Made by a program: the position numbers and the translations under genes. The notes under the pieces were generated by a model, which was not told the origin of the DNA, did no database searches, and was given only the letters and a program-made list of their open reading frames with translations. Below are positions 1 through 64,000 of a stretch of DNA of 64,000 bases, in pieces. The stretch covers positions 95,302 to 159,301 of the forward strand of contig PASP01000004.1 in assembly GCA_002712005.1 (NCBI GenBank). The letters are read 5' to 3'. This stretch comes from Halobacteriovoraceae bacterium. Lineage in GTDB: Bacteria > Bdellovibrionota > Bacteriovoracia > Bacteriovoracales > Bacteriovoracaceae. Within the stretch, counting starts at the first letter, position 1, and every line of letters starts with the position of its first letter.

Positions 1-691
1 TATAACAATCACCCTTTCTCGTAAGCCTGCCTTCTTCACAAATGAAGCAAGCTTTCTCAAGATTGATTTAGAAAGTGGTCTGATGAGCAATCACTTTGGA
101 AAAGTAGAAAGTGGAGTTTATCAAGGAGGCTCTGCTCATAAACTCCAAAAAGATCTAGGATTAAATGGAGAGGAAATTCTCTATTTAGGAGATCATATTT
201 ATGGAGACGTGGTGTCGATCAAGAAAACATTTAATTGGAGAACGGCCCTAATTCTCGATCCTTTAAAAGACGAGCTTAACTCCATCAAAAAGTCTTCTTC
301 CGTACAAAAGAAGATTGATAAACTGATGGGTGAAAAGCAAGATCTTGAATACAAAATTAATGAAATTGAAATTAAAAAATTTGAAGCTCGAAAAAACAAA
401 ACAACTTCTGACGAAGTTAAGGCCTTCAAAGAAGAGCTTAATAAAGTTTATGCTCAAATTGAAAAGATCAATACAGAGATTTCAGACCTGATTACTGAAT
501 ACCGTAGCCACTTCAATCCTTATTGGGGTGAACTTATGCGAGCTGGTCAAGAAGAGTCTCGAATGGCCGATCAAGTGGAAAAGTACGCATGCCTCTATAT
601 GATTAAGATTTCTGATCTCTTCTCTCATAGTCCACGGACTTACTTTAGACCAGAAAAGAGAATTCTACCCCATGAGGTGGAGAATCTTTAA
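1..691 (+). CDS. HAD-IG family 5'-nucleotidase, C-terminal part (5' end outside window)
   Basis: The reading frame is open from the left edge (codons begin at base 2), so this is the C-terminal part of a longer gene. Before the first internal ATG (base 83) the frame reads a Ser-Arg-Lys-Pro-x-Phe-Phe segment. It is followed by VYQGGSA and then YLGDHIYGDVV, the late acidic motif of HAD phosphatases. Both are typical of the cytosolic purine 5'-nucleotidase-like HAD-IG family, which dephosphorylates nucleoside monophosphates. A charged coiled-coil stretch lies in the middle and the end resembles the family C-terminus (SHSPRTYFRPE). The last 27 bases overlap the convergent deacetylase gene. Substrate cannot be read from this fragment. 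Confidence 0.8.
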   Translation, partial: ITITLSRKPAFFTNEASFLKIDLESGLMSNHFGKVESGVYQGGSAHKLQKDLGLNGEEILYLGDHIYGDVVSIKKTFNWRTALILDPLKDELNSIKKSSSVQKKIDKLMGEKQDLEYKINEIEIKKFEARKNKTTSDEVKAFKEELNKVYAQIEKINTEISDLITEYRSHFNPYWGELMRAGQEESRMADQVEKYACLYMIKISDLFSHSPRTYFRPEKRILPHEVENL

Positions 692-1630
692 AAGAAATTG
701 AGAATAGATGTCGGCGGCTTTTTCACCATAGCCGCCGGCCATTACCCATGCTTGAGGAATATCTAAATCTCTGGCCCACTTATAGATCAACATATCTCTG
801 GCCAAGAGTTGCTCTTTTGAAAGCTTAAGCCCTTCACTAGACTTAAGAGCATCTCCTTCGTAAGGGTCAGCCCCATTAACCACAAAGAGCAAGTCCCATT
901 TCTTCTCCATAATGTCAGAATCAAAGAGTATATTTTGCAATCGAGGAAGATAACTCTCTTCTTCATTTAGCTTAAAGGGCAAATCATAGTCTGAGCTAAT
1001 GATAGGAAGCTCACTATGAATGGGCCAGCCATCGGCCATATGTAAACTAATCGTAGTAAGAGTGGGATCATCTTTTGTGATTTCCGCAGTACCATCGCCC
1101 ATGTGAGCATCCACATCGAGTATGAGAATATTTTGTAATGAATATTCCTTTTGGGCCTTGCGAAGGGCAATGACAATATCACTTAAAGGACAAAACCCTG
1201 CTCCGGTATAAGAGCGTGCGTGATGCATTCCTCCGCCAAGGTAATAACAGAACTTCTTTGCTTCTAATGCTGTCTTGACGGTTAAAACAGTTCCCTTAAC
1301 CTGAGAGAGGATACTCTCTCTTAATTGAGTCAGTGGAGCTTGCGCTCTTTCAGGAAGATAACGGCTCGGATCTTGGCAATCATAGGCATAGAGGATTTGA
1401 GTGATAAACTCTTCATCCGAAAACCACCTTTCTAAAAAATCCGAATCATGAGCACGTTTAAGATCTTCTCGCGTGAGTTCCTCAAGTAAGGAGAGATCAA
1501 GCTCTTTTAACTGAGGAAAGTCTTGTTTTAGCCTTTCAAAAACTCGCTGTGAACGATCGTCGCAAAGAGGGATCGCAATGCCATATTTCTCAAGCTCAGT
1601 GGATAATTTTGGGTGATAAATAATTGTCAT
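665..1630 (-). CDS. Histone deacetylase superfamily (HDAC-like) amidohydrolase
   Basis: 321 residues, full length for a bacterial HDAC-like enzyme. The family hydrolyses acetyl amides (acetyl-lysine, acetylpolyamines) with a zinc centre. Visible active-site elements are the paired histidines in GGGMHHA (H136/H137), the zinc ligands in LDVDAHMGDGT (D174, H176), the third ligand in NGADPYEGD (D255), and the GGY loop (Y301). The usual second His of the DxDxHHG motif is Met177, which is outside the zinc ligand set. There is no signal peptide, so it is cytoplasmic. It is convergent with the nucleotidase gene and stands alone. Natural substrate is unknown; protein, polyamine or acetoin-related roles are all possible. 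Confidence 0.85.
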   Translation of the reverse strand: MTIIYHPKLSTELEKYGIAIPLCDDRSQRVFERLKQDFPQLKELDLSLLEELTREDLKRAHDSDFLERWFSDEEFITQILYAYDCQDPSRYLPERAQAPLTQLRESILSQVKGTVLTVKTALEAKKFCYYLGGGMHHARSYTGAGFCPLSDIVIALRKAQKEYSLQNILILDVDAHMGDGTAEITKDDPTLTTISLHMADGWPIHSELPIISSDYDLPFKLNEEESYLPRLQNILFDSDIMEKKWDLLFVVNGADPYEGDALKSSEGLKLSKEQLLARDMLIYKWARDLDIPQAWVMAGGYGEKAADIYSQFLLKILHLMG

Positions 1631-1782
1631 AAGGCATGAAATCTATGACAAATGCTCTAAGTCGTCAAAAATATTGAAGAATCCCCGTATTATTTACAAG
1701 CATTAAATTTACAAGGGCTCTTTCCCTATTGAAGCTTTTCTTTTATTAATAAGGGGTTAATTCACAAATAATGAGGACTCCT

Positions 1783-2928
1783 ATGAAAAGACTTCTTTGG
1801 CTACGCCATGAAACGAAACCTTTTGAAAAACGTGTAGCGCTTACACCTGATCAAGTTTCTGTTCTCTTAAGCCTCGGTCATAGAGTTGTGGTTGAGAGAA
1901 GTCCCAATCGTGTTTTCTCAGATGAAGAATATGAGAAGACAGGTTGTGAAATGATGGAGCCTAATAGTTGGATTGAACTTGCCCCTCAAGAGGCCACTAT
2001 TTTTGGTTTAAAAGAATTAGAAGAAAAAGACTTTCCCCTTATCCATCGCCACATTCATTTTGCCCATGTTTTCAAAAATCAAAAGGGCTCCTATGAATTT
2101 TTCAAAAGAATGAAAGAAGGTGGCGGACTCCTTTACGATCTAGAATACCTTGTCGATAAAGATAAAAAAAGAATTGCTGCCTTTGGTGAATGGGCAGGAT
2201 TCACTGGTGCAGCTCTTGGGCTAGACCTATGGATCGCTAATCTTAAGGGCCAAGACTATAATGAGTTAGGACAAGTTAGACCTTGGGAAGACTCTCATAA
2301 ACTCATCGGTCAAATGCATGAAAAGTATTTTGAATACGAAGATCGTGCTCCTCGAGTATTGATCATTGGAGCCTTTGGTAGAAGTGGAAAAGGTGCCCGC
2401 AAATTCTTTCAACGTATGGGAATCAAGACTACGAATTGGGGTTCTGCTGATACGAAAGGAAAAACAAATATTAAAGAGATTCTTGACTTTGATATCTTAG
2501 TTAATTGCGCTCTTATGACCAAGAAAGCTGGACCTTGGTTGACCAGAGAAATGCTTAATGAAGAAGAGGCAAGGCTAAGTGTACTTTCTGATGTGAGTTG
2601 TGATCCAACGGGACCTTGTAATCCCCTACCCATTTACGATAGGGCCACAACTATGGATGCTCCTGCACTTTATATTAGCAAAAAAGGTGATCGTCCCCTA
2701 GCAGTGACGGCCATAGACCATCTTCCCTCCCTTCTTCCTAAAGAGAGTAGCGAAGACTATGCAGAACAACTCTTTCCCTATATTTTGAAATATATGGAAG
2801 GTAAAATTGAAGATTCAGTTTGGGATCGAGCTCTTACAAACTACTATAAGAACTACTTTACTCATATGGAAAAAGAAATGGATCCTCAAGGAAGTTCAGA
2901 AAACGTAGTAAGAATGGATCGCACATAG
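1783..2928 (+). CDS. Saccharopine dehydrogenase, NAD+, L-lysine-forming (Lys1-type)
   Basis: A 381-residue protein with the alanine dehydrogenase/PNT-like two-domain fold of fungal Lys1, which interconverts saccharopine with lysine plus 2-oxoglutarate. Visible are RVALTPDQV near the N-terminus, GLKELEE with the catalytic Lys77, HIHFAHVF with the catalytic His95, the AAFGEWAGFTGAALG stretch, the NAD-binding loop GAFGRSGKGA, and the C-terminal IDHLPSLLP. The start at 1783 is preferred because GAGGA (1773-1777) sits 5 bases before it; an in-frame ATG at 1771 would add four residues. It is convergent with and overlaps the glycosyltransferase gene. No Lys9-type partner is visible nearby, so the direction (lysine breakdown or synthesis) is open. 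Confidence 0.85.
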   Translation: MKRLLWLRHETKPFEKRVALTPDQVSVLLSLGHRVVVERSPNRVFSDEEYEKTGCEMMEPNSWIELAPQEATIFGLKELEEKDFPLIHRHIHFAHVFKNQKGSYEFFKRMKEGGGLLYDLEYLVDKDKKRIAAFGEWAGFTGAALGLDLWIANLKGQDYNELGQVRPWEDSHKLIGQMHEKYFEYEDRAPRVLIIGAFGRSGKGARKFFQRMGIKTTNWGSADTKGKTNIKEILDFDILVNCALMTKKAGPWLTREMLNEEEARLSVLSDVSCDPTGPCNPLPIYDRATTMDAPALYISKKGDRPLAVTAIDHLPSLLPKESSEDYAEQLFPYILKYMEGKIEDSVWDRALTNYYKNYFTHMEKEMDPQGSSENVVRMDRT

Positions 2929-3734
2929 GAAAGATTTTCTAAATTTCCATGTTTAAGATAACCCATTTCTAAGATTCGAGCTTTTTCTAAAATCATCTCT
3001 TTTAGGGCCTGAGACTCACTTTCGTTTAAATTAAAATCAGGATGATCATAAATTTCATGCATGGCCTTTACGCGCCAATAATCCATGGCCTTATAGCGGG
3101 CCGACAACTGGTCATCATGACCGCCATATTTATTGAGAATGGGCTCTTCTATAAAACCTACTTCATACTTATGGGTCACTCTTAACCAAAGCTCATAGTC
3201 TTCACAGACAATGAAGTCTTCTCTAAATCCGTTCATTTCCTGATAAAGTTCTCGTGTCATCAAGGCAGCTGAAGGTGAAATTAAGCAAAGTCCTAAGCAG
3301 CGCTGAAAGATTTTTCCTCCTTCTTTCTTATGCTTAAACTTAGGATTAACCCTCTTTCCGTTTCTAATCCAAATTTCTTCCCCATGGATCAAAGGATGAT
3401 GGGGATTATTCTTGGCCCAGTGAATTTGTTTTTCTAACTTATGCTTGAGCCACTCATCATCACTATCAAGGAGCGCAATATAGTCTCCTTGAGCATGAGA
3501 AAAGCCTATATTTCTTGCGTGGCTCACCCCTTGGTTTTCAGTAAGGCTGACGAGTTTAACTCTTGGGTCGTTACTATAGCGCTCAATCACAAAGTGATCT
3601 GTGCCATCAGTTGAAGCATCATCGACAATAAGGCATTCCAGATTTTGATAAGTTTGATTTAATACAGAATCTACCGCCCTACCTAAGGTCTCAATGCGAT
3701 TATAAGTAGGAATGATGACACTTACTAATGACAT
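2886..3734 (-). CDS. Family 2 glycosyltransferase
   Basis: 282 residues with a GT-A fold start (VSVIIPTYNR at residues 4-13), the QTYQNLECLIVDDAS segment, and the acidic nucleotide/metal site LLDSDDEW. These are hallmarks of GT2 enzymes that move a sugar from an NDP-sugar onto a glycan or lipid acceptor. There is no membrane segment, so it probably acts at the cytoplasmic face of the inner membrane. Its start overlaps the end of the upstream aldo/keto reductase gene by 10 bases, indicating co-transcription. Donor and acceptor cannot be told from sequence. Confidence 0.88.
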   Translation of the reverse strand: MSLVSVIIPTYNRIETLGRAVDSVLNQTYQNLECLIVDDASTDGTDHFVIERYSNDPRVKLVSLTENQGVSHARNIGFSHAQGDYIALLDSDDEWLKHKLEKQIHWAKNNPHHPLIHGEEIWIRNGKRVNPKFKHKKEGGKIFQRCLGLCLISPSAALMTRELYQEMNGFREDFIVCEDYELWLRVTHKYEVGFIEEPILNKYGGHDDQLSARYKAMDYWRVKAMHEIYDHPDFNLNESESQALKEMILEKARILEMGYLKHGNLENLSYVRSILTTFSELP

Positions 3735-4684
3735 ATTCTATTTATCTCTTGAATCCAAGTTTCTTCTAGAGGCTCAGTACTCACTTCAAGGACTTCCTCC
3801 CAATCTTTTTTAGATTTGGCTCCCATGAGAGTTACCGAATGCCATGTTTTAGAGAAGAGGTAGCGTAGAGAAAGTTCAGTTAAATTAGAGACTCCCTTAT
3901 TCTGAGAACTTATGCTTTTGATAAAATCTTCGAGTTTTTCAACTTTCTCACACTTGGCCAAGACCTCTTTTTGAGACCACCAAGGAGCTGATTTACGACA
4001 ATCGTCCTTGTCATAATCTTTGGCCTGTTCTCTCTTCTTTGTCACTCTTCCCGTAAGAATACCTTTATCAAAAGTCCCCCAGCCCATAAAAGATAAGTTA
4101 TCTTTAAGTATGATTTCTTTTATGTCCTCAGGAGGAGAATTAAAAATATTATGTTCCGATTGAATGACCTCTATTTTTTCAATTTCACTAGCTGCTTGGT
4201 AGTCCAAAATATGAGTATTGCAAAGGCCGATATGTTTAATTTTTCCTCTGTTCTTTGCTTTGGCCAATACTTCCATGGGACGTCTAATATCCACTTGAGC
4301 ATCAGGCCAGTGAATCATATAAAGATCAATATAATCGGACTGAAGCCTTCTTAAGGAATCCTCTAACATTTTTTCAGTAATCTTAGGATCATTGGTCATA
4401 TCGACCCTTTGATTCTCATGCCAATAGACTCCACTTTTACTGATGATTTTGACTTGATCTCTATTCTTTTTAAAGTATTCCCCAAGAATTTCTTCACTTT
4501 TACCAAAACCATAAATGGGTGCCGTATCAAAGACTCTTATCCCATTTTCAAAAGCATATTCTAAGAGTTCTTCAGCATTATCTTTAGGTTGTCCAAAGCC
4601 ATAGCCTCCCCCTTCTCCACTAATCGCTGCACCACCAAAGGCATAGGGAGACTGAGACCAATTCGATAGAAGATGTTTTGTCAT
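3725..4684 (-). CDS. Aldo/keto reductase
   Basis: 319 residues, a TIM-barrel NAD(P)H-dependent oxidoreductase. The family catalytic tetrad is visible: D53 and Y58 in VFDTAPIYGFG, K83 in IISKSG, and H125 in LYMIHWPD. The enzyme would reduce an aldehyde or ketone to the alcohol in the cytoplasm. It is the first gene of a two-gene unit with the GT2 gene, so a role in making or modifying a sugar for a surface glycan is possible, but this is inference only. The start is an ATG about 45 bases from the divergent promoter of the nucleosidase operon. Confidence 0.88.
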   Translation of the reverse strand: MTKHLLSNWSQSPYAFGGAAISGEGGGYGFGQPKDNAEELLEYAFENGIRVFDTAPIYGFGKSEEILGEYFKKNRDQVKIISKSGVYWHENQRVDMTNDPKITEKMLEDSLRRLQSDYIDLYMIHWPDAQVDIRRPMEVLAKAKNRGKIKHIGLCNTHILDYQAASEIEKIEVIQSEHNIFNSPPEDIKEIILKDNLSFMGWGTFDKGILTGRVTKKREQAKDYDKDDCRKSAPWWSQKEVLAKCEKVEKLEDFIKSISSQNKGVSNLTELSLRYLFSKTWHSVTLMGAKSKKDWEEVLEVSTEPLEETWIQEINRICH

Positions 4685-4729
4685 AAAGATCCTTTATACT
4701 CTAGTTAAAACCTATAATTACGCACATAG

Positions 4730-4758
4730 TTGACGTAAGTGGACCCCCTTACTATACT
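4730..4758 (+). promoter_or_regulatory. Sigma-70-type promoter of the nucleosidase/SPL operon
   Basis: A TTGACG -35 box (4730-4735) and a TATACT -10 box (4753-4758) are separated by exactly 17 bases. Transcription would begin near 4765, giving a leader of about 37 bases before the GTG start at 4802. It is one of the clearest housekeeping promoters visible in the window. Confidence 0.65.
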
Positions 4759-4801
4759 GCCGCGACAATAAATTGACCAAACTTTCTAATGAGATAACTG
4801 A

Positions 4802-5935
4802 GTGAATTCTGAATCGACTTCTTCTATTCTAATTACAATGGCCCATCGGGGAGAAGCCCGTGCTTTCTTTTCTGAATATAAGAGCGAAGTAGTAGAAGAG
4901 AATTTCTATAAACTCAGTACACCTTTTACCGATTTGGAGGTCTATCTCTACCTTACTGGTGAGGGTATTGAAGATTCTCTTTGTGGGTTAAGCTATATTC
5001 TGGGTAAGTATCACTTTTTAAAAAACGTACTCAATCTTGGAATATGTGGTCTGCTGCGAAAAGATGGACCATGGGAAATCAATGATAGAGTTGAAATAAA
5101 AACAGTCTATGCTGATGCGACAGAGTCTCTAAACTCCAAACATCGAGAAGCCTCTTCATCTGGTAGAGTCAATTTTAAAAGTTTTCCACTTCGCTCACAA
5201 AAACAGTACGAAACCTACGATCTTATTACGACTCATCAACGTGTTCTCAACCGGGATCAAGCCGACTTCCTCGACAACTTTGCTCCTTTAGTTGACCGTG
5301 AGCTTTGGGCACAAGCCTATGCTTGTCATAAGTTTGATATTCCCCTATCAAGTATTAAAGTCATATCAGACTACGCAGATGGCGAAATCTGTGAACAAGT
5401 GAAAGAGGAATCTATCATCTGGAGTGACCTTCTTCTTAGAAGCTTTATTGAGATCTTCGAAAACCCTACTCATGAAGAATCTAAAATAAAAGACGATAAT
5501 CAAATCCTTCACCAATTCCTAGATAAAGACATTCAGTTTTTTCATCTGACTCTTTCTCAGGAAAGAAACCTGAGGAGATTACTTCATTCTCTTCAAATCA
5601 AAGGAGCTGATTTCACTGAACTTAAGAGAAGAATCAATTGGTCAGAACTTACTCAACTCAAGCTTCGCCCAAAAGATAGAACGAAAGAACTCATTCTTCT
5701 TTTAACTGAACAATTAAATCCAATGGATGCGAGGCTGAGAGATAAGCTGAAGACCCTTACTTATCCTCTCGAAAAAAGAGGAGCAAAAATAAAGCATGAT
5801 CAAGATTATGAGAAAGATAGAATTCATCTCTCTGTGACCCTTCAGCGAAAAGATGACTTTGAATTCCTAGCAGATGCCCTTAAACGATTTCCTGTAGAGA
5901 AATGGAAGTCCCTTATAAGAGGCGAAGATGTTTAG
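4802..5935 (+). CDS. Nucleoside phosphorylase/nucleosidase-like protein with extra C-terminal domain
   Basis: 377 residues from a GTG start; the nearest in-frame ATG is at 4838. Residues 1-210 resemble the MTA/SAH nucleosidase, futalosine hydrolase and nucleoside phosphorylase family: an N-terminal MAHRGEARAFF, the core LNLGICGLL, and a late KVISDYADG that matches the family (V/I)SD(Y/x)AD active-site region with its catalytic Asp. Residues 230-377 are a charged helical extension that I do not recognise. The stop overlaps the SPL gene start by 8 bases, so the two are translationally coupled. Cleavage of a glycosidic bond in a nucleoside is the likely chemistry; the substrate is unknown. Confidence 0.65.
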   Translation: MNSESTSSILITMAHRGEARAFFSEYKSEVVEENFYKLSTPFTDLEVYLYLTGEGIEDSLCGLSYILGKYHFLKNVLNLGICGLLRKDGPWEINDRVEIKTVYADATESLNSKHREASSSGRVNFKSFPLRSQKQYETYDLITTHQRVLNRDQADFLDNFAPLVDRELWAQAYACHKFDIPLSSIKVISDYADGEICEQVKEESIIWSDLLLRSFIEIFENPTHEESKIKDDNQILHQFLDKDIQFFHLTLSQERNLRRLLHSLQIKGADFTELKRRINWSELTQLKLRPKDRTKELILLLTEQLNPMDARLRDKLKTLTYPLEKRGAKIKHDQDYEKDRIHLSVTLQRKDDFEFLADALKRFPVEKWKSLIRGEDV

Positions 5936-6923
5936 TCGTATTCTAATCGAAAAAGATGTTGTTGATTATCCTCAAGCGAAAAAAATTTTAAAACAATTCT
6001 CCGCCATTCCTACTAAAGAGATCGATCGAGTTGATGATATTTTTGGGCGAGTAAAAAAACCTTATCTCCAAAAAAGAGAATCATTACAACTCTTCTTGGG
6101 AAAAAAAAGAGGCCAACGTATAAAACTTGCCCCAGATGCTTATGGTCTAGCAGGAGAGCCCCACTATTACTTTATCCATGCTTACAACTGTATTTATGAG
6201 TGTGAGTATTGCTATCTTCAAGGTCACTTTCACTCTCCGGATATTGTTCTCTTTCTCAATCATGATGAAATCGGTGCTGAAATTGAAGAGAAGATTCAAC
6301 AAACAAATTCACCAATCTGGTTCCACGCTGGTGAGTTCTCCGACTCATTGGCCCTCACCCATCTTACTGGAGAGCTCCCCTACTACTTTGATCTCTTTAG
6401 AAAATATCCTCACGCAAAATTAGAATTGCGAACAAAATCAGCGAATATTAAAGAGCTGCTTAAACAAGAGCCTGCTCCAAATATTATTACAAGCTTCTCC
6501 CTATCCCCAGCTCATCGAATCAAAGCAACAGACCTTAAAACACCAAGTCTAAAAGGACGTCTTGCAGCTATGAAAAAGCTGGCAGAACATGGCCACAGCC
6601 TAGGCATTCATTTCGATCCTGTTATTCATGAAGATGAATTTGAAAAATGCTATCAAGAACTTATTGAAGAAATTTGCCAAACTCTTCCCCTGTCTTCAAT
6701 TGAATATATTTCTATCGGTGTCGTTCGCTTTACCAGTTCAGTCTTTCATCAGGTGAAAAGAAATTACCCCAATTCTGAACTCTTAGCAGCTGAATTTACT
6801 TCTAGCTTTGATGGAAAGGTCCGCTATCCACGTCCCTTTCGCTTATGGATTTTAGGAAAGATAAAAGATCTGTGTTTAAAAAATGGGATTAGTGAAGAAA
6901 AGATTTATTTATGTATGGAGTAG
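5928..6923 (+). CDS. SPL-family (spore photoproduct lyase-like) radical SAM protein
   Basis: 331 residues with a radical SAM cluster motif C88-x3-C92-x2-C95 inside YNCIYECEYCYLQGHF. This matches the spore photoproduct lyase family pattern, in which the cluster is followed by YLQ. Later segments such as WFHAGEFSDSLAL, LELRTKSAN and GIHFDPVI also fit SPL-like enzymes. True SplB repairs the UV photoproduct 5-thyminyl-5,6-dihydrothymine in spores, but this organism shows no sign of sporulation, so the substrate may differ. The gene is second in an operon with a nucleosidase and ends one base before the convergent barrel gene. Confidence 0.82.
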   Translation: MFSRILIEKDVVDYPQAKKILKQFSAIPTKEIDRVDDIFGRVKKPYLQKRESLQLFLGKKRGQRIKLAPDAYGLAGEPHYYFIHAYNCIYECEYCYLQGHFHSPDIVLFLNHDEIGAEIEEKIQQTNSPIWFHAGEFSDSLALTHLTGELPYYFDLFRKYPHAKLELRTKSANIKELLKQEPAPNIITSFSLSPAHRIKATDLKTPSLKGRLAAMKKLAEHGHSLGIHFDPVIHEDEFEKCYQELIEEICQTLPLSSIEYISIGVVRFTSSVFHQVKRNYPNSELLAAEFTSSFDGKVRYPRPFRLWILGKIKDLCLKNGISEEKIYLCME

Positions 6924-6924
6924 T

Positions 6925-7881
6925 TTAGAAACTAAGTCCTATAAAGCCACCATACTGAATCTGATGAGTTTGAGTATCCCCATCCATTTCCGAGTCTTGA
7001 TAATATAGCTTAAACCAGAGGTTTCCTTTGAGGTACTGCTTGAAATTAACATTCCACTTCATTGATGTAATATCTTCTTCTTTGGATCCATCATCTAATG
7101 ATTTTGTTCCTATAGGCGAATAACCTAAAGCTAACGTTAAATAGCTCCCATGTTTAAAAATGGAAAAGCGATAACTTATACTCGGAATAACCCAATACAC
7201 TTCAGAGAGACTGACTTGTAGGTTTTGCTCAATAATTCTTAAAATATTAAAGCGTTCATTATTAAAAGACATGAATGAAAACTGCTGCCAGCCAACGGCA
7301 ATCCCATAAGAGAAATTAGAAAATTGAGGCTGATAAATTAATCCGTACTCAATATTATGATTAATAGGAAAATTATAAATTCTTTGAGTACTTGCTAATT
7401 GGAGTTTATTTTTTTTCATCATCTTATAGTTTAAATAACTATGCCACTCTAGAGTGTGAATAAAATTCAATCTTAGATCAAAGGTTGGTCCTCTATTTTC
7501 TGTTAATAAATTTCCACCTGAATCTAAGGTTTCATCGTTGTCATAATAGTGATAACCAAAAGAGACATCATAGAGAGGATTCTCTCGATACACATAGACA
7601 CTCTCCCAAGCATCTATATTTCTCCAATCTTTAATTTGGGGGTTCCAATATTTAAGAAGTTTTTTAAAACGCTCTAAATCCGAAGGTGCTTCTAAACTCA
7701 TAATAGGAATGGAGTGTTCAATCATAAACTCCAAAGCTTCATCTTGAGTTTTGAACCTCTTATTGACCCACACTCTTCTTAAGCCGTTAGAGTCAACGCG
7801 AGATTTACTCATGGCCCAGCTAGAAGGTGCTAATAATCCGAGCAAAAAGAAGAATGGGAGAGCATATTTAAACACAAACAT
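6925..7881 (-). CDS. Predicted outer-membrane beta-barrel protein of unknown function
   Basis: 318 residues. The N-terminus has a clear Sec signal peptide (hydrophobic FKYALPFFFLLGLLAPSSWA, cleavage probably after residue 23). The mature part alternates aromatic and polar residues in strand-like stretches (for example VSFGYHYYDND, FSYGIAVGWQQF, WFKLYYQD) and ends with a Phe, as beta-barrel proteins usually do. A short helical region near residues 40-70 precedes the barrel-like part. I do not recognise the family. It is the only minus-strand gene between the SPL operon and the giant lipoprotein, so it is probably a single transcript. Confidence 0.65.
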   Translation of the reverse strand: MFVFKYALPFFFLLGLLAPSSWAMSKSRVDSNGLRRVWVNKRFKTQDEALEFMIEHSIPIMSLEAPSDLERFKKLLKYWNPQIKDWRNIDAWESVYVYRENPLYDVSFGYHYYDNDETLDSGGNLLTENRGPTFDLRLNFIHTLEWHSYLNYKMMKKNKLQLASTQRIYNFPINHNIEYGLIYQPQFSNFSYGIAVGWQQFSFMSFNNERFNILRIIEQNLQVSLSEVYWVIPSISYRFSIFKHGSYLTLALGYSPIGTKSLDDGSKEEDITSMKWNVNFKQYLKGNLWFKLYYQDSEMDGDTQTHQIQYGGFIGLSF

Positions 7882-8053
7882 AATATATTTGAAGATATGT
7901 AAAAACCTATATTTTTGATAATTTACGCCATAATAAACTATTGAAATTATATCGCTGAAAGGCCGTTTAAGTAAAATTTTAAGCTAAAGAGGAATTCTTT
8001 GCAGCTTAGAAAGTGACCATCTTTCTCGCCACATTTTCTTCATCCCCCTTGTG

Positions 8054-8063
8054 CAGGTACCTG
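8054..8063. promoter_or_regulatory. 10-bp perfect palindrome upstream of the first giant lipoprotein
   Basis: CAGGTACCTG is a perfect 10-base palindrome located about 28 bases upstream of the FliA-like -35 element. It could be a regulator site. A palindrome this short can arise by chance, so confidence is low. Confidence 0.2.
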
Positions 8064-8090
8064 TAATTACATAAAAAAAAGGGAAATAGG

Positions 8091-8118
8091 TAAACTAAGT
8101 CATAGAAGTTTCCGATAA
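8091..8118 (+). promoter_or_regulatory. FliA (sigma-28)-like promoter
   Basis: TAAA at 8091-8094 and TCCGATAA at 8111-8118 are separated by 16 bases. The enterobacterial FliA consensus is TAAA-N15-GCCGATAA, so seven of eight -10 positions and the full TAAA match, with one extra spacer base. The expected transcript start near 8125 leaves a short leader with AAGGAG at 8132-8137. The same arrangement precedes the paralogous gene at 20093. Confidence 0.5.
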
Positions 8119-8151
8119 AGACTATTGAGATAAGGAGTAAGCATCAGTTTT

Positions 8152-11100
8152 TTGAAGTTAAGAGTTAAACCATTATTCAATGTTTTCATAGGGTCTATTT
8201 TGGCCTTGTCAGCATCGTGTGTTGATCAGAATGTAAAACTTAATGGTGAGTTCGCGATGTCGGGCTTTGACTTTGATGTGGAACCTCCGCTAGCAACTTT
8301 AAATTCTTCCCACACTCCTTATGTAAACACTACGACTATCAATCTTGATATTGATACAGGTAGTGATCTTATCAACTGCGCTTCTTTTGATCGCTTTGCC
8401 GTAACAGAGACAGATGATGCTCCTTCAGACTCTTCTTTTACTTACCGTTGTACGCAAGAGGGAATGCAGACTATTTCTTATACTCTTTCCGATCTTAGTG
8501 AAGGAGAGAGAACACTTTATTTATGGTCGATAGATGATAGGGCCAACAAAATGTCTACTTCTCGAGAAGTCGACCTTATCTTAGATACCACCGCTCCAAC
8601 TGGCTCACTCTCCGTCGTGACTGATTATGTACAAGGTGGGAGTACCCATAGTTTAAATTTTACTTCAGATGATAATCTTGAACTTGTTTCAACTGAACTG
8701 ACTATTTCTCACAACAGTAGTGGTCTGTGGGAAGATATAACCTATGATGAAGGGGGAATATTCACTTCAGGTAGTGTTACTTTTCCTATCACTGATTCAA
8801 CGGCCAATCTACGCTATCTTCTTACTGATGCCGCAGGAAATATTACCGAAATTCTATCCAATACTTTTATCATAGATACTACGGCTCCAACTCTATCCAT
8901 TGTAGACCCTACCCTATTTATCGCAGGGGGCTCTACCTATAATGTGAATTATTCCATTAACGACTTAAATGGAGTTGCTTCTTGGAGCTTGGCCTACTCT
9001 CAGGATAATGGATCTTCTTTTGCTCCTGTGGCCACGAGTCCTTCTTCTCCCTATGCTTGGAATGTTCCTCTCGATAATACGAATAACGCTCAACTCAGAC
9101 TTTCTGCAGCTGATGTGGCGGGGAATGCAATTTACACCGTCTCTACTAATTTCACTGTCGACTCGACTCCCCCAACACTATCACTTGATAATCCTCCAAC
9201 ATGGATTCAAGGAGGGAGCAATTATAATATAAATTTTAGTGCTACAGATAATAATGCTGTCGATTCAATGGTTCTTGAATACGCTGCAGATGGTACAACC
9301 TTTACAACTCTTACTACGACGAACTCCTCTCCATTTACTTGGTCAGTACCTGTTGTTGATATTCCAGCGAATGCTCGATTAAGACTAACAGCTTATGATC
9401 AGGCCGGTAATTCTTCCACTACGACTTCAACAGCTTTTGGAATTGACTCTACAGCTCCTAGTGTAAGTCTTTCTGATATGGCCGCGATCATTCGTGGTGG
9501 AATTAGCAACAATGTTACGCTTAACTCTAGTGATAGTGCGAGTGGAATAGGAACGGCCAATCTATCTTACTCTAATGATAGTGGAGCAACCTATTCTCTC
9601 ATTACTGCCTTTCCTTCCACACCAACCTATTCTTGGTCAACTCCAGGTGTAGACTTAGAAACAGCAAGGCTACGCTATGTTGTTACCGATAATGTCGGTA
9701 ACTCTACTACTGTGGAAAATAGTGTCTTTGAAATTGACTCCACAGCTCCCGTTTCAACTTTAGACTCACCTGCTGCTAGAATTAGAGGAGGAGATACACT
9801 CTCTCTCAACTTAAGTTCAACCGATAAGAATGGTATTGATACTCTAAGCTTAGAGTATGCCGCTGATGGAACAAACTTTAGTGTACTCGCGACTTCTCCA
9901 ACCAGCCCTTATTCATGGAATGTACCCACAGTGGATACAACAGGATCAAAACTTAGACTTGTTTCTACTGACCCCGTTGGAAATCAGTCTATTCTTGAAA
10001 CATCGAGTTTTGAAATTGATTCGACGCCATCACCAGCTCCTTCAATTTCACTTAATAGTAACTTATATACTAATATTACCGCCGTAACTTTAACCATGGG
10101 CAACTGTACGGATGTTGACTCCGTCTTTATAAATGAATCAACAGCACCAGGAAGAGACGATGCTGGCTGGCAAAGTTGCTCAACGAATGTAGGGGCTATC
10201 ACTTACACTCTACCAGCTGTAGAGGGAGAGCATACCTTAAAGGCATGGACAAAGGATGATGTTGGAAATGTATCGGTAAGTGCAACCGATGTCACCGTTT
10301 ACTATGATGTTACAAATCCGGTTTTATCCGTTACGACTCCTCCTATGCTCAGAGGAAGTAGCTCTTACACCATAAATTGGACTTTAACGGAAGAATATAT
10401 CGATTCAAGTGTGAGCTTTAATGTGGACTACTGGAATGGATCAACATGGCTAAATATTGTTGATCAAGCTGTTACAGCTGGTCCCCACTCTTCACAGTCT
10501 TTCAGTCACAACTGGACGACTCCCGCGCTTGATAGAGATGATCTCCTCATTAGAGTTGAAGTTACTGACTTAGCTGGAAATACAGGAACTATTCAAACCT
10601 CAGCTTTTGAAATTGATTCCACAGCTCCAGCTTCAACCCTTGATGATCCCCCCTCTCTACTCCAAGGGGGAGATATCCAAAATTTAACCTTTAGCTCAAC
10701 AGATGCTAATGGAGTAGATACTCTGCTTCTTCAATATGCTGCCAACGGATCTAGCTTTACAACGATTGCAACAAACCCAACTTCTCCCTATGCTTGGACA
10801 ATTCCCACCGATGATACTTCAAATGCAAGAGTTCGTTTAATCGCAACTGACCCTGTTGGAAATCAAACAGTCCTTACCTCAAGTCCCTTTGAAGTGGATT
10901 CTACAGCACCAAGTGCTCCAACTCTATCTTTACAAACTCCGCAATATACTACGAGTACGGCCGTGGCCTTTACCATGTCCTCTTGTAGTGAACACTTTGA
11001 TGAAATCCTGATCAACACAGGTTCTGCTCCATCAGAAGGAGATGCAAGTTGGCAAAGCTGTAATACAACTTCAGGGGGAATCACTTACACGATTCCAGCG

Positions 11101-14100
11101 ACAGAAGGTCCTCATAATTTAAGTGCTTGGGCAAAAGATAATGCTGGTAATATTTCGGCGACCTCAACTGATTTCACCATCTACTATGATGTCACCCAAC
11201 CAAGTCTTAACATTCCTAATCCTGGAATACTTGCAGGTAATACAACTTATAGTATTAGCTGGAGCCTAACCGAACAATATATCAATAATACCAGATCCTT
11301 TGATGTCGATTATTGGAATGGTTCTTCATGGCAGAATATTGCGACTGTTGCAGCAACGACGGGTCCTCATACCAATCAGTCTTATTCTACGAATTGGACA
11401 ACTCCGGGACTCAATCGCACCGATATTAGAATTAGAGTGCAAATTACGGATCTCGCCGGAAACTCGAGAACAAATCAATCCACTCAATTTGAAATCGACT
11501 CTATTTTTCCAGGCTTAACTATCTCATCTCCTGCGGCCAATAGTTACCACTTATCTTCCGCTGTTTTAACGGGTAACTGTGAGTCAGGTCTACCTATTAA
11601 CTTCTCAGGTGATCTCCAGACAAATTTCAGTACCACTTGTAGTGGGGGAACTTACTCTCAGACCATCAACTTTTCAGATAATGATGGAACAAAGAATATT
11701 ACTGTTGATCAAACGGATGCAGCAGGAAATACCACAAGTGTCACTCGCTCTTTCATCCGAGATGAGGTGGCACCAATTCTAACCCTCAACTCGGGGGCCA
11801 ACCCAGACTTCACCAATCAAAATACTCCCAATGCTTGGGGAGGAACCTGTGAAGGGAATTACACGATTAATATTACAGGTGATCAAAGTGCAACCATAAG
11901 CTGTAGTTCAGGCTCGTGGTCATGGACGCCATCTCCAGTGACTGTCGATGGAACTTATAGTTACTCTCTTACTCAAACAGATGCGGCCGGGAATACTTCA
12001 AGTCCTCCTCTATCTGTATCTTGGGAAAGAGATGCGACGCCACCAGTATTTAATATGTCTTCTCCCATTGCAATTTCAAGTGGTCAAACACAGACCGATA
12101 CCAATAATCTCAATCAAAGAACTCTCAGTGGTTCTTGTGAAGGAACAAATACGATTGCCATTACCGGGACTGAAACAGATTATATTTCCTGTTCAGCTTC
12201 GAGTTGGAGTTGGACAACTTCAACCTATACAAGCGATGGGACACGAAATTTCAACCTGGCTCAATCAGACAGTGCTGGTAACACCACAAGTTTTACCTAC
12301 CGTTGGGTTAGAGACACAACAGGTCCCGCTCTATCCATTGATGAGAATATGTTAAAGAGTAATACCAATACAGTTACTTTTGCTGGGAATTGTGAAAATG
12401 GTTTAACGATTGATATCACAGGTCCTGAAACCAATACCGCAACTTGTTCTTCGGGAAGATGGAGTTATACCACCAATAATCGCACGGGAGATGCGACGAG
12501 AACCTATACTTTTTCTCAGGCCTTTACCGTATCTCCCTATAATACGACTACGGTTAATGGAACTTGGATTAGAGAAACTAATCCTCCTACGATTTCAGCT
12601 TTTTCTACAACAGCAAGTAACCCGAGTACGAATGCCTATATTCCTATAGATCTAAGCGCGACTTCGCAGAATTCAAATGTCTATATATCAGAGGTATGCT
12701 TTACCCGCTTAACCACAACTCCTCCTCTTGATTCAGATGAGTGTTGGCTCGAGGTAGATTCACCTTCAGTGGGACTTCCACTCAGTCAAACCTTAAATCT
12801 TGATGACTTCTTCATCCTTCTAGGTTGGCAAACTCAGAGTTATGATATGTATGCCTGGGTAAAAGATGAAGCTGGTAATATCTCCAATCTTTCCAATGCT
12901 GGAAATGGAACAAATGGAACGGATACCTTTACTCATAACTATGATCCAGGTATTGCACCAGAAGTTGCCGATGTAACGGCTTCAAATGTAAATAATCCTC
13001 AAATTCCTCCTACACGAACTCAAAGTTCAGTGCCTGCTGGTACAGATGTTTATATCAGATGGAATGTGACGGATAACTCAACGATGCCTAATGGCTCCAT
13101 CGCCCTTTTCTACACTACAGATGATGTCAACTATACGGCCATATCTACAGCTCAAAATTTAAATCCTTATGATAATCAAGGCTGTGGTGGTGTAAGTCTT
13201 GGACCAGAAGAAGGATGTTATCGTTGGCCAGGTGGTTCTCCACTCAATGTTCCCTATAAAATTCTTTTGAAGGCAACGGATTCAACAAGTATTACAACTC
13301 AAGCAACTTCTAATAATACGAATACAGATACGATTAAAATCATTGCCGGTAATACGGAAAAAGGGATTGGTGGTTCGGCCCAAACAGCTGTCTTCATTAA
13401 TGAAGGAGACGGAGATTCAATGGACCCAGGGACCTTAGTTTATACCGACGATGGTCGTCTCTTCTTTGCCGATGCCGAAAGAGGAATTCTCACTGTTGAT
13501 AAGGACACAGGAAAGCTTGTTGTCTTTATTCCCGATACAGGTTCTTCGACAGGTGACGGTGGGGCTGCCGTTAATGCAACACTTCGTCACGCTATGAAAA
13601 TCACTCTCGATTATCAGGGAAGAATGCTTATTTTTGATGATAATAAAATCAGAAGAGTTGATTTAAATCAAGCTGAACCCACCATTGAAACCATATTAGG
13701 AACGGGCTCTAATACCAGTGATACTGTATCCAATCCCCTTGATCTTCAAATCAATAACATGGCCGAAAATGATAATTACGAAGATGCTATGCCTTTCTTT
13801 GCCATGCCAAATGGTGATATTGTCTTCTTCTCGGAAAGGCCTGTTCGTTGGCAAGGTAACCCAATGAATCGCCTAAGAATTTATAAGGCTTCTACCGGAC
13901 AAGTGATATCAAAATACTATTCAGGAACAGGTGACTCAGGATGGCCTTCTCAAGACTTAACTCTTTGTCGACTAAGTCACTACGGACTCTCTTTTGATGC
14001 CAACTCTGACTTTGTTCTCAACACGGCCTTCGTTTATCACCATCAAAATTATTCGGGTTGTGATCAAGCCGATACATGGAGGCGTGCAGCTTTCGACCCT

Positions 14101-15450
14101 GAAACTTTTGTAGCGATTCCACCTGCTAATGATTCTCACCGTTGGTGGCAGAGATATCCTTACACAGGAATGGATGGAAATCTCTATGTTATGGGTTATG
14201 GAGGTCGAGTGGATCGAATGAATCCGGACGGATCTTTTACTCTCGTTCTTGGAACAGGTACGAGAGGAGAATGTCCAGATGGAACTCCTGCGACAAGTTG
14301 TAATATCAATGCTCGAAGCTTCTTTGTAAATAAGAACGGAGAAATGTTCTTTGTCGACGCCGGATCTATTCGTGTAGTCGATACAAATGGCAATGTAAAA
14401 ACGATTCTTGGTCAGAGAAAAACTTATGGTGATGGCGTACTCGCAGTCAACGCACGTTTTGAAGTTGTAAGAGAGGTTACTCGTCTCAATAATGGTGATG
14501 TCGTGGTTGTCGACGGCGACGGATACTATGTAAAACAATTTTCTCCGGAAGGAAATATTAATGTAGTCGCGGGTAATGGTAATTTAGATCGTATCACCCT
14601 GGCCCAGCCTGCAGCCTATAACTCTGCCCATATCCGAAGTTATCTTCAAGTGGACAAGACCAATGGCGATCTCTTTTTTAACGAATGGAGTAATGATGAA
14701 ACCATTATTCGACTGAATCGTTCAACTGGGCTCTACGAAGAAATCATTGGAGATCCTTCAGGGACTAATTTTGAAACAGCCGATGGTCTTCCCGGAATGT
14801 CCGTAGATGCCAATGGTAATCAAAACTATGCTCTCGTTATCGGTGTGAATAGTGATGAGGTGATGCTGGCAAGAATGAGGTATAACGGAACAGAAGGTAG
14901 ACAAGGAACCTTCCGTATCAAAGGCTATGACCGAAATGATGTCTATCGCCAATTCCCAGTTGTTGGAGCAGGAGAATTTAGAGCCGATGGTAATGAAAGA
15001 AGATTTTGTAATGGGGCTTACTCTGGTCCAGTGACGGCTTCCACTTGTGATTCTCCTTATTATGATACGATGAGATCCATTGATTACGACTCCTTTAATG
15101 ATAGATGGATTATTGCCATCGCTCATGGCGGAACTCAGCAAGATGTTTTTGCTTACAAAAAATCAACGGATACCTTTGAGAGAATCGCCTATCTAGGTGC
15201 TGATATCATGGATTGGTATAAATTTGTTCGCCACGGGGATGGAAGTGAAGCCATCTACTACTGTGCTACGAGTGGAAGAATGAGAAAGTTTAACCTTGAT
15301 ACAGATACGGATGAAGGTGAGCTTAATTGGCCTATTAGCAATATGACTTGTCGAGGAAATAGAGCGGACTATAATCCGACTAATAATTCAATTATTTTTC
15401 CTTTCCGTCAAAATGGACTTTATGGTGTAGCGGAGTATTTTCTTCCATAA
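8152..15450 (+). CDS. Giant surface lipoprotein A: Ig-like repeats plus NHL-type beta-propeller
   Basis: 2432 residues with an N-terminal lipoprotein signal (hydrophobic segment ending LSASC). About fifteen Ig-like domains of about 90-110 residues follow between residues 60 and 1620. Each is joined by a linker of the type F-x-I-D-S-T-A-P, often with GG near the first strand and A-G-N before the next linker. From about residue 1729 the sequence changes to an NHL-like propeller (IIAGNTEKGIGG, TGDGGAAVNATL, GRMLIFDDNKIRRVD, TILGTGSN). The likely form is a long stalk with a propeller head on the cell surface. Residues 529-821 and 822-1115 are a tandem duplication of a three-domain block. The start is TTG at 8152, but AAGGAG at 8132-8137 fits an ATC codon at 8143 better. 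A FliA-like promoter precedes it. Confidence 0.75.
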   Translation: MKLRVKPLFNVFIGSILALSASCVDQNVKLNGEFAMSGFDFDVEPPLATLNSSHTPYVNTTTINLDIDTGSDLINCASFDRFAVTETDDAPSDSSFTYRCTQEGMQTISYTLSDLSEGERTLYLWSIDDRANKMSTSREVDLILDTTAPTGSLSVVTDYVQGGSTHSLNFTSDDNLELVSTELTISHNSSGLWEDITYDEGGIFTSGSVTFPITDSTANLRYLLTDAAGNITEILSNTFIIDTTAPTLSIVDPTLFIAGGSTYNVNYSINDLNGVASWSLAYSQDNGSSFAPVATSPSSPYAWNVPLDNTNNAQLRLSAADVAGNAIYTVSTNFTVDSTPPTLSLDNPPTWIQGGSNYNINFSATDNNAVDSMVLEYAADGTTFTTLTTTNSSPFTWSVPVVDIPANARLRLTAYDQAGNSSTTTSTAFGIDSTAPSVSLSDMAAIIRGGISNNVTLNSSDSASGIGTANLSYSNDSGATYSLITAFPSTPTYSWSTPGVDLETARLRYVVTDNVGNSTTVENSVFEIDSTAPVSTLDSPAARIRGGDTLSLNLSSTDKNGIDTLSLEYAADGTNFSVLATSPTSPYSWNVPTVDTTGSKLRLVSTDPVGNQSILETSSFEIDSTPSPAPSISLNSNLYTNITAVTLTMGNCTDVDSVFINESTAPGRDDAGWQSCSTNVGAITYTLPAVEGEHTLKAWTKDDVGNVSVSATDVTVYYDVTNPVLSVTTPPMLRGSSSYTINWTLTEEYIDSSVSFNVDYWNGSTWLNIVDQAVTAGPHSSQSFSHNWTTPALDRDDLLIRVEVTDLAGNTGTIQTSAFEIDSTAPASTLDDPPSLLQGGDIQNLTFSSTDANGVDTLLLQYAANGSSFTTIATNPTSPYAWTIPTDDTSNARVRLIATDPVGNQTVLTSSPFEVDSTAPSAPTLSLQTPQYTTSTAVAFTMSSCSEHFDEILINTGSAPSEGDASWQSCNTTSGGITYTIPATEGPHNLSAWAKDNAGNISATSTDFTIYYDVTQPSLNIPNPGILAGNTTYSISWSLTEQYINNTRSFDVDYWNGSSWQNIATVAATTGPHTNQSYSTNWTTPGLNRTDIRIRVQITDLAGNSRTNQSTQFEIDSIFPGLTISSPAANSYHLSSAVLTGNCESGLPINFSGDLQTNFSTTCSGGTYSQTINFSDNDGTKNITVDQTDAAGNTTSVTRSFIRDEVAPILTLNSGANPDFTNQNTPNAWGGTCEGNYTINITGDQSATISCSSGSWSWTPSPVTVDGTYSYSLTQTDAAGNTSSPPLSVSWERDATPPVFNMSSPIAISSGQTQTDTNNLNQRTLSGSCEGTNTIAITGTETDYISCSASSWSWTTSTYTSDGTRNFNLAQSDSAGNTTSFTYRWVRDTTGPALSIDENMLKSNTNTVTFAGNCENGLTIDITGPETNTATCSSGRWSYTTNNRTGDATRTYTFSQAFTVSPYNTTTVNGTWIRETNPPTISAFSTTASNPSTNAYIPIDLSATSQNSNVYISEVCFTRLTTTPPLDSDECWLEVDSPSVGLPLSQTLNLDDFFILLGWQTQSYDMYAWVKDEAGNISNLSNAGNGTNGTDTFTHNYDPGIAPEVADVTASNVNNPQIPPTRTQSSVPAGTDVYIRWNVTDNSTMPNGSIALFYTTDDVNYTAISTAQNLNPYDNQGCGGVSLGPEEGCYRWPGGSPLNVPYKILLKATDSTSITTQATSNNTNTDTIKIIAGNTEKGIGGSAQTAVFINEGDGDSMDPGTLVYTDDGRLFFADAERGILTVDKDTGKLVVFIPDTGSSTGDGGAAVNATLRHAMKITLDYQGRMLIFDDNKIRRVDLNQAEPTIETILGTGSNTSDTVSNPLDLQINNMAENDNYEDAMPFFAMPNGDIVFFSERPVRWQGNPMNRLRIYKASTGQVISKYYSGTGDSGWPSQDLTLCRLSHYGLSFDANSDFVLNTAFVYHHQNYSGCDQADTWRRAAFDPETFVAIPPANDSHRWWQRYPYTGMDGNLYVMGYGGRVDRMNPDGSFTLVLGTGTRGECPDGTPATSCNINARSFFVNKNGEMFFVDAGSIRVVDTNGNVKTILGQRKTYGDGVLAVNARFEVVREVTRLNNGDVVVVDGDGYYVKQFSPEGNINVVAGNGNLDRITLAQPAAYNSAHIRSYLQVDKTNGDLFFNEWSNDETIIRLNRSTGLYEEIIGDPSGTNFETADGLPGMSVDANGNQNYALVIGVNSDEVMLARMRYNGTEGRQGTFRIKGYDRNDVYRQFPVVGAGEFRADGNERRFCNGAYSGPVTASTCDSPYYDTMRSIDYDSFNDRWIIAIAHGGTQQDVFAYKKSTDTFERIAYLGADIMDWYKFVRHGDGSEAIYYCATSGRMRKFNLDTDTDEGELNWPISNMTCRGNRADYNPTNNSIIFPFRQNGLYGVAEYFLP
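9736..11496 (+). repeat. Tandem duplication of a three-Ig-domain block inside lipoprotein A
   Basis: Two consecutive blocks, 9736-10614 (879 bases) and 10615-11496 (882 bases), have the same domain order: a DSTAP-STL domain with GGD, a domain beginning with an S/T-rich P-A-P or S-A-P linker and containing a T-x-x-x-W-Q-S-C core, and a domain beginning YYDVT and containing VDYWNGS. The paralogue at 20093 has this block once, which accounts for almost all of its 298-residue shorter length. Confidence 0.75.
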
Positions 15451-15548
15451 AAAAAATCAATTACAAAAAGTAAATTAATCTATTTTATTTCTACCTCTTT
15501 ATAAGGGATAACCCTTGTAACAAAAGGTTTCCAACGGAGGTAGAAGAC

Positions 15549-16049
15549 ATGAAACTCATTACTCTTATTTTTTCTATAATCATTACTACTATGACAATGG
15601 CACAAAATGCTCCCCGATCTCTCGATTTTTGGGATGGCACATTTGCTTATAATCGTCTTATCGTTAAGGAACATGATTTCAACGGTCATACCCTCTCTTT
15701 AGAATTAACCGGGTCTACCCTAGAAATCGGACCTAAGATTGAAGGGATCGCTCCAACCTGGGGTCCAAGAGATAAAGTTCTCGTGACTGTTCGTAAGAAA
15801 GACTGCGATGTTGACTTCATTAATAAGAGCTTAAGTTGTCTTATCAATAGGGCATCGGGCTCCATTACTTGGAGTATCAATGGAAAGCTCTCCAAGAGCT
15901 TAAGCACAGTTTTAAAAGATATTAAAGTAGAAGCTTCAGGAGCTCAATTTGGAGCCCAAGTTAAATTCAGCTTTAGTATCGAAGGCGATGAGTGGTTCAC
16001 CCCCGCTAACGAAGAGCTTATTTTTGACTTTGATACCCTAAACTTTTAA
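15549..16049 (+). CDS. Small secreted protein of unknown function
   Basis: 166 residues with a signal peptide (MKLITLIFSIIITTMTMAQ, cleavage near residue 19). The ATG has a strong GGAGG ribosome site 8 bases upstream. The mature part is beta-rich, with two cysteines near residues 80 and 93 that could form a periplasmic disulphide. I do not recognise a family. It lies between giant lipoprotein A and the tail-fibre-like lipoprotein on the same strand and is followed by a strong terminator, so it probably belongs functionally to the surface locus. Confidence 0.6.
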   Translation: MKLITLIFSIIITTMTMAQNAPRSLDFWDGTFAYNRLIVKEHDFNGHTLSLELTGSTLEIGPKIEGIAPTWGPRDKVLVTVRKKDCDVDFINKSLSCLINRASGSITWSINGKLSKSLSTVLKDIKVEASGAQFGAQVKFSFSIEGDEWFTPANEELIFDFDTLNF

Positions 16050-16076
16050 TCAGTCTCTTTTCTTAATATCCAATTT

Positions 16077-16100
16077 ATGCCCACTTAGGTGGGCATTTTT
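16077..16100 (+). terminator. Rho-independent terminator after the small secreted protein
   Basis: ATGCCCAC (16077-16084) and GTGGGCAT (16089-16096) form a perfect 8-bp stem around a TTAG loop, followed directly by a run of T. It separates transcription of the first lipoprotein/secreted protein pair from the tail-fibre-like gene. Confidence 0.85.
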
Positions 16101-16193
16101 CGATCTTTTTTCCGCTTCAAATCCATCTAACTTACCGGTTTTATATTCCTAAAGAAATACCGACTAGGAGTAATGATAAGGTAAGAAGAAGCT

Positions 16194-19100
16194 ATGATAA
16201 AAAGATCGAAGTTCATTCAGATATTCAATCTCTTTGCCCTGCTCCTAGCAATGAATTCCTGTCTCCTCCCTGATGACAAAGGAAAGGTCTCTATTAGTTT
16301 AAGTGGTCAAGATGAAGCAACTCGAGGTAGGGCCGTAGGGCCTGAAGCGAAAGTTAATCAAATTAGACTCGAGAATGATCAAATCATTATTCAAGGTTCT
16401 CAATTGCAAGAAATAAAAAAGGTAAAACTCAAACAACCTTCTTCGCAAACTCTTTTAACCATTCTTTCCCAAAGCTCTGATCAACTTATTTTAAGCGCCA
16501 GCTCCAAAGTGGCCTTGGCCCTTAATACCCTCTTAAGTTTAACTCTTGAAGAAGCCTATGCCAGTACCACAGTTGAAGTGACTTTCAACCTGCCCGACAG
16601 TTCAGTTTCTGAATCCAAGATTGTTGATGGAGCAATAACTGCTGTGAAACTTGATTCTATGGGAGCAGGAGTTGGCCAGGTCCTCAAGTTTAATGGAACA
16701 CAGTGGGCGCCAAGTGATCTCAATGCCCTAACCTATGCTGGTAATTGGGATGCTGCAACCAACTCCCCAAACCTCTCAAGTGGAGGTAATTTAGGAGAAT
16801 TCTATATTGTGAATAACAGTGGCTCTACAGATCTTCTTGGTGGACCTGGAACCCATACTTGGGCCATTGGTGATTGGGTTGTTTGGAATAATGTCGACGC
16901 TAGCTGGGAAAAAGTTGATAACGCCTCCAATGTGACTAGCTTTAACGGTAGAAATGGACCTATTACTGCTCAATCTGGAGACTATGATTGGTCCATGATA
17001 AGCAACCAAGCCGGAGTATACTTTGACTACCAACCTAATAATAGCTCTTGCTCTGATGGAGAAGTTTTAAAATATGATTCTTCCCTTCCTGGATGGAAGT
17101 GTGATTCAGATAATGACACTACCAATTCAGGAGATATTACAGGAGTCAACCCGGGAACCGGACTAACAGGTGGTGGTTCTAGTGGTGAAGTGACCTTAAA
17201 TATTAATGTCGGAACTGGAGCGAATCAGATTCCTCAACTCGATGCCAGTGCTTTACTCGACTCATCTAATATCCCGAATTTGAATGCTACGAAAATTAGC
17301 TCTGGAGTACTCGATAGTGCTCGTCTTCCCAATGCCAGTGGAAGTACGGATGGTATTATTACTGCCACTGACTATCTTAACTTCTCTGCTAAAGAAGGCC
17401 CTTTAACTGCCGGAACGACGGCTCAATATTATCGAGGAGATAAGAGCTGGCAAACTTTAGATACTTCAGTTGTTCCAGAAAATACAAATCTCTATTTTAC
17501 AGAGGCAAGAGCGAAAGCAGCCGTTATCTCTCCCCTTATATCAGATGGAGTAACGAATCTCTCCCCTAGTGAAGATGCTGTCTTCGATGCTCTCGCAACA
17601 AAGCAAGATACACTCACCACCACCTCAACGACGCTTCAAGGTAGTTTCCAACTCTATGATTCCGTTGATCAGTCTCACTATATAGAATTCATCGCCCCAG
17701 ACTTATCCACCAATCTAACCTATACTTGGCCAAGCTCAGCGGGATCAAGTGGTCAAGTTCTTGAATCAGACGGTGCCGGAAATCTTTCGTGGACCACGCC
17801 ATCAAGTGATGTCTCTTCTGTCAGTGCAAACTCTCCCCTAAGCTCATCAGGTGGAACCACTCCAACTCTAAGTATTTCACAGGCCAATGCAACAACATCT
17901 GGATACCTCTCTTCTTCAGATTGGAATCTTTTCAATAACAAAGAAGGTGCTCTCTCAGCAGGTACGACGGCCCAATACTATAGAGGAGATAAAACCTGGC
18001 AAACTCTAGATACGAGTGTTATTACAGAGAATTCTAATCTCTACTTTACCAATTCGAGAGCACGATCAGCTGTTGTCCGACAGTCTATAACGGACTCGGT
18101 AACCAATACATCTCCAAGTGAGGATGTAGTATTTGATGCTCTGGCCACCAAAGAAGATAATATTTCAAGTGGAACTACTGCTCAATATTTCAGAGGCGAT
18201 AAGACCTGGCAGACATTAGACTCAAGTATCGTAGCTGAAAATGGAAATCTCTATTTCACAGATACCCGTGCCCAAAATGCGGTGGTTACCCAAACCATAA
18301 CCAATGGAGTGACTACAACTTCTCCCTCCGAAGATGTTATTTTTGATGCTCTTGCTACTAAGCAAGACGCTGCCAGTGCAACCTCCGACTTTGTTAATAC
18401 TTCTGGTGACTCAATGACAGGAAACTTAAATCTTAATTCTCGTTCTCAATTAAGATTAGCTGATTCCGATTCCTCTCACTATATGGCCTTAAGAGCGCCG
18501 GCCAATGTAACCACAAGTACAACCCTCTCTCTTCCTGACGGAGATGGGAGTAACGGACAAGTCTTAAGTACCGATGGCTCAGGAAACCTAAGTTGGACTT
18601 CCGCGGCTTCAGGAAGTGTGACGGCAGTGAATGCCAACTCTCCTTTAAGTTCAAGTGGAGGAACAACTCCAACCCTTTCGATCTCTCAATCCTCCTCTTC
18701 AACAAATGGGTTTCTCTCTTCGACGGATTGGAATACTTTTAACAATAAAGAAAATGCCCTCAGCGCTGGAACTACTGCACAATATTATCGCGGAGATAAA
18801 TCTTGGCAAACTCTCAATACTTCAGTTGTTCCAGAAAGTGGTAACCTCTATCATACAACAGCAAGGGCCAGATCTGCCGCAGTTGCCGATGCTATAAATA
18901 ATGGAACCACCAATATTGCTCCCTCACAAAATGCTGTCTTTGATGCTCTAGCACTCAAAGCTGATACGACGACAGCTGACTCTGATTACGTCAATGTTAG
19001 CGGTGATACTATGACTGGTACGCTTAACTTACCGGCCAATTCATTTAATGTGGGTACTGACCAACTTATTCTCACAAGTAACTTCGTCGGGATTGGAACG

Positions 19101-19949
19101 GCTTCCCCTTCAGCCCTTCTCAATACATCAAGCGCAGGTTCAGGAATCAAAGCGCGATTTGAAACGTCATCGGCTACGGGTAACGATGCCGGTATTGCCA
19201 TAAAAGGAGCACGTACGGGAGCTCTTAAAGGTGATACAGGTTATGTCGACTTTAATAATTATGATGATAATGAAGGCACAGGAACTGAATATACCATGGG
19301 TCGTGTATCAGGTGGAATGCACGATGATACAGGTGAGACAGGTGTACTCCAATTTTCGACCAACGATGGAACCGGTCTTAAAAAGAGAATGATAATCGAC
19401 AAACAAGGAAATGTGGGGATTGGAACGAATGCTCCTAATGAAAAGCTCGATATTCTCGGAAATATCGATCTCAACGATTTTGATATTAAGAATCAAGGTA
19501 ATTACTATTGGGGAGTCGTAGCCTTGTCATCAGGAAATTATAAACTCTCTGATGGTTCAACAGGAACAATCACTGTTCCCACAGGTGACAATGTAACCGC
19601 TTGTAACGGAGATGGAATGGTATGCATGCGCCACTTCACCGGAAATCAGTGGGCCATTGGAATTGAAATAGGTGAAGGAGAAGGTGACTTTATCTGGGAT
19701 CCCCTAACAGACACCCCTGTAGGAGGAGGACAAATCTTTGCTTGCCACGGAGTCTCTGTTGGAGATAACGAAGCCGTTGATGAAGGAGGAAGTCAGAATA
19801 TAGGTTGGGGCGACGGAATTCGCTCAGTGGATACAGACGCTAATGGACACTGCTTAGGAGCTGCTCAAACCAATTGTGCAACAGCCTCGATATTAAGCCC
19901 TGCAGGCTCTCACGACATCTATGGCATAGTTTGTAGACGCTTCTATTAA
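16194..19949 (+). CDS. Phage tail fibre-like repeat lipoprotein
   Basis: 1251 residues. The N-terminus carries a lipoprotein signal ending LAMNSC (Cys23). The middle contains motifs known from phage tail fibres: VTSFNGRNGPITAQSGDYDW near residue 245, four copies of the AGTTAQYYRGDK-x-WQTL / NLYFT-x-x-RA unit (near residues 402, 585, 660 and 856), and the SPLSSSGGTTPTLSISQ segment twice. A later part has two VGIGT-type units followed by ALLNTS and KLDILG. No peptidase S74 intramolecular chaperone is visible; the protein ends in a Cys-rich domain (about residues 1110-1251). It is probably a trimeric surface fibre anchored by lipid. No other phage genes are near. Confidence 0.75.
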   Translation: MIKRSKFIQIFNLFALLLAMNSCLLPDDKGKVSISLSGQDEATRGRAVGPEAKVNQIRLENDQIIIQGSQLQEIKKVKLKQPSSQTLLTILSQSSDQLILSASSKVALALNTLLSLTLEEAYASTTVEVTFNLPDSSVSESKIVDGAITAVKLDSMGAGVGQVLKFNGTQWAPSDLNALTYAGNWDAATNSPNLSSGGNLGEFYIVNNSGSTDLLGGPGTHTWAIGDWVVWNNVDASWEKVDNASNVTSFNGRNGPITAQSGDYDWSMISNQAGVYFDYQPNNSSCSDGEVLKYDSSLPGWKCDSDNDTTNSGDITGVNPGTGLTGGGSSGEVTLNINVGTGANQIPQLDASALLDSSNIPNLNATKISSGVLDSARLPNASGSTDGIITATDYLNFSAKEGPLTAGTTAQYYRGDKSWQTLDTSVVPENTNLYFTEARAKAAVISPLISDGVTNLSPSEDAVFDALATKQDTLTTTSTTLQGSFQLYDSVDQSHYIEFIAPDLSTNLTYTWPSSAGSSGQVLESDGAGNLSWTTPSSDVSSVSANSPLSSSGGTTPTLSISQANATTSGYLSSSDWNLFNNKEGALSAGTTAQYYRGDKTWQTLDTSVITENSNLYFTNSRARSAVVRQSITDSVTNTSPSEDVVFDALATKEDNISSGTTAQYFRGDKTWQTLDSSIVAENGNLYFTDTRAQNAVVTQTITNGVTTTSPSEDVIFDALATKQDAASATSDFVNTSGDSMTGNLNLNSRSQLRLADSDSSHYMALRAPANVTTSTTLSLPDGDGSNGQVLSTDGSGNLSWTSAASGSVTAVNANSPLSSSGGTTPTLSISQSSSSTNGFLSSTDWNTFNNKENALSAGTTAQYYRGDKSWQTLNTSVVPESGNLYHTTARARSAAVADAINNGTTNIAPSQNAVFDALALKADTTTADSDYVNVSGDTMTGTLNLPANSFNVGTDQLILTSNFVGIGTASPSALLNTSSAGSGIKARFETSSATGNDAGIAIKGARTGALKGDTGYVDFNNYDDNEGTGTEYTMGRVSGGMHDDTGETGVLQFSTNDGTGLKKRMIIDKQGNVGIGTNAPNEKLDILGNIDLNDFDIKNQGNYYWGVVALSSGNYKLSDGSTGTITVPTGDNVTACNGDGMVCMRHFTGNQWAIGIEIGEGEGDFIWDPLTDTPVGGGQIFACHGVSVGDNEAVDEGGSQNIGWGDGIRSVDTDANGHCLGAAQTNCATASILSPAGSHDIYGIVCRRFY
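17395..18900 (+). repeat. Degenerate tail-fibre repeat cassettes
   Basis: Four copies of a roughly 60-70-residue unit begin with AGTTAQYYRGDK (one has YFRGDK) and contain NLYFT (one NLYHT) and SPSEDVVFDALATK-like ends. Two longer cassettes also carry a SSSGGTTPTLSIS segment and a DWN-x-FNNKE segment. DNA identity is partial, with many synonymous differences, so the copies are not recent. Confidence 0.7.
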
Positions 19950-20026
19950 AACAATTTTTCTGGGCAAATTTAAAGAAATCTTGAACATCTAAGTTATTGA
20001 AAACTCATTATTTTGCATTTCCCATT

Positions 20027-20054
20027 TAAGATTAATTTATCTAAATACCGATAA
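20027..20054 (+). promoter_or_regulatory. FliA (sigma-28)-like promoter
   Basis: TAAG (20027-20030), a 16-base spacer and ACCGATAA (20047-20054) reproduce the arrangement found before giant lipoprotein A, with seven of eight -10 positions matching the FliA consensus. Recurrence of the same unusual 16-base spacing at the paralogous gene supports it. Confidence 0.5.
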
Positions 20055-20092
20055 TTTCTTTCAAATGGGGAAATAATATTTATCGTACAATT

Positions 20093-23000
20093 TTGAAAAA
20101 TACAGGGATGGGTTACTTAGGCATGATTTTAATCATGATCGTAACTTCTTGTGTGGATCAAAATGCTAAACTCGCCGGTGACTTCGCTCTGTCAGGCTTT
20201 GATTTTGATGTAGAAGCTCCTATCGCGAGCCTAAACTCCTCTCACTCTCCCTATGTAAATTCAACAACGATTCAGCTTGATATTGATACCGGAAAAAAAT
20301 TAGTTAACTGTGCTTCTTTTGATCGTTTTGCCATTACAGAAACAGATGACGAACCCTCTTCTCAAGCCTTTCGCTATACTTGTCAATCTGAAAGAACTCA
20401 AACGATTTCCTATACATTTAAAGACCCAACAGAGGGTAATCGTACATTATATCTTTGGTCAATAGATGATAGGGCCCAAAAGAAATCAACTTACTCTGAA
20501 GTCGATCTTATTCTTGATACAACAGCTCCAACCGGCTCCATCTCCATAGTGAACGACTACATTCAAGGGGGTTCTACCCACACTCTATCTTTAAGTTCTT
20601 CCGATAATATAGAGCTTGTTGAATCGCGATTAGAGGCGACTCATTACAACTCAGGTGTTTGGGAAGATATTACTTATAATGAAGGACTCTTTAGTACGAG
20701 TGTCTCCTTCCCTATCGTTGACTCTTCAGGCTCTAGACTTCGCTATCTTCTAACTGATGCTGCAGGAAATACGACAGAAATTTTATCCAATACCTTTATT
20801 ATAGATTCAACGACTCCAACTTTAAGTATTACAAATCCTTCACTCTTTATAGCTGGTGGAAGTACTTATAATATCAATTATTCTGCTTACGATCTCAATG
20901 GAATTGCCTCTTGGAATTTATCTTATTCACAAGATAACGGATCAAGCTTTGCTCCTGTGCAAAGTAGTCCTTCTTCACCCTATTCATGGAATGTCCCCTT
21001 AGATGATACTAATGATGCTCGCATCAGACTATCTGCCGCCGATGTTGCAGGAAATGCTATCTATACGGTATCTACTGTCTTTACAGTAGACTCCACGCCT
21101 CCGGCCATTACCCTTGATAATCCTCCAACATGGCTTCAGGGCGGAAGTACCTACAATATTAATTTTAGTGCCAGTGACCATAATGGGATTAGTTCTCTTA
21201 ATTTAGAATACTCACCAGATGGAATAACCTATTCAAGCTTAACCACTCTTAACTCATCTCCTTTTAGTTGGAGTGTACCTGTTGTCGATATACCAGTGAA
21301 TGCAAGACTTCGGCTTACTGCGGTTGATCCCGCTGGAAACTCTTCTGTCATAACTTCCACGGCATTTGGAATCGATTCCACCAATCCAAGTGTGAGCTTA
21401 GATAATATGGCCGCCATCATTCGAGGGGGAATAAATAATAATATTTCCTTAAGCTCAAGTGATTCAGCAAGTGGTATAGCTTCCGCTAATCTCTATTACT
21501 CAAACGATAGTGGTTCAAGCTATACGCTTATTACAACTTTTCCAGCAAATCCGACCTATTCTTGGTCGACCCCCGCAGTAGATTTAGAAACCGCACGCTT
21601 ACGTTACATTGTTACCGATAATGTGGGAAATTCAACCACTATTGAAAATAATATTTTTGAAATTGATTCAACTGCACCTGCAACAAGTCTTGATAACCCT
21701 CCTTCCATTCTCAAAGGTGGTGATAGTCTTAGTATCAATTTAAGTGCGTCTGATAAAAATGGATTGGCCACTTATAATCTAGAATATGCTGCGGATGGTA
21801 CCAACTTTTCACTCATCACTTCTTCACCAGTGAGCCCCTATACTTGGACAATACCATTGGATGATGTTCCTGCAGCGAAAATAAGGATTGTGGCCATTGA
21901 TCCAGTTGGAAATCAAACTCTAACAGAGTCAAGTGCGTTTGAAGTGGATTCAACATCTCCTGCGGCTCCCCCTATTTCTCTGAATTCCAATCAATATACA
22001 AATGTAACTGCTGTATCTTTCACCATGTCCGCTTGTAATGAACACTACAATGATATTCTTATCAATACAGGTTCAGCTCCTGCGGAATCAGATCCCACAT
22101 GGCAAACATGTTCTACCGGTACAGGAGCCATTACCTATACTCTTCCGACTACAGAAGGTCCCCATACTCTAAGCGCTTGGTCAAAAGATGATGCAGGAAA
22201 TATTTCAGCAAGTTCAGCCGACTTCACGATTTACTATGATGTCACTTCACCCGTTATCAACGTATCAAACCCAGGACTCTTAGCGGGAAGCAATACCTAC
22301 ACGATCAATTGGAATTTAACGGAGACTTATATCGATAATACAAGATCCTTTGACGTCGATTATTGGAATGGATCCTCTTGGCAAAATATTGCAAATGTTG
22401 CTGCTACAACTGGTCCCCATAGTTCTCAAGGATATTCAACCTCGTGGACAACACCAAACTTAGACCGCACGGATATTCGACTAAGGGTTCAAGTTTTAGA
22501 CCTTGCTGGAAATTCAGAATCAAGTGAATCAACTCAGTTTGAAATCGATTCAACTCCACCAAATTTAACCATTAGTTCTCCTGCGGCCAATAGTTATCAC
22601 AAGGCCTCTGTTGTTATGACAGGACTTTGTGAAACAGGTCTCCCTATTTTCTTTTCAGGTGCTCTTCAAGAAGATTTCTCCGTAACCTGTTCAGGGGGAA
22701 GCTACTCTCAAACTCTAAACTTCTCTAACGGAGATGGTAATAAACTTATCTACGCTTCTCAGACGGATGCTGCTGGAAATAATACTCTCGTCAGTCGAAC
22801 ATTTATTCGAGATGAGGTCGCTCCAGTTCTGAGTTTAACAAGTGGAACGAATCCAGATTTCACCAATGCAAATCAACCCAATACTTGGTCAGGAACGTGC
22901 GAAGGAAACTATACGATTACGATTACAGGTGATCAATCGACGACAATTCCTTGTTCATCAGGATCTTGGTCATGGACCGCTGGTTCAAAAACGAGTGACG

Positions 23001-26000
23001 GCACTTATAGTTATTCCTTAACTCAAACTGATGCTGCTGGAAATACAACAAACCCTGCTCTTTCTCTTTCTTGGGAAAGAGATGCAACTCCCCCTGTCTT
23101 TAATATGAGTGCTCCTATTACAATTGAGGTAGGAGAAACAAAAACAGATATCAACAATAAAGACTCTATTGATTTTTCAGGTGCCTGTGAAGGGACTAAT
23201 GTGATTAATATTTCTGGTGCCGAGTCAGCAGCGATCTCATGTTCAGCTTCAAGCTGGACATGGTCAACAGCAACGGCCAGTACCGACGGTATGAGAAACT
23301 ATACATTTACTCAGTCTGACTCTGCTGGAAATGCTGTCTCTTTTACCTATAGATGGGACCGAGACACAACAGGACCGGCCTTATTTGTAGAAGAAAATCT
23401 AATCAAGTCCAATACAAATACCGTAACTTTTACTGGAACTTGTGAAACAGGAATTACCATTAATATCTCTGGCGCTGATTCAAGTTCTGTCTCTTGTCCA
23501 TCAGGAACATGGAGCTATACAACGGCAACAAGAACCGGGGATGCAACTAGAAACTATAATTTCAGCCAGCAATTTCCTTCAGGTGCTATGGTGACAACGA
23601 CAGTTTCGGGACAATGGATACGAGAAACCAATGCTCCAACTATTTCTTCTTATTCGACATCGGCATCAAGCCCTTCAAGAAAACCTTTTATTCCAGTTGA
23701 TCTTACTGCAACTTCTCAAAACTCTAATGTCTATATTAAGAAGATCTGCTTTAAATCAGGTAGCTCTGTTCAACCAGCTGCTGATGATAAATGCTGGCTT
23801 GAAGTTGACTCCCCTTCCGTTGGCTATCCTCTTTCTCAAACTCTAAATTTGGCCAACTATAATATTCTCTTGGGTTGGGAGCCGATGCTTTATAACTCTT
23901 ATGCCTTCGTCATGGATGAAGCGGGAAATATATCCACGAATACTTCCTCTGTAGGAACTGATCGTTTACAGATCACCTACGATCCAGGTATCGCTCCAGA
24001 ACTCTTCGATGTTCTTGCTGCAAGTAATCCTTCAACGGCCATTCCTCCCACAAGAGGACAGTCACAGGTCGCTCCCGGTTCCGATGTTTTCATTCGTTGG
24101 AAAATCACAGATAATTATTCTCTCCCCAGTGGTGCTATCAGCCTTTACTATACAACTGATGATATCGTCTTTAATGCTATTACTGGAGCCGAAGCCCTTA
24201 ATCAAAATACTGATTATGGATGTGGAATTACCCTTGATGCCAATGAAGGTTGTTTCAAGTGGACCGGGGGATCACCGGTTAGTGTCGCCTACAAAGTTCA
24301 AGTCAGTGTTACCGATACAACTGATATCACTGTTCAGCAGACAACCAATATCCTCAATAGTGGCCAATTAAAAATCATTGCCGGAAATACAGATAATGGA
24401 ATTGGAGGCTCTGCTCAAACAGCAACTTTTTCCATTGAGGGTGATACTGATGATTATGACGGTCACTCCATTATTTTCACAGAAGCTGGAGATATGTACT
24501 ATATGGACCCAGATCGTGGAATTCTAACGGTAGATGAATCAGATGGAAGTCTCATTGTCTTCATTCCTAAAACGGGAACCAGTAGTGGTGATGGAGGACC
24601 CGCAAAAGCGGCAACCTTAAATAATCCCATTGCGATCACGATGGATTATCAAGGAAGAATGCTTATTCATGACTACAATCGCATTAGAAGAGTTGACTTA
24701 ACTCTATCAGAGCCCAATATCGAAACGATTATTGGTGGCGGTTCAAATAAAAGTGATACCGTTTCCAATCCTCTAGATGTTGAATTTGATAATCCTTGTG
24801 TTGGTTGTCGTGAAGAAGATGGAATGAGCTTCTTTGCCATGCCTAATGGAAATATCGTTTTTTGGTCAGAAAGACCTCGTCACAATCGAGGAGCGACTAT
24901 GCCTCGAGTTCGTATTTATAATAATGCCACAGGACAGGTCACATCAAAGTACTTTAGTGGAAATGGTGACTGGAGAAGTGCCTCTCAAGATATTTCTAAA
25001 TGTTATCTCTACCTCTTTGGTATTGGTTTTGATTCCAATTCAGATTTCAATTACGTCCTAGGTATGTCCCAACATAGAACAAATTATACGGGTTGTGATG
25101 ATGCTGAAGAAGAATACCGAATGAAGTTTGACCCCGATACTTTCGCAGCCGTTACTCCCGACAATGGAAGTTACTCACATTATACTCACTACCCCTATAC
25201 CGGGATGGATGGAAATCTCTATCAAATCATTTCTCGAAATTACGTCATGAAGCTTGATCCGGACACAGGTTCATGGACCCGTGTATTAGGTTCAGGAACT
25301 CGTGGGGAATGTAATGATGGAGAACTGGCCACAGACTGTAATATGCACATTATGAATCTCTATGTCTCACCTACAGGTAAATTTTATTTTGGGGATAGAG
25401 GTTCGGTAAGAACTGTCAATGATGATGGTGAAGTTATCACGATCTTTGGACAAAAGCGTACTTTTGGAGATGGAGTTTTGGCCATTAATGCCCGCTTTGA
25501 CTTGCCTAAATTTGTTGATAAATCCTCTGGTACTGATCGCTATATTGTCGGTGACAATAGTGGGAACTATGTTAAAGAGTTTACGGTGGAAGGAAATATA
25601 AATGTCATAGCCGGTAATGGAAACCATGCCGTTATTGATATAACTCAACCGGCAAAGGGCAATACGATAACCTACTCTGATCATATGGCGGTTGATCCAG
25701 CAAATGGAAATCTCTACATGGCCAGAAACCATAGTTATGGGGATATCTATATGCTCAACCGGGGAACGGGAAATTGGACCCAAGTAATTGGTGATATTGA
25801 TTCCTCAGGAACAAACTACTGGGACTCAGCTGATGGCCTTGTGGGTTCGGCAATCAACTCTCATACCCAATATAGTCGTGGTAAGATTATTGGCTTTGGA
25901 GATAATAAAATTGCCATGGTACGTTTCCAGTACAATTACACAGACCTAAGGCATCAAGATAGTATGTTCAAACTCTATAATCGAGGGGATAGCTACAGAC

Positions 26001-26497
26001 AATCTCATATGATGGGTATCATGGGATGGCCTAGTGATAATAATACGCGAAGATTTTGTACAGCAGCTTCTACAAGCACTACTGCTTCAACATGTGAAGT
26101 TCCAACCACCACTGATACTGTGGGAAATATCCAATACGATCCCGTCGATGACAAATGGATTATGGCCATTGTGATTGGGGGAACTCAGCAAGATGTCTAC
26201 TACTACTATGAAAATACCGATACTATTGAACATGTTGCCTACGTGGGACAAGACATGGAGAATTGGTATAAGCATGTTCGCGACGGTGGAGTGGAAAAGC
26301 TCTACTACTGCTCAACTTCGGGTAGAATTCGTGTTCATAATTTAGATACCGATAGTGATGAAGGACATCTCGCTTGGCCTATGTCCAATCTTCGTTGTAT
26401 GGGAAGAAATGCAGCCTACAATGCGACGAACCACTCTATCGTATTTACTTTTGAACAAAACGGGCTCTACGGTGTAGCCGAATACTTTATCCCTTAA
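20093..26497 (+). CDS. Giant surface lipoprotein B: Ig-like repeats plus NHL-type beta-propeller
   Basis: 2134 residues, a paralogue of the protein at 8152. The two share the segment after the lipobox (SCVDQNAKLAGDFALSGFDF here, nearly the same there), the domain order and the C-terminus ending GLYGVAEYF-x-P. Here the lipobox is VTSC. Twelve or so Ig-like domains precede the propeller, which begins near residue 1425 (IIAGNTDNGIGG, SSGDGGPAKAATL, RIRRVDL). It has one copy of the three-domain block duplicated in protein A. The called start is TTG at 20093; GGGGA at 20067-20071 is better placed for an ATT at 20078. A FliA-like promoter lies upstream. The stop overlaps the convergent gene by 4 bases. 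Confidence 0.75.
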   Translation: MKNTGMGYLGMILIMIVTSCVDQNAKLAGDFALSGFDFDVEAPIASLNSSHSPYVNSTTIQLDIDTGKKLVNCASFDRFAITETDDEPSSQAFRYTCQSERTQTISYTFKDPTEGNRTLYLWSIDDRAQKKSTYSEVDLILDTTAPTGSISIVNDYIQGGSTHTLSLSSSDNIELVESRLEATHYNSGVWEDITYNEGLFSTSVSFPIVDSSGSRLRYLLTDAAGNTTEILSNTFIIDSTTPTLSITNPSLFIAGGSTYNINYSAYDLNGIASWNLSYSQDNGSSFAPVQSSPSSPYSWNVPLDDTNDARIRLSAADVAGNAIYTVSTVFTVDSTPPAITLDNPPTWLQGGSTYNINFSASDHNGISSLNLEYSPDGITYSSLTTLNSSPFSWSVPVVDIPVNARLRLTAVDPAGNSSVITSTAFGIDSTNPSVSLDNMAAIIRGGINNNISLSSSDSASGIASANLYYSNDSGSSYTLITTFPANPTYSWSTPAVDLETARLRYIVTDNVGNSTTIENNIFEIDSTAPATSLDNPPSILKGGDSLSINLSASDKNGLATYNLEYAADGTNFSLITSSPVSPYTWTIPLDDVPAAKIRIVAIDPVGNQTLTESSAFEVDSTSPAAPPISLNSNQYTNVTAVSFTMSACNEHYNDILINTGSAPAESDPTWQTCSTGTGAITYTLPTTEGPHTLSAWSKDDAGNISASSADFTIYYDVTSPVINVSNPGLLAGSNTYTINWNLTETYIDNTRSFDVDYWNGSSWQNIANVAATTGPHSSQGYSTSWTTPNLDRTDIRLRVQVLDLAGNSESSESTQFEIDSTPPNLTISSPAANSYHKASVVMTGLCETGLPIFFSGALQEDFSVTCSGGSYSQTLNFSNGDGNKLIYASQTDAAGNNTLVSRTFIRDEVAPVLSLTSGTNPDFTNANQPNTWSGTCEGNYTITITGDQSTTIPCSSGSWSWTAGSKTSDGTYSYSLTQTDAAGNTTNPALSLSWERDATPPVFNMSAPITIEVGETKTDINNKDSIDFSGACEGTNVINISGAESAAISCSASSWTWSTATASTDGMRNYTFTQSDSAGNAVSFTYRWDRDTTGPALFVEENLIKSNTNTVTFTGTCETGITINISGADSSSVSCPSGTWSYTTATRTGDATRNYNFSQQFPSGAMVTTTVSGQWIRETNAPTISSYSTSASSPSRKPFIPVDLTATSQNSNVYIKKICFKSGSSVQPAADDKCWLEVDSPSVGYPLSQTLNLANYNILLGWEPMLYNSYAFVMDEAGNISTNTSSVGTDRLQITYDPGIAPELFDVLAASNPSTAIPPTRGQSQVAPGSDVFIRWKITDNYSLPSGAISLYYTTDDIVFNAITGAEALNQNTDYGCGITLDANEGCFKWTGGSPVSVAYKVQVSVTDTTDITVQQTTNILNSGQLKIIAGNTDNGIGGSAQTATFSIEGDTDDYDGHSIIFTEAGDMYYMDPDRGILTVDESDGSLIVFIPKTGTSSGDGGPAKAATLNNPIAITMDYQGRMLIHDYNRIRRVDLTLSEPNIETIIGGGSNKSDTVSNPLDVEFDNPCVGCREEDGMSFFAMPNGNIVFWSERPRHNRGATMPRVRIYNNATGQVTSKYFSGNGDWRSASQDISKCYLYLFGIGFDSNSDFNYVLGMSQHRTNYTGCDDAEEEYRMKFDPDTFAAVTPDNGSYSHYTHYPYTGMDGNLYQIISRNYVMKLDPDTGSWTRVLGSGTRGECNDGELATDCNMHIMNLYVSPTGKFYFGDRGSVRTVNDDGEVITIFGQKRTFGDGVLAINARFDLPKFVDKSSGTDRYIVGDNSGNYVKEFTVEGNINVIAGNGNHAVIDITQPAKGNTITYSDHMAVDPANGNLYMARNHSYGDIYMLNRGTGNWTQVIGDIDSSGTNYWDSADGLVGSAINSHTQYSRGKIIGFGDNKIAMVRFQYNYTDLRHQDSMFKLYNRGDSYRQSHMMGIMGWPSDNNTRRFCTAASTSTTASTCEVPTTTDTVGNIQYDPVDDKWIMAIVIGGTQQDVYYYYENTDTIEHVAYVGQDMENWYKHVRDGGVEKLYYCSTSGRIRVHNLDTDSDEGHLAWPMSNLRCMGRNAAYNATNHSIVFTFEQNGLYGVAEYFIP

Positions 26498-27288
26498 TCG
26501 TTACTTGTTTCTAAATTTCCCAACCATTCAAGAAAGAGAAAATAATCAGCTCTTCCATTCTTATCGAGTTTATATTTAAAACTGGGATTACTGGTCACAT
26601 CAGAAGATGCCATAAAATTCTTATAATCTTCTTTGGTTCGATCATAGAGATATCTGAGTTCTTTTTCTTCTGAAGAATTAAGAACCCCTTGATTAAGAAT
26701 ATTCATAAAAAGACCTTGGGCCATAATCAAACGTGGATAACTTTCTAAAGAAATCAAATGATAGGCAAGCGCAATATATTTAACTTCCACCACATAGGCC
26801 ATTTTCTTCTTATCCACTTTATGCTCTTTAACGAAATAATCGAGATGAGAAAATTGCTCTTTAAGAATTGGACACAATTGATCTTCTTGAATATCGGCAT
26901 GTCCGTATTTTTCATAGATCACTAAATTATTTTCAAGTTCATCCATTATCTCTGCAAACTTGGTAAAAACCACTTCACTTTTTGTTAAGTCGTATTCAAA
27001 TAATTTTAAAGCCTCTTCACTGGGCTTCATTTTCGCACAGACTTCTTCATGGCGAAGGAGCCTTTTCCTTTTCTTCTCCCCCTTCTTTTTCTTTTTAATA
27101 AATTTCTCTTTCGCCTCTCTAAGATCCCTATTCAATTTCAAAGGAGTATTTTTCCTAGCATCTATAAAAGTATCTGTAGGTCCCGTAATAGAACGGTTAA
27201 AGTCGAGGCGAAAAAATAAGGTTACGAGAAGTAAAATAAAACTTCCCAAAAAGATCTTTTTAATAGAAGTTCTCCTTAATCCACTCAA
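26494..27288 (-). CDS. Membrane-anchored protein of unknown function
   Basis: 264 residues with one N-terminal membrane segment (IFLGSFILLLVTLFF, about residues 12-26). A strongly basic stretch (KKKKKGEKKRKR, around residues 65-76) and a helical, charged C-terminal region follow. No signal peptidase site is evident, so it is probably an inner-membrane protein with its bulk in the periplasm. The called start is TTG at 27288 without a ribosome site. AAGGAG at 27272-27277 lies 7 bases before an in-frame ATT (27264), which would give a start reading (M)KKIFLGSF. Convergent with giant lipoprotein B. I do not recognise the family. Confidence 0.55.
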   Translation of the reverse strand: MSGLRRTSIKKIFLGSFILLLVTLFFRLDFNRSITGPTDTFIDARKNTPLKLNRDLREAKEKFIKKKKKGEKKRKRLLRHEEVCAKMKPSEEALKLFEYDLTKSEVVFTKFAEIMDELENNLVIYEKYGHADIQEDQLCPILKEQFSHLDYFVKEHKVDKKKMAYVVEVKYIALAYHLISLESYPRLIMAQGLFMNILNQGVLNSSEEKELRYLYDRTKEDYKNFMASSDVTSNPSFKYKLDKNGRADYFLFLEWLGNLETSND

Positions 27289-27361
27289 TTTCTTGGTTAA
27301 AGGTTAAATTATAAGTCATCGAGAGTTAAAAGAAAGAGGTCTTATTTCATGTCAGTTTCAG

Positions 27362-27820
27362 TTGCCTGAAATTTGGAAGAGCTATGCCCAAAATAAATCC
27401 TATCCTCAACTCTATGAAGAAATCAACGTCGCCCTAATACCCGACACAGGACTTTTATGGCAGCAGATTCATGAGAGGGTTTGTGCTCTATACGAATCTC
27501 CTAGAAAATGGAGCTATGAGTGGATGCTCGCTCTACGGGAAGGACCCCAAGAGGAAGATCAAGAAGGAATCTGGCATGATGACTCCTCCCGTGATCTGGC
27601 CCTTAGCTTATCACTTAATTTAGAGCCGTCCCTGATTCAAGGAGGAGAGCTTCGTCTAAGACCTCGTTCTCATCGTGAGCAGGTCACTTCTGTTGCCCCA
27701 AGGCCTTGGGCACACGGCCATATCTTTGCTACGGGAAAATGGGACTGGGAACACAAAACATCTAGGGTAAGTTCTGGAAATCGCTTGGTTTTAGTTGTCT
27801 GGATAAGCTTAACTGCTTAA
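27362..27820 (+). CDS. Putative 2-oxoglutarate/Fe(II)-dependent oxygenase
   Basis: 152 residues from a TTG. The iron and cosubstrate ligands of the prolyl-4-hydroxylase-like 2OG-Fe(II) superfamily are visible: H72 and D74 in WHDDSSRDLALSLSLN, a GGELRLR strand, H131 in WEHKTSRV, and R141 ten residues later. That spacing is the family HxD...H...R pattern. The start is doubtful: the frame is open back to 27308 and AGAGG (27335-27339) precedes an in-frame ATT at 27344, while the nearby ATG at 27349 is out of frame and stops after six codons. Protein, lipid or small-molecule hydroxylation is possible. It lies just upstream of rpmB. Confidence 0.65.
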   Translation: MPEIWKSYAQNKSYPQLYEEINVALIPDTGLLWQQIHERVCALYESPRKWSYEWMLALREGPQEEDQEGIWHDDSSRDLALSLSLNLEPSLIQGGELRLRPRSHREQVTSVAPRPWAHGHIFATGKWDWEHKTSRVSSGNRLVLVVWISLTA

Positions 27821-27856
27821 AAGTACGATATTTTTACCCATTATTCCATTCGGCCC

Positions 27857-27885
27857 TTGCTCTTTGCTCTCTGAGAGTCTATATT
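27857..27885 (+). promoter_or_regulatory. Candidate sigma-70 promoter of rpmB
   Basis: TTGCTC (27857-27862) and TATATT (27880-27885) are spaced by 17 bases and lie about 55 bases before the rpmB start. A TATAAT at 27894-27899 is an alternative -10 box without a good -35 partner. Confidence 0.4.
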
Positions 27886-27940
27886 ACGCCTTCTATAATC
27901 TTAAATAATGTGCTGAAATGCTTTGAAAAAGGATGCTGAT

Positions 27941-28177
27941 ATGTCCCGCTCATGTGACTTAACTGGAAAAAGAAGACTTGTTGGAAACAAAGTTTCTCAC
28001 GCTAACAACAAATCAAAAATGACTCAAAAACCAAATCTTCAAACGAAGAGAGTTTTTGATCCTGAAACTGGTCAAACAATCAAGCTTAGACTTTCTACTC
28101 GTGCGATTAGAACACTTGATAAAGTTGGTTCTCTTTCTAAATTTCTTAGAAAGTATCGTCACCTTTTCGAAGCTTAA
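27941..28177 (+). CDS. rpmB: 50S ribosomal protein L28
   Basis: 78 residues beginning MSRSCDLTGKR, the usual L28 start, with the conserved NKVSHANNK and LRLSTRAIRTLDKVG segments. L28 is a late-assembling protein of the large ribosomal subunit. The ATG at 27941 is chosen over the upstream in-frame TTG (27923) because AAGGA lies just before it and the longer form would add residues absent from the family. It is a single gene with its own terminator. Confidence 0.97.
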   Translation: MSRSCDLTGKRRLVGNKVSHANNKSKMTQKPNLQTKRVFDPETGQTIKLRLSTRAIRTLDKVGSLSKFLRKYRHLFEA

Positions 28178-28206
28178 TTCTTAACAGACTATTTCGATAT
28201 GCTTTT

Positions 28207-28236
28207 AGGCCAATCCCTTTTCTGATTGGCCTTTTT
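28207..28236 (+). terminator. Rho-independent terminator of rpmB
   Basis: AGGCCAATC (28207-28215) pairs with GATTGGCCT (28224-28232) around an 8-base loop, followed by a run of T. Confidence 0.9.
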
Positions 28237-28304
28237 GCGTTTTCTTCCATTTATTCTCTCGTAAACTTAGGAAATTCTAAAAAATATCCGAAACGTTTAA
28301 CGAG

Positions 28305-30539
28305 ATGATTAAACAATTACTAGAGCAAATTGCTGACTACTTTCTTAAAGATGTAGAAAGACTTCCTGATTCTGAAATCAGTAAGGCCAGAGTATTTATA
28401 AGCAGCTGCCTATTTTCCTCTTTTCTTATTTCAGTTGCAGCAATAAATCGTCTCTTTATAACGGATTCAATACCTATCCTTGGTCTATCCTTAGGCTTTG
28501 TTCTGATGTCATTTCCCTTTCTTGTCAAAAAGACAAAGAGCTATCAAGGATTGGCCATCCTCTTTCCTCTTTTGACTTTGATAGCGACGCCATTATTCAC
28601 CTATCTAAGAGGAGGGATTGCGAGCGGGCATTCGACCCTATTCATCCTTGTTCCTATTCTTTCGTATTATTTTGTAGGCTCTAAAAAAGGGACAATCTTA
28701 TCGACTATTGGACTTCTCTTTTTACTCTTATTCCTATTTCTCGATCTTAGAGGTTTCAAATATCCTTACTCTCTGGGCTTAGCAAAGGAACAAGTTTCCC
28801 AAATAGGTATCGCATTAATATCTATCTATATTTTAATTTCTTATATCATCTGGCACTACGAAAGACTTAACACTGAAACTCAAGAAAGAAATAGAGAAAA
28901 TAAAGTTAAAGCTGAGAAGGCCAATAAAACCAAAGATATTTTCTGGGCAAATATCAGTCATGAAATTAGAACGCCACTCAATGGTATCCTTGGGATGACC
29001 AATCTAGTGCTGGATTCTCGTATCAATAAAGAACAAAAAGAGCTCTTAGAAATTATCAAAGACTCAGCAGAAAATCTCAATATCATTCTCTCTGATGTAA
29101 TCGATTACTCAAAAATAGAGAACAAAGAATTAGAAATCGTAAAACGCCCATTTGAGCTGGCCCATTGCCTAGAAGAAGTGATTCAACTCTTCCAGCACAT
29201 GGCCAATGAAAAAAATATTAAACTTCATTATATGATTGATTCAGATGTGCCCAAAGCCGTTCTCACCGATCAAAATAGACTCAAACAAGTACTTATCAAT
29301 CTTGTCGCTAATGCTATCAAGTTTACTGATCATGGGTCAGTGAAAATCATCGTAGAAAAATCAGCAAAGAAAGATACTCTAAACTTTATAATTGAGGATA
29401 CAGGAATTGGAATTGCTGAGAAGAAAATGGAGCGACTCTTTAAACCTTTTACTCAAATTGATGATGGAAGAACTCGAAAGTATGGTGGAACAGGCCTAGG
29501 TCTTATTATATGTAAAAAGATTTTAGAACTTCTCGATGGTACCATCTCTGTAGAGAGTAAAGTGGGATCAGGATCAGTTTTTACCTTTACGATAAAGGCC
29601 TTACAAGTTCAATTAAGTCCTCATCGTGGTTCCTCATTCTCTGATAAAAAGAATCACCTCACTAAGAGTTTACAGCTTGAAGTTCTCATTGCTGAAGATA
29701 ATGCTGTTAACAGAAAGCTACTGATTAGCTTATTAAATAAGAATCATATCTATCCTGACGTCGCTCAAAATGGTCTTGAAGCCTATGAAATGAGTAAAGA
29801 GAAGAATTACGATCTCATTTTCATGGATGTTCAAATGCCTGTCATGGACGGAATTACAGCTTCCAAGAAGATCATTACTCATTATAAGACTCAAGAAAAT
29901 ATTGAAAAATCACGTCCAACCATTATTGCTGTGACGGCCAATGTTCTCCAAGAAGATCGAGATAAATGCTTTGAAGCTGGAATGGATGATTTCATGGCCA
30001 AACCCATTAATAATAATATCCTAGTCTCCGTCATCGAGAGGTATTCGCAACAAGTCGTTTCCAAAAGCCCCTATTCTAATCGAGTCATCGATATAGACTT
30101 TCAGGAAGAAGGCTTTGATTCGAGCCAAATCATTCAGGCCAAGAGAAATAATTCACCTCATAAGACAAAGAAGTATAAATACTTTGATGCCAAAAAATTA
30201 CTTCAACACTTCGCCGATGATTATTTCATCATCGAGAATATGTTTGAACAATTTTTAAATAAATATATTGAAGATATATCTGTTCTTCAAGATGCCTTAG
30301 ACACAAAGGACTATAAGCTCCTTGCTCTTAGGGCCCACTCTTTAAAAGGAACCTTTACCACTCTCTTTTGTTCTCAAGGTCATGAGCTCAGTATAAAGCT
30401 TGAAGCCTATGGAAAAAAAGGGGAACAAAGCGGAGAAGAACTCGATGGAGCACAAGAACTGCTGGATTCCCTAAGAGATCTCAGTGAAGAGCTCATTAAG
30501 GAATACCAAGAGTTCTTAAAACATAAGAAAGTGAGTTAA
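28305..30539 (+). CDS. Hybrid sensor histidine kinase with receiver and HPt domains
   Basis: 744 residues. About six hydrophobic membrane segments occupy residues 30-185. A linker coil leads to the HisKA domain (ISHEIRTPLNG, phospho-accepting H219), followed by an HATPase with DTGIGI and GGTGLGL boxes. A receiver domain has the acidic pocket AEDN, phospho-accepting D508 in FMDVQMPVMDG and a conserved K in MAKPI. A C-terminal HPt domain has H678 in AHSLKG. The domain order predicts an internal His-Asp-His phosphorelay that passes phosphate to a separate response regulator. No such regulator gene is adjacent. The sensed signal is unknown because the sensor part is only transmembrane. Confidence 0.92.
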   Translation: MIKQLLEQIADYFLKDVERLPDSEISKARVFISSCLFSSFLISVAAINRLFITDSIPILGLSLGFVLMSFPFLVKKTKSYQGLAILFPLLTLIATPLFTYLRGGIASGHSTLFILVPILSYYFVGSKKGTILSTIGLLFLLLFLFLDLRGFKYPYSLGLAKEQVSQIGIALISIYILISYIIWHYERLNTETQERNRENKVKAEKANKTKDIFWANISHEIRTPLNGILGMTNLVLDSRINKEQKELLEIIKDSAENLNIILSDVIDYSKIENKELEIVKRPFELAHCLEEVIQLFQHMANEKNIKLHYMIDSDVPKAVLTDQNRLKQVLINLVANAIKFTDHGSVKIIVEKSAKKDTLNFIIEDTGIGIAEKKMERLFKPFTQIDDGRTRKYGGTGLGLIICKKILELLDGTISVESKVGSGSVFTFTIKALQVQLSPHRGSSFSDKKNHLTKSLQLEVLIAEDNAVNRKLLISLLNKNHIYPDVAQNGLEAYEMSKEKNYDLIFMDVQMPVMDGITASKKIITHYKTQENIEKSRPTIIAVTANVLQEDRDKCFEAGMDDFMAKPINNNILVSVIERYSQQVVSKSPYSNRVIDIDFQEEGFDSSQIIQAKRNNSPHKTKKYKYFDAKKLLQHFADDYFIIENMFEQFLNKYIEDISVLQDALDTKDYKLLALRAHSLKGTFTTLFCSQGHELSIKLEAYGKKGEQSGEELDGAQELLDSLRDLSEELIKEYQEFLKHKKVS

Positions 30540-30540
30540 A

Positions 30541-32232
30541 TTACTGCCATTGAATTTTCTCAATGAGAAAACCCCATTTGGTGATAGAACGGTCTGATCT
30601 AAAGAGTACTTCTAACGTCTCCCCTTCGACATAGTCTGAAACATCCTGATTCAGTAGGTCGCTTATCTTAGAGACGACATGACCTTTTTCATCCTTTAAC
30701 TGTAGATAATCGTAGTGCTTTTCTAGTTCGAGACGATTTATAACAAGTCTAATGAATTTCGCCCCCGGAACATGAAAAGTTTTTGTTTCAGAAATATTAA
30801 CTCCATAGGGATGGGCACTCTCCCAAGGTTGATCAAGATCAAGAGTTTGCCATAAAGAATCGTCAGGCTCTCTTCGCTCGGGTCGATAGTCAGTCAATAG
30901 ATTGTAGACATCAAGCCTTCCCCCCTTTCTTACTTTATTTCGATAGGTAATAACAGGCACAGAAGTTTCAAGAAGTCTTTCTTTCATATCCTGATGAGAC
31001 ATCCTTCCTTCTTGAGTAAGTAAAAGACCGAGAGCCCCCGATACATGGGGCGTTGCCATTGAAGTTCCGGAGAAATGATCAAAGCGACTCGCTGTAATAG
31101 TTGATAGAATATCTTGTCCAGGGGCAGCTAAATCAACCGTTGTTTTACCATAGCAGCTGAAACTGGCCAGCTCATCCGATGCAGTATGAGCGGCAACAGA
31201 AATAATATTTTCAACATCATAATTAGCTGGATAATGAGGAGTCGTATCATTATTGGCCGCTGAATTTCCCGCTGCTGCAGTAAAAATAATACCTTCATCA
31301 GAAGCTCGTTGAATCGCCTCTTTAAGAAGTTCAGAGTAAGCCCCTCCCCCCCAAGAGTTATTCATTAAATCCACCCCAACTTTTGTAGCGTAATCAATGG
31401 CCTTAATAGCATTGGCCGTATCTCCGTTACCCGAGTCACTTAGAAACTTAATGGCGACCATTTCCACATTGGCCATCACCCCAGCAACCCCATAAATATT
31501 ATCATGGATAGCTCCAATGGTTCCTGCGACATGAGTTCCATGTCCGTGCCCATCCATAGGATTTCCATCACCATTAGCAAAGTCATAACCATGAATATCA
31601 TCAATGAATCCATTGCCATCATCATCAACGCCAGGACTCCCTAAGCTCTCAGGAATATTGACCCAAATATTTTCCTTTAAATCTGGATGTTCAAAATCAA
31701 TACCTGTATCGATGACTGCAATCTTGATTTGACGTGAACCTTTCGTAATATCCCATGCCTTTAAGGCAGAAATATCTACTCCTGGCTTTGCTTGATCCGA
31801 GAAACTCCCTGTATTTTCTAAGCCCCAGAGCTGGGAAAAGAGAGGATCTTGAGGAGCACTCAAACTCCCTTCCCCTCTAAAATTCTTCAAAGGAATTTTT
31901 CCATTATGCTCTCGAGGGTCTTCAATTTTGTATGTATAATTAGGCTCAGCTATTTCTATATCAGAGTGGGCCTTAAGCCATTGTAACTTTACTGCATCAC
32001 TCGACTTCGTATTAGAAAAGCGAATCAAGCGCGTATGCATATCCGCTGATAGAACTTCATGACTCCAAGAACCAAAATTCTTATTCATCACAAAACGTCT
32101 CAGATCTTTATTGGGTTTAAACTTAACGATAAATTCGCCAGCTCTATAGGGATGATCAAAATTTGCAAGTAAACTCCAGCTGAAAACTCCACATATCGCA
32201 AAAAGTATTCTCTTCTGATTAAAATTGATCAC
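30541..32232 (-). CDS. Secreted subtilisin-like serine protease (S8)
   Basis: 563 residues. A signal peptide (about residues 1-23) is followed by an inhibitor-like propeptide (GEFIVKFKPN, residues 32-41). The peptidase S8 domain has catalytic D175 (VIDTGID), H231 (HGTHVAGT) and S391 (GTSMATPHVSGA), with oxyanion N323. The last about 110 residues form a beta-rich domain with a DYLQLKDEKG and WGFLIEKIQW pattern like CUB or proprotein-convertase accessory domains. The enzyme would be exported and activated by removal of the prodomain. Secreted proteases of this type are common in predatory bacteria; that link is inference. It nearly abuts the convergent kinase gene. Confidence 0.93.
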   Translation of the reverse strand: MINFNQKRILFAICGVFSWSLLANFDHPYRAGEFIVKFKPNKDLRRFVMNKNFGSWSHEVLSADMHTRLIRFSNTKSSDAVKLQWLKAHSDIEIAEPNYTYKIEDPREHNGKIPLKNFRGEGSLSAPQDPLFSQLWGLENTGSFSDQAKPGVDISALKAWDITKGSRQIKIAVIDTGIDFEHPDLKENIWVNIPESLGSPGVDDDGNGFIDDIHGYDFANGDGNPMDGHGHGTHVAGTIGAIHDNIYGVAGVMANVEMVAIKFLSDSGNGDTANAIKAIDYATKVGVDLMNNSWGGGAYSELLKEAIQRASDEGIIFTAAAGNSAANNDTTPHYPANYDVENIISVAAHTASDELASFSCYGKTTVDLAAPGQDILSTITASRFDHFSGTSMATPHVSGALGLLLTQEGRMSHQDMKERLLETSVPVITYRNKVRKGGRLDVYNLLTDYRPERREPDDSLWQTLDLDQPWESAHPYGVNISETKTFHVPGAKFIRLVINRLELEKHYDYLQLKDEKGHVVSKISDLLNQDVSDYVEGETLEVLFRSDRSITKWGFLIEKIQWQ

Positions 32233-32477
32233 TGGCCCTCCTTGGCCGAAAGAGGAAGAGATACCTATACCCGAAGGGGATACTCTCCTATTTCTCCGTC
32301 ATTTCTATAATTGATATTTAAAGCATTCATTCAGTTTAAAGGACTTAAACCCATTTATATGCATCGCGGCAAAACCTTCCCTAGGTAAAACTGATCTCTA
32401 TTGGGAGAAAGAGCAGCCTTTGCTAGAATAAAAATGATGTTGTGCAGCTTTGGCAATGATAGAGGAAGGAGAAAGCA

Positions 32478-33344
32478 TTGATTCACGGTAATTCAAATGA
32501 CCCAGTTTTAATCAAGAGAATCGGTTTAAAGATCTGGAGCCTTAGAGATGAGGTAGAAAGTGTAATCAACCAACGGTTGGCCCAAAAAGCTGATGGTTCT
32601 CCCCTTAGTGCTGAAGAAATTCAAGAAATAAAGAATGAATACTCCTATCATGGCCCAGTTGAAGCTAAGGCCGGCTTAAAACTCATAGATGGTGGAGCCG
32701 AAGCTTCTGCAGAAGAAAGTGGCGATGATCTAGAAGCCGAGATGGCAGCTGCGATGGGTGGATCAGAAGAAAGCGGTGAAGATCTAGAAGCAGCTATGGC
32801 AGCGGCCATGGGTGGATCTGACGAAGCCGAGGGAGCTGAAGAAAGTGGTGATGATTTAGAAGCGGCCATGGCAGCAGCGATGGGTGGATCGGAGGAGGCA
32901 CAAGCTTCTCAGTCGAGCTCGCAAGATGCACCTAAGAAAATTATTCAAAGAGGCAGTCACAATATTAAGCCAGAGGGAATAAGTCGTGGAGTCTCCATAC
33001 TAAGTGAACTCACGATGGATGGGCTCTATTTCTTCTCTGCTCAAAGTTTTATGGAAGGCCAATCCATTGTAATTGAATTTCAAGTCCCAAAAAAGTTCGT
33101 CCTCAATGCCCAAGTCATCTTTTGCAGGGCCTTTAATATTAGTTCAAGAATCATTTCTAATAAGAAAGTTGACTATAGAACAGTCGCTAGATTTACTTTC
33201 TTAAAAGAAGGCGAGAGAACTCTTCTAAGAGAGTTTATAAAGTCGATTGAACCAGATATACCAGAGCCGGTAGTGGTTCCACCTAAAGCACAAGACGATG
33301 GTGGAGAAGATGATTTTGATGGATTGGATGGTCTCGACTTCTAA
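32478..33344 (+). CDS. PilZ-like domain protein with acidic alanine-rich repeats
   Basis: 288 residues from a TTG start supported by AAGGAG (32466-32471) 6 bases upstream. Residues 79-96, 98-114 and 121-138 are three copies of an ESG-(D/E)-DLEA-x-MAAAMGGS unit. Residues 160-265 resemble a PilZ-like domain (GVSILSELTMDGLYFFS, FQVPKKF, ARFTFL), although the clear RxxxR c-di-GMP motif of canonical PilZ is not evident. The C-terminus is acidic (DDGGEDDFDGLDGLDF). It is cytoplasmic. It may act as a c-di-GMP-linked scaffold, but c-di-GMP binding is uncertain. It overlaps the convergent ExbD gene by 4 bases. Confidence 0.6.
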   Translation: MIHGNSNDPVLIKRIGLKIWSLRDEVESVINQRLAQKADGSPLSAEEIQEIKNEYSYHGPVEAKAGLKLIDGGAEASAEESGDDLEAEMAAAMGGSEESGEDLEAAMAAAMGGSDEAEGAEESGDDLEAAMAAAMGGSEEAQASQSSSQDAPKKIIQRGSHNIKPEGISRGVSILSELTMDGLYFFSAQSFMEGQSIVIEFQVPKKFVLNAQVIFCRAFNISSRIISNKKVDYRTVARFTFLKEGERTLLREFIKSIEPDIPEPVVVPPKAQDDGGEDDFDGLDGLDF

Positions 33345-33766
33345 GGAGTCGACTCCCCTTCTGCCGCTATAGCGAATTTAGTAGCTCCTGCGGCTTTAGC
33401 AATATCCATAATCACCACAGCATTACCTAATTTGGAGCTCTTATCTCCTTCAAGTATAACAAGCCCAGTATTAGCTTCTTTCATGGCCAATTGCAGGTCT
33501 TCTTTCAAAGAACTCATTTGCGAAGGACGACCTTGAATCGACATTCTTCCCTGTTGGTCCAAGGAAATAATGACGGCCGTCCCCTCTTTCGATTCAGTAC
33601 CGCCAGAGACTTGAGGTAACTCTACGTCGAGGCCACTTTCTAAAGACATGCTTGAAGTGACCATAAATAGAATAAGAAGAACGAGCATAATATCAATAAG
33701 AGGAGTCATATTGATATCTGCAATGATCTTATCTTCTTCTGGGTCTCCCCCAAAGTTCATGGCCAT
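33341..33766 (-). CDS. ExbD/TolR-family biopolymer transport protein
   Basis: 141 residues: a short cytoplasmic N-terminus (INMTPLIDIMLVLLILFMV) with a single membrane helix containing the proton-path Asp in PLIDI, then a periplasmic domain. Together with the upstream TolQ/ExbB-like protein it would form a proton-driven motor energising an outer-membrane process. The start overlaps the stop of that gene by one base, so the two are co-translated. No TonB, TolA or TolB gene is adjacent, so its client is unknown. Confidence 0.9.
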   Translation of the reverse strand: MAMNFGGDPEEDKIIADINMTPLIDIMLVLLILFMVTSSMSLESGLDVELPQVSGGTESKEGTAVIISLDQQGRMSIQGRPSQMSSLKEDLQLAMKEANTGLVILEGDKSSKLGNAVVIMDIAKAAGATKFAIAAEGESTP

Positions 33767-34365
33767 TAAACAAGCTCCCGAAGATCTTCAAGTTGATTTT
33801 TAACTTCGATATTTAAATCACTAAATCTCTGTTGAAAGAAGTTATAAAAAATAACAGCAATTACCGCTACAATAATCCCGGCAGCAGTAGCAATCAATGC
33901 CTCACCCAGACCGCCAGCAACGACAGCAAAACCAGATTTACCGGAAGCAGCGATACTATCAAAAGATTTGATGATACCAACAACGGTACCAAAGAGACCT
34001 ATAAACGGGGCTGAACTACCAATCGTTCCTAGAACCCATAAGTACTTCTTCATTCCCAGCTGGGTTTCCTTAAGGCGTCTCGACATTTTAAAATGCCAGT
34101 TTTCCAAAGGCATTTCTCGATCTTCAAAAACCACGAGATAAGATCTCCCAATGAGAGGAGAAACATTATGGGCCAGACCTTTGGCCTCTTCAAACTTTCT
34201 TTCCTTAATTAGGCCTTCAGACTTGTCCATCAGGCGACTAAATTCCCTTCTGAATTGACGTATAAAATACAGTCTTTCAAAGAACACGGCCCAAGCTAAG
34301 AAAGAACAAATCAATAGAGGGGCCATAATAAAGCCACCCTCTTTAATAATATCAAGTATATTCAT
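33766..34365 (-). CDS. MotA/TolQ/ExbB-family proton channel protein
   Basis: 199 residues with the family layout: one N-terminal membrane helix (residues 13-30), a long cytoplasmic segment, then two helices (about 107-130 and 150-175). The conserved region is WVLGTIGSSAPFIGLFGTVVGII, with GLGEALIATAAGI in the last helix. It pairs with the ExbD-like protein to conduct protons. First gene of a two-gene operon. ExbB, TolQ and the Agl/Mgl gliding types cannot be told apart here. Confidence 0.9.
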   Translation of the reverse strand: MNILDIIKEGGFIMAPLLICSFLAWAVFFERLYFIRQFRREFSRLMDKSEGLIKERKFEEAKGLAHNVSPLIGRSYLVVFEDREMPLENWHFKMSRRLKETQLGMKKYLWVLGTIGSSAPFIGLFGTVVGIIKSFDSIAASGKSGFAVVAGGLGEALIATAAGIIVAVIAVIFYNFFQQRFSDLNIEVKNQLEDLRELV

Positions 34366-34509
34366 TTTACTACCTATATCGAATTAATAGCATTTAGCGC
34401 CCCTATCATCTCTAGGCAAGTGCACTAAATCAAGCTAATATAACTTCACAAGAACGAGAAACCCCATTACACATGGCACCATCAATATATAAGACCCTAG
34501 GCTTCTTTT

Positions 34510-35553
34510 ATGCTAATCAACTTAGAAATTAAAAAATCAAGTGCTTCAACATGGCTCTTGGCCCTCTTTAGTTTTATCATACTCCTTACGGGTATTTATA
34601 GTGACTTCTTCCAAGCTCCAACCGAACTTACACCGGAGATGAGTAATTATCAGTCCCTCTTTAAGCCAGGGCAGATTCTTGGTGTTCAACAAATAATCTT
34701 AAAGAATAACTTGGGAACATTTCACTTTGAAAAGACAACCCAACTTCCCGACACCAACTGGCAAATGATCTCACCTCGCTCTCTTCCGGCCAATACCACT
34801 TTGATCAAAAATATTCTCAATGATCTCAACAAAGTAAAAATTAGAAATGTACATGAGATGGACGCCATCAATATATCGAATTACTCTTTGGACAACACTT
34901 CCATTGAAGTGACCCTCATCGGGTCAGATGAGAAGTCCGCCACGTTAAAATTTGGTCTTGTAAATCCTCTAGATAACTCGACTTACGTCAGTTTAAGTGA
35001 CCAACAGGCTATTTATCATATCGATAATATCGGAATGTCTTTAAATACTCTCAATCTCGGAAGCTTTGTTGATACACGTATCTTTACCTTTAATCCTAGT
35101 GAGGTAAATCACTTAACGATTTACAAAGGGACTAAAGAGAGAGGAAGTGTGCGATTTGAAATCCATAAAGATAATAAAACAAAGAGCTGGTCCGGGCGCT
35201 ACAGTAAGAATTTAAAAAATGAAGCCGTCTTGGATTATTTGAGTAATCTTGCTGATCTTAGAAGCCCTCTTATCCTCGATAAAATAAATAAAGACCTTGA
35301 AAAGGAAATTGAAAACTACTTTGAAAAGCCTACCTACGAAGTTGAGATAAAAACCAGCAGCTACACTTATACTTATCAAATCTCGCCGCTCGTAAAGGCC
35401 CTAGGTGGTATTAAACTTGAGAAGTGGCAAAACTTTATGATTAAGGCCAGTAATCGCAACCATGCGGTTGTAGTCTCAAGAAAATTCCTAGGACTCTTTA
35501 ATCCTAATGAAAAATCGTTGCGATCTTTTCCTGTTAAGAAACTTTTTTATTAA
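34510..35553 (+). CDS. DUF4340-type membrane-anchored protein
   Basis: 347 residues with one N-terminal membrane helix (about residues 13-31) and a large extracytoplasmic part. The pattern LPDTNWQMISPRSLPANTTLIKNILNDL, followed by EVTLIG-type strands and VSLSDQQAIYHID, matches DUF4340 proteins. These often accompany GldG-type ABC transporter genes in other bacteria, but no such neighbours occur here. Function unknown. It is divergent from exbB and overlaps the convergent HD-GYP gene by 20 bases. Confidence 0.7.
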   Translation: MLINLEIKKSSASTWLLALFSFIILLTGIYSDFFQAPTELTPEMSNYQSLFKPGQILGVQQIILKNNLGTFHFEKTTQLPDTNWQMISPRSLPANTTLIKNILNDLNKVKIRNVHEMDAINISNYSLDNTSIEVTLIGSDEKSATLKFGLVNPLDNSTYVSLSDQQAIYHIDNIGMSLNTLNLGSFVDTRIFTFNPSEVNHLTIYKGTKERGSVRFEIHKDNKTKSWSGRYSKNLKNEAVLDYLSNLADLRSPLILDKINKDLEKEIENYFEKPTYEVEIKTSSYTYTYQISPLVKALGGIKLEKWQNFMIKASNRNHAVVVSRKFLGLFNPNEKSLRSFPVKKLFY

Positions 35554-36985
35554 CAATTCTTGAATTAGAAGGAAGATGATTTTCTTTGATGATCTTCTCT
35601 GGATTAACAAAGACTTTAATCAAGCACTCTACAATGCTTGAATTATACCAAGTAAGCTCATCTCTTCGACTGAGAAGTACTTTTAAAGCTTCCATAGGTT
35701 TCTTATCCTCATCTTGTATAACGTGAACAAAGTTATCCGCTAAGCATACAATATTGGAAAGCATTAAGATCTTTGATCCTCTTTTCGCAAAAGGAAAACC
35801 CGTTCCATCAAAGTGCTCATGGTGCTGCAAGATTATTTGCTTTACTGAATTATTGATAAGAGGATTCCCATCAATTAACTCGAGTCCTAGCTCTGGATGT
35901 CGCTTATACTCTTCGAGCTGCTCCTCATTCATATCTTCTACTTTCATCTCCAACAAAGAGGGATCTAACTTCATCTTACCAATATCATGAAAGAGACAGG
36001 CAAGGGCCGTACACTCAATCGTTGTTTTAGATTGCCATTCAAATTGCTTAATAATAGCAGTTGAAAACATAGTCACTAAATAGGCATGAGTATAAGCATT
36101 GGGATCAAAATCAGAATAGTCTTTAAATACAGCAAAGAGATCATCTTGGTTTTTAACCAGTTCGTAGACATTTTCTGCGATCTCTTTGCCTTGATCGATG
36201 ATCAATGGTTTCATTCCCTCAGAGAAAGTTTGTTCTAAAAACTTTTCTGAAACATTCTGGAGCATTTTTACTTTCTTTGCTCCTCCAACCTTCTCATTAG
36301 CAATAATCTTCTTCGTAAAGTAATTATTAAATTTTACGTATTTATAAATATCTTTCTTATGAAAATATAAGAATTCCACATTCTTTTCGTTCTTATATTT
36401 ATCTAATCTCTCTTTAGAGAGTTCATCTCCAGCGTGAAGAATCTTGATATAGCGATTACTTTTGAGTTTTACGAAAATATCAAAGAGCACGGGCTGGCTT
36501 GAATAAAATTCATCAATCTTAACACTGGTAAATTCATCATCACCTAAGCTCACTTCCTCTTCAGGACCGAGTTCCTTTCTACGCTTAATGGTACTTACCA
36601 TATCCGTAACGCTTTGATGACCTTCTAAATCTTCTTTTAAATTTTCAAATTCAAAAGGACGCACAACAACTTCGGTTGCTCCAGCTTTCTGAAGTTTTTC
36701 AGGAGTCCATTGGTCTTCAAGATCCATTTCTTCATCAATCTCTGTGATCATAATCACTTTCTGAGAAGGATGATTTGTTTTTATAAACTTTAGAACTTGG
36801 ATGCCTGCATGTTTTTTTACATTGATATTGAGAATAACGGCAAAGAAACTACCGTTATAAAGAGACATTTGAGCGTCTTTACCATTATTAATTACAGTTG
36901 CCTTGTAATTCATCCCCTCAAAGTACTCTTTAGCACTCATGAGCCAGTCATCATCAGGATCTACAATTAATAAATTAAGGGCCAA
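35534..36985 (-). CDS. HD-GYP domain protein with degenerate receiver domain
   Basis: 483 residues. Residues 1-115 fold like a response-regulator receiver, but the phospho-accepting position is Asn53 (AVILNINV), so it is unlikely to be phosphorylated. A middle domain (about 155-225) resembles those found before HD-GYP domains. The C-terminal domain keeps the metal ligands H333/D334 (FHDIGK), H388/H389 and the Asp of the LADNF motif; the GYP triplet reads GFP. HD-GYP proteins hydrolyse cyclic di-GMP; the altered triplet leaves activity likely but not sure. A FliA-like -10 element lies upstream, suggesting expression with motility genes. Confidence 0.85.
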   Translation of the reverse strand: MALNLLIVDPDDDWLMSAKEYFEGMNYKATVINNGKDAQMSLYNGSFFAVILNINVKKHAGIQVLKFIKTNHPSQKVIMITEIDEEMDLEDQWTPEKLQKAGATEVVVRPFEFENLKEDLEGHQSVTDMVSTIKRRKELGPEEEVSLGDDEFTSVKIDEFYSSQPVLFDIFVKLKSNRYIKILHAGDELSKERLDKYKNEKNVEFLYFHKKDIYKYVKFNNYFTKKIIANEKVGGAKKVKMLQNVSEKFLEQTFSEGMKPLIIDQGKEIAENVYELVKNQDDLFAVFKDYSDFDPNAYTHAYLVTMFSTAIIKQFEWQSKTTIECTALACLFHDIGKMKLDPSLLEMKVEDMNEEQLEEYKRHPELGLELIDGNPLINNSVKQIILQHHEHFDGTGFPFAKRGSKILMLSNIVCLADNFVHVIQDEDKKPMEALKVLLSRRDELTWYNSSIVECLIKVFVNPEKIIKENHLPSNSRIVNKKVS

Positions 36986-37033
36986 ATGGTCCTCCCTAAA
37001 ATGTGAAATTGAAGCACTAAAATGCCTATATTC

Positions 37034-37061
37034 TTATCGGATTTTTTAGGGAATTATTAAA
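37034..37061 (-). promoter_or_regulatory. Possible FliA-like promoter of the HD-GYP gene
   Basis: On the minus strand TCCGATAA (complement of 37034-37041) lies about 48 bases before the HD-GYP start. The -35 position at 16-base spacing reads TTTA, a poor match to TAAA, so support rests on the -10 element alone. Confidence 0.35.
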
Positions 37062-37071
37062 GGATAAACGC

Positions 37072-37096
37072 AAAAAGGCCCTTGCTATAAGGGCCT
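37072..37096 (-). terminator. Rho-independent terminator of rpmG
   Basis: AGGCCCTT (37076-37083) pairs with AAGGGCCT (37089-37096) around a 5-base loop; the adjoining A run gives a T tract on the minus strand after rpmG. Confidence 0.88.
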
Positions 37097-37121
37097 ATAA
37101 TTACTCGGAAATGAAGTAAAA

Positions 37122-37298
37122 TTACTTGATTTCTTTGTGGATCGTGTGCTTGCGAAGAAATGGATTATATTTCTTTTTCTCCATACGATCTGGAGTGTTT
37201 TTCTTGTTCTTAGTCGTCGTATAACGAGAAGGAGTCTTTCCTAGCTTTCTCGCTTCTGTACATTCTAAAGTAATTATGACTCTAGGTCCCTTGGCCAT
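37122..37298 (-). CDS. rpmG: 50S ribosomal protein L33
   Basis: 58 residues beginning [18 protein letters not shown], with [14 protein letters not shown] and the KKYNP-x-LRKH end typical of L33. It has a single cysteine, so it is the zinc-free form. The ATG at 37298 is chosen because of the family start and a GGAGG ribosome site just before it; a longer frame begins at 37313. Large-subunit ribosomal protein, single gene with its own terminator. Confidence 0.95.
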
Positions 37299-37358
37299 AA
37301 GGCGCCTCCACATTAAGTTCTACAATTAGCCTAGGGAGACTACACCTAAGTTCTTGCG

Positions 37359-37679
37359 ATGACAAGACTTTGTTGGTACTTAGTAGATATGGAAGAAAAA
37401 AAATTCATTACTTCAGATAATTGGACCTTTACTCAATTTAAATCATCGAATTTACAGGCATTTATCCATCTTGGCGCAGAACCTTCTGACCTACCCGATG
37501 GAGACCCCAATATTCTCTATTTAATCACTGTCCTCAAAGATGAAGAAGAAGAGCTCTTCCAGTGGGAATTTCCTCAACTCCATGAGGCCATCGGTTGTAT
37601 CAATCAGAAATATGGCCATTGGGAGTTTTCTGAGAGAACACAAAGCTCTGGAGGTTGCGGCGACTGCTCAGCTCACTAG
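37359..37679 (+). CDS. Small protein of unknown function with C-terminal CxxC
   Basis: 106 residues if started at 37359, or 96 from the ATG at 37389; neither has a well-spaced ribosome site. The sequence is acidic and soluble, with a C-terminal SGGCGDCSAH that offers two cysteines for metal or redox chemistry. I recognise no family. It is divergent from rpmG and upstream of rpmE. Confidence 0.5.
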   Translation: MTRLCWYLVDMEEKKFITSDNWTFTQFKSSNLQAFIHLGAEPSDLPDGDPNILYLITVLKDEEEELFQWEFPQLHEAIGCINQKYGHWEFSERTQSSGGCGDCSAH

Positions 37680-37842
37680 TTTTCCCAAATGAGAACCGCT
37701 TTCCTAAAGCGTAAAATTCATCCCCTATATTGACATATCTCCCCAACTGGGCCAAATTAGTGCCCCAAATATAACTTTACCCACTATTGTAATGGAATGT
37801 GCCAAATCAATAGTAGCAATGGGTCCTAAAAGAGAGGTCGAA

Positions 37843-38067
37843 ATGAAAGCCAATATTCATCCTGAATACAACGAAGTAACTATCAATTGTGTATGTGGAG
37901 CAAGTTACGAAACACGCTCAACTATGAAGCTTGAAAAAATTGATATCTGTGCTGCTTGTCACCCATTCTATACAGGTAAGCAAAAAGTACTAGATACTGA
38001 AGGACGTATCGAGAAATTCCGTAAGAAATTCGGTTCACGTTACGCCAACCTTAATAAAAAGTCTTAA
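37843..38067 (+). CDS. rpmE: 50S ribosomal protein L31
   Basis: 74 residues beginning [14 protein letters not shown]. The zinc-binding cysteines are present (C16, C18, C36, C39), so this is the zinc form. The start at 37843 is set by the family N-terminus and by AGAGAGG 5 bases upstream; an upstream in-frame ATG at 37792 is not needed. Single gene followed by a strong terminator. Confidence 0.96.
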
Positions 38068-38075
38068 TTTAAAAG

Positions 38076-38104
38076 AAAGCTTCCCTAGGGAAGCTTTTTT
38101 TTTT
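38076..38104 (+). terminator. Rho-independent terminator of rpmE
   Basis: AAAGCTTCCC (38076-38085) pairs with GGGAAGCTTT (38088-38097), followed by a continuous T run to 38104. Confidence 0.93.
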
Positions 38105-38189
38105 GCCTTAATTGAATAAATTCTAAACACCCTCTATTCATTTTACTTCCTCTCCCCGTTTTCCAAACTCTTCGACTAAAATTCCCTTT

Positions 38190-38738
38190 ATGAAAATCTT
38201 TCTATGGATTAACTTTATCATTCTAAGTACATCTTGTTGGTCACAAGAGTACTTTAGCTTACAAGATTGTATAGATAGAGAGTGCTCACTCGAATTGATG
38301 CCTGGATATTACACAGACTTCTCTTACGATATTCAAGATTCACAAGGCTACTTCCTCTCCCAAAAGGAAGAGAATAGAGTTCGGCAAAATTTAAATCCTA
38401 TCCTTCACGAAATTCAGGATTTCTATAGTAGCTACTCAATGACAGAAACCTTTTCTCAATCCTTTGAAGCTGAAGATAAGAAGCTCCATTTTCAAGTCGG
38501 CTCAGTTATTGGTTACTTTTCAGGAAAGGCCTGTGAGTATGGCTTTCCCCCTTTTAAAATTGAATCCAATAAGAAGACCCGATTCTTTTGTGCCGTAGCT
38601 GGAGCGACTTTGGCCGGAATTGCTAAAGAGTTTTACGATATGACTGATCAAGAAAATCATACCGTCGATCCCTATGATGCCCTGGCCACTGCCATCGGTG
38701 GCACCACCAGCTTTAAATTTATAGAACTTAAATTTTGA
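38190..38738 (+). CDS. Exported protein resembling the DUF2279/YfiM group
   Basis: 182 residues with a signal peptide (MKIFLWINFIILSTSCWSQ). A lipobox-like STSC falls inside it, so it could be a lipoprotein. The C-terminal half shows a DKKLHFQVGSVIGYFSG segment, then ATLAGIAKEFYDM and DPYDALATAIGG. This is the small-lipoprotein pattern (D-K-x-x-H, K-E-x-x-D, D-x-x-A-x-x-x-G) known from DUF2279/YfiM. Its role is unknown. Convergent with the Rsm22 gene. Confidence 0.6.
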   Translation: MKIFLWINFIILSTSCWSQEYFSLQDCIDRECSLELMPGYYTDFSYDIQDSQGYFLSQKEENRVRQNLNPILHEIQDFYSSYSMTETFSQSFEAEDKKLHFQVGSVIGYFSGKACEYGFPPFKIESNKKTRFFCAVAGATLAGIAKEFYDMTDQENHTVDPYDALATAIGGTTSFKFIELKF

Positions 38739-38747
38739 TTTACGATA

Positions 38748-39854
38748 TTAACTGAGGATATTTACTTTCACTCGGTAGTGGTGATCATTAATTTCTTTGA
38801 GTTGTTCATAGTCAAAACTTGCACCGACACTAAGCTTCTTGAATTCCTTTGCTTCTTTCTTCGACATCGTTTTCTTTGGAATTTCAAATTGACATATTTT
38901 CTGTTCTGAATTTTCAAGAAGACAAACTTCCCATAGAAAGGCATGCTTTGATTCATTCAGGAATCGAATGAAACGGGCCTTGGTATAAGAGTCATCTAAA
39001 ACTCTTTCCTTATTCGATGCATAGAGATGAGTGATCATCGGCATAACCTTACGATCAATTTTAGCAAGCTGACCAAGCCTCTCAATGCTTTGGTCATGGG
39101 TTCCTCTCCACACTTGATGACACCAGTCATCCTTATATTTATCTTCCTTTTCTAATCTCACTTTAACGGGACAGGCCAAGTCCAGAGATGGGCAAGGAAA
39201 GAGTACCTGCCCTTTTGTTGTTTTAAAATGATCTCGAATCTTCATCATTTGATCGTATACAACAGGGGTACCAGGTTCAATGAAGAGAATATAATCCGCA
39301 CTGGCCCTCTCAATAATCCCAATCACCTCATGATCACTCAATTCATTTAGAGAATTTCCGAAAATCAGTAATCTCTTATTTTGATCGTTATGAGGTGGTG
39401 GGATATGTTGAAAAAACTCGAGGGAAGCTTTTGGATAGAGACCTCTGGTCAATTTCTGAGCTTGCTCTAGCATTAACTCTTCTTTATCAACACCCATTAA
39501 ATCTCCAGTAACCTCCCCCTCGAAGTAACGTAGAAACGCGAGAAGGTAGGTACCAGGCCCAGTTCCGAAGTCAATAATATCGCAGTGGCGAAGCTCTTCT
39601 TTCAACTCTCGAGGGAGTTGATCAAATAGCCAAGTGAGTTTAGCGACATTAGTCGTTAAATAGAATGCACTATAGGCAGAGACCTCTGTTCGCGTCCATT
39701 TCTTACTGGGAAGCCCTTTGCGATCGATAGTATACATGACCTTTATCTTTTCTAAGATAGTGGCGATCTTACGATCTTCTAGCTTTGGCTCAAGGAAAAA
39801 AGGTTTTATTTCATCTAAGGTAAATCTCATCATAACCACGCTCTCAAATCCCAT
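38748..39854 (-). CDS. Rsm22-family small-ribosomal-subunit methyltransferase-like protein
   Basis: 368 residues. A SAM-binding motif (IIDFGTGPGTYLLAFL) follows an YSAFYLTTNVAKLTW region, and the later cysteine-containing LFPCPSLDLACPVK and WCHQVW match Rsm22/METTL17-like proteins, which act on the small ribosomal subunit and may carry an iron-sulphur cluster. The start is uncertain. ATG 39854 has AGGAG nine bases upstream, but that site lies in the gltA terminator stem. ATGs at 39833 and 39830 are alternatives. Cytoplasmic. Confidence 0.8.
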   Translation of the reverse strand: MGFESVVMMRFTLDEIKPFFLEPKLEDRKIATILEKIKVMYTIDRKGLPSKKWTRTEVSAYSAFYLTTNVAKLTWLFDQLPRELKEELRHCDIIDFGTGPGTYLLAFLRYFEGEVTGDLMGVDKEELMLEQAQKLTRGLYPKASLEFFQHIPPPHNDQNKRLLIFGNSLNELSDHEVIGIIERASADYILFIEPGTPVVYDQMMKIRDHFKTTKGQVLFPCPSLDLACPVKVRLEKEDKYKDDWCHQVWRGTHDQSIERLGQLAKIDRKVMPMITHLYASNKERVLDDSYTKARFIRFLNESKHAFLWEVCLLENSEQKICQFEIPKKTMSKKEAKEFKKLSVGASFDYEQLKEINDHHYRVKVNILS

Positions 39855-39882
39855 AAAAAAAGGCTCCTAAATTAGGAGCCTT
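39854..39882 (-). terminator. Rho-independent terminator of citrate synthase gene
   Basis: AAGGCTCC (39860-39867) pairs with GGAGCCTT (39875-39882); the A run at 39854-39859 gives a T tract on the minus strand. The tract runs directly into the possible ATG of the next gene. Confidence 0.85.
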
Positions 39883-39931
39883 CTTTATCATCTATTTAGA
39901 TTTATTTTTACTCATTACTGTAGAGTATAAA

Positions 39932-41215
39932 CTATCTCTCTGAAAAAGGAGTATAATTTCTCTCGTTTGCACCAGTATAGATTTGACGAGGACGAGCAAT
40001 TTTAGAACTTGCATCTTCTCTCATCTCTTTCCATTGGGCCAACCAACCTGGGAGACGCCCAAGAACAAACATTACAGTGAACATTTCAGTTGGGATTCCA
40101 AGAGCTTTATAAATGATCCCTGAGTAGAAATCTACGTTAGGATATAGATTTCTTGAAACAAAGTAATCATCATTACGAGCTTCTGTCTCAAGACCGCGAG
40201 CAATGTCGAGGAGTGGATCTTGAATATTAAGCTTCTCAAGAATAATATCACACTGCTTTTTAATGATAGTCGCACGTGGGTCAAAGTTCTTATAAACTCT
40301 GTGACCAAATCCCATAAGACGGAAGCTATCATTCTTGTCTTTAGCTTTCTCAAGAAATTTCTTATAGTCACCACCGGCAGCTTGGATTTCTTCAAGCATC
40401 TCAAGAACTTTTTGGTTAGCTCCTCCATGAAGAGGTCCCCAAAGAGCATCAATTCCACCAGAAATCGTAGCAAATACATTGGCCTGAGAAGAACCAATTA
40501 CTCTGACTGTTGATGCTGAACAGTTTTGCTCGTGGTCAGCGTGAAGGATGAAAAGAATATCAAGAGCTTTAGCTACTTCATCATCAATTTCTTTTCCTTC
40601 TTCAAAGAACATCATATTCAAGAAGTCTTTTGAGAATCCAAGTGAAGGATGAGAACGACGAGGTTCTTTTCCTTGAGATCTTCTGTAGAAGTAAGCTGCA
40701 ATAATTTTTAATTGGGCCAACATCTGAGCGAAAGCTCTATCTCTTTGAACATCAGTTAAAGGTGTTTTTAAGAACTCAGGATAGAATCCAGCAAGAGCAG
40801 CAGTTGTGGCACTCATAACGGCCATAGGATGTGCATCTTTAGGAAATTGATCCAACATATTTGTGATCCCCTCAGGAAGGGTCGCAAACGAAGTGATTTT
40901 CTCTTCAAAGAAGTCGAGATCTTTCTTTGATGGTAGCTCACCAAACTTTAAGAGATAAGAAACCTCTAAAAAAGATGATTTCTCAGCAAGTTGCTCAATA
41001 GGATAACCTCTATAACGAAGAATCCCTTTTTCACCATCTAAGAATGTAATGGCCGATTTACATGAACCTGTATTAACAAATCCGTTATCAAGAGTAATGT
41101 ACCCTGTTTCTTTACGAAGAGCGGAGATATCCAACCCTTTTTCGCCTTCACTGCCGGTAATGATGGGAAGATCAATTTTCTTATCTCCCAAATCCAACTT
41201 GGCAACATCTGTCAT
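39932..41215 (-). CDS. gltA: Citrate synthase (type II)
   Basis: 427 residues, the standard length of the bacterial hexameric enzyme, which condenses oxaloacetate and acetyl-CoA in the first TCA step. Conserved regions visible are ILRYRGYPIEQLAEKS, HADHEQNCSAS, GPLHGGANQ with the active-site His, and GFGHRVYKNFDPRA. The start at 41215 is chosen because GGAGGAAAT precedes it. The longer frame to 41269 adds 18 unusual residues. The gene has its own terminator. Confidence 0.96.
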   Translation of the reverse strand: MTDVAKLDLGDKKIDLPIITGSEGEKGLDISALRKETGYITLDNGFVNTGSCKSAITFLDGEKGILRYRGYPIEQLAEKSSFLEVSYLLKFGELPSKKDLDFFEEKITSFATLPEGITNMLDQFPKDAHPMAVMSATTAALAGFYPEFLKTPLTDVQRDRAFAQMLAQLKIIAAYFYRRSQGKEPRRSHPSLGFSKDFLNMMFFEEGKEIDDEVAKALDILFILHADHEQNCSASTVRVIGSSQANVFATISGGIDALWGPLHGGANQKVLEMLEEIQAAGGDYKKFLEKAKDKNDSFRLMGFGHRVYKNFDPRATIIKKQCDIILEKLNIQDPLLDIARGLETEARNDDYFVSRNLYPNVDFYSGIIYKALGIPTEMFTVMFVLGRLPGWLAQWKEMREDASSKIARPRQIYTGANERNYTPFSER

Positions 41216-41413
41216 ATTTCCTCCAGTTATATTGGGCTGCTTGGGGAACAACCAAACAACACGACGCATAATTCAAAATAATACCCGCTAAATATATGCT
41301 AAATCATTAAGGAATACAAAGGTAGGAGCGTTAAATTCTCGTGATCTTTTCCAAGGAAATTTTAGACGTCCAAAAATTTTTAAGGCCTTTACGCAACCGG
41401 TGATTTTCCCCAA

Positions 41414-42058
41414 TTAGCCAATCCTTTCACTCCAAGCTTTTGGATCTTGTCGCCACTTTTTAAGCAAATCGAGCTCCCCTTCCCCAAGTAGACCTTCCTC
41501 TTTTGCAGCAAGACAAAGAGAGTCAAAGTCGGTCAAACTTAAACAAGGTAGCTCCCATTTCTTGGCCATCTCTTGAGCTTTCTCCATTTGATAACTCACA
41601 ATACTTACGCAGCCTACTGCTTTAAGGTTGGCCCTTTGGACCCCTCTCATGGCCTGATCCAAACTCGAGCCTTGATTAATTAAGTCCTCTACGAGTAGAA
41701 GTCGCTCACCAGGATGAAACTTTCCTTCAATTTGGTTACCACGGCCGTGTCCTTTTGGACTTGAGCGAATATAGACCATAGGCTTTTCCATGCGGTCGGC
41801 CAAGAGAGCGGCATGCGGAATCCCCGCAGTTGCAAGCCCTGCAAGTTGGTCAAAATTCCATGAGCTTTCTTTAATGAGCTGCATGAGGCCGTCGCGGATT
41901 AAACGTCTTTCATTGGGAAATGATAGTATCTTTCGATTATCGCAATATATGGGTCCTCTTAACCCAGAAGCATAGCGAAAAGGACGACGAGGCCTAACTT
42001 CAACAGCGCCTATTTTCAAAAGTATTTTTGCAAATTTGATTTTGAAATTCTGGTCCAT
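41414..42058 (-). CDS. pyrE: Orotate phosphoribosyltransferase
   Basis: 214 residues. It joins orotate and PRPP to form OMP in pyrimidine synthesis. The PRPP-binding motif is seen in RLLLVEDLINQGSSL, with FRYASGLRGPIYCDNR near the N-terminus and the flexible-loop stretch RSSPKGHGRGNQIEG. The ATG at 42058 is chosen for its AGGAG 7 bases upstream; an in-frame ATG at 42139 would add 27 basic residues not typical of the family. pyrG of the same pathway lies 12 kb away in the Kdo operon. Confidence 0.92.
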   Translation of the reverse strand: MDQNFKIKFAKILLKIGAVEVRPRRPFRYASGLRGPIYCDNRKILSFPNERRLIRDGLMQLIKESSWNFDQLAGLATAGIPHAALLADRMEKPMVYIRSSPKGHGRGNQIEGKFHPGERLLLVEDLINQGSSLDQAMRGVQRANLKAVGCVSIVSYQMEKAQEMAKKWELPCLSLTDFDSLCLAAKEEGLLGEGELDLLKKWRQDPKAWSERIG

Positions 42059-42218
42059 TTCGTGACTCCTTAGTAGATACGGTCTTCTCAATTGAATTCT
42101 CTTATTATCGAACCTATTGTCCATCAACTTTCTAAACATATCTATACCCTATGCAGTAAGCCTTTCCAGAAAGCATGCGCTCATACTAGGCTAAATGAAA
42201 TTAAAAAAAAGGTTACCT

Positions 42219-42917
42219 ATGAAGTTTGAATCTTCTCTTATTAAGGGAAAAATACTTAAACGCTATAAACGCTTTCTGGCAGATATTGAATTAGAAAATG
42301 GCGAAGTCATCACCGCACATACGGCCAATACTGGAAGCATGAAAACATGCTGGGAACCAGGATGGAAGGTTCTTTTATCCTACCATGATAATCCAAAACG
42401 AAAATTAAAGTACTCTTTGGAACTTACTCATAATGGAAATACGTGGATAGGTATTAATACCTCTTTGCCCAATAAAATCGCTGCCGAAGGTATTCTTGAT
42501 GGTACTGTAAAAGAGTTACAAGGCTACTCACATTTAAAACCTGAAGCAAAGATAGGAAAAAGCAGGATCGATATTCTATTGTCCCAAGATGGTGAAGAGC
42601 CTTGCTATGTCGAAGTTAAGAATGTCACTTTGCTAGGAGAAAATAAAAGAGCGATCTTTCCTGATGCCGTATCAACTCGTGGCCAAAAACACCTTGAAGA
42701 ACTTACCGGTTTAGTTAAGGAAGGGATTAGAGCCGCTATGCTCTTCGTGGTGAACCGTGAAGATGTCGATAGTTTCTCACCAGCGGATCATATCGATCCC
42801 GACTATGGAAAACTTTTAAGAGAAGCAGATCAAGCGGGAGGAGAAATTCTTGCTTATCAATGCAAACTTAACTCTGAGGAAATAAAGCTCACAAAGAAGC
42901 TTCCAGTCATCCTATAA
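42219..42917 (+). CDS. sfsA: SfsA family protein (DNA/RNA nuclease-type fold)
   Basis: 232 residues. N-terminal FLADIELENGE and TAHTANTGSMK, the middle GKSRIDILL and YVEVKNVTL, and the later FPDAVSTRGQKHLEEL are the SfsA hallmarks; the D...EVK pattern is like PD-(D/E)XK nucleases. First named for sugar fermentation stimulation in E. coli, its true role is unclear. The start at 42219 is favoured over 42195 because AAGG lies upstream. It overlaps the convergent MipA/OmpV gene by 6 bases. Confidence 0.92.
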   Translation: MKFESSLIKGKILKRYKRFLADIELENGEVITAHTANTGSMKTCWEPGWKVLLSYHDNPKRKLKYSLELTHNGNTWIGINTSLPNKIAAEGILDGTVKELQGYSHLKPEAKIGKSRIDILLSQDGEEPCYVEVKNVTLLGENKRAIFPDAVSTRGQKHLEELTGLVKEGIRAAMLFVVNREDVDSFSPADHIDPDYGKLLREADQAGGEILAYQCKLNSEEIKLTKKLPVIL

Positions 42918-43781
42918 TTTATTTCCAAAGAGCCAAAATATTCCGAGTCCTCCGACAAAGTAACTCTTCTTTTTCACAAGAGGACTCTCTTCAAAAACAG
43001 CACCATCAAGGATGTCGTAGCGAATAAAGGGAAGTATCACAACATCTTGCCAACGCTTATTTAAGATAATGGTGAATTGAGTACCTGAATAACCGGCTTT
43101 CGCTTGATAGTAGGCTCTTCCCGCCGTCACGTACCAAGGAGCAACACCATAAAAGTACTCATGATATTTACGACTCCCCCACATTGCAGCCACTGAGAGC
43201 TCATAACCGACTCCCCAACGTCTTGGATGGGGAGATGCTTTCCAACTCAAATAAGGAACAGAGAAAAAACCACGATTGTGAACATTACTTAGGTCAGTGG
43301 AATTTACCATTCTAAAGGGAGCTTCAAAGGTTAGAGAATAACCTTTGGCCGGATTCTCCCACAGATCAAAGATGACCATCGGGCCAAGCTCAAATGTATA
43401 ATCGAGACTCTCCATGCCCGCCCGAGCTCGGTTGTCTTCACTCTCCACATTAAGCCCCACTAAAACACTTAACTTGAAGGCCATCCAAGAGTTTTTATAG
43501 AGTGTTCCACGCGCAAAACTGGTTTCCACCTCAATATTTTCTGAATTATAGGAAAAGTAAGGGGTAGGAATAAACCAATCTTTGCTTTGATCACTTCCCC
43601 TATAATGGGCACCTTTAATACTAAGGAGTCCTGCTCCCCATTCAAATTTTCCAGTTGGCTCTGGGTTCTGAGTGACAAGGGCCAAAATCTCTTTGGACAA
43701 AAAGGCCATAAGGACAATTGCAATGAGTACAGATAAAGCTCTAGGCACCTTAAAAGGTGAAAAATGGAGACAAAAATTCAT
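42912..43781 (-). CDS. MipA/OmpV family outer-membrane protein
   Basis: 289 residues with a hydrophobic signal (VLIAIVLMAFLSKEILA). The barrel begins FEWGAGLLSIKGAHYRGSDQ and contains PTPYFSYNSENIEV, typical of MipA/OmpV. Ten or so amphipathic strands follow, and the final LGIFWLFGNKL lacks the usual terminal Phe. These barrels scaffold cell-wall enzymes or serve as surface antigens in other bacteria. The ATG has AAGGA 5 bases upstream. Confidence 0.8.
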   Translation of the reverse strand: MNFCLHFSPFKVPRALSVLIAIVLMAFLSKEILALVTQNPEPTGKFEWGAGLLSIKGAHYRGSDQSKDWFIPTPYFSYNSENIEVETSFARGTLYKNSWMAFKLSVLVGLNVESEDNRARAGMESLDYTFELGPMVIFDLWENPAKGYSLTFEAPFRMVNSTDLSNVHNRGFFSVPYLSWKASPHPRRWGVGYELSVAAMWGSRKYHEYFYGVAPWYVTAGRAYYQAKAGYSGTQFTIILNKRWQDVVILPFIRYDILDGAVFEESPLVKKKSYFVGGLGIFWLFGNKL

Positions 43782-43919
43782 AGGATTCCTTAACTAAGAA
43801 ACCCAGCTTATATAAAGATAGCTCGTAAAGATAGATCACTGATAAAAAATTGTCATAATTCAGACATATTGGCATCATAGAGACTCAATACACTATAAAA
43901 CCAGGGACCAAAATTCTCT

Positions 43920-45536
43920 ATGAACTTAAGAACTCTCCTTCTTATATGGATTTCCCTTAGCTATAATTTGTCCTCTTATTCGGCAGAAAATTTTATTTAC
44001 TGTTCCGAAGCAACACCAGCAGCATTCAACCCGCAAGTCACAACAGATGGTACTTCTAATAATGCCGCTGCCCACACTCTTTATGAAAAGCTGACGACTT
44101 TTCAGTATGGTTCAACAACGATTATCCCGGCCCTTGCAACTTCATGGGAACTTTCCCCTGACCAAAAAAAATATACTTTTCAAATTAGAAAGAATGTTTT
44201 GTTTCACACCACCTCCTACTTTAAACCGACTCGCCCTCTCAATGCCGACGATATTATTTTTAGTTTTGAAAGAATGCTTGATCCGAATCACCCCTATCAC
44301 CTTATAGGGGGAGGAAATTATGAATACTTCTCAGGAATGGATATGGGCAATCTCATATCAAAAATAGAGAAAATTAACGATTATGAGATCACCATTCATT
44401 TAAATAAACCTGAAGCTCCTTTTCTGGCCAACCTCTCAATGAGTTTCATGAGTATCCTATCGAAAGAGTACGCCATGAAATTATTGAAAGAAAAAAAGCC
44501 TCATCTTATTGACCTTCAACCAATTGGAACAGGTCCCTTTAAATTTCATAAATATGTAAAAGACACCGTCATACGTTATAAGAAGTTTGAACATTATTGG
44601 GGTAAGGCTCCTGCCATTGAGAATCTGATTTTCGCCATCACTCCAGATGCATCGGTTCGTTACCAAAAACTTAAGGCCAAAGAATGCCATCTTATCATAG
44701 AGCCCCTTCCCTATGACCTCGCTTCTATGCAAGATGATCCCCATATCAATCTATTGGATAAAGCAGGTCTCAATATTGGATACCTTGCTTTTAACACTCA
44801 AAAACCACCTTTTAATAATAAGCTCGTAAGACGGGCCATAGCTCATACTTTAAATAGAGACTCCTATATACAGGCCATCTACTTAGGAAATGCCATCGTA
44901 GCTAAGAATCCCATGCCCCCAAGTTTATGGTCCTATCATCACGACATTAAGCCCTATTCTTTCAATCTCAAAAAAGCTAAAGACCTCTTAGCTCAAGCGG
45001 GATATCCTCAAGGCTTTAAGGCCGAACTTTGGACCCTTCCCGTAACTCGTCCCTACAATCCCAATGGCAAAAAAATGGGTGAGATGATGCAAGCTGATTT
45101 AGCAAAGATCGGAATCCAAGTTAAGCTCATCTCCTACGATTGGCCGACCTATTTAAAAAAGTCTCGTGATGGAGAACATCAAATGATTCAATTGGGATGG
45201 ACTGGAGATAATGGTGATCCTGATAACTTCCTTCATACCCTTCTAGGTTGTTCAGCAGTGGAAGCGGGCTCCAATGCCGCTAAATGGTGCCATAAGGAAT
45301 TTGATTCTCTTATAACTCAGGCGAAAATCATTTCTTCTCGTAAAGAGCGCTCCGCCCTCTACTTAAAAGCACAAGAAATTTTCCACGAAGAACTCCCTTG
45401 GATTCCACTGGCCCATTCAAAAATTTTCAGAGCAATGAGTCCAGAAGTTACAGGTTATAAAATCGATCCTCTTGGAGGAGATATTTTCAAAACCGTTGAT
45501 CTTCTTTCTTCAGAAAAAGAAGGGACTTCGCCATGA
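43920..45536 (+). CDS. dppA: Peptide ABC transporter, substrate-binding protein (DppA-like)
   Basis: 538 residues with a signal peptide (about residues 1-22). Mature FIYCSEATPAAFNPQVTTDGTS and the later NKLVRRAIAHTLNRDSYIQAIYLG are typical of family 5 solute-binding proteins, closest in pattern to DppA. It would capture di- or oligopeptides in the periplasm and pass them to the DppBC channel. First gene of a five-gene operon; the stop overlaps the next start by 4 bases (ATGA). Ligand specificity is inferred, not shown. Confidence 0.9.
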   Translation: MNLRTLLLIWISLSYNLSSYSAENFIYCSEATPAAFNPQVTTDGTSNNAAAHTLYEKLTTFQYGSTTIIPALATSWELSPDQKKYTFQIRKNVLFHTTSYFKPTRPLNADDIIFSFERMLDPNHPYHLIGGGNYEYFSGMDMGNLISKIEKINDYEITIHLNKPEAPFLANLSMSFMSILSKEYAMKLLKEKKPHLIDLQPIGTGPFKFHKYVKDTVIRYKKFEHYWGKAPAIENLIFAITPDASVRYQKLKAKECHLIIEPLPYDLASMQDDPHINLLDKAGLNIGYLAFNTQKPPFNNKLVRRAIAHTLNRDSYIQAIYLGNAIVAKNPMPPSLWSYHHDIKPYSFNLKKAKDLLAQAGYPQGFKAELWTLPVTRPYNPNGKKMGEMMQADLAKIGIQVKLISYDWPTYLKKSRDGEHQMIQLGWTGDNGDPDNFLHTLLGCSAVEAGSNAAKWCHKEFDSLITQAKIISSRKERSALYLKAQEIFHEELPWIPLAHSKIFRAMSPEVTGYKIDPLGGDIFKTVDLLSSEKEGTSP

Positions 45537-46630
45537 AAAACTTTATTCTTAAACGTTCCAAAGATCTGCTTCCCACTTTGATTGGAGTTTCGCTGCTCTC
45601 CTTCTTTCTCGTCAGGCTTATTCCAGGAGATCCTGTTATGCTGATGTTAGGAGAAAGAGGAGCTAATCCGGAAGTTTATATGGAGATGAAGCAAAAGCTT
45701 GGATTGGATCAACCTATTATTTTCCAATACTTTACTTTTATAGCTAAGGCCTTCCAAGGAGATTTAGGTGAATCTTTAATTTCTAAAACTTCAGTTGTAG
45801 AAGAATTCTTTTCCCGATTCCCAGCAACATTAGAGTTAGGAATGGCCTCCCTTCTCTTTGCTCTCACTTTTGGCATCCCCTTCGGTGTCATCGCTGCAGT
45901 AAAAAGGAATGGATTTCTTGATTACTTCCTCATGACGATGAGCCTTGTTGGCTACTCAATGCCTATATTTTGGTGGGGCCTCATTCTCATTATTACTTTT
46001 AGTTTAAACCTTGGGCTAACACCAGTGAGTGGACGCCTCAATATTATTTACGATATCGATCCTGTAACAGGATTTTATCTTATCGACACCCTCTTACCCT
46101 CAACCCTTAGTCATTATGGACTTAAGCCTTTTTTCAGCTCCCTTGCCCATCTCTTCTTACCTGCTATTGCAATGGGAACTATCCCCTTGGCCGTCATCGC
46201 AAGAATGACGAGATCAAGTATGATAGATGTATTAGATGAAGACTATATAAGAACAGCTAAAGCCAGAGGAATTTCTGCCCACAGAATTATCCTTATTCAC
46301 GCTTTAAAGAATGCACTCATCCCTATTATTACAGTTCTTGGCCTTATGTTTGGTTCTATAATTACAGGGGCTATATTAACCGAAAGTATCTTCTCTTGGC
46401 CTGGTATAGGAAAATGGCTTGTCTCAAGTATTACGGCAAGAGATTATCCCGTTATTCAAGCGGGAGTCTTATTTATCGCAACCTTTATTGTACTGATCAA
46501 TATAGGGGTCGATTTTCTTTATACTCTTGTTGATCCTAGAATGAGAAAAGAACTGCAAAAAGTGAATAAGAAAAGAGCGGCTTCTCCTACTGACAAGGCA
46601 CCTCCTCAAAATGAAGGAGATCCTCTATGA
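45533..46630 (+). CDS. dppB: Peptide ABC transporter permease (DppB-like)
   Basis: 365 residues with the family start (SLLSFFLVRLIPGDPVMLMLG), a short periplasmic part with GDLGESL, and six membrane helices. The ATPase-coupling loop DEDYIRTAKARGIS-x-HRIILIHALKNALIP is complete. A charged C-terminal tail of about 30 residues is longer than usual. Overlaps both neighbours by 4 bases, indicating coupled translation. Confidence 0.93.
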   Translation: MKNFILKRSKDLLPTLIGVSLLSFFLVRLIPGDPVMLMLGERGANPEVYMEMKQKLGLDQPIIFQYFTFIAKAFQGDLGESLISKTSVVEEFFSRFPATLELGMASLLFALTFGIPFGVIAAVKRNGFLDYFLMTMSLVGYSMPIFWWGLILIITFSLNLGLTPVSGRLNIIYDIDPVTGFYLIDTLLPSTLSHYGLKPFFSSLAHLFLPAIAMGTIPLAVIARMTRSSMIDVLDEDYIRTAKARGISAHRIILIHALKNALIPIITVLGLMFGSIITGAILTESIFSWPGIGKWLVSSITARDYPVIQAGVLFIATFIVLINIGVDFLYTLVDPRMRKELQKVNKKRAASPTDKAPPQNEGDPL

Positions 46631-47481
46631 GATCGACATTTCTACAAAACTTTAGACTCTTTTCTCAAAATAGAGGGGCGCTGATAGGACTGCTATTTAT
46701 CCTCTTCTTTACCCTCCTTGCTCTACTAGCCCCTTGGTTGGCACCGAAAGATCCCAATACTCTATATGTGGAGCACTTAAGAGAAGCTCCCTTTCATCCT
46801 TCTTTTCTACTTGGAACAGATGATCTCGGAAGAGATTATTTATCGAGATTAATTTACGGAGCTAGAATATCATTAGGAACCGGTATTCTTATCGTTCTCT
46901 TTTCCGGGACAGTCGGTACTATCTTAGGACTTTTAGGTGGTTTCTATGGAAAGAAAATAGACTGGGCCGTAATGAGACTCGTCGATATTCTTATGGCCTT
47001 TCCCAGTATACTTTTGGCCATGGCCGTCGTTTCCATTCTAGGTCCAGGACTTCTCAATGCCATCATTGCCGTCTCTATCGTTGCTTGTCCTCAATTTATA
47101 AAAATAGCACGGGCCAAGGCCATGATAGAAAAGAAGCAGACTTATATCATGGCCTCAAGAACATTCGGTGCGAGTTCGCCTCGGCTCATATTTAAAGAAA
47201 TCCTACCCAATTGCCTAGGGCCCCTACTTGTCCAGGCCAGTCTAGGAGTGAGTGATGGTATCTTAAATGTAGCAGCTCTTGGCTTTCTTGGATTAGGAGC
47301 ACAAGCTCCTACACCGGAATGGGGAATTATGTTAGCTGATGCTAGAGTCTTTATTATGAGCTCTCCTTTCTTAGTTACACTACCTGGTATTTGTATTCTT
47401 ATTCTTGTCCTCTCTTTTAATCTCTTCGGAGATGGACTTAGAGATATTATTGATCCCAAATTAAAGGCGAGGTCATCATGA
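46627..47481 (+). CDS. dppC: Peptide ABC transporter permease (DppC-like)
   Basis: 284 residues. LGTDDLGRDYLSRLIYGARISL is the N-terminal hallmark of the DppC/OppC class, and the coupling loop appears as MASRTFGASSPRLIFKEILPN. It forms the second half of the membrane channel with DppB. Starts and ends in 4-base overlaps. Confidence 0.94.
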   Translation: MRSTFLQNFRLFSQNRGALIGLLFILFFTLLALLAPWLAPKDPNTLYVEHLREAPFHPSFLLGTDDLGRDYLSRLIYGARISLGTGILIVLFSGTVGTILGLLGGFYGKKIDWAVMRLVDILMAFPSILLAMAVVSILGPGLLNAIIAVSIVACPQFIKIARAKAMIEKKQTYIMASRTFGASSPRLIFKEILPNCLGPLLVQASLGVSDGILNVAALGFLGLGAQAPTPEWGIMLADARVFIMSSPFLVTLPGICILILVLSFNLFGDGLRDIIDPKLKARSS

Positions 47482-48494
47482 GCCGTGAATCGCTTCTTTT
47501 AGATATAAAAGATCTCAATATCTTCTTTAAAAATAAAGGTCATAAAAAAGATACTCACGCTATAAGAGGGCTCGATCTTTCCTTAAAAGAAGGAGAGATT
47601 CTGGGAATTGTTGGTGAAAGTGGCTGTGGCAAGTCCCTCACCAATCTATGTATTATGGGTTTACTCCCCGATCAATCCTATGCCACTTGGGAGCAATTTA
47701 ATTGGCGAGGAAATCAATACTCAGAATTTAAGGAAAAGACTTGGAGAGGTTTAAGAGGATCTGAAATTGGTATGATTTTTCAAAATCCAATGAGTTCTTT
47801 AAATCCCACGTTGAGCCTCGAATATCAGTTTGAAGAAATATTCAAATTACATCGAAAAGACCTCTCAAAATCTCAAAGAAAGGCTGAGGCCATAAGTCTC
47901 TTAGAAAGAGTGGGTATCACTCAGGCCGAGAAAAGACTCAAAAGTTATCCTTTTGAATTATCGGGAGGAATGGCCCAAAGAGTGATGATTGCGACTGTTA
48001 TGGCCACCTCTCCCCGTCTTCTGATTGCCGATGAACCAACCACCGCACTAGATGTGACGATCCAAAACCAAGTTCTTGATCTCATTAAAGATCTTTCTCA
48101 AGAAAATAAAATGAGCGTAATATTTGTCACTCACGACCTTGCGGTTGTCTCCCATATGGCCGATAGAATAAATGTTATGTACGCTGGTGAAATTGTAGAG
48201 TCAGCCTCTTGCTCTACTCTCATTCAAAATCCAAGTCATCCCTATGCTCATGCCTTATTAAATTCTCTTCCTACAGAAGAAGCCATTATCCATAAGGCAC
48301 AACTCAAAAGTATTCCTGGGCAAGTTCCCTCTTTCAATCAACGCCCTGAAGGATGCTCATTTGCACCACGCTGTCCTTATCAAAAAGAAGATTGTAAGAG
48401 TTCTGAGTTTGAACAAATGGTAAAACATAAGAAAACACGCTGCCTCTATCCCCTTAACTCACTTCAATCAAAGGCGGGAGCATTACATGAATAA
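47478..48494 (+). CDS. dppD: Peptide ABC transporter ATP-binding protein (DppD-like)
   Basis: 338 residues with Walker [10 protein letters not shown]-loop [10 protein letters not shown], signature LSGGM, Walker B LLIADEPT and the switch His in FVTHD. The C-terminal oligopeptide-transporter extension has a Cys-rich [14 protein letters not shown] segment, which in related proteins binds an iron-sulphur cluster. It pairs with DppF. Overlaps the next gene by 8 bases. Confidence 0.94.
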
Positions 48495-49257
48495 GATCAT
48501 AGAAATTGATCAGCTCACAAAACGATATGAACTCTCTGGGGGAGATTATATTGATGCCTTAAAAGGAATTGATCTTCACTTAATCAAAGGTGAAACCTTA
48601 GGTCTGGTCGGAGAGAGTGGTTCAGGGAAATCTACCCTGGCCAAAATTCTAATGAAATTAGAAGCTTTAAACTCAGGCCGAATTCTCCTAAAAGAGAGAG
48701 ATTCTCAGCTCTATAAACCAAAAGAATATTTCTCTCACATTCAAATGGTTTTCCAAGATCCTTATAGTTCTCTCAACCCGAGGAAGACCATTTTTTCCAT
48801 TATTACAGAGCCCCTTGTGATCAACAAATCCTTAACTCAAGAGGAACTAAGAAGAATTGCAAAAGATAAAATCGAGCTCGTTGGACTTAATTCTCAGGTA
48901 TTAGAACGTTATCCTCACACTCTCTCAGGCGGTCAAAGGCAACGGGTAGGAATAGCCAGGGCCTTAACACTTGAGCCAGAAGTCCTCATCCTTGATGAAC
49001 CTATTTCAGCATTAGATGTTTCTATTCAAGCCGCGATTCTTAATCTACTCATAGACTTACAAAAGAAGCTAAACCTTACTTATCTCTTTATTGGTCACGA
49101 CCTCAATGTCATACGTTATATCGCTGATAGAGTTGCCGTTATGTATCTAGGAGAGATCGTAGAAATGGGCAGTACAGATGACATTTTTAAGAATACAAAA
49201 CATGAATATACAAAAAAGCTCATCAATTCTTCATTAGATTTGAAAAATGATAACTAA
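48487..49257 (+). CDS. dppF: Peptide ABC transporter ATP-binding protein (DppF-like)
   Basis: 256 residues with Walker A GESGSGKS, Q-loop FQDPYSSLNPR, signature LSGGQRQR, Walker B LILDEP and H-loop IGHD. It is shorter than many DppF proteins because the C-terminal Cys-rich extension is absent. It is the last gene of the operon and overlaps the convergent sensor kinase stop by 4 bases. It would hydrolyse ATP with DppD to drive peptide import. Confidence 0.93.
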   Translation: MNKIIEIDQLTKRYELSGGDYIDALKGIDLHLIKGETLGLVGESGSGKSTLAKILMKLEALNSGRILLKERDSQLYKPKEYFSHIQMVFQDPYSSLNPRKTIFSIITEPLVINKSLTQEELRRIAKDKIELVGLNSQVLERYPHTLSGGQRQRVGIARALTLEPEVLILDEPISALDVSIQAAILNLLIDLQKKLNLTYLFIGHDLNVIRYIADRVAVMYLGEIVEMGSTDDIFKNTKHEYTKKLINSSLDLKNDN

Positions 49258-50636
49258 GCAATTTCAGCGAGACATTCATGATGAATAGGAAGAGTTATTT
49301 TGAAAGTCGTATATTTCGAACCTTTAACAAACTCAAGCTTACCTTTATGGTCTTCTAAAATTGTCTTTGATATCGACAATCCTATTCCCGTTCCTTTACC
49401 TATAGGTTTAGTAGTAAAGAAAGGTGTCATTAGCTTATTGATGACTTCATCTGATAGTGCTGGACCTGAATCAATGACATGGATTTCCACATTATCGAGA
49501 TGAGATATAATTTCAACCCTCACCCATTTCTCATGATGATCTTTTAGGACATCTGAAGAATTATTAAGTAAGTTCAAAAGAACCTGCCCTATCTGATTCC
49601 TTTGGCCATATAGAGGTATTGAATCATCACCATGAATATCAAGTTTGATACCATTATGCTTAAAACGATCATTTGATAAATTAATCACATCATTTAAAGT
49701 TTCACTTAAGTAGAAGCTATCCCACGTCTTTGAATCTGACTTATGGGAAAGGTTTTTCATACTTTGTACAATCATAGAAATACGACTTACCGTTTCCTCA
49801 ATAAGCTTTGTCTTGGCCATGGCCCTTTCTTTATCAAAACGATCCCTCTTTAAATTAAGCCTCAATGAACTCGCTGCTCCTAAGATAATGGCCAGAGGAT
49901 TATTAATTTCATGGGCAATCGTTCCTGTCATTTCTTGGATCTCCCCAATTCGAGACAGGTGGATTCGATTTTGTCTTTCTTCATCACTTCGTTTTTGTAA
50001 GATTCGAATTCTATAGAAAGCAAAAGTAAAGAAGCTTATAAAAAAGAAAATTGCTCCTAAAGTAATGAGTTTCAACATGAATCCCATATGATTAACATGA
50101 TCTTTAAAGTCTTTCTTGAGTACTTCACGAGTATCATAGACATTTTGCTCAATCCATTTAATAGCCGCGATGGCCGGGATATCGTTCATCTGTACAATTT
50201 TATCGACTTTCTTAATCTCTTCGCTGTTGTATTTATCTTTAATAGAGAGCAGATGATCGTAATATTGATTGATCGTATCTTCTATCACCTTTATTTTTTC
50301 AACATATTCTTGAGAGTCAGAATGATTAGCTTCAAGCTCTAATAATGTCTTTTGAATTTCATGGTGATTCTTAACAGCTTCATTGAAATAAAACTCATCT
50401 CTTCTTAAGAGATAATTCTTATAGTGATGAATAAAAGCTCCATAACCCATTTGAAGAGACAATTTATTTAAGAGAGTTTGTTCATCATAGCCATGAGAAC
50501 TTCTTTTAGAGAAGCCTTGAGTCTTATCAAGATCCATTGAGAAATTGAGATACATCAAGCTCGTTATCCCAATATAGAACGCCATGGAAAAGAAATAAAT
50601 AAAAGAAAATTTCTTTTTAATACTTTGAGAAGTCAT
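49254..50636 (-). CDS. Sensor histidine kinase with periplasmic helical sensor domain
   Basis: 460 residues. Membrane helices at about 11-31 and 187-208 flank a 155-residue helical periplasmic domain like the four-helix bundles of chemoreceptors. The HisKA domain has H242 in TIAHEINNPLAI, and the HATPase domain has VLLNLLNNSSD, DSGPALS and GKGTGIGLSIS. No receiver or response regulator is attached or adjacent. The TCAA-N16-TCCGATAG element upstream hints at FliA-type control. The ATG has GGAG 4 bases upstream. Signal unknown. Confidence 0.9.
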   Translation of the reverse strand: MTSQSIKKKFSFIYFFSMAFYIGITSLMYLNFSMDLDKTQGFSKRSSHGYDEQTLLNKLSLQMGYGAFIHHYKNYLLRRDEFYFNEAVKNHHEIQKTLLELEANHSDSQEYVEKIKVIEDTINQYYDHLLSIKDKYNSEEIKKVDKIVQMNDIPAIAAIKWIEQNVYDTREVLKKDFKDHVNHMGFMLKLITLGAIFFFISFFTFAFYRIRILQKRSDEERQNRIHLSRIGEIQEMTGTIAHEINNPLAIILGAASSLRLNLKRDRFDKERAMAKTKLIEETVSRISMIVQSMKNLSHKSDSKTWDSFYLSETLNDVINLSNDRFKHNGIKLDIHGDDSIPLYGQRNQIGQVLLNLLNNSSDVLKDHHEKWVRVEIISHLDNVEIHVIDSGPALSDEVINKLMTPFFTTKPIGKGTGIGLSISKTILEDHKGKLEFVKGSKYTTFKITLPIHHECLAEIA

Positions 50637-50641
50637 AAATC

Positions 50642-50668
50642 TCCGATAAATTCATAAGCTCTATCGGA
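50642..50668. repeat. Inverted repeat spanning the leader of the sensor kinase gene
   Basis: TCCGATA (50642-50648) and TATCGGA (50662-50668) are perfect inverted 7-mers separated by 13 bases. The right arm is part of the FliA-like -10 element of the kinase gene. It may be an operator or an RNA hairpin in the leader. Confidence 0.35.
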
Positions 50669-50688
50669 TTAATAGAGGACAATCTTGA
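50661..50688 (-). promoter_or_regulatory. FliA-like promoter of the sensor kinase gene
   Basis: On the minus strand TCAA (complement of 50685-50688), 16 bases, then TCCGATAG (complement of 50661-50668). Three of four -35 and six of eight -10 positions match FliA. Spacing equals that before the giant lipoproteins. The leader to the ATG would be about 18 bases. Confidence 0.4.
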
Positions 50689-50729
50689 GTCAAGAAATCA
50701 ACTTTCACTATCGTAAACAGCTGAATTTA

Positions 50730-51812
50730 CTAATCGATTTCAAATTTTGAAGGAACCCTCATCATTTGCTCTATAACTTCTTTTGCATTGGCCCCTTCAT
50801 AGAGAACTTTATAGACTCCTTGAAAAATACGGGCCCTAATTTTATATTTTTCAGCAAGATGATAGGCGGCCTTAGCTGTTTTATAACCTTCGACTACAGT
50901 TCGCTGCCCTTGAATGATTTCTTCTGGACTTCTTCCCTTTGCTATTTCTAAACCGAAGGTTTTATTACGAGATAGGCCACCAGTAGTTGTTAAGATAAGA
51001 TCTCCCATTCCTGATAATCCATAGAACGTTTCTGAACGAGCACTAAAGACACGCCCAAATCTCAACATTTCGGCAATTGCTCTGGTAATCATGGCCGCTC
51101 TTGTATTGTGATTGTAACCAAGACCTTCGATGATCCCACCTGCAATTGCAATCACGTTTTTTAAAGCTCCACCTAAGAGAACACCTTTTACATCATAGCT
51201 TCCTAGGCATTTGAAAAAGGGAGCTTCCAACATTTGAGTAACTTGAACAATGACATCTCTATCTCTCCCGGCCAAAGTGGCAAGGGTGATTTGTTCCATC
51301 ATAATTTCTTTCGCAAAACTTGGTCCAGATAAGAAGGTAAAGAGCTCTCTATATTTATTAAAGAGCTCATAGAAGAGATCATCCGCCATTTCTAATGTAT
51401 CAGGATCAATCCCTTTTGATAGGGAAACCAGAGGTACACCATCTTCAAAGTATCGAGTAAAGCGAACATAATTTTCTTCATAGAATTGAGTTATACCAGC
51501 TGTTGGTAAACCACTGACAATCAGTTGATAATCTTCTTGTCCGTGAGCATCGCCCTCTTCCCAATCAAGGGCCGGATAGAGATTCTCGGGAATAGGAAGA
51601 CCTGGAAGATAGACCGAGTTTTCACCCTTTAAAATAGCATCGTAAACATCTTTAGAGCGAACTTTTAAGACAACAGACTCAAAGTTTTGGGCCAAGACAG
51701 TGGCCACTGACGTACCAAAAGCACCAGCACCAACAACGAGGGCCTTCTTATACTTTTTCGGTTCCCCCTCTTGGTTTTCATTTGCCTTATTTGTATTCTT
51801 TGTTTTAGCCAT
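50730..51812 (-). CDS. gpsA: Glycerol-3-phosphate dehydrogenase [NAD(P)+]
   Basis: 360 residues. The NAD-binding loop GAGAFGTSVATVL follows an unusual hydrophilic N-terminal extension of about 20 residues rich in Asn, Lys and Glu. FLSGPSFAKEI, LGGALKNVIAIAGG with the catalytic Lys, and TFYGLSGMGDLILT are typical. The enzyme makes sn-glycerol 3-phosphate for phospholipids in the cytoplasm. The start is supported by AAGGAGG upstream, so the extension appears real. Last gene of the kds-pyrG operon direction. Confidence 0.94.
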   Translation of the reverse strand: MAKTKNTNKANENQEGEPKKYKKALVVGAGAFGTSVATVLAQNFESVVLKVRSKDVYDAILKGENSVYLPGLPIPENLYPALDWEEGDAHGQEDYQLIVSGLPTAGITQFYEENYVRFTRYFEDGVPLVSLSKGIDPDTLEMADDLFYELFNKYRELFTFLSGPSFAKEIMMEQITLATLAGRDRDVIVQVTQMLEAPFFKCLGSYDVKGVLLGGALKNVIAIAGGIIEGLGYNHNTRAAMITRAIAEMLRFGRVFSARSETFYGLSGMGDLILTTTGGLSRNKTFGLEIAKGRSPEEIIQGQRTVVEGYKTAKAAYHLAEKYKIRARIFQGVYKVLYEGANAKEVIEQMMRVPSKFEID

Positions 51813-51861
51813 TTCTAGTCCTCCTTACTTCCTTGTCGTGACTAGTGAACTCAATTGATCA

Positions 51862-52137
51862 TTAAAGAGAAATAACCCCATCTATTACAGAAACTGACTC
51901 GTAAACTTTTATGACATCATCTGGCTTATTCATGACTTTTTTAACTGTAACCGAGATGTAATTACCTTTAGCACTTGGTTTAGTTGTTAGCTTTTCTTCA
52001 CCAGGAAATAAACCTAAAATTTCTGAAAGTTTCGCCGTAGGTACAATAAATTTAAAAGTATAGAGAGAGGGCCAATGCTCTTCTGTTCTTAGCAGTTCCC
52101 TCATCTTATCTAATTTACTCGTATCCATTTTCTTCAT
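51862..52137 (-). CDS. DUF493 (YbeD-like) family protein
   Basis: 91 residues. WPSLYTFKFIVPTAKL and a late KGNYISVTVKKVMNKPDDVIKVYESV fit the small alpha-beta DUF493/YbeD family, which has an ACT-like fold. Function is unknown; in enterobacteria ybeD sits by lipoate genes. Here it lies between kdsC and gpsA, 28 bases from kdsC, so it is probably in the same transcript. Confidence 0.8.
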   Translation of the reverse strand: MKKMDTSKLDKMRELLRTEEHWPSLYTFKFIVPTAKLSEILGLFPGEEKLTTKPSAKGNYISVTVKKVMNKPDDVIKVYESVSVIDGVISL

Positions 52138-52165
52138 AATTTATTCACTTTTTTCATTTAAATAT

Positions 52166-52717
52166 TTAAGAATCAAAGTCAGGAATCTCTGGAAAAATAC
52201 CACAGGCATAGCGAAGAAGATCGATAACTTCTCTAGCAGCTCCTCTTCCACCTTCAATTTGAGTGACGTAATCGACCACTTCTTTCACATCCACACAAGC
52301 TTCTGGAACAGTTGCAGAAAATCCCGCCTTCTTTAGCAAGGGCATATCAAAATGCTCATCTCCCATGTAGAGAATTTCTTCAGCTTTAAATCCTTCATCC
52401 ATTAACTCGAGAAAAGCAGTTCTCTTATCTTCAGAGCCCTGATAGATAAAATCTAAGCCTAAGTTTTCTTTGAAACGTTTTCTTAGCCCAGAACTATTTC
52501 CACCAGTGATAACACCCACTTTATAGCCTGCTCTTTGAAGAACCTTCATTCCATATCCATCTCGAATATTGAAGTAACGATTCCAACCCACTTCTTCTCC
52601 ACCCCACCAAACTCTTCCATCAGTGAGGATTCCATCCACATCAAAAGCACAAACTTTGATCTTAGAGAGCTTATCTTTAAATTCTTGCGACTTTAGCTTT
52701 AGATCTATTTTTTCCAT
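52166..52717 (-). CDS. kdsC: 3-deoxy-D-manno-octulosonate 8-phosphate phosphatase
   Basis: 183 residues, a small HAD hydrolase with nucleophile D26 and acid/base D28 in FDVDGILTDG, GVITGGNSSG as the second motif, K in SEDKRTAF, and GDEHFDMPLL as the late acidic motif. The GRGAAREVIDLL end is typical of KdsC. It frees Kdo from Kdo-8-phosphate. Start and kdsA stop share one base. Confidence 0.92.
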   Translation of the reverse strand: MEKIDLKLKSQEFKDKLSKIKVCAFDVDGILTDGRVWWGGEEVGWNRYFNIRDGYGMKVLQRAGYKVGVITGGNSSGLRKRFKENLGLDFIYQGSEDKRTAFLELMDEGFKAEEILYMGDEHFDMPLLKKAGFSATVPEACVDVKEVVDYVTQIEGGRGAAREVIDLLRYACGIFPEIPDFDS

Positions 52718-53508
52718 TAAAGGGCCTCTTTAATTTTGAGAAGGGACTCTACAATAGAACCAACTTTAGTAAGCTCTAAAGAAGTAGATGCATCGCTAAG
52801 GGCCTTTTCTGGATTAGGATGACACTCCATAAAAACTCCATCAGCTCCCGCCGCAACAGCGGCACGTGCTAGGACGAGAATCTGCTCTCTCTTTCCACCC
52901 GTTTTATTTCCTAGGCCACCCGGTCTTTGTACACAATGAGTAGCATCATGAATTGTTTTTACGCCAAAAGACTTCATAATGGAAAAAGACGCCATATCTA
53001 CAATGAGATTATTATCCCCAAAAGAAGTACCTCTTTCCGTAAGAAGGATTTGATCCTTTGATATAAAGTTTTCAGCCTTTTCTACAATATTCTTAGTCTC
53101 TTCAGGGCTGAGGAATTGTCCCTTTTTGATTTTCAAAGTTCCGTTATACTTCTTACAAGCTTCAGCACCTGCAATAATCATATCAGTCTGACGACAAAGA
53201 AACGCAGGGATTTGCAGAACATTACAAACAGAGGCGACCTCTTCAGCTTGTTCTGGCAAGTGAAAATCTGTAATCACTGGCAATCCAGTCTTGGCCTTAA
53301 CGGCTTCCATAATCTTAAGACCCTTCTCTATTCCAGGTCCACGATAGGAGTTAATACTAGTACGATTGGCCTTATCAAACGACCCCTTAAATGTTAATTT
53401 TACTTTGTCTCCAAAGGGCTTGAGTTGTTCTTGTAAAGATTGAGCAATTTCTAGCGCCAATTCTTCACTTTCTAAAACACAAGGACCACTAAAAATCATA
53501 AAACTCAT
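52717..53508 (-). CDS. kdsA: 3-deoxy-8-phosphooctulonate synthase
   Basis: 263 residues. It condenses PEP and arabinose 5-phosphate to Kdo-8-phosphate. [74 protein letters not shown] and MECHPNP are the conserved segments. The Cys of IVSGPC in metal-dependent enzymes is present as FSGPC. Starts 4 bases inside pyrG. Confidence 0.95.
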
Positions 53509-55127
53509 ACTAAACTCCCAGCTGCTTCAATAAAGGTTTTAAAAATAGGGTGAGGTGAAAAAGGCTTCGATTTAAATTCCGGATGATATTGGCAAGCAAT
53601 AAAGTAGGGATGATTTTCTAACTCTATAACCTCAACGAGATTTAGCTCTTTATTAACACCAGATATGACCATTCCCGTTTTCTTTAACTGTTCTACATAT
53701 TCATTATTCACTTCTAGTCTGTGGCGGTGACGTTCACTTATGTCTGACTCTCCATAAACTTTATGGGCCAAGGTTCCACTTTCGAGATGACAATCATAAG
53801 CACCAAGTCTCATGGTTCCTCCCTTAGCACCACCTTCACTCTGTCCTTTCATATAGTGAATGACCGGCTCACCTTGAGAAGAAAACTCCTGACTTGTAGC
53901 TTCTTTAATTCCCGAAACATGGCGAGCGTATTCAATCATCGCTAACTGCATACCAAGACAAATTCCAAAGAATGGTATTCCCTTTTCACGAGCGTAACGG
54001 ATGGCCTGAATCTTTCCTTCAGTTCCTCTTTCTCCAAATCCACCCGGTACGAGAATTCCCTGAATTCCTCCTAAGATTTCACTCTTATCTTTAGCCGCTT
54101 CAATTTCCTCCGCATCAATATAGACCGGTTGAATTTGCAACTGATTGGCCAAAGCTCCATGAGTAAGAGCTTCATCTAGAGATTTGTAGGATTCTATTAA
54201 TTCAGTATACTTTCCGACGATTCCAATTTTTACTTTCTTAAGAGGGTTATCAAAGTTGTATACAACTTTTTCTATGTCTTTAATATTTGGAGCAGAAGTC
54301 CACATCCCCAGAAGCTCGGTAATTTTCTCATCAAGTCCCTGTCTATGAAAACTCGAAGGTACTTTGTAAATAGAGTCGAGGTCAATCGAGCTGAAAACGT
54401 GATTTCTTTGCACATTACAGAATTGAGAAATCTTATCGATGATTGAAGGTTCAATATCACGATCACTGCGACAAATGATAAGATTTGGAGTTAGTCCAAT
54501 AGAGCGCAATTCTTTTACAGAGTGTTGTGCTGGCTTTGATTTAAGTTCACCAGCTGCAGAAAGATAGGGAATTAAAACTAAATGGACTAACAGAACATTC
54601 TCTTGTCCCACGTCTTGAGCAAATTGACGAATGGCCTCCATAAAAGGAAGCGACTCGATATCCCCTACTGTTCCACCGATTTCCCCTAATAAGAGATCCG
54701 CGCCTTCGGCAGCAATATGGATTCTTCTCTTAATCTCATCAGTGATATGAGGAACAACCTGAACCGTTTTACCAAGATACTTTCCTTCCCTCTCATTCTC
54801 AATCACTCGCATATAAACTTGGCCAGTAGTAAAGTTACTTTCTCTAGATAAAGTAAGAGAAGTAAATCTTTCGTAGTGACCTAAGTCTAAATCCGTTTCG
54901 GCTCCATCATCCGTAACAAATACTTCACCATGCTGCGTAGGACTCATGGTACCGGGATCAACATTGATATAGGGATCCATTTTCAACATATTAATCTTTA
55001 TGCCTCTACGTTCAAGTAAAGATGCAATGGCTGCAGAAGCCAGTCCTTTTCCAAGAGATGAAGAAACCCCACCTGTTATGAAAATAAATTTTTTGGAAGC
55101 TTTACGATTGACCATTGGTGTATTCAC
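53505..55127 (-). CDS. pyrG: CTP synthase
   Basis: 540 residues. N-terminal amidoligase domain: [48 protein letters not shown]-like segment and [13 protein letters not shown]-terminal class I glutaminase has the nucleophile in FFGICLGMQ and a late HPEF. It makes CTP from UTP, ATP and glutamine. CTP is the substrate of KdsB, whose gene overlaps by 4 bases, so the operon couples CTP supply to Kdo activation. Confidence 0.97.
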
Positions 55128-55915
55128 TTGAGAACTCCTTCTACTCTTTCAATATCTTCTGGTGTATCAACACCAATTAATTCGTGATTAATAATTGTGG
55201 CACCAATTCTCATACCAGCACCTAGGGCCCTTAACTGCTCTAAACGCTCTATCTTTTCCAATTCTCCCTCATCCAAAGAGCAAAAATCTTCCAAAGATTG
55301 GGCTTTGTAGCAATAGACACCAATATGGAGATGCCAATTTTTTAAATCCTTCTCTTCACGAGCATAAGGCACTGGTGAACGTGAGAAATAAAGGCACTGC
55401 CCATCTTGAGCATTGTATACAGCTTTAACCCGGTTAGGATCTTTAAAGCCTGTAAAGTCATCCATCTTTCTTAGTAATGTTGTGATATGAAACTGCGGAT
55501 GACGTAAATGAAAGTCTAATAAATCGAGGAGATCTTCTCTTTGCAAGAGAGGCTCATCTCCTTGAACGTTGATAATAAATTCATATTCAGCCCCCGAAGT
55601 TTGAGCTGCATATTCTCTTTGATAAGCAAGAAAGATTCTCTCGGTACCACTTGGAACATCATCATCAACTCGGATAACTTTTCCACCGAAGCCGTTAACA
55701 TGATCTTCAATGCGATCATCATCAGTTACTACGGCCACATCAATCGCTAAATTCTTGATACTCTTTTGTTCTTTCAAAAGAGACGAAAGAGATGAGCAAG
55801 ACTTGTAAACTCTTTCGATCATACTTTGGCCGGCAATCATGGCCAAAGGCTTTCCTGGAAAGCGCGTTGAAGCATAGCGCGCAGGAATAAGGATTAAGGC
55901 CCGGGTTTCGGCCAT
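55124..55915 (-). CDS. kdsB: CMP-Kdo synthetase (3-deoxy-manno-octulosonate cytidylyltransferase)
   Basis: 263 residues. [21 protein letters not shown] is the nucleotide-binding start, and [25 protein letters not shown] and [12 protein letters not shown] complete the family signature. It activates Kdo with CTP for lipid A core assembly. The ATG at 55915 is chosen for the strong AGGAGG just upstream; the frame open to 55963 adds a hydrophobic stretch not found in the family. First gene of the operon. Confidence 0.95.
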
Positions 55916-55999
55916 GAAATGCCTCCTAAAAAAGAACGTATAAAGGAAAGAAATTACCATCAACCCATTGATTTGGCCAAGTTATGTTATTCTGACATT

Positions 56000-56416
56000 A
56001 TGAATAAAAACGATAAAAAACCGAGTAAAACCATAAGATTTAAGCGGTCATCTTTAAGAATAGGTTTAACTCTAGGAATTTTATTTTCAATCATGTATTT
56101 GGCTTCTTACGAAGCAACGAGTTATGCTGCCAGTGACTTAAGAAAAACTATCATTACCGACCCCTCCATATCTCGCCGCTGCGATGCTCTTATGAAACAG
56201 AGAAATCTTAAAGTAGAGCATAAGCAGAAAATCATGGACCTCCTGCAAAGAAACAAGCGGCTTATTTCAATAACGCCTCCCACAAGAAAAACAGTTATAG
56301 AATCCCTCAGACAAAACTTTAAAAGTCTTAGTCGAGAGCTGCGCCACACCCTTAATCAAATCCAACATAGAGAAGAGAGTATTATCCGTAAGGGATGCCC
56401 AGGAATTACCCTCTAA
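56000..56416 (+). CDS. Small single-pass membrane protein of unknown function
   Basis: 138 residues from the ATG at 56000. A basic N-terminus is followed by one hydrophobic segment (IGLTLGILFSIMYLASY, about residues 24-40), then a helical, basic region with two cysteines near residues 63 and 133. Upstream in-frame ATG 55919 is less likely as it overlaps the divergent kdsB start region. I do not recognise the family. It lies before the TolC-like gene. Confidence 0.5.
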   Translation: MNKNDKKPSKTIRFKRSSLRIGLTLGILFSIMYLASYEATSYAASDLRKTIITDPSISRRCDALMKQRNLKVEHKQKIMDLLQRNKRLISITPPTRKTVIESLRQNFKSLSRELRHTLNQIQHREESIIRKGCPGITL

Positions 56417-56525
56417 TCTAGAGAACAAAGTCCTCCTCATTTAATCAACAAATGATTTGTCCGACCCTTTTATTCGTTCTACAATTCTTGGGAACACACA
56501 CAACCAACAAACAAGGAATAAACTT

Positions 56526-57977
56526 TTGGACTTTCGTAAACTCACGATTCCTTATGTTTTAACTTCTTTGCTGTGCTCCCCTCTCTATGCTCAAAGTAGA
56601 AATCGAAGTGGTGCAGTACAGAGCTTACCCAATTATAGAAAACAAGCTAAAGAAGCGCCTAAAAAGGCCATCAGTTTAACTGGTGTTATCGAACAATCCC
56701 TAAGGGCCAATTACGATCAAAATCAACGAGACTACTCAGAGAAAATTCTCGATCTCAATTGGGAAAATACTAAAGATGCTTTCTGGATGCCCCAACTAAG
56801 GCTAACTTTAAATGCAAGCTCTCACCGAGTAGGACGTTTAAAAAGCGGCAATAGCGGAGGTGGATTTGAAAGGGTCCCAGACGGAAGCTTTGGCATAGAC
56901 TTTGGTGACTATACTATCTTTAACTGGGGAAAAGACTACCTTCAGTACTTAAATGATAAAGAAAGTTTTAAACGTTCTAGTCGCTATCTTCTCGAACAAA
57001 GACGTGCTCTGAGAAATCAGGCCATCATTAAATACTACGAACTTAATTATTTAAATGAAGTTGTAAAATCTTATCGGAAACAGCTTAGGCACGCCTCCTT
57101 CATCTATCGATATAATCGTGAGAAAGTTGCGATAAAGAAAGTTTCACGCCAAGAATATTACCAATCGCGTTCAGAATACCTACTGGCCCAAAATAATTTT
57201 CAACAAGCTGCCAATCGCCTCAGAGTAGCCGAAGAAGAAATGGCCTTTCTTATCGCCGACGAGCCAGGAACCTCTTATATTCTCAAGGATGGTTTGAATT
57301 ATGAAAGAATTCAGATGCCGATGAGTGATGCTGTTTCTATTGCGGCTAAGAATAATCCAGGAATTTTAGAATCTACAAAAGATGTTAGAAATGCCAAGAG
57401 AACTTATGAAATCCAAAAAAGAGAAAACCTTCCCCTTCCTAAGTTTAGCGTAAATCTTGGTGCTTATACTCACTCATTCGGTCCTGGCCTCAATCAAACT
57501 CGTTACGGAAACGATATAAGTGGTAATAATATAGATGTAGTGGCCACCGTGAATGCCACGTGGAGCTTAACAGGAGATGGTGGATTTTTAAATTCTCGAC
57601 CTACAGAGATCAAGGATATTCAAAGGCATCTCAGCTTCTCCCAACTGGCCCAGGCCAGACATCAGGCCAAGTCAGAGATTCAACGAAGCTACTATCGAAT
57701 TAAAACCTACGAACAGCAAATTAAAATCCTAGAAGTCTCAACAGAAACGAATACAAAGACTTTTGATGTTATTCTTGAGAATTACCTCAACCGTAAAACT
57801 GCCTATATCAACTTTCAAGATGCCCTACTCGAAAATGTTTCTTCACAAGTAGCACTTGCAGAGCTCTATTATCTTCATACTAGAGAAAAAGTTCTCCTCA
57901 CACAACAGATGGGTGTGGATGAAATCCCTGGTAAAAGTTTTGAGCAACTGGGATTACCGGCCGGAGGATCTCGCTAA
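56526..57977 (+). CDS. TolC-family outer-membrane channel/efflux protein
   Basis: 483 residues from a TTG at 56526, with AAGGAA 7 bases upstream. This start gives a clean signal peptide (MDFRKLTIPYVLTSLLCSPLYAQ). The longer frame from 56457 puts unneeded residues before it. The mature part has the long helices of the OEP family in two repeats, with typical segments QNQRDYSEKILDLNWENTKDAFWMP and QVALAELYYLHTREKVLLTQQMG. No inner-membrane pump or adaptor gene is adjacent, so the partner lies elsewhere. The stop overlaps the ATG of the broken barrel gene. Confidence 0.85.
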   Translation: MDFRKLTIPYVLTSLLCSPLYAQSRNRSGAVQSLPNYRKQAKEAPKKAISLTGVIEQSLRANYDQNQRDYSEKILDLNWENTKDAFWMPQLRLTLNASSHRVGRLKSGNSGGGFERVPDGSFGIDFGDYTIFNWGKDYLQYLNDKESFKRSSRYLLEQRRALRNQAIIKYYELNYLNEVVKSYRKQLRHASFIYRYNREKVAIKKVSRQEYYQSRSEYLLAQNNFQQAANRLRVAEEEMAFLIADEPGTSYILKDGLNYERIQMPMSDAVSIAAKNNPGILESTKDVRNAKRTYEIQKRENLPLPKFSVNLGAYTHSFGPGLNQTRYGNDISGNNIDVVATVNATWSLTGDGGFLNSRPTEIKDIQRHLSFSQLAQARHQAKSEIQRSYYRIKTYEQQIKILEVSTETNTKTFDVILENYLNRKTAYINFQDALLENVSSQVALAELYYLHTREKVLLTQQMGVDEIPGKSFEQLGLPAGGSR

Positions 57978-58753
57978 TGAAAATAATCAATAGAATAACT
58001 TCATCAAGATGCCTCCTTTTACTCATCTTTCATATTTATTTTCTGAGTCCCCTCACAGGATATGCACAGGAATTCAGAAGTGATGAAGATCTAACGACCA
58101 CATTCACCGAAGATGATCTCGCTTAAATAGAGGGAATGAAAGAAGGAGCCGTCTTAAGAAAGAGAGATGTAAAAACAGGACTTTTTCTTGAGGACTACAA
58201 TACTTTTGACGATAAGAACCGTTTAAGTTTCCTCTATCATGTGAATAGTGACCTCACAGCATTGACCGATATTCAAACATTCGAAGCGGCTTATGCTCAT
58301 CGCTTCAGTGACATGTGGATTGAGTTTTTTGGTTTTAGAACCACTGGTGAATTTAAAGATCTTACGGCCAATAATCCCTTTGAAGGAGCTGCAACCGAGG
58401 ATGTTATCACTTCAAGTGATACCGTGACTGCTTTTGGAGCCTCTATCTCCTATCGTGATAGCTGGATTGGTCACCTTCTTGATACAGAGAAGATTTTCAC
58501 AACGACTGCAGCAGGTGTTGGCTGGTATTCATTTCATCAAACTTTTCGCGATAAGACCTATGCTGGTCCCGGATTAAAAGCAGACTTTGGAATTCACCGC
58601 CGCTCTACACGTACCATGCATTATGGCCTAAAGATGAGCTATCACTTGGCCAGTGTAAAAAGAGAAGCCGAATTTGATGAAGAGACCTCTTCTGCGAGAT
58701 CTCACACTCTAACTTGGTTGACCTTTGGATTTGATTTAAGTTTTTATTTTTAA
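57977..58753 (+). pseudogene. Outer-membrane barrel-like gene interrupted by an in-frame TAA
   Basis: An ATG at 57977, overlapping the TolC-like stop, encodes 49 residues with a clear signal peptide (cleavage after TGYAQ), then TAA at 58124-58126. The same frame continues without any further stop to 58753, with an ATG at 58136. The downstream 205 residues are beta-barrel-like (FEAAYAHRFSDMWIEFFGF, final FDLSFYF) but have no signal peptide. A single base change explains the break: a nonsense mutation, a sequencing error, or stop read-through. GAGGG directly before ATG 58136 is too close for a normal ribosome site. Confidence 0.75.
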
Positions 58754-58773
58754 ATATAATTGGAGTTACCCCT

Positions 58774-60090
58774 ATGATCTCAAGATACGATAAAAAAGAA
58801 ATCTCTTCTATTTGGGATGATCATTCAAAATTTTCAACCTATCTCGAAGTAGAACTCGCTATTCTTAAAAGCCTAGAAGGAGAAATGATTCCTGAGGGGA
58901 CAAGTGATAAAATCCGCTCCCAGGCAAAAATCGACCCAGATCGAATTAATGAGATTGAGCAAAAGACTCGTCATGATGTGATCGCATTTTGTACCTCTAT
59001 CACTGAAAACCTTGATGCTGAAACAGGTAAGTACTTCCACTTTGGTGTAACTTCTTCAGATATCATCGATTCAGCCACAGTCCTTCAAATCAAGAAGAGT
59101 TTAGATGTGATTCTTCCTGCTTATGAAGAACTTTTAAGAACTCTAAAAGACAGGGCCATGGAGATGAAAGAAGTCATCACAATTGGCCGCTCCCATGGAA
59201 TGTATGCAGAGCCAATGAGCTTTGGTCAAAAGCTACTTGGGCACTATAATGAATTTGCTCGAAGATATGCAGAGCTTAAAGATTTCTACCTTCATGAATT
59301 AACTGTTCAGTTCTCTGGAGCCGTTGGAAATTATACAATCCTCTCTCCTGAAAATGAGAAGAAGGCCGCTGAAACATTAGGACTACTTGTTGAGCCCGTC
59401 TCTACACAAGTCATTCCTCGTGATAGAATTGCTAAACTAATCAATATCAATGGACTCATCGGTGCTGCCATTGAAAGAATCTGTGTAGAAATTAGACATC
59501 TTCACCGCTCTGACGTGGGAGAGCTCCATGAAGGATTTAAAAAAGGGCAAAAAGGAAGTTCCACTATGCCTCATAAGAAGAATCCAATTAGCGGTGAGAA
59601 CTTAACAGGTATGGCGAGAATGCTTCGCTCTCATACCACGATAGCCTCTGAGAATATTGTCCTTTGGCATGAGCGAGATATAAGTCATTCTTCTGCTGAG
59701 AGATTTATGCTTCCTGATAATTTTGGAATTCTCTATTATTCTATTACTCGCTTAAAAGATACCATTCGCGACTTAGTCTTTCATAATGAGAAAATAGAGG
59801 CACGAGTTATGGAAGGCCATACTTACCTCTCTAGCTACTACCTCCATCACCTCATCGAAAAGACAGATATCAAAAGAGAAGATCTCTACTACTTTGTTCA
59901 AGAAGCTGCTTTTGCCGGATCAGAAGCTTCTAGTGCTGAAGTTTTCCATGAAACCTTAGTTCAAACGATGAAGGATAAAGGTCATGAAATAGATCTTCCT
60001 AAACCCACTTTTGCAGAGATTAAGAAAATCTATACTAAACATGTGGATAGCGTATTTAGCCGTTCATTTGAACAATATCCTACGCCTTAA
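58774..60090 (+). CDS. purB: Adenylosuccinate lyase
   Basis: 438 residues. The fumarase/aspartase superfamily signature GSSTMPHKKNP is present, with TRHDVIAF, HFGVTSSDI and TIGRSHGMYAEP before it. It acts twice in purine synthesis, splitting SAICAR and adenylosuccinate. GGAG lies 8 bases before the ATG. Length and motifs are normal. The next gene starts 17 bases after its stop. Confidence 0.96.
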   Translation: MISRYDKKEISSIWDDHSKFSTYLEVELAILKSLEGEMIPEGTSDKIRSQAKIDPDRINEIEQKTRHDVIAFCTSITENLDAETGKYFHFGVTSSDIIDSATVLQIKKSLDVILPAYEELLRTLKDRAMEMKEVITIGRSHGMYAEPMSFGQKLLGHYNEFARRYAELKDFYLHELTVQFSGAVGNYTILSPENEKKAAETLGLLVEPVSTQVIPRDRIAKLININGLIGAAIERICVEIRHLHRSDVGELHEGFKKGQKGSSTMPHKKNPISGENLTGMARMLRSHTTIASENIVLWHERDISHSSAERFMLPDNFGILYYSITRLKDTIRDLVFHNEKIEARVMEGHTYLSSYYLHHLIEKTDIKREDLYYFVQEAAFAGSEASSAEVFHETLVQTMKDKGHEIDLPKPTFAEIKKIYTKHVDSVFSRSFEQYPTP

Positions 60091-60106
60091 ACTTAGTGAG
60101 AATCCC

Positions 60107-60775
60107 ATGAATAAACTTTTTATTACACTCTTTCTTCTCGCATCTTTCGCCCATCTCCATCTGATGGCCATGCATCCCGATGATTTTGATTGGAAAATTA
60201 AAGAGGAAAAGGATGGTATTAAGGTTTATACAGCTGACCAACATAAGGAAACGGGAATTATTCCCATTAAGGCCAATACAACGATTGAGCATTCACTGCC
60301 GCGTATTCTTTCTGTTTTGGCCACAACCGAACGAAAGAAGGAATGGATTCCTAATCTTTTAGATGCCTATACTGTTGAGAAAAAAAGCAAGTATGAGAGA
60401 GTTGAATATACCCTCTATGATGCTCCCTGGCCTTTCTATGATAGGGCCTTCGTTATCTCAACGAAGGGGCGCTATAACAAAGAGGATAATACAATCTTCA
60501 TTGATATTGCCTCTATCGAGCACCCTAAGGTTCCTTTAAATCCTGATTATGTCAGAGGAAGAACCTATATTGGCTCTATCTATATGAAGGGACTCTCCCC
60601 AAAGAAAACATTCTTTGAAATTACTCTACTCACTGATTTCAGCGGAAATATTCCCACTTGGATCATCAATATGGTTCAAAGAAAATGGCCTTATAAAATG
60701 TTTAGAAATATTAAGAAACAACTGGCTAAAGATGACATTAAGATTTGGCCTGAATTTAAAAGCTACGATCCATAA
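60107..60775 (+). CDS. Secreted START-domain protein
   Basis: 222 residues with a signal peptide (MNKLFITLFLLASFAHLHLMA). The mature part has the START/lipid-binding pattern: DWKIKEEKDGIKVYT, then TTERKKEWIPNLLDAY, YTLYDAPWPFYDRAFV, and a C-terminal helix with NMVQRKWPYKMFRNIKKQL. START domains hold lipids or sterols; a periplasmic lipid-carrier role is possible. The ATG at 60107 is chosen over an upstream frame (60011) that overlaps purB. Confidence 0.8.
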   Translation: MNKLFITLFLLASFAHLHLMAMHPDDFDWKIKEEKDGIKVYTADQHKETGIIPIKANTTIEHSLPRILSVLATTERKKEWIPNLLDAYTVEKKSKYERVEYTLYDAPWPFYDRAFVISTKGRYNKEDNTIFIDIASIEHPKVPLNPDYVRGRTYIGSIYMKGLSPKKTFFEITLLTDFSGNIPTWIINMVQRKWPYKMFRNIKKQLAKDDIKIWPEFKSYDP

Positions 60776-60805
60776 AAAAAGGGCCTCATTATTGGCCCTT
60801 TCTTA
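60776..60805. terminator. Bidirectional rho-independent terminator between START gene and bfr
   Basis: AAAGGGCC and GGCCCTTT form an 8-bp stem (60778-60799) around a TCATTA-type loop; T-rich sequence follows on the plus strand and an A run precedes it, giving T on the minus strand. It can end both convergent transcripts. Confidence 0.88.
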
Positions 60806-60828
60806 TTTTATTTTTTTAGTTATCGATT

Positions 60829-61314
60829 TTAATGACTTCCTACTTCTGGAGTCATTTGAGATTGAATAAAGTTCTGCTCTCCTACTTTATTGATCAAGCT
60901 GAGTTGAGTCTCTAACCAATCAACATGATGCTCTTCAGACTCTAGAATAGAGCGAAATAAATCACGAGAAACATAATCTTTTTCTTTTTCTGCCAGCTCA
61001 ATGCAATCTTTCAAGTTTGGAATGGCCGTCATTTCAACTTTAAGATCACACTCAATGAGCTCCTTAATATTCTGACCAACTAGAACGCGATCAAGTTTTT
61101 GAACATTAGGAAGTCCTTCCAAGAATAGAATTCTCTTAATCAGTTGGTCAGCGTGCTTCATCTCATCAATAGAGGCGTCATATTCAAGCTTTGCAAGCTT
61201 GGCCATACCCCAATCTTCGAGCATTCTAGCATGTAGGAAATATTGATTAATGGCCGTTAACTCACGAGTAAGAACAGAGTTAAGAGCATCGATAATGACT
61301 TGTGAACCTTTCAC
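60829..61314 (-). CDS. bfr: Bacterioferritin
   Basis: 161 residues. All ferroxidase ligands sit at the standard positions: E18, E51, H54, E94, E127 and H130. Haem ligand M52 is present, so this is a haem-binding Bfr rather than plain ferritin. It stores iron as a 24-mer shell in the cytoplasm. The bfd gene lies just upstream on the same strand, forming a store-and-release pair. Confidence 0.96.
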   Translation of the reverse strand: MKGSQVIIDALNSVLTRELTAINQYFLHARMLEDWGMAKLAKLEYDASIDEMKHADQLIKRILFLEGLPNVQKLDRVLVGQNIKELIECDLKVEMTAIPNLKDCIELAEKEKDYVSRDLFRSILESEEHHVDWLETQLSLINKVGEQNFIQSQMTPEVGSH

Positions 61315-61355
61315 GAGTGACTCCTTAAGAAACAGTAATTGAAGATTTAAATATC

Positions 61356-61541
61356 TTACTGTTTTTTGGAGTCTTTGGCAGGACTCTTTGCAGCGACTTT
61401 TTCGAGAGCATCAATTAAACAGATCCCACATGAACCACCCAAATTGAGTTTTCGCACAGCTTCATTAACATTGCCGTGACTTTGTTCCATAGTCTCTTCT
61501 AATTCTTTTTCGGTAATTTGGTGACAAATACAAGCGTACAT
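61356..61541 (-). CDS. bfd: Bacterioferritin-associated ferredoxin
   Basis: 61 residues beginning MYACICHQITEKELE. The [2Fe-2S] cysteines are C4, C6, C38 and C41 (C-x-C ... C-x2-C), as in Bfd. It passes electrons to Bfr haem to mobilise stored iron. The start at 61541 has AGGAG 11 bases upstream; the frame open to 61595 adds non-family residues. About 40 bases from bfr, probably co-transcribed. Confidence 0.92.
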   Translation of the reverse strand: MYACICHQITEKELEETMEQSHGNVNEAVRKLNLGGSCGICLIDALEKVAAKSPAKDSKKQ

Positions 61542-61681
61542 AGTTCTATCAGCTCCTGTAGACAGGATAGCACAATAGTTTGATCGGTCAAACAAAAATA
61601 AATCTTTACCTATTTAAATGTGATTTCGACTACTTTTCTTTGGAGTGCTTAATATTTTCAAGTATTTAGTCTAATAATTTT

Positions 61682-62752
61682 TTATAATAAATCTGAAAAA
61701 TCTTCACTTTTTTTCAAATGCTCAACAATATTTTTTACATCTTGGGAGCGATCCTTAGGAAGAACCACAAGAGTCTTATCGTTGGAGACCACAATGAGAT
61801 CATTCACCCCGATTAAGGAGACATATTTATTAGGAGCATAGACGATATTTCCGACAGACTCAGAAATATAAGATCCCCTCTCTCCAACCAAAGTATTCTC
61901 AGAGGTCTGCTCCATTACTGCTTCCAGCGCATCCCAACTCCCTAGATCATTCCAATCAAAGCTAGCAGGCACCACACTTACTTTCTGGCTCTTCTCCATC
62001 ACGACATAGTCGATGGAGTCTTTAGGAATTCGATCATATACAGAAGCTACCTTTAGCTCATCGCCAATAGATTCCAAAAGTTCAGGATAAAAAGAGAAGG
62101 TCTCAGGTGAGCATCTTAAAAACTCTTCTTTTAACACCTTAAGCGTAGAAACAAACATTCCAGCATTCCAGACATATTGCCCAGAGCTTAAGTACTTCTC
62201 AGCGGTCTGGCGATCGGGCTTCTCTTTGAATTCTTTCACTTTAAATGAGTCAGTGCCCATGGCCTCACCTTTTTGAATATATCCATATCCCGTATGAGGA
62301 AAGTGAGGAGGTATCCCTATGGTGACAATAGACTCATTTTCAGTCGCCAACTTTATAGACTTTTTCATAGTCTCACGAAAACCCTCTTCATTTAAGATCA
62401 CATGATCTGAGGGAACAATCGCCAACACATCTTCCTCTTTCGCCCCAAGACTCTCAAGATGGGCCATACTCAACAGGATACAAGGAGCGGTATTTCTTCC
62501 ACTAGGTTCGAAAATTAAGCCCTGAGGGTGGATCAGTTCATGAGAAGAAGCTCCAGCGAGTGCCTCTTGCTGTTTAACCGTAACAACGAAACGATTATCT
62601 GAATCAATCATTCCATCAAAACGCTTAAGAGTGATCCCCAGCAGAGAGCCCTTTCCCGTCAGATTCAAGTATTGTTTAGGTTTTTGGGAAGTAGATTCTG
62701 GCCAAAAGCGAGTCCCCTTTCCACCGGCCATTATAACTGCATAGGATTTCAT
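61682..62752 (-). CDS. Mannose-1-phosphate guanylyltransferase
   Basis: 356 residues. The nucleotide-binding start IMAGGKGTRFWPEST, followed by PKQYLNL, the AIVPSDHVI segment, and FKEKPD later identify a sugar-phosphate nucleotidyltransferase of the GDP-mannose type. It lacks the C-terminal phosphomannose isomerase domain of bifunctional ManC/AlgA. It makes GDP-mannose for surface glycans or lipopolysaccharide. Neighbours do not include other GDP-mannose genes. Confidence 0.9.
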   Translation of the reverse strand: MKSYAVIMAGGKGTRFWPESTSQKPKQYLNLTGKGSLLGITLKRFDGMIDSDNRFVVTVKQQEALAGASSHELIHPQGLIFEPSGRNTAPCILLSMAHLESLGAKEEDVLAIVPSDHVILNEEGFRETMKKSIKLATENESIVTIGIPPHFPHTGYGYIQKGEAMGTDSFKVKEFKEKPDRQTAEKYLSSGQYVWNAGMFVSTLKVLKEEFLRCSPETFSFYPELLESIGDELKVASVYDRIPKDSIDYVVMEKSQKVSVVPASFDWNDLGSWDALEAVMEQTSENTLVGERGSYISESVGNIVYAPNKYVSLIGVNDLIVVSNDKTLVVLPKDRSQDVKNIVEHLKKSEDFSDLL

Positions 62753-62810
62753 CGAATTACCTAGTTAGAATTAAGATATCAAAGAGAATATTATGCATGA
62801 GAGGGGCTAT

Positions 62811-63545
62811 TTATTCAAAACGCACAAAGACATATTCCTGTCCTTGGAATAAAGAATCTTCTTTTTTCACGTATTCTTTAGCTTCAGTGATGCTTTGGAA
62901 TGCCCCTAATGAGACGCGATACCAGATTCCACGTCCTGGGATTTCAACTTCATTAACAATCGGATTATAACCCCTAACCCTGAAGCCCTCGGCAAAGTCC
63001 TGGGCTTCTTCAATTGAACGGTGGGATCCTAGTTGGATGGTATATTTTCCAGAGTAATTATCTTTTTGAGACTGAGATTCTGAGCCTGTTACTTGTTCAG
63101 CTTTCGGAGAAGGAATGGTAACGCCTGGGGCAGGTTCAACCATTTGATTAGAAGCACCTTGTTGATCGTTAATCTCTTCTTTAAATGCTTCTTGTCCTTC
63201 AGTTGGAGAAGTTACTCTTTTTTTTTCTCCAGTTGTTTCCTCTTTAATATGTTGCTCTAACTTCTTATTGAGATCTTCCATATCTGGAGCAAGGCCCTGA
63301 GAATCATTCTTAGATCCTTGTTCTTTTTCAACTTCATCAACAACTTCATTTACTGCTTCTTCTTGCCCAGATAAAAGCTCAACTCTTTCACGATCGGCTG
63401 GACTCAGTCCTGCTTGACCATAAGAGTAACTTTTTCCAATCTTCACGCCAAAAACAAATGACGTAAGGGCAATTAGAAACATAAATAAAAAGATTAGGGC
63501 TACTTCTCTTTTTGAAAAGACATAAAGCTTAGTTTTCTCATCCAT
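62811..63545 (-). CDS. Single-pass SPOR-domain protein
   Basis: 244 residues from the ATG at 63545; an in-frame TTG at 63581 is an alternative. A short cytoplasmic end is followed by one membrane helix (about residues 15-37). A long low-complexity Glu/Gln/Lys-rich linker leads to a C-terminal SPOR domain (YTIQLGSHRSIEEAQDFAEGF ... WYRVSLGAF). SPOR domains bind denuded peptidoglycan at the division septum. A role in cell division or wall remodelling is likely. Confidence 0.88.
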   Translation of the reverse strand: MDEKTKLYVFSKREVALIFLFMFLIALTSFVFGVKIGKSYSYGQAGLSPADRERVELLSGQEEAVNEVVDEVEKEQGSKNDSQGLAPDMEDLNKKLEQHIKEETTGEKKRVTSPTEGQEAFKEEINDQQGASNQMVEPAPGVTIPSPKAEQVTGSESQSQKDNYSGKYTIQLGSHRSIEEAQDFAEGFRVRGYNPIVNEVEIPGRGIWYRVSLGAFQSITEAKEYVKKEDSLFQGQEYVFVRFE

Positions 63546-63714
63546 GTACTTAATTTTAAATGGGTTATGGATTTCGTGCAAAACATTTTATGAGGTAATT
63601 TTTGACCCTATCATTTCAAAAACGAAATAACCGACTCCCAGCATCGTCTTTTCTCCCCTCTTTAACTATTTTCCCCTCAGCTCTAGGGAATCTTCCCTCA
63701 TTACAGGAGAAAAT

Positions 63715-63912
63715 ATGAAAAACCTAAGAAGTCTTTTGAACGGCACAAAGAAATCGATTAAAGATCAGAAAGGTCAATCTATGCTCGAGTACGTTATTCT
63801 CACTTCACTCATCGGCATATTCTGCTTAATCGGGGTTAAAACATTCGGAAAGCGAATCAAGACCCGTATCGATCACGTCAACTCTCATATTGAGAAACAC
63901 ATCAAGATTTAA
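63715..63912 (+). CDS. Flp/type IVb-type pilin
   Basis: 65 residues. The class III signal has Gly followed by QSMLEYVILTSLIGIF, with Glu at +5 of the mature protein, which is the Flp (Tad pilus) processing site pattern. AGGAG precedes the ATG. Small size, basic tail and single hydrophobic helix fit the Flp major pilin or a minor form. It is followed after two bases by another exported-protein gene, so it likely starts a tad locus that continues beyond the window. Confidence 0.82.
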   Translation: MKNLRSLLNGTKKSIKDQKGQSMLEYVILTSLIGIFCLIGVKTFGKRIKTRIDHVNSHIEKHIKI

Positions 63913-63914
63913 CC

Positions 63915-64000
63915 ATGCTCCACTCTTCAATTGGAGTCCTTTTAATATTCATGAGTCTTTATGCTGCCCAGGCAGATTTGATGAAGAAAGTGGGATGCTC
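63915..64000 (+). CDS. Exported protein, N-terminal fragment (3' end outside window)
   Basis: An ATG at 63915, two bases after the pilin stop, opens a frame that remains open to the right edge (28 codons). It reads a signal peptide (IGVLLIFMSLYAAQA, possible cleavage after residue 20). Too short to name; its position suggests a pilus-assembly gene. Confidence 0.5.
   Translation, partial: MLHSSIGVLLIFMSLYAAQADLMKKVGC

Follow-up and report, generated by a model that had tools for sequence, protein, structure and literature searches.

Two putative classes of surface adhesin, Ig/NHL lipoproteins and a tail-fibre-like lipoprotein, encoded as neighbours in a Halobacteriovoraceae bacterium

The window analysed here is a 64,000-nucleotide stretch of contig PASP01000004.1 from a Halobacteriovoraceae bacterium, within which positions 8152–26497 form a locus of four ORFs (Table 1). 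On balance, we favour the view that this locus encodes members of two attack-phase surface adhesin classes that are independent of each other, giant Ig/NHL lipoproteins (ORF1 and ORF4) and a tail-fibre-like lipoprotein (ORF3), which are neighbours here but are not parts of one machine. The host is a relative of the predator Bdellovibrio and both kinds of protein are good candidates for components of prey recognition, with surface exposure, hunting-phase expression and prey binding being putative for both classes and trimer formation putative for ORF3. Judged from their sequences, the four ORFs are coding features with homologues, well above chance. The first-pass annotation had described four plus-strand ORFs of these sizes, with Ig-like stalks, NHL heads and a tail-fibre-like protein, and ORF calls together with Pfam and PHROG searches bear this description out. 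A search for tandem repeats at the DNA level found none, models of defence systems gave no match and a scan for sigma-70 promoters returned sites no more numerous than in shuffled sequence.

Table 1. Features of the locus (positions in the 64,000-nucleotide window)
Feature	Position	Strand	Description
Promoter-like element TAAA-N17-CCGATAA, 5' of ORF1	8091..8118	+	FliA/sigma28 type
ORF1	8152..15450	+	2432 aa, TTG start; Ig-like stalk (~95-residue modules) and C-terminal NHL/teneurin-type head
ORF1 head region, aa 1786-2432	13507..15447	+	Profile coordinates; Pfam TEN_NHL
ORF2	15549..16049	+	166 aa, small secreted protein
Terminator-like hairpin between ORF2 and ORF3	16077..16096	+	8 pairs, T-run
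ORF3	16194..19949	+	1251 aa, tail-fibre-like lipoprotein, no S74 end
ORF3 N-terminal domain (family A2)	16263..16652	+	Anchor common to dispersed paralogues
Capping-loop motif VGIGTASPSALL, ORF3 shaft	19086..19121	+	First of two VGIGT..P...L motifs
Second capping-loop motif VGIGTNAPNEKL, ORF3	19413..19448	+	Region matches Bd1334 (PDB 8on4, 8oml)
ORF3 C-terminal tip	19461..19946	+	~160 residues, six cysteines, no known family match
Promoter-like element TAAG-N17-CCGATAA, 5' of ORF4	20027..20054	+	FliA/sigma28 type
ORF4	20093..26497	+	2134 aa, TTG start; giant Ig/NHL lipoprotein, ORF1 paralogue
ORF4 head region, aa 1484-2134	24542..26494	+	Profile coordinates; model aligned with propellers

ORF1 and ORF4 are 62% identical across 2123 aligned residues, with identity of ~70% in the stalk and mostly 35–67% in the head, and ORF1 carries one additional 293-residue Ig block relative to ORF4. 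Pfam identifies both the Ig-like Big_13 domain (E 3.5e-26 and 3.9e-16 in ORF1 and ORF4, respectively) and, above its cut-off, the teneurin NHL family PF25021 (E 2.6e-14 and 5.5e-9). The N-termini of these two proteins and of ORF3 are lipoprotein-like by inspection (LSASC-V in ORF1, IVTSC-V in ORF4 and AMNSC-L in ORF3), signal peptides and lipoboxes having been judged by eye and the S-A-S-C lipobox of ORF1 being non-canonical. In a quick tree of the head family, the two are sister sequences (support 100) within a family-wide clade, the other members of which are solitary in their gene neighbourhoods. The best reading of these sequences is that ORF1 and ORF4 are tandem duplicates; that the heads have diverged more than the stalks fits diversification of binding.

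An AlphaFold2 model of the ORF4 head, built from a 13-sequence alignment (pLDDT 80.6, pTM 0.75), is almost entirely beta in structure. Residues 306–652 of the model align with the teneurin-like structure 9ifo (Z 24.4, 293 residues, 3.2 Å) and also with teneurins and the propellers of NHLRC2 (Z ~24). The ‘NHL-like propeller head’ of the first-pass annotation needs a small correction: the whole head, at ~650 residues, exceeds a single propeller, and a match to a known propeller was obtained for the last ~345 residues only. The ~320 residues that precede the matched part are also conserved. Eight cysteine columns, mostly in neighbouring pairs, are conserved across the head family, as would be expected of an exported protein.

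ORF3 comprises an apparent lipobox, an N-terminal domain of ~130 residues, repeated tail-fibre modules and a tip of ~160 residues. It matches phage protein families (PHROG, E 3.9e-21) and contains two capping motifs of the form VGIGT..P...L. Its shaft weakly matches structures 8on4 and 8oml (phmmer, E 0.001–0.003) of Bd1334, one of the MAT (mosaic adhesive trimer) proteins that form predator adhesive fibres in Bdellovibrio bacteriovorus (Caulton et al. 2024; PMC10769870). This resemblance does not extend to the N-terminus, where MAT proteins have a conserved beta-rich domain of ~130 aa immediately behind the signal peptide: when the N-terminal families of ORF3 (A2) and of the MAT proteins (A3) were compared, hhalign gave a probability of 0.3% over six aligned columns, and searches for the MAT N-terminal domain, for which the reference was Bd1334 of strain HD100 and three relatives, did not match ORF3. 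With no detectable N-terminal relationship, ORF3 is not filed as a member of the MAT family, although it plausibly works like a MAT fibre. A single-sequence structure model of the ORF3 tip reached a pLDDT of only 32. Matches to a PI3-kinase SH2 domain and to importin in structure-sequence searches (E 0.06–1.8) were taken as chance.

Six further genes with an ORF3-type N-terminus are dispersed in the same genome, three of which run off contig ends. The N-terminal ends of five fibre paralogues are 88–93% identical in DNA whereas their C-terminal ends differ where these can be read. Four fibre ORFs of this genome terminate in a Peptidase_S74 domain, which ORF3 itself lacks, and one of these four (L019, 1904 aa) combines an ORF3-type anchor and an S74 end in a single ORF. 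Across the phylum, the ORF3-type N-terminus is found in 57 of 369 genomes, mostly in the family to which the window belongs, the richest genomes having eight to ten copies, and outside this genome ORF3-type fibre genes occur in arrays.

The remaining protein, ORF2, has a signal peptide but no family match in Pfam or PHROG-type profile searches. Its homologues are found in three of six congeners and in one other genus, and those in the congeners adjoin unrelated genes. The hairpin that follows ORF2 is the top-ranked terminator-like site of the scan, such sites being overall no commoner than in shuffled sequence.

Do the four genes belong together? The first-pass annotation had proposed that they form a single recognition apparatus, and held that a failure of the four to co-occur in other genomes would count against this. 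In the genomes searched, the four genes together do not co-occur elsewhere; the gene order was found nowhere else searched, and the hairpin splits ORF2 from ORF3. The Ig/NHL head is absent from all six congeners, whereas four of these have an ORF3-type fibre and a fifth gives a weak match. Within the host genome, the remaining fibre paralogues and a third Ig/NHL gene, which encodes 3173 aa, are all at separate places, and in fifteen neighbourhoods from the window's family a related NHL protein, mostly of 2700–4100 residues, is solitary. When the phylum-wide position lists of the two classes were compared, no other ORF3-type fibre was found adjoining an NHL gene. The scattered homologues, the absence of NHL genes from congeners and the hairpin all argue that the four genes are not a conserved system, and the absence of NHL genes from the six congeners also indicates that these genes are not essential to that genus's way of life. 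What survives of the proposal is its view of the proteins as parts for surface recognition: both classes are predicted to be of this type, a reading supported by the resemblance of the fibre to MAT proteins in its shaft and its S74-ended paralogues, and by the promoter-like elements of attack-phase type upstream of the NHL genes (see below).

The linkage itself could be a by-product of duplication, with a fibre gene having settled between tandem Ig/NHL copies, the proteins acting independently and their position having no functional meaning. This explanation fits the sister relationship of ORF1 and ORF4, and also the fibre genes, which are scattered in multiple copies through this genome and form arrays in others, although recurrent pairing of fibre and NHL genes in other lineages (described below) suggests that co-location can be selected; we rate it as only a little short of an even prospect. 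It concerns linkage alone and is compatible with our favoured reading as to function, in which duplication would likewise account for the two adhesin classes being neighbours here.

Genes encoding the NHL-head family are present in 84 of the 369 genomes of the phylum, including that of B. bacteriovorus HD100, a genetically tractable laboratory strain (G146, recognised because the sequence of the Bd1334 structure matches it at 100%). A scan with one degenerate pattern located full-length relatives of the head, most of them in records that carry the names Bdellovibrio, Pseudobdellovibrio and Bacteriovoracaceae; outside the phylum, this one-pattern scan, which is of limited reach, returned only partial NHL matches, in Bacteroidetes and Nitrospirae for example. 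A literature search for Bdellovibrio with NHL repeats found nothing, and a paper in which teneurin and Bdellovibrio are mentioned together concerns the YD-repeat protein Bd0109, which belongs to a different family.

The upstream regions of these genes offer clues to when they might be expressed. In B. bacteriovorus, FliA is the main regulator of the attack phase and the attack-phase promoter consensus attributed to it is TTAAG-N16-CCGATA (PMC3627812). The sequences TAAA-N17-CCGATA and TAAG-N17-CCGATA begin 61 and 66 bp upstream of ORF1 and ORF4, respectively, each with a spacer one base longer than that published (17 versus 16); in 64 kb of sequence, a chance occurrence of either element by itself would not be very unusual, each being notable only jointly with its position. 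Upstream of ORF3 lies CCGACTA rather than an exact CCGATAA. In the host genome, CCGATAA occurs within 110 bp 5' of six of ten NHL or fibre genes compared with one of 118 other ORFs (Fisher p=2.6e-7), the elements upstream of the fibre paralogues lacking a −35 part and possibly being shared by descent. As the patterns were picked after seeing ORF1 and ORF4, the independent test is that made in other genomes, where TAA[AG]-N15..17-nCGATA lies 5' of 12 of 55 NHL-head genes but only five of 531 other ORFs (p=6e-10), and where all four related patterns tried gave p <2e-6; these p-values are inflated by the relatedness of the genomes, though the spacers differ in sequence. Control searches at the same 55 NHL-head genes, on the antisense strand or shifted further upstream, gave no matches in either case. 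The HD100 NHL gene, which encodes 1617 aa at about 194.9–199.8 kb on the minus strand, is preceded by TAAA-N15-GCCGATAA, and three of the flagellin genes of the host genome that were read by eye have TAAA-N15-nnCGATA. Across the NHL-head family, the enrichment of this FliA-type, promoter-like element is strong.

These observations bear on a different view of function, that the Ig/NHL proteins serve in the envelope as structural or polysaccharide-binding lipoproteins, by which the cell adheres to matrix or solid surfaces and not to prey. Elsewhere among exported proteins of bacteria, NHL-type propellers do serve other ends, such as nutrient binding (4hw6, 3tc9), and the partial NHL matches in Bacteroidetes and Nitrospirae point the same way. 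Against this, most full-length head matches of the pattern scan come from records labelled Bdellovibrionota or Bacteriovoracaceae, in company with promoter-like elements of attack-phase type, and we regard such a role as rather unlikely but by no means negligible.

In four genomes from four families (L078, which is the same as L138 and is a Pseudobdellovibrio, L083, L090 and L091), a gene encoding an NHL protein of 1058–1076 residues is immediately preceded by a tail-fibre gene, with either a 4-bp overlap or a 4-bp gap between the two. In L138, the fibre gene occupies 6516–8660 and the NHL gene 8657–11872. The paired fibres of L078 and L091 have the MAT N-terminal domain (E 5e-25 with Bd1334 and E 2.5e-18, respectively), that of L083 has a start that is similar by eye and the L090 record lacks the start of the fibre gene. 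In a quick tree, the four paired NHL proteins group together with one solitary relative (support 80), separate from the ORF1/ORF4 clade. A dedicated search found no further complete pair. Two other candidates were rejected: L094, as a fusion of fibre and NHL head, because its N-terminus is that of an Ig-type lipoprotein, and L081, as a neighbour of a fibre gene, because the protein concerned is of another kind and matches the capping motif by chance.

A bolder reading is that NHL-propeller proteins and tail-fibre adhesins make up a co-expressed attack-phase system for prey recognition across the Bdellovibrionota, with the NHL protein as the fibre's physical partner (a surface dock, cap or co-receptor, for example). 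We consider this improbable, but were it true, MAT fibres might have a protein of the NHL kind as the surface element to which they bind. More doubtful still is the original proposal of one four-gene apparatus, in which the fibre and two NHL lipoproteins would assemble with ORF2 as a secreted helper: all four genes do lie on one strand within 18 kb, a CCGATAA-type upstream element is held in common and the pairs in four families provide a precedent, but the pairs' NHL proteins fall in a different part of the tree from ORF1 and ORF4, and the unique gene order, the unrelated contexts of ORF2 homologues, the hairpin, and the distribution of fibres and NHL heads described above all speak against it.

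How might two independent adhesin classes act? In ORF1 and ORF4, a putatively lipid-anchored stack of Ig domains would serve as a spacer that keeps the teneurin-type NHL head tens of nanometres away from the cell, where the head might bind a ligand such as a prey-surface glycan or protein, or another component of the predator surface. ORF3 is probably a trimeric adhesive fibre, borne on a lipid anchor and a distinct N-terminal domain, with its C-terminal tip as the likely binding end. A hunting-phase cell might then display Ig stalks topped by propeller heads as well as trimeric fibres, each binding surface ligands. Prey recognition by bacterial predators remains an open question, and the MAT fibres are the first structurally described Bdellovibrio recognition fibres. 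Whether or not they carry an Ig stalk, the NHL-head proteins would represent a second, widespread and apparently undescribed family with promoter-like elements of attack-phase type; the analysis points in addition to a putatively lipid-anchored variety of fibre alongside the MAT type, and to the tail-fibre/NHL gene pairs.

Comparison with known systems places each class beside familiar relatives. Teneurins and teneurin-like proteins share with ORF1 and ORF4 the NHL propeller that occupies the C-terminal ~345 residues of the head, but in teneurins the propeller is followed by a YD/Rhs shell; ORF1 and ORF4 instead have a long Ig stalk and a predicted lipid anchor, with no Rhs/YD match in Pfam and no residues beyond the head. 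Large repetitive adhesins of the Big/Ca_tandemer type have similarly stacked Ig modules of ~95 residues but differ from ORF1 and ORF4 in the latter's apparent N-terminal lipobox and propeller head, and the Ca_tandemer model scores under its cut-off on the Ig/NHL proteins. Leptospira surface proteins of the OmpL47 type have in common with them an Ig-like OmpL47-type domain (56.5 bits against a domain cut-off of 40), whereas the OmpL47 protein model falls far below its own cut-off (43.9 against 250 bits) and the Ig/NHL proteins add an NHL head. ORF3 and its paralogues are distinguished from MAT fibres by their apparent lipobox and different N-terminal domain. In both families, however, the shaft is tail-fibre-like, exported or predicted to be so, and has capping loops; a genome encodes several members, S74-ended and non-S74 forms both occur, and the C-terminal tips vary.

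A short gene for an NHL head lies directly downstream of a tail-fibre gene in four genomes from four families (loci L138, L083, L090 and L091), the two genes either overlapping by 4 bp or being separated by 4 bp. Sequence searches confirmed the N-terminal domain of the mosaic adhesive trimer (MAT) proteins in the paired fibres of Pseudobdellovibrio (L138/L078) and L091. The third Ig/NHL gene of the window's own genome encodes a protein with an N-terminus of the transmembrane rather than the lipoprotein type, and its nearest relative is a solitary gene of another genus (L061).

Three fibre genes of this genome (L020, L021 and L022) are interrupted at contig ends, past a near-identical 5' part. 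The fibre repeats probably caused these assembly breaks, so that the number and 3' ends of the fibre genes as read from this assembly are provisional.

Coordinates of the features discussed
Feature	Locus	Position
Fibre gene of pair	L138	6516-8660
NHL-head gene of pair	L138	8657-11872
Third Ig/NHL gene, 3173 aa	L016	4772-14293
HD100 NHL-head lipoprotein, 1617 aa	L077 (G146:C1)	6934-11787
Bd1334, HD100 MAT fibre	L080	1435-4890
Interrupted fibre gene	L020	start of G000 contig C17
Interrupted fibre gene	L021	start of G000 contig C13
Interrupted fibre gene	L022	start of G000 contig C11
Receiver-like protein gene	window	35534-36985 (-)
Hybrid histidine kinase gene	window	28305-30539
Subtilase gene	window	30541-32232

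The only one of 118 background genes with an upstream CCGATAA encodes a receiver-like protein, and may belong to the same regulon as the NHL and fibre genes that carry this motif. Closely downstream of the Ig/NHL-fibre locus, a hybrid histidine kinase gene (receiver and Hpt domains) adjoins a subtilase gene.

Immediately upstream of the HD100 NHL-head gene is a predicted FliA-type promoter of textbook form, TAAA-N15-GCCGATAA. The GCCGATAA element also lies closely upstream of the fibre genes Bd1334, L018, L019 and L022, taking the form GCCGATAAGT in the first three; at these four genes it has no -35 TAAA at sigma28 spacing. GCCGATAA/GCCGATAAGT is possibly a regulatory element common to fibre genes.
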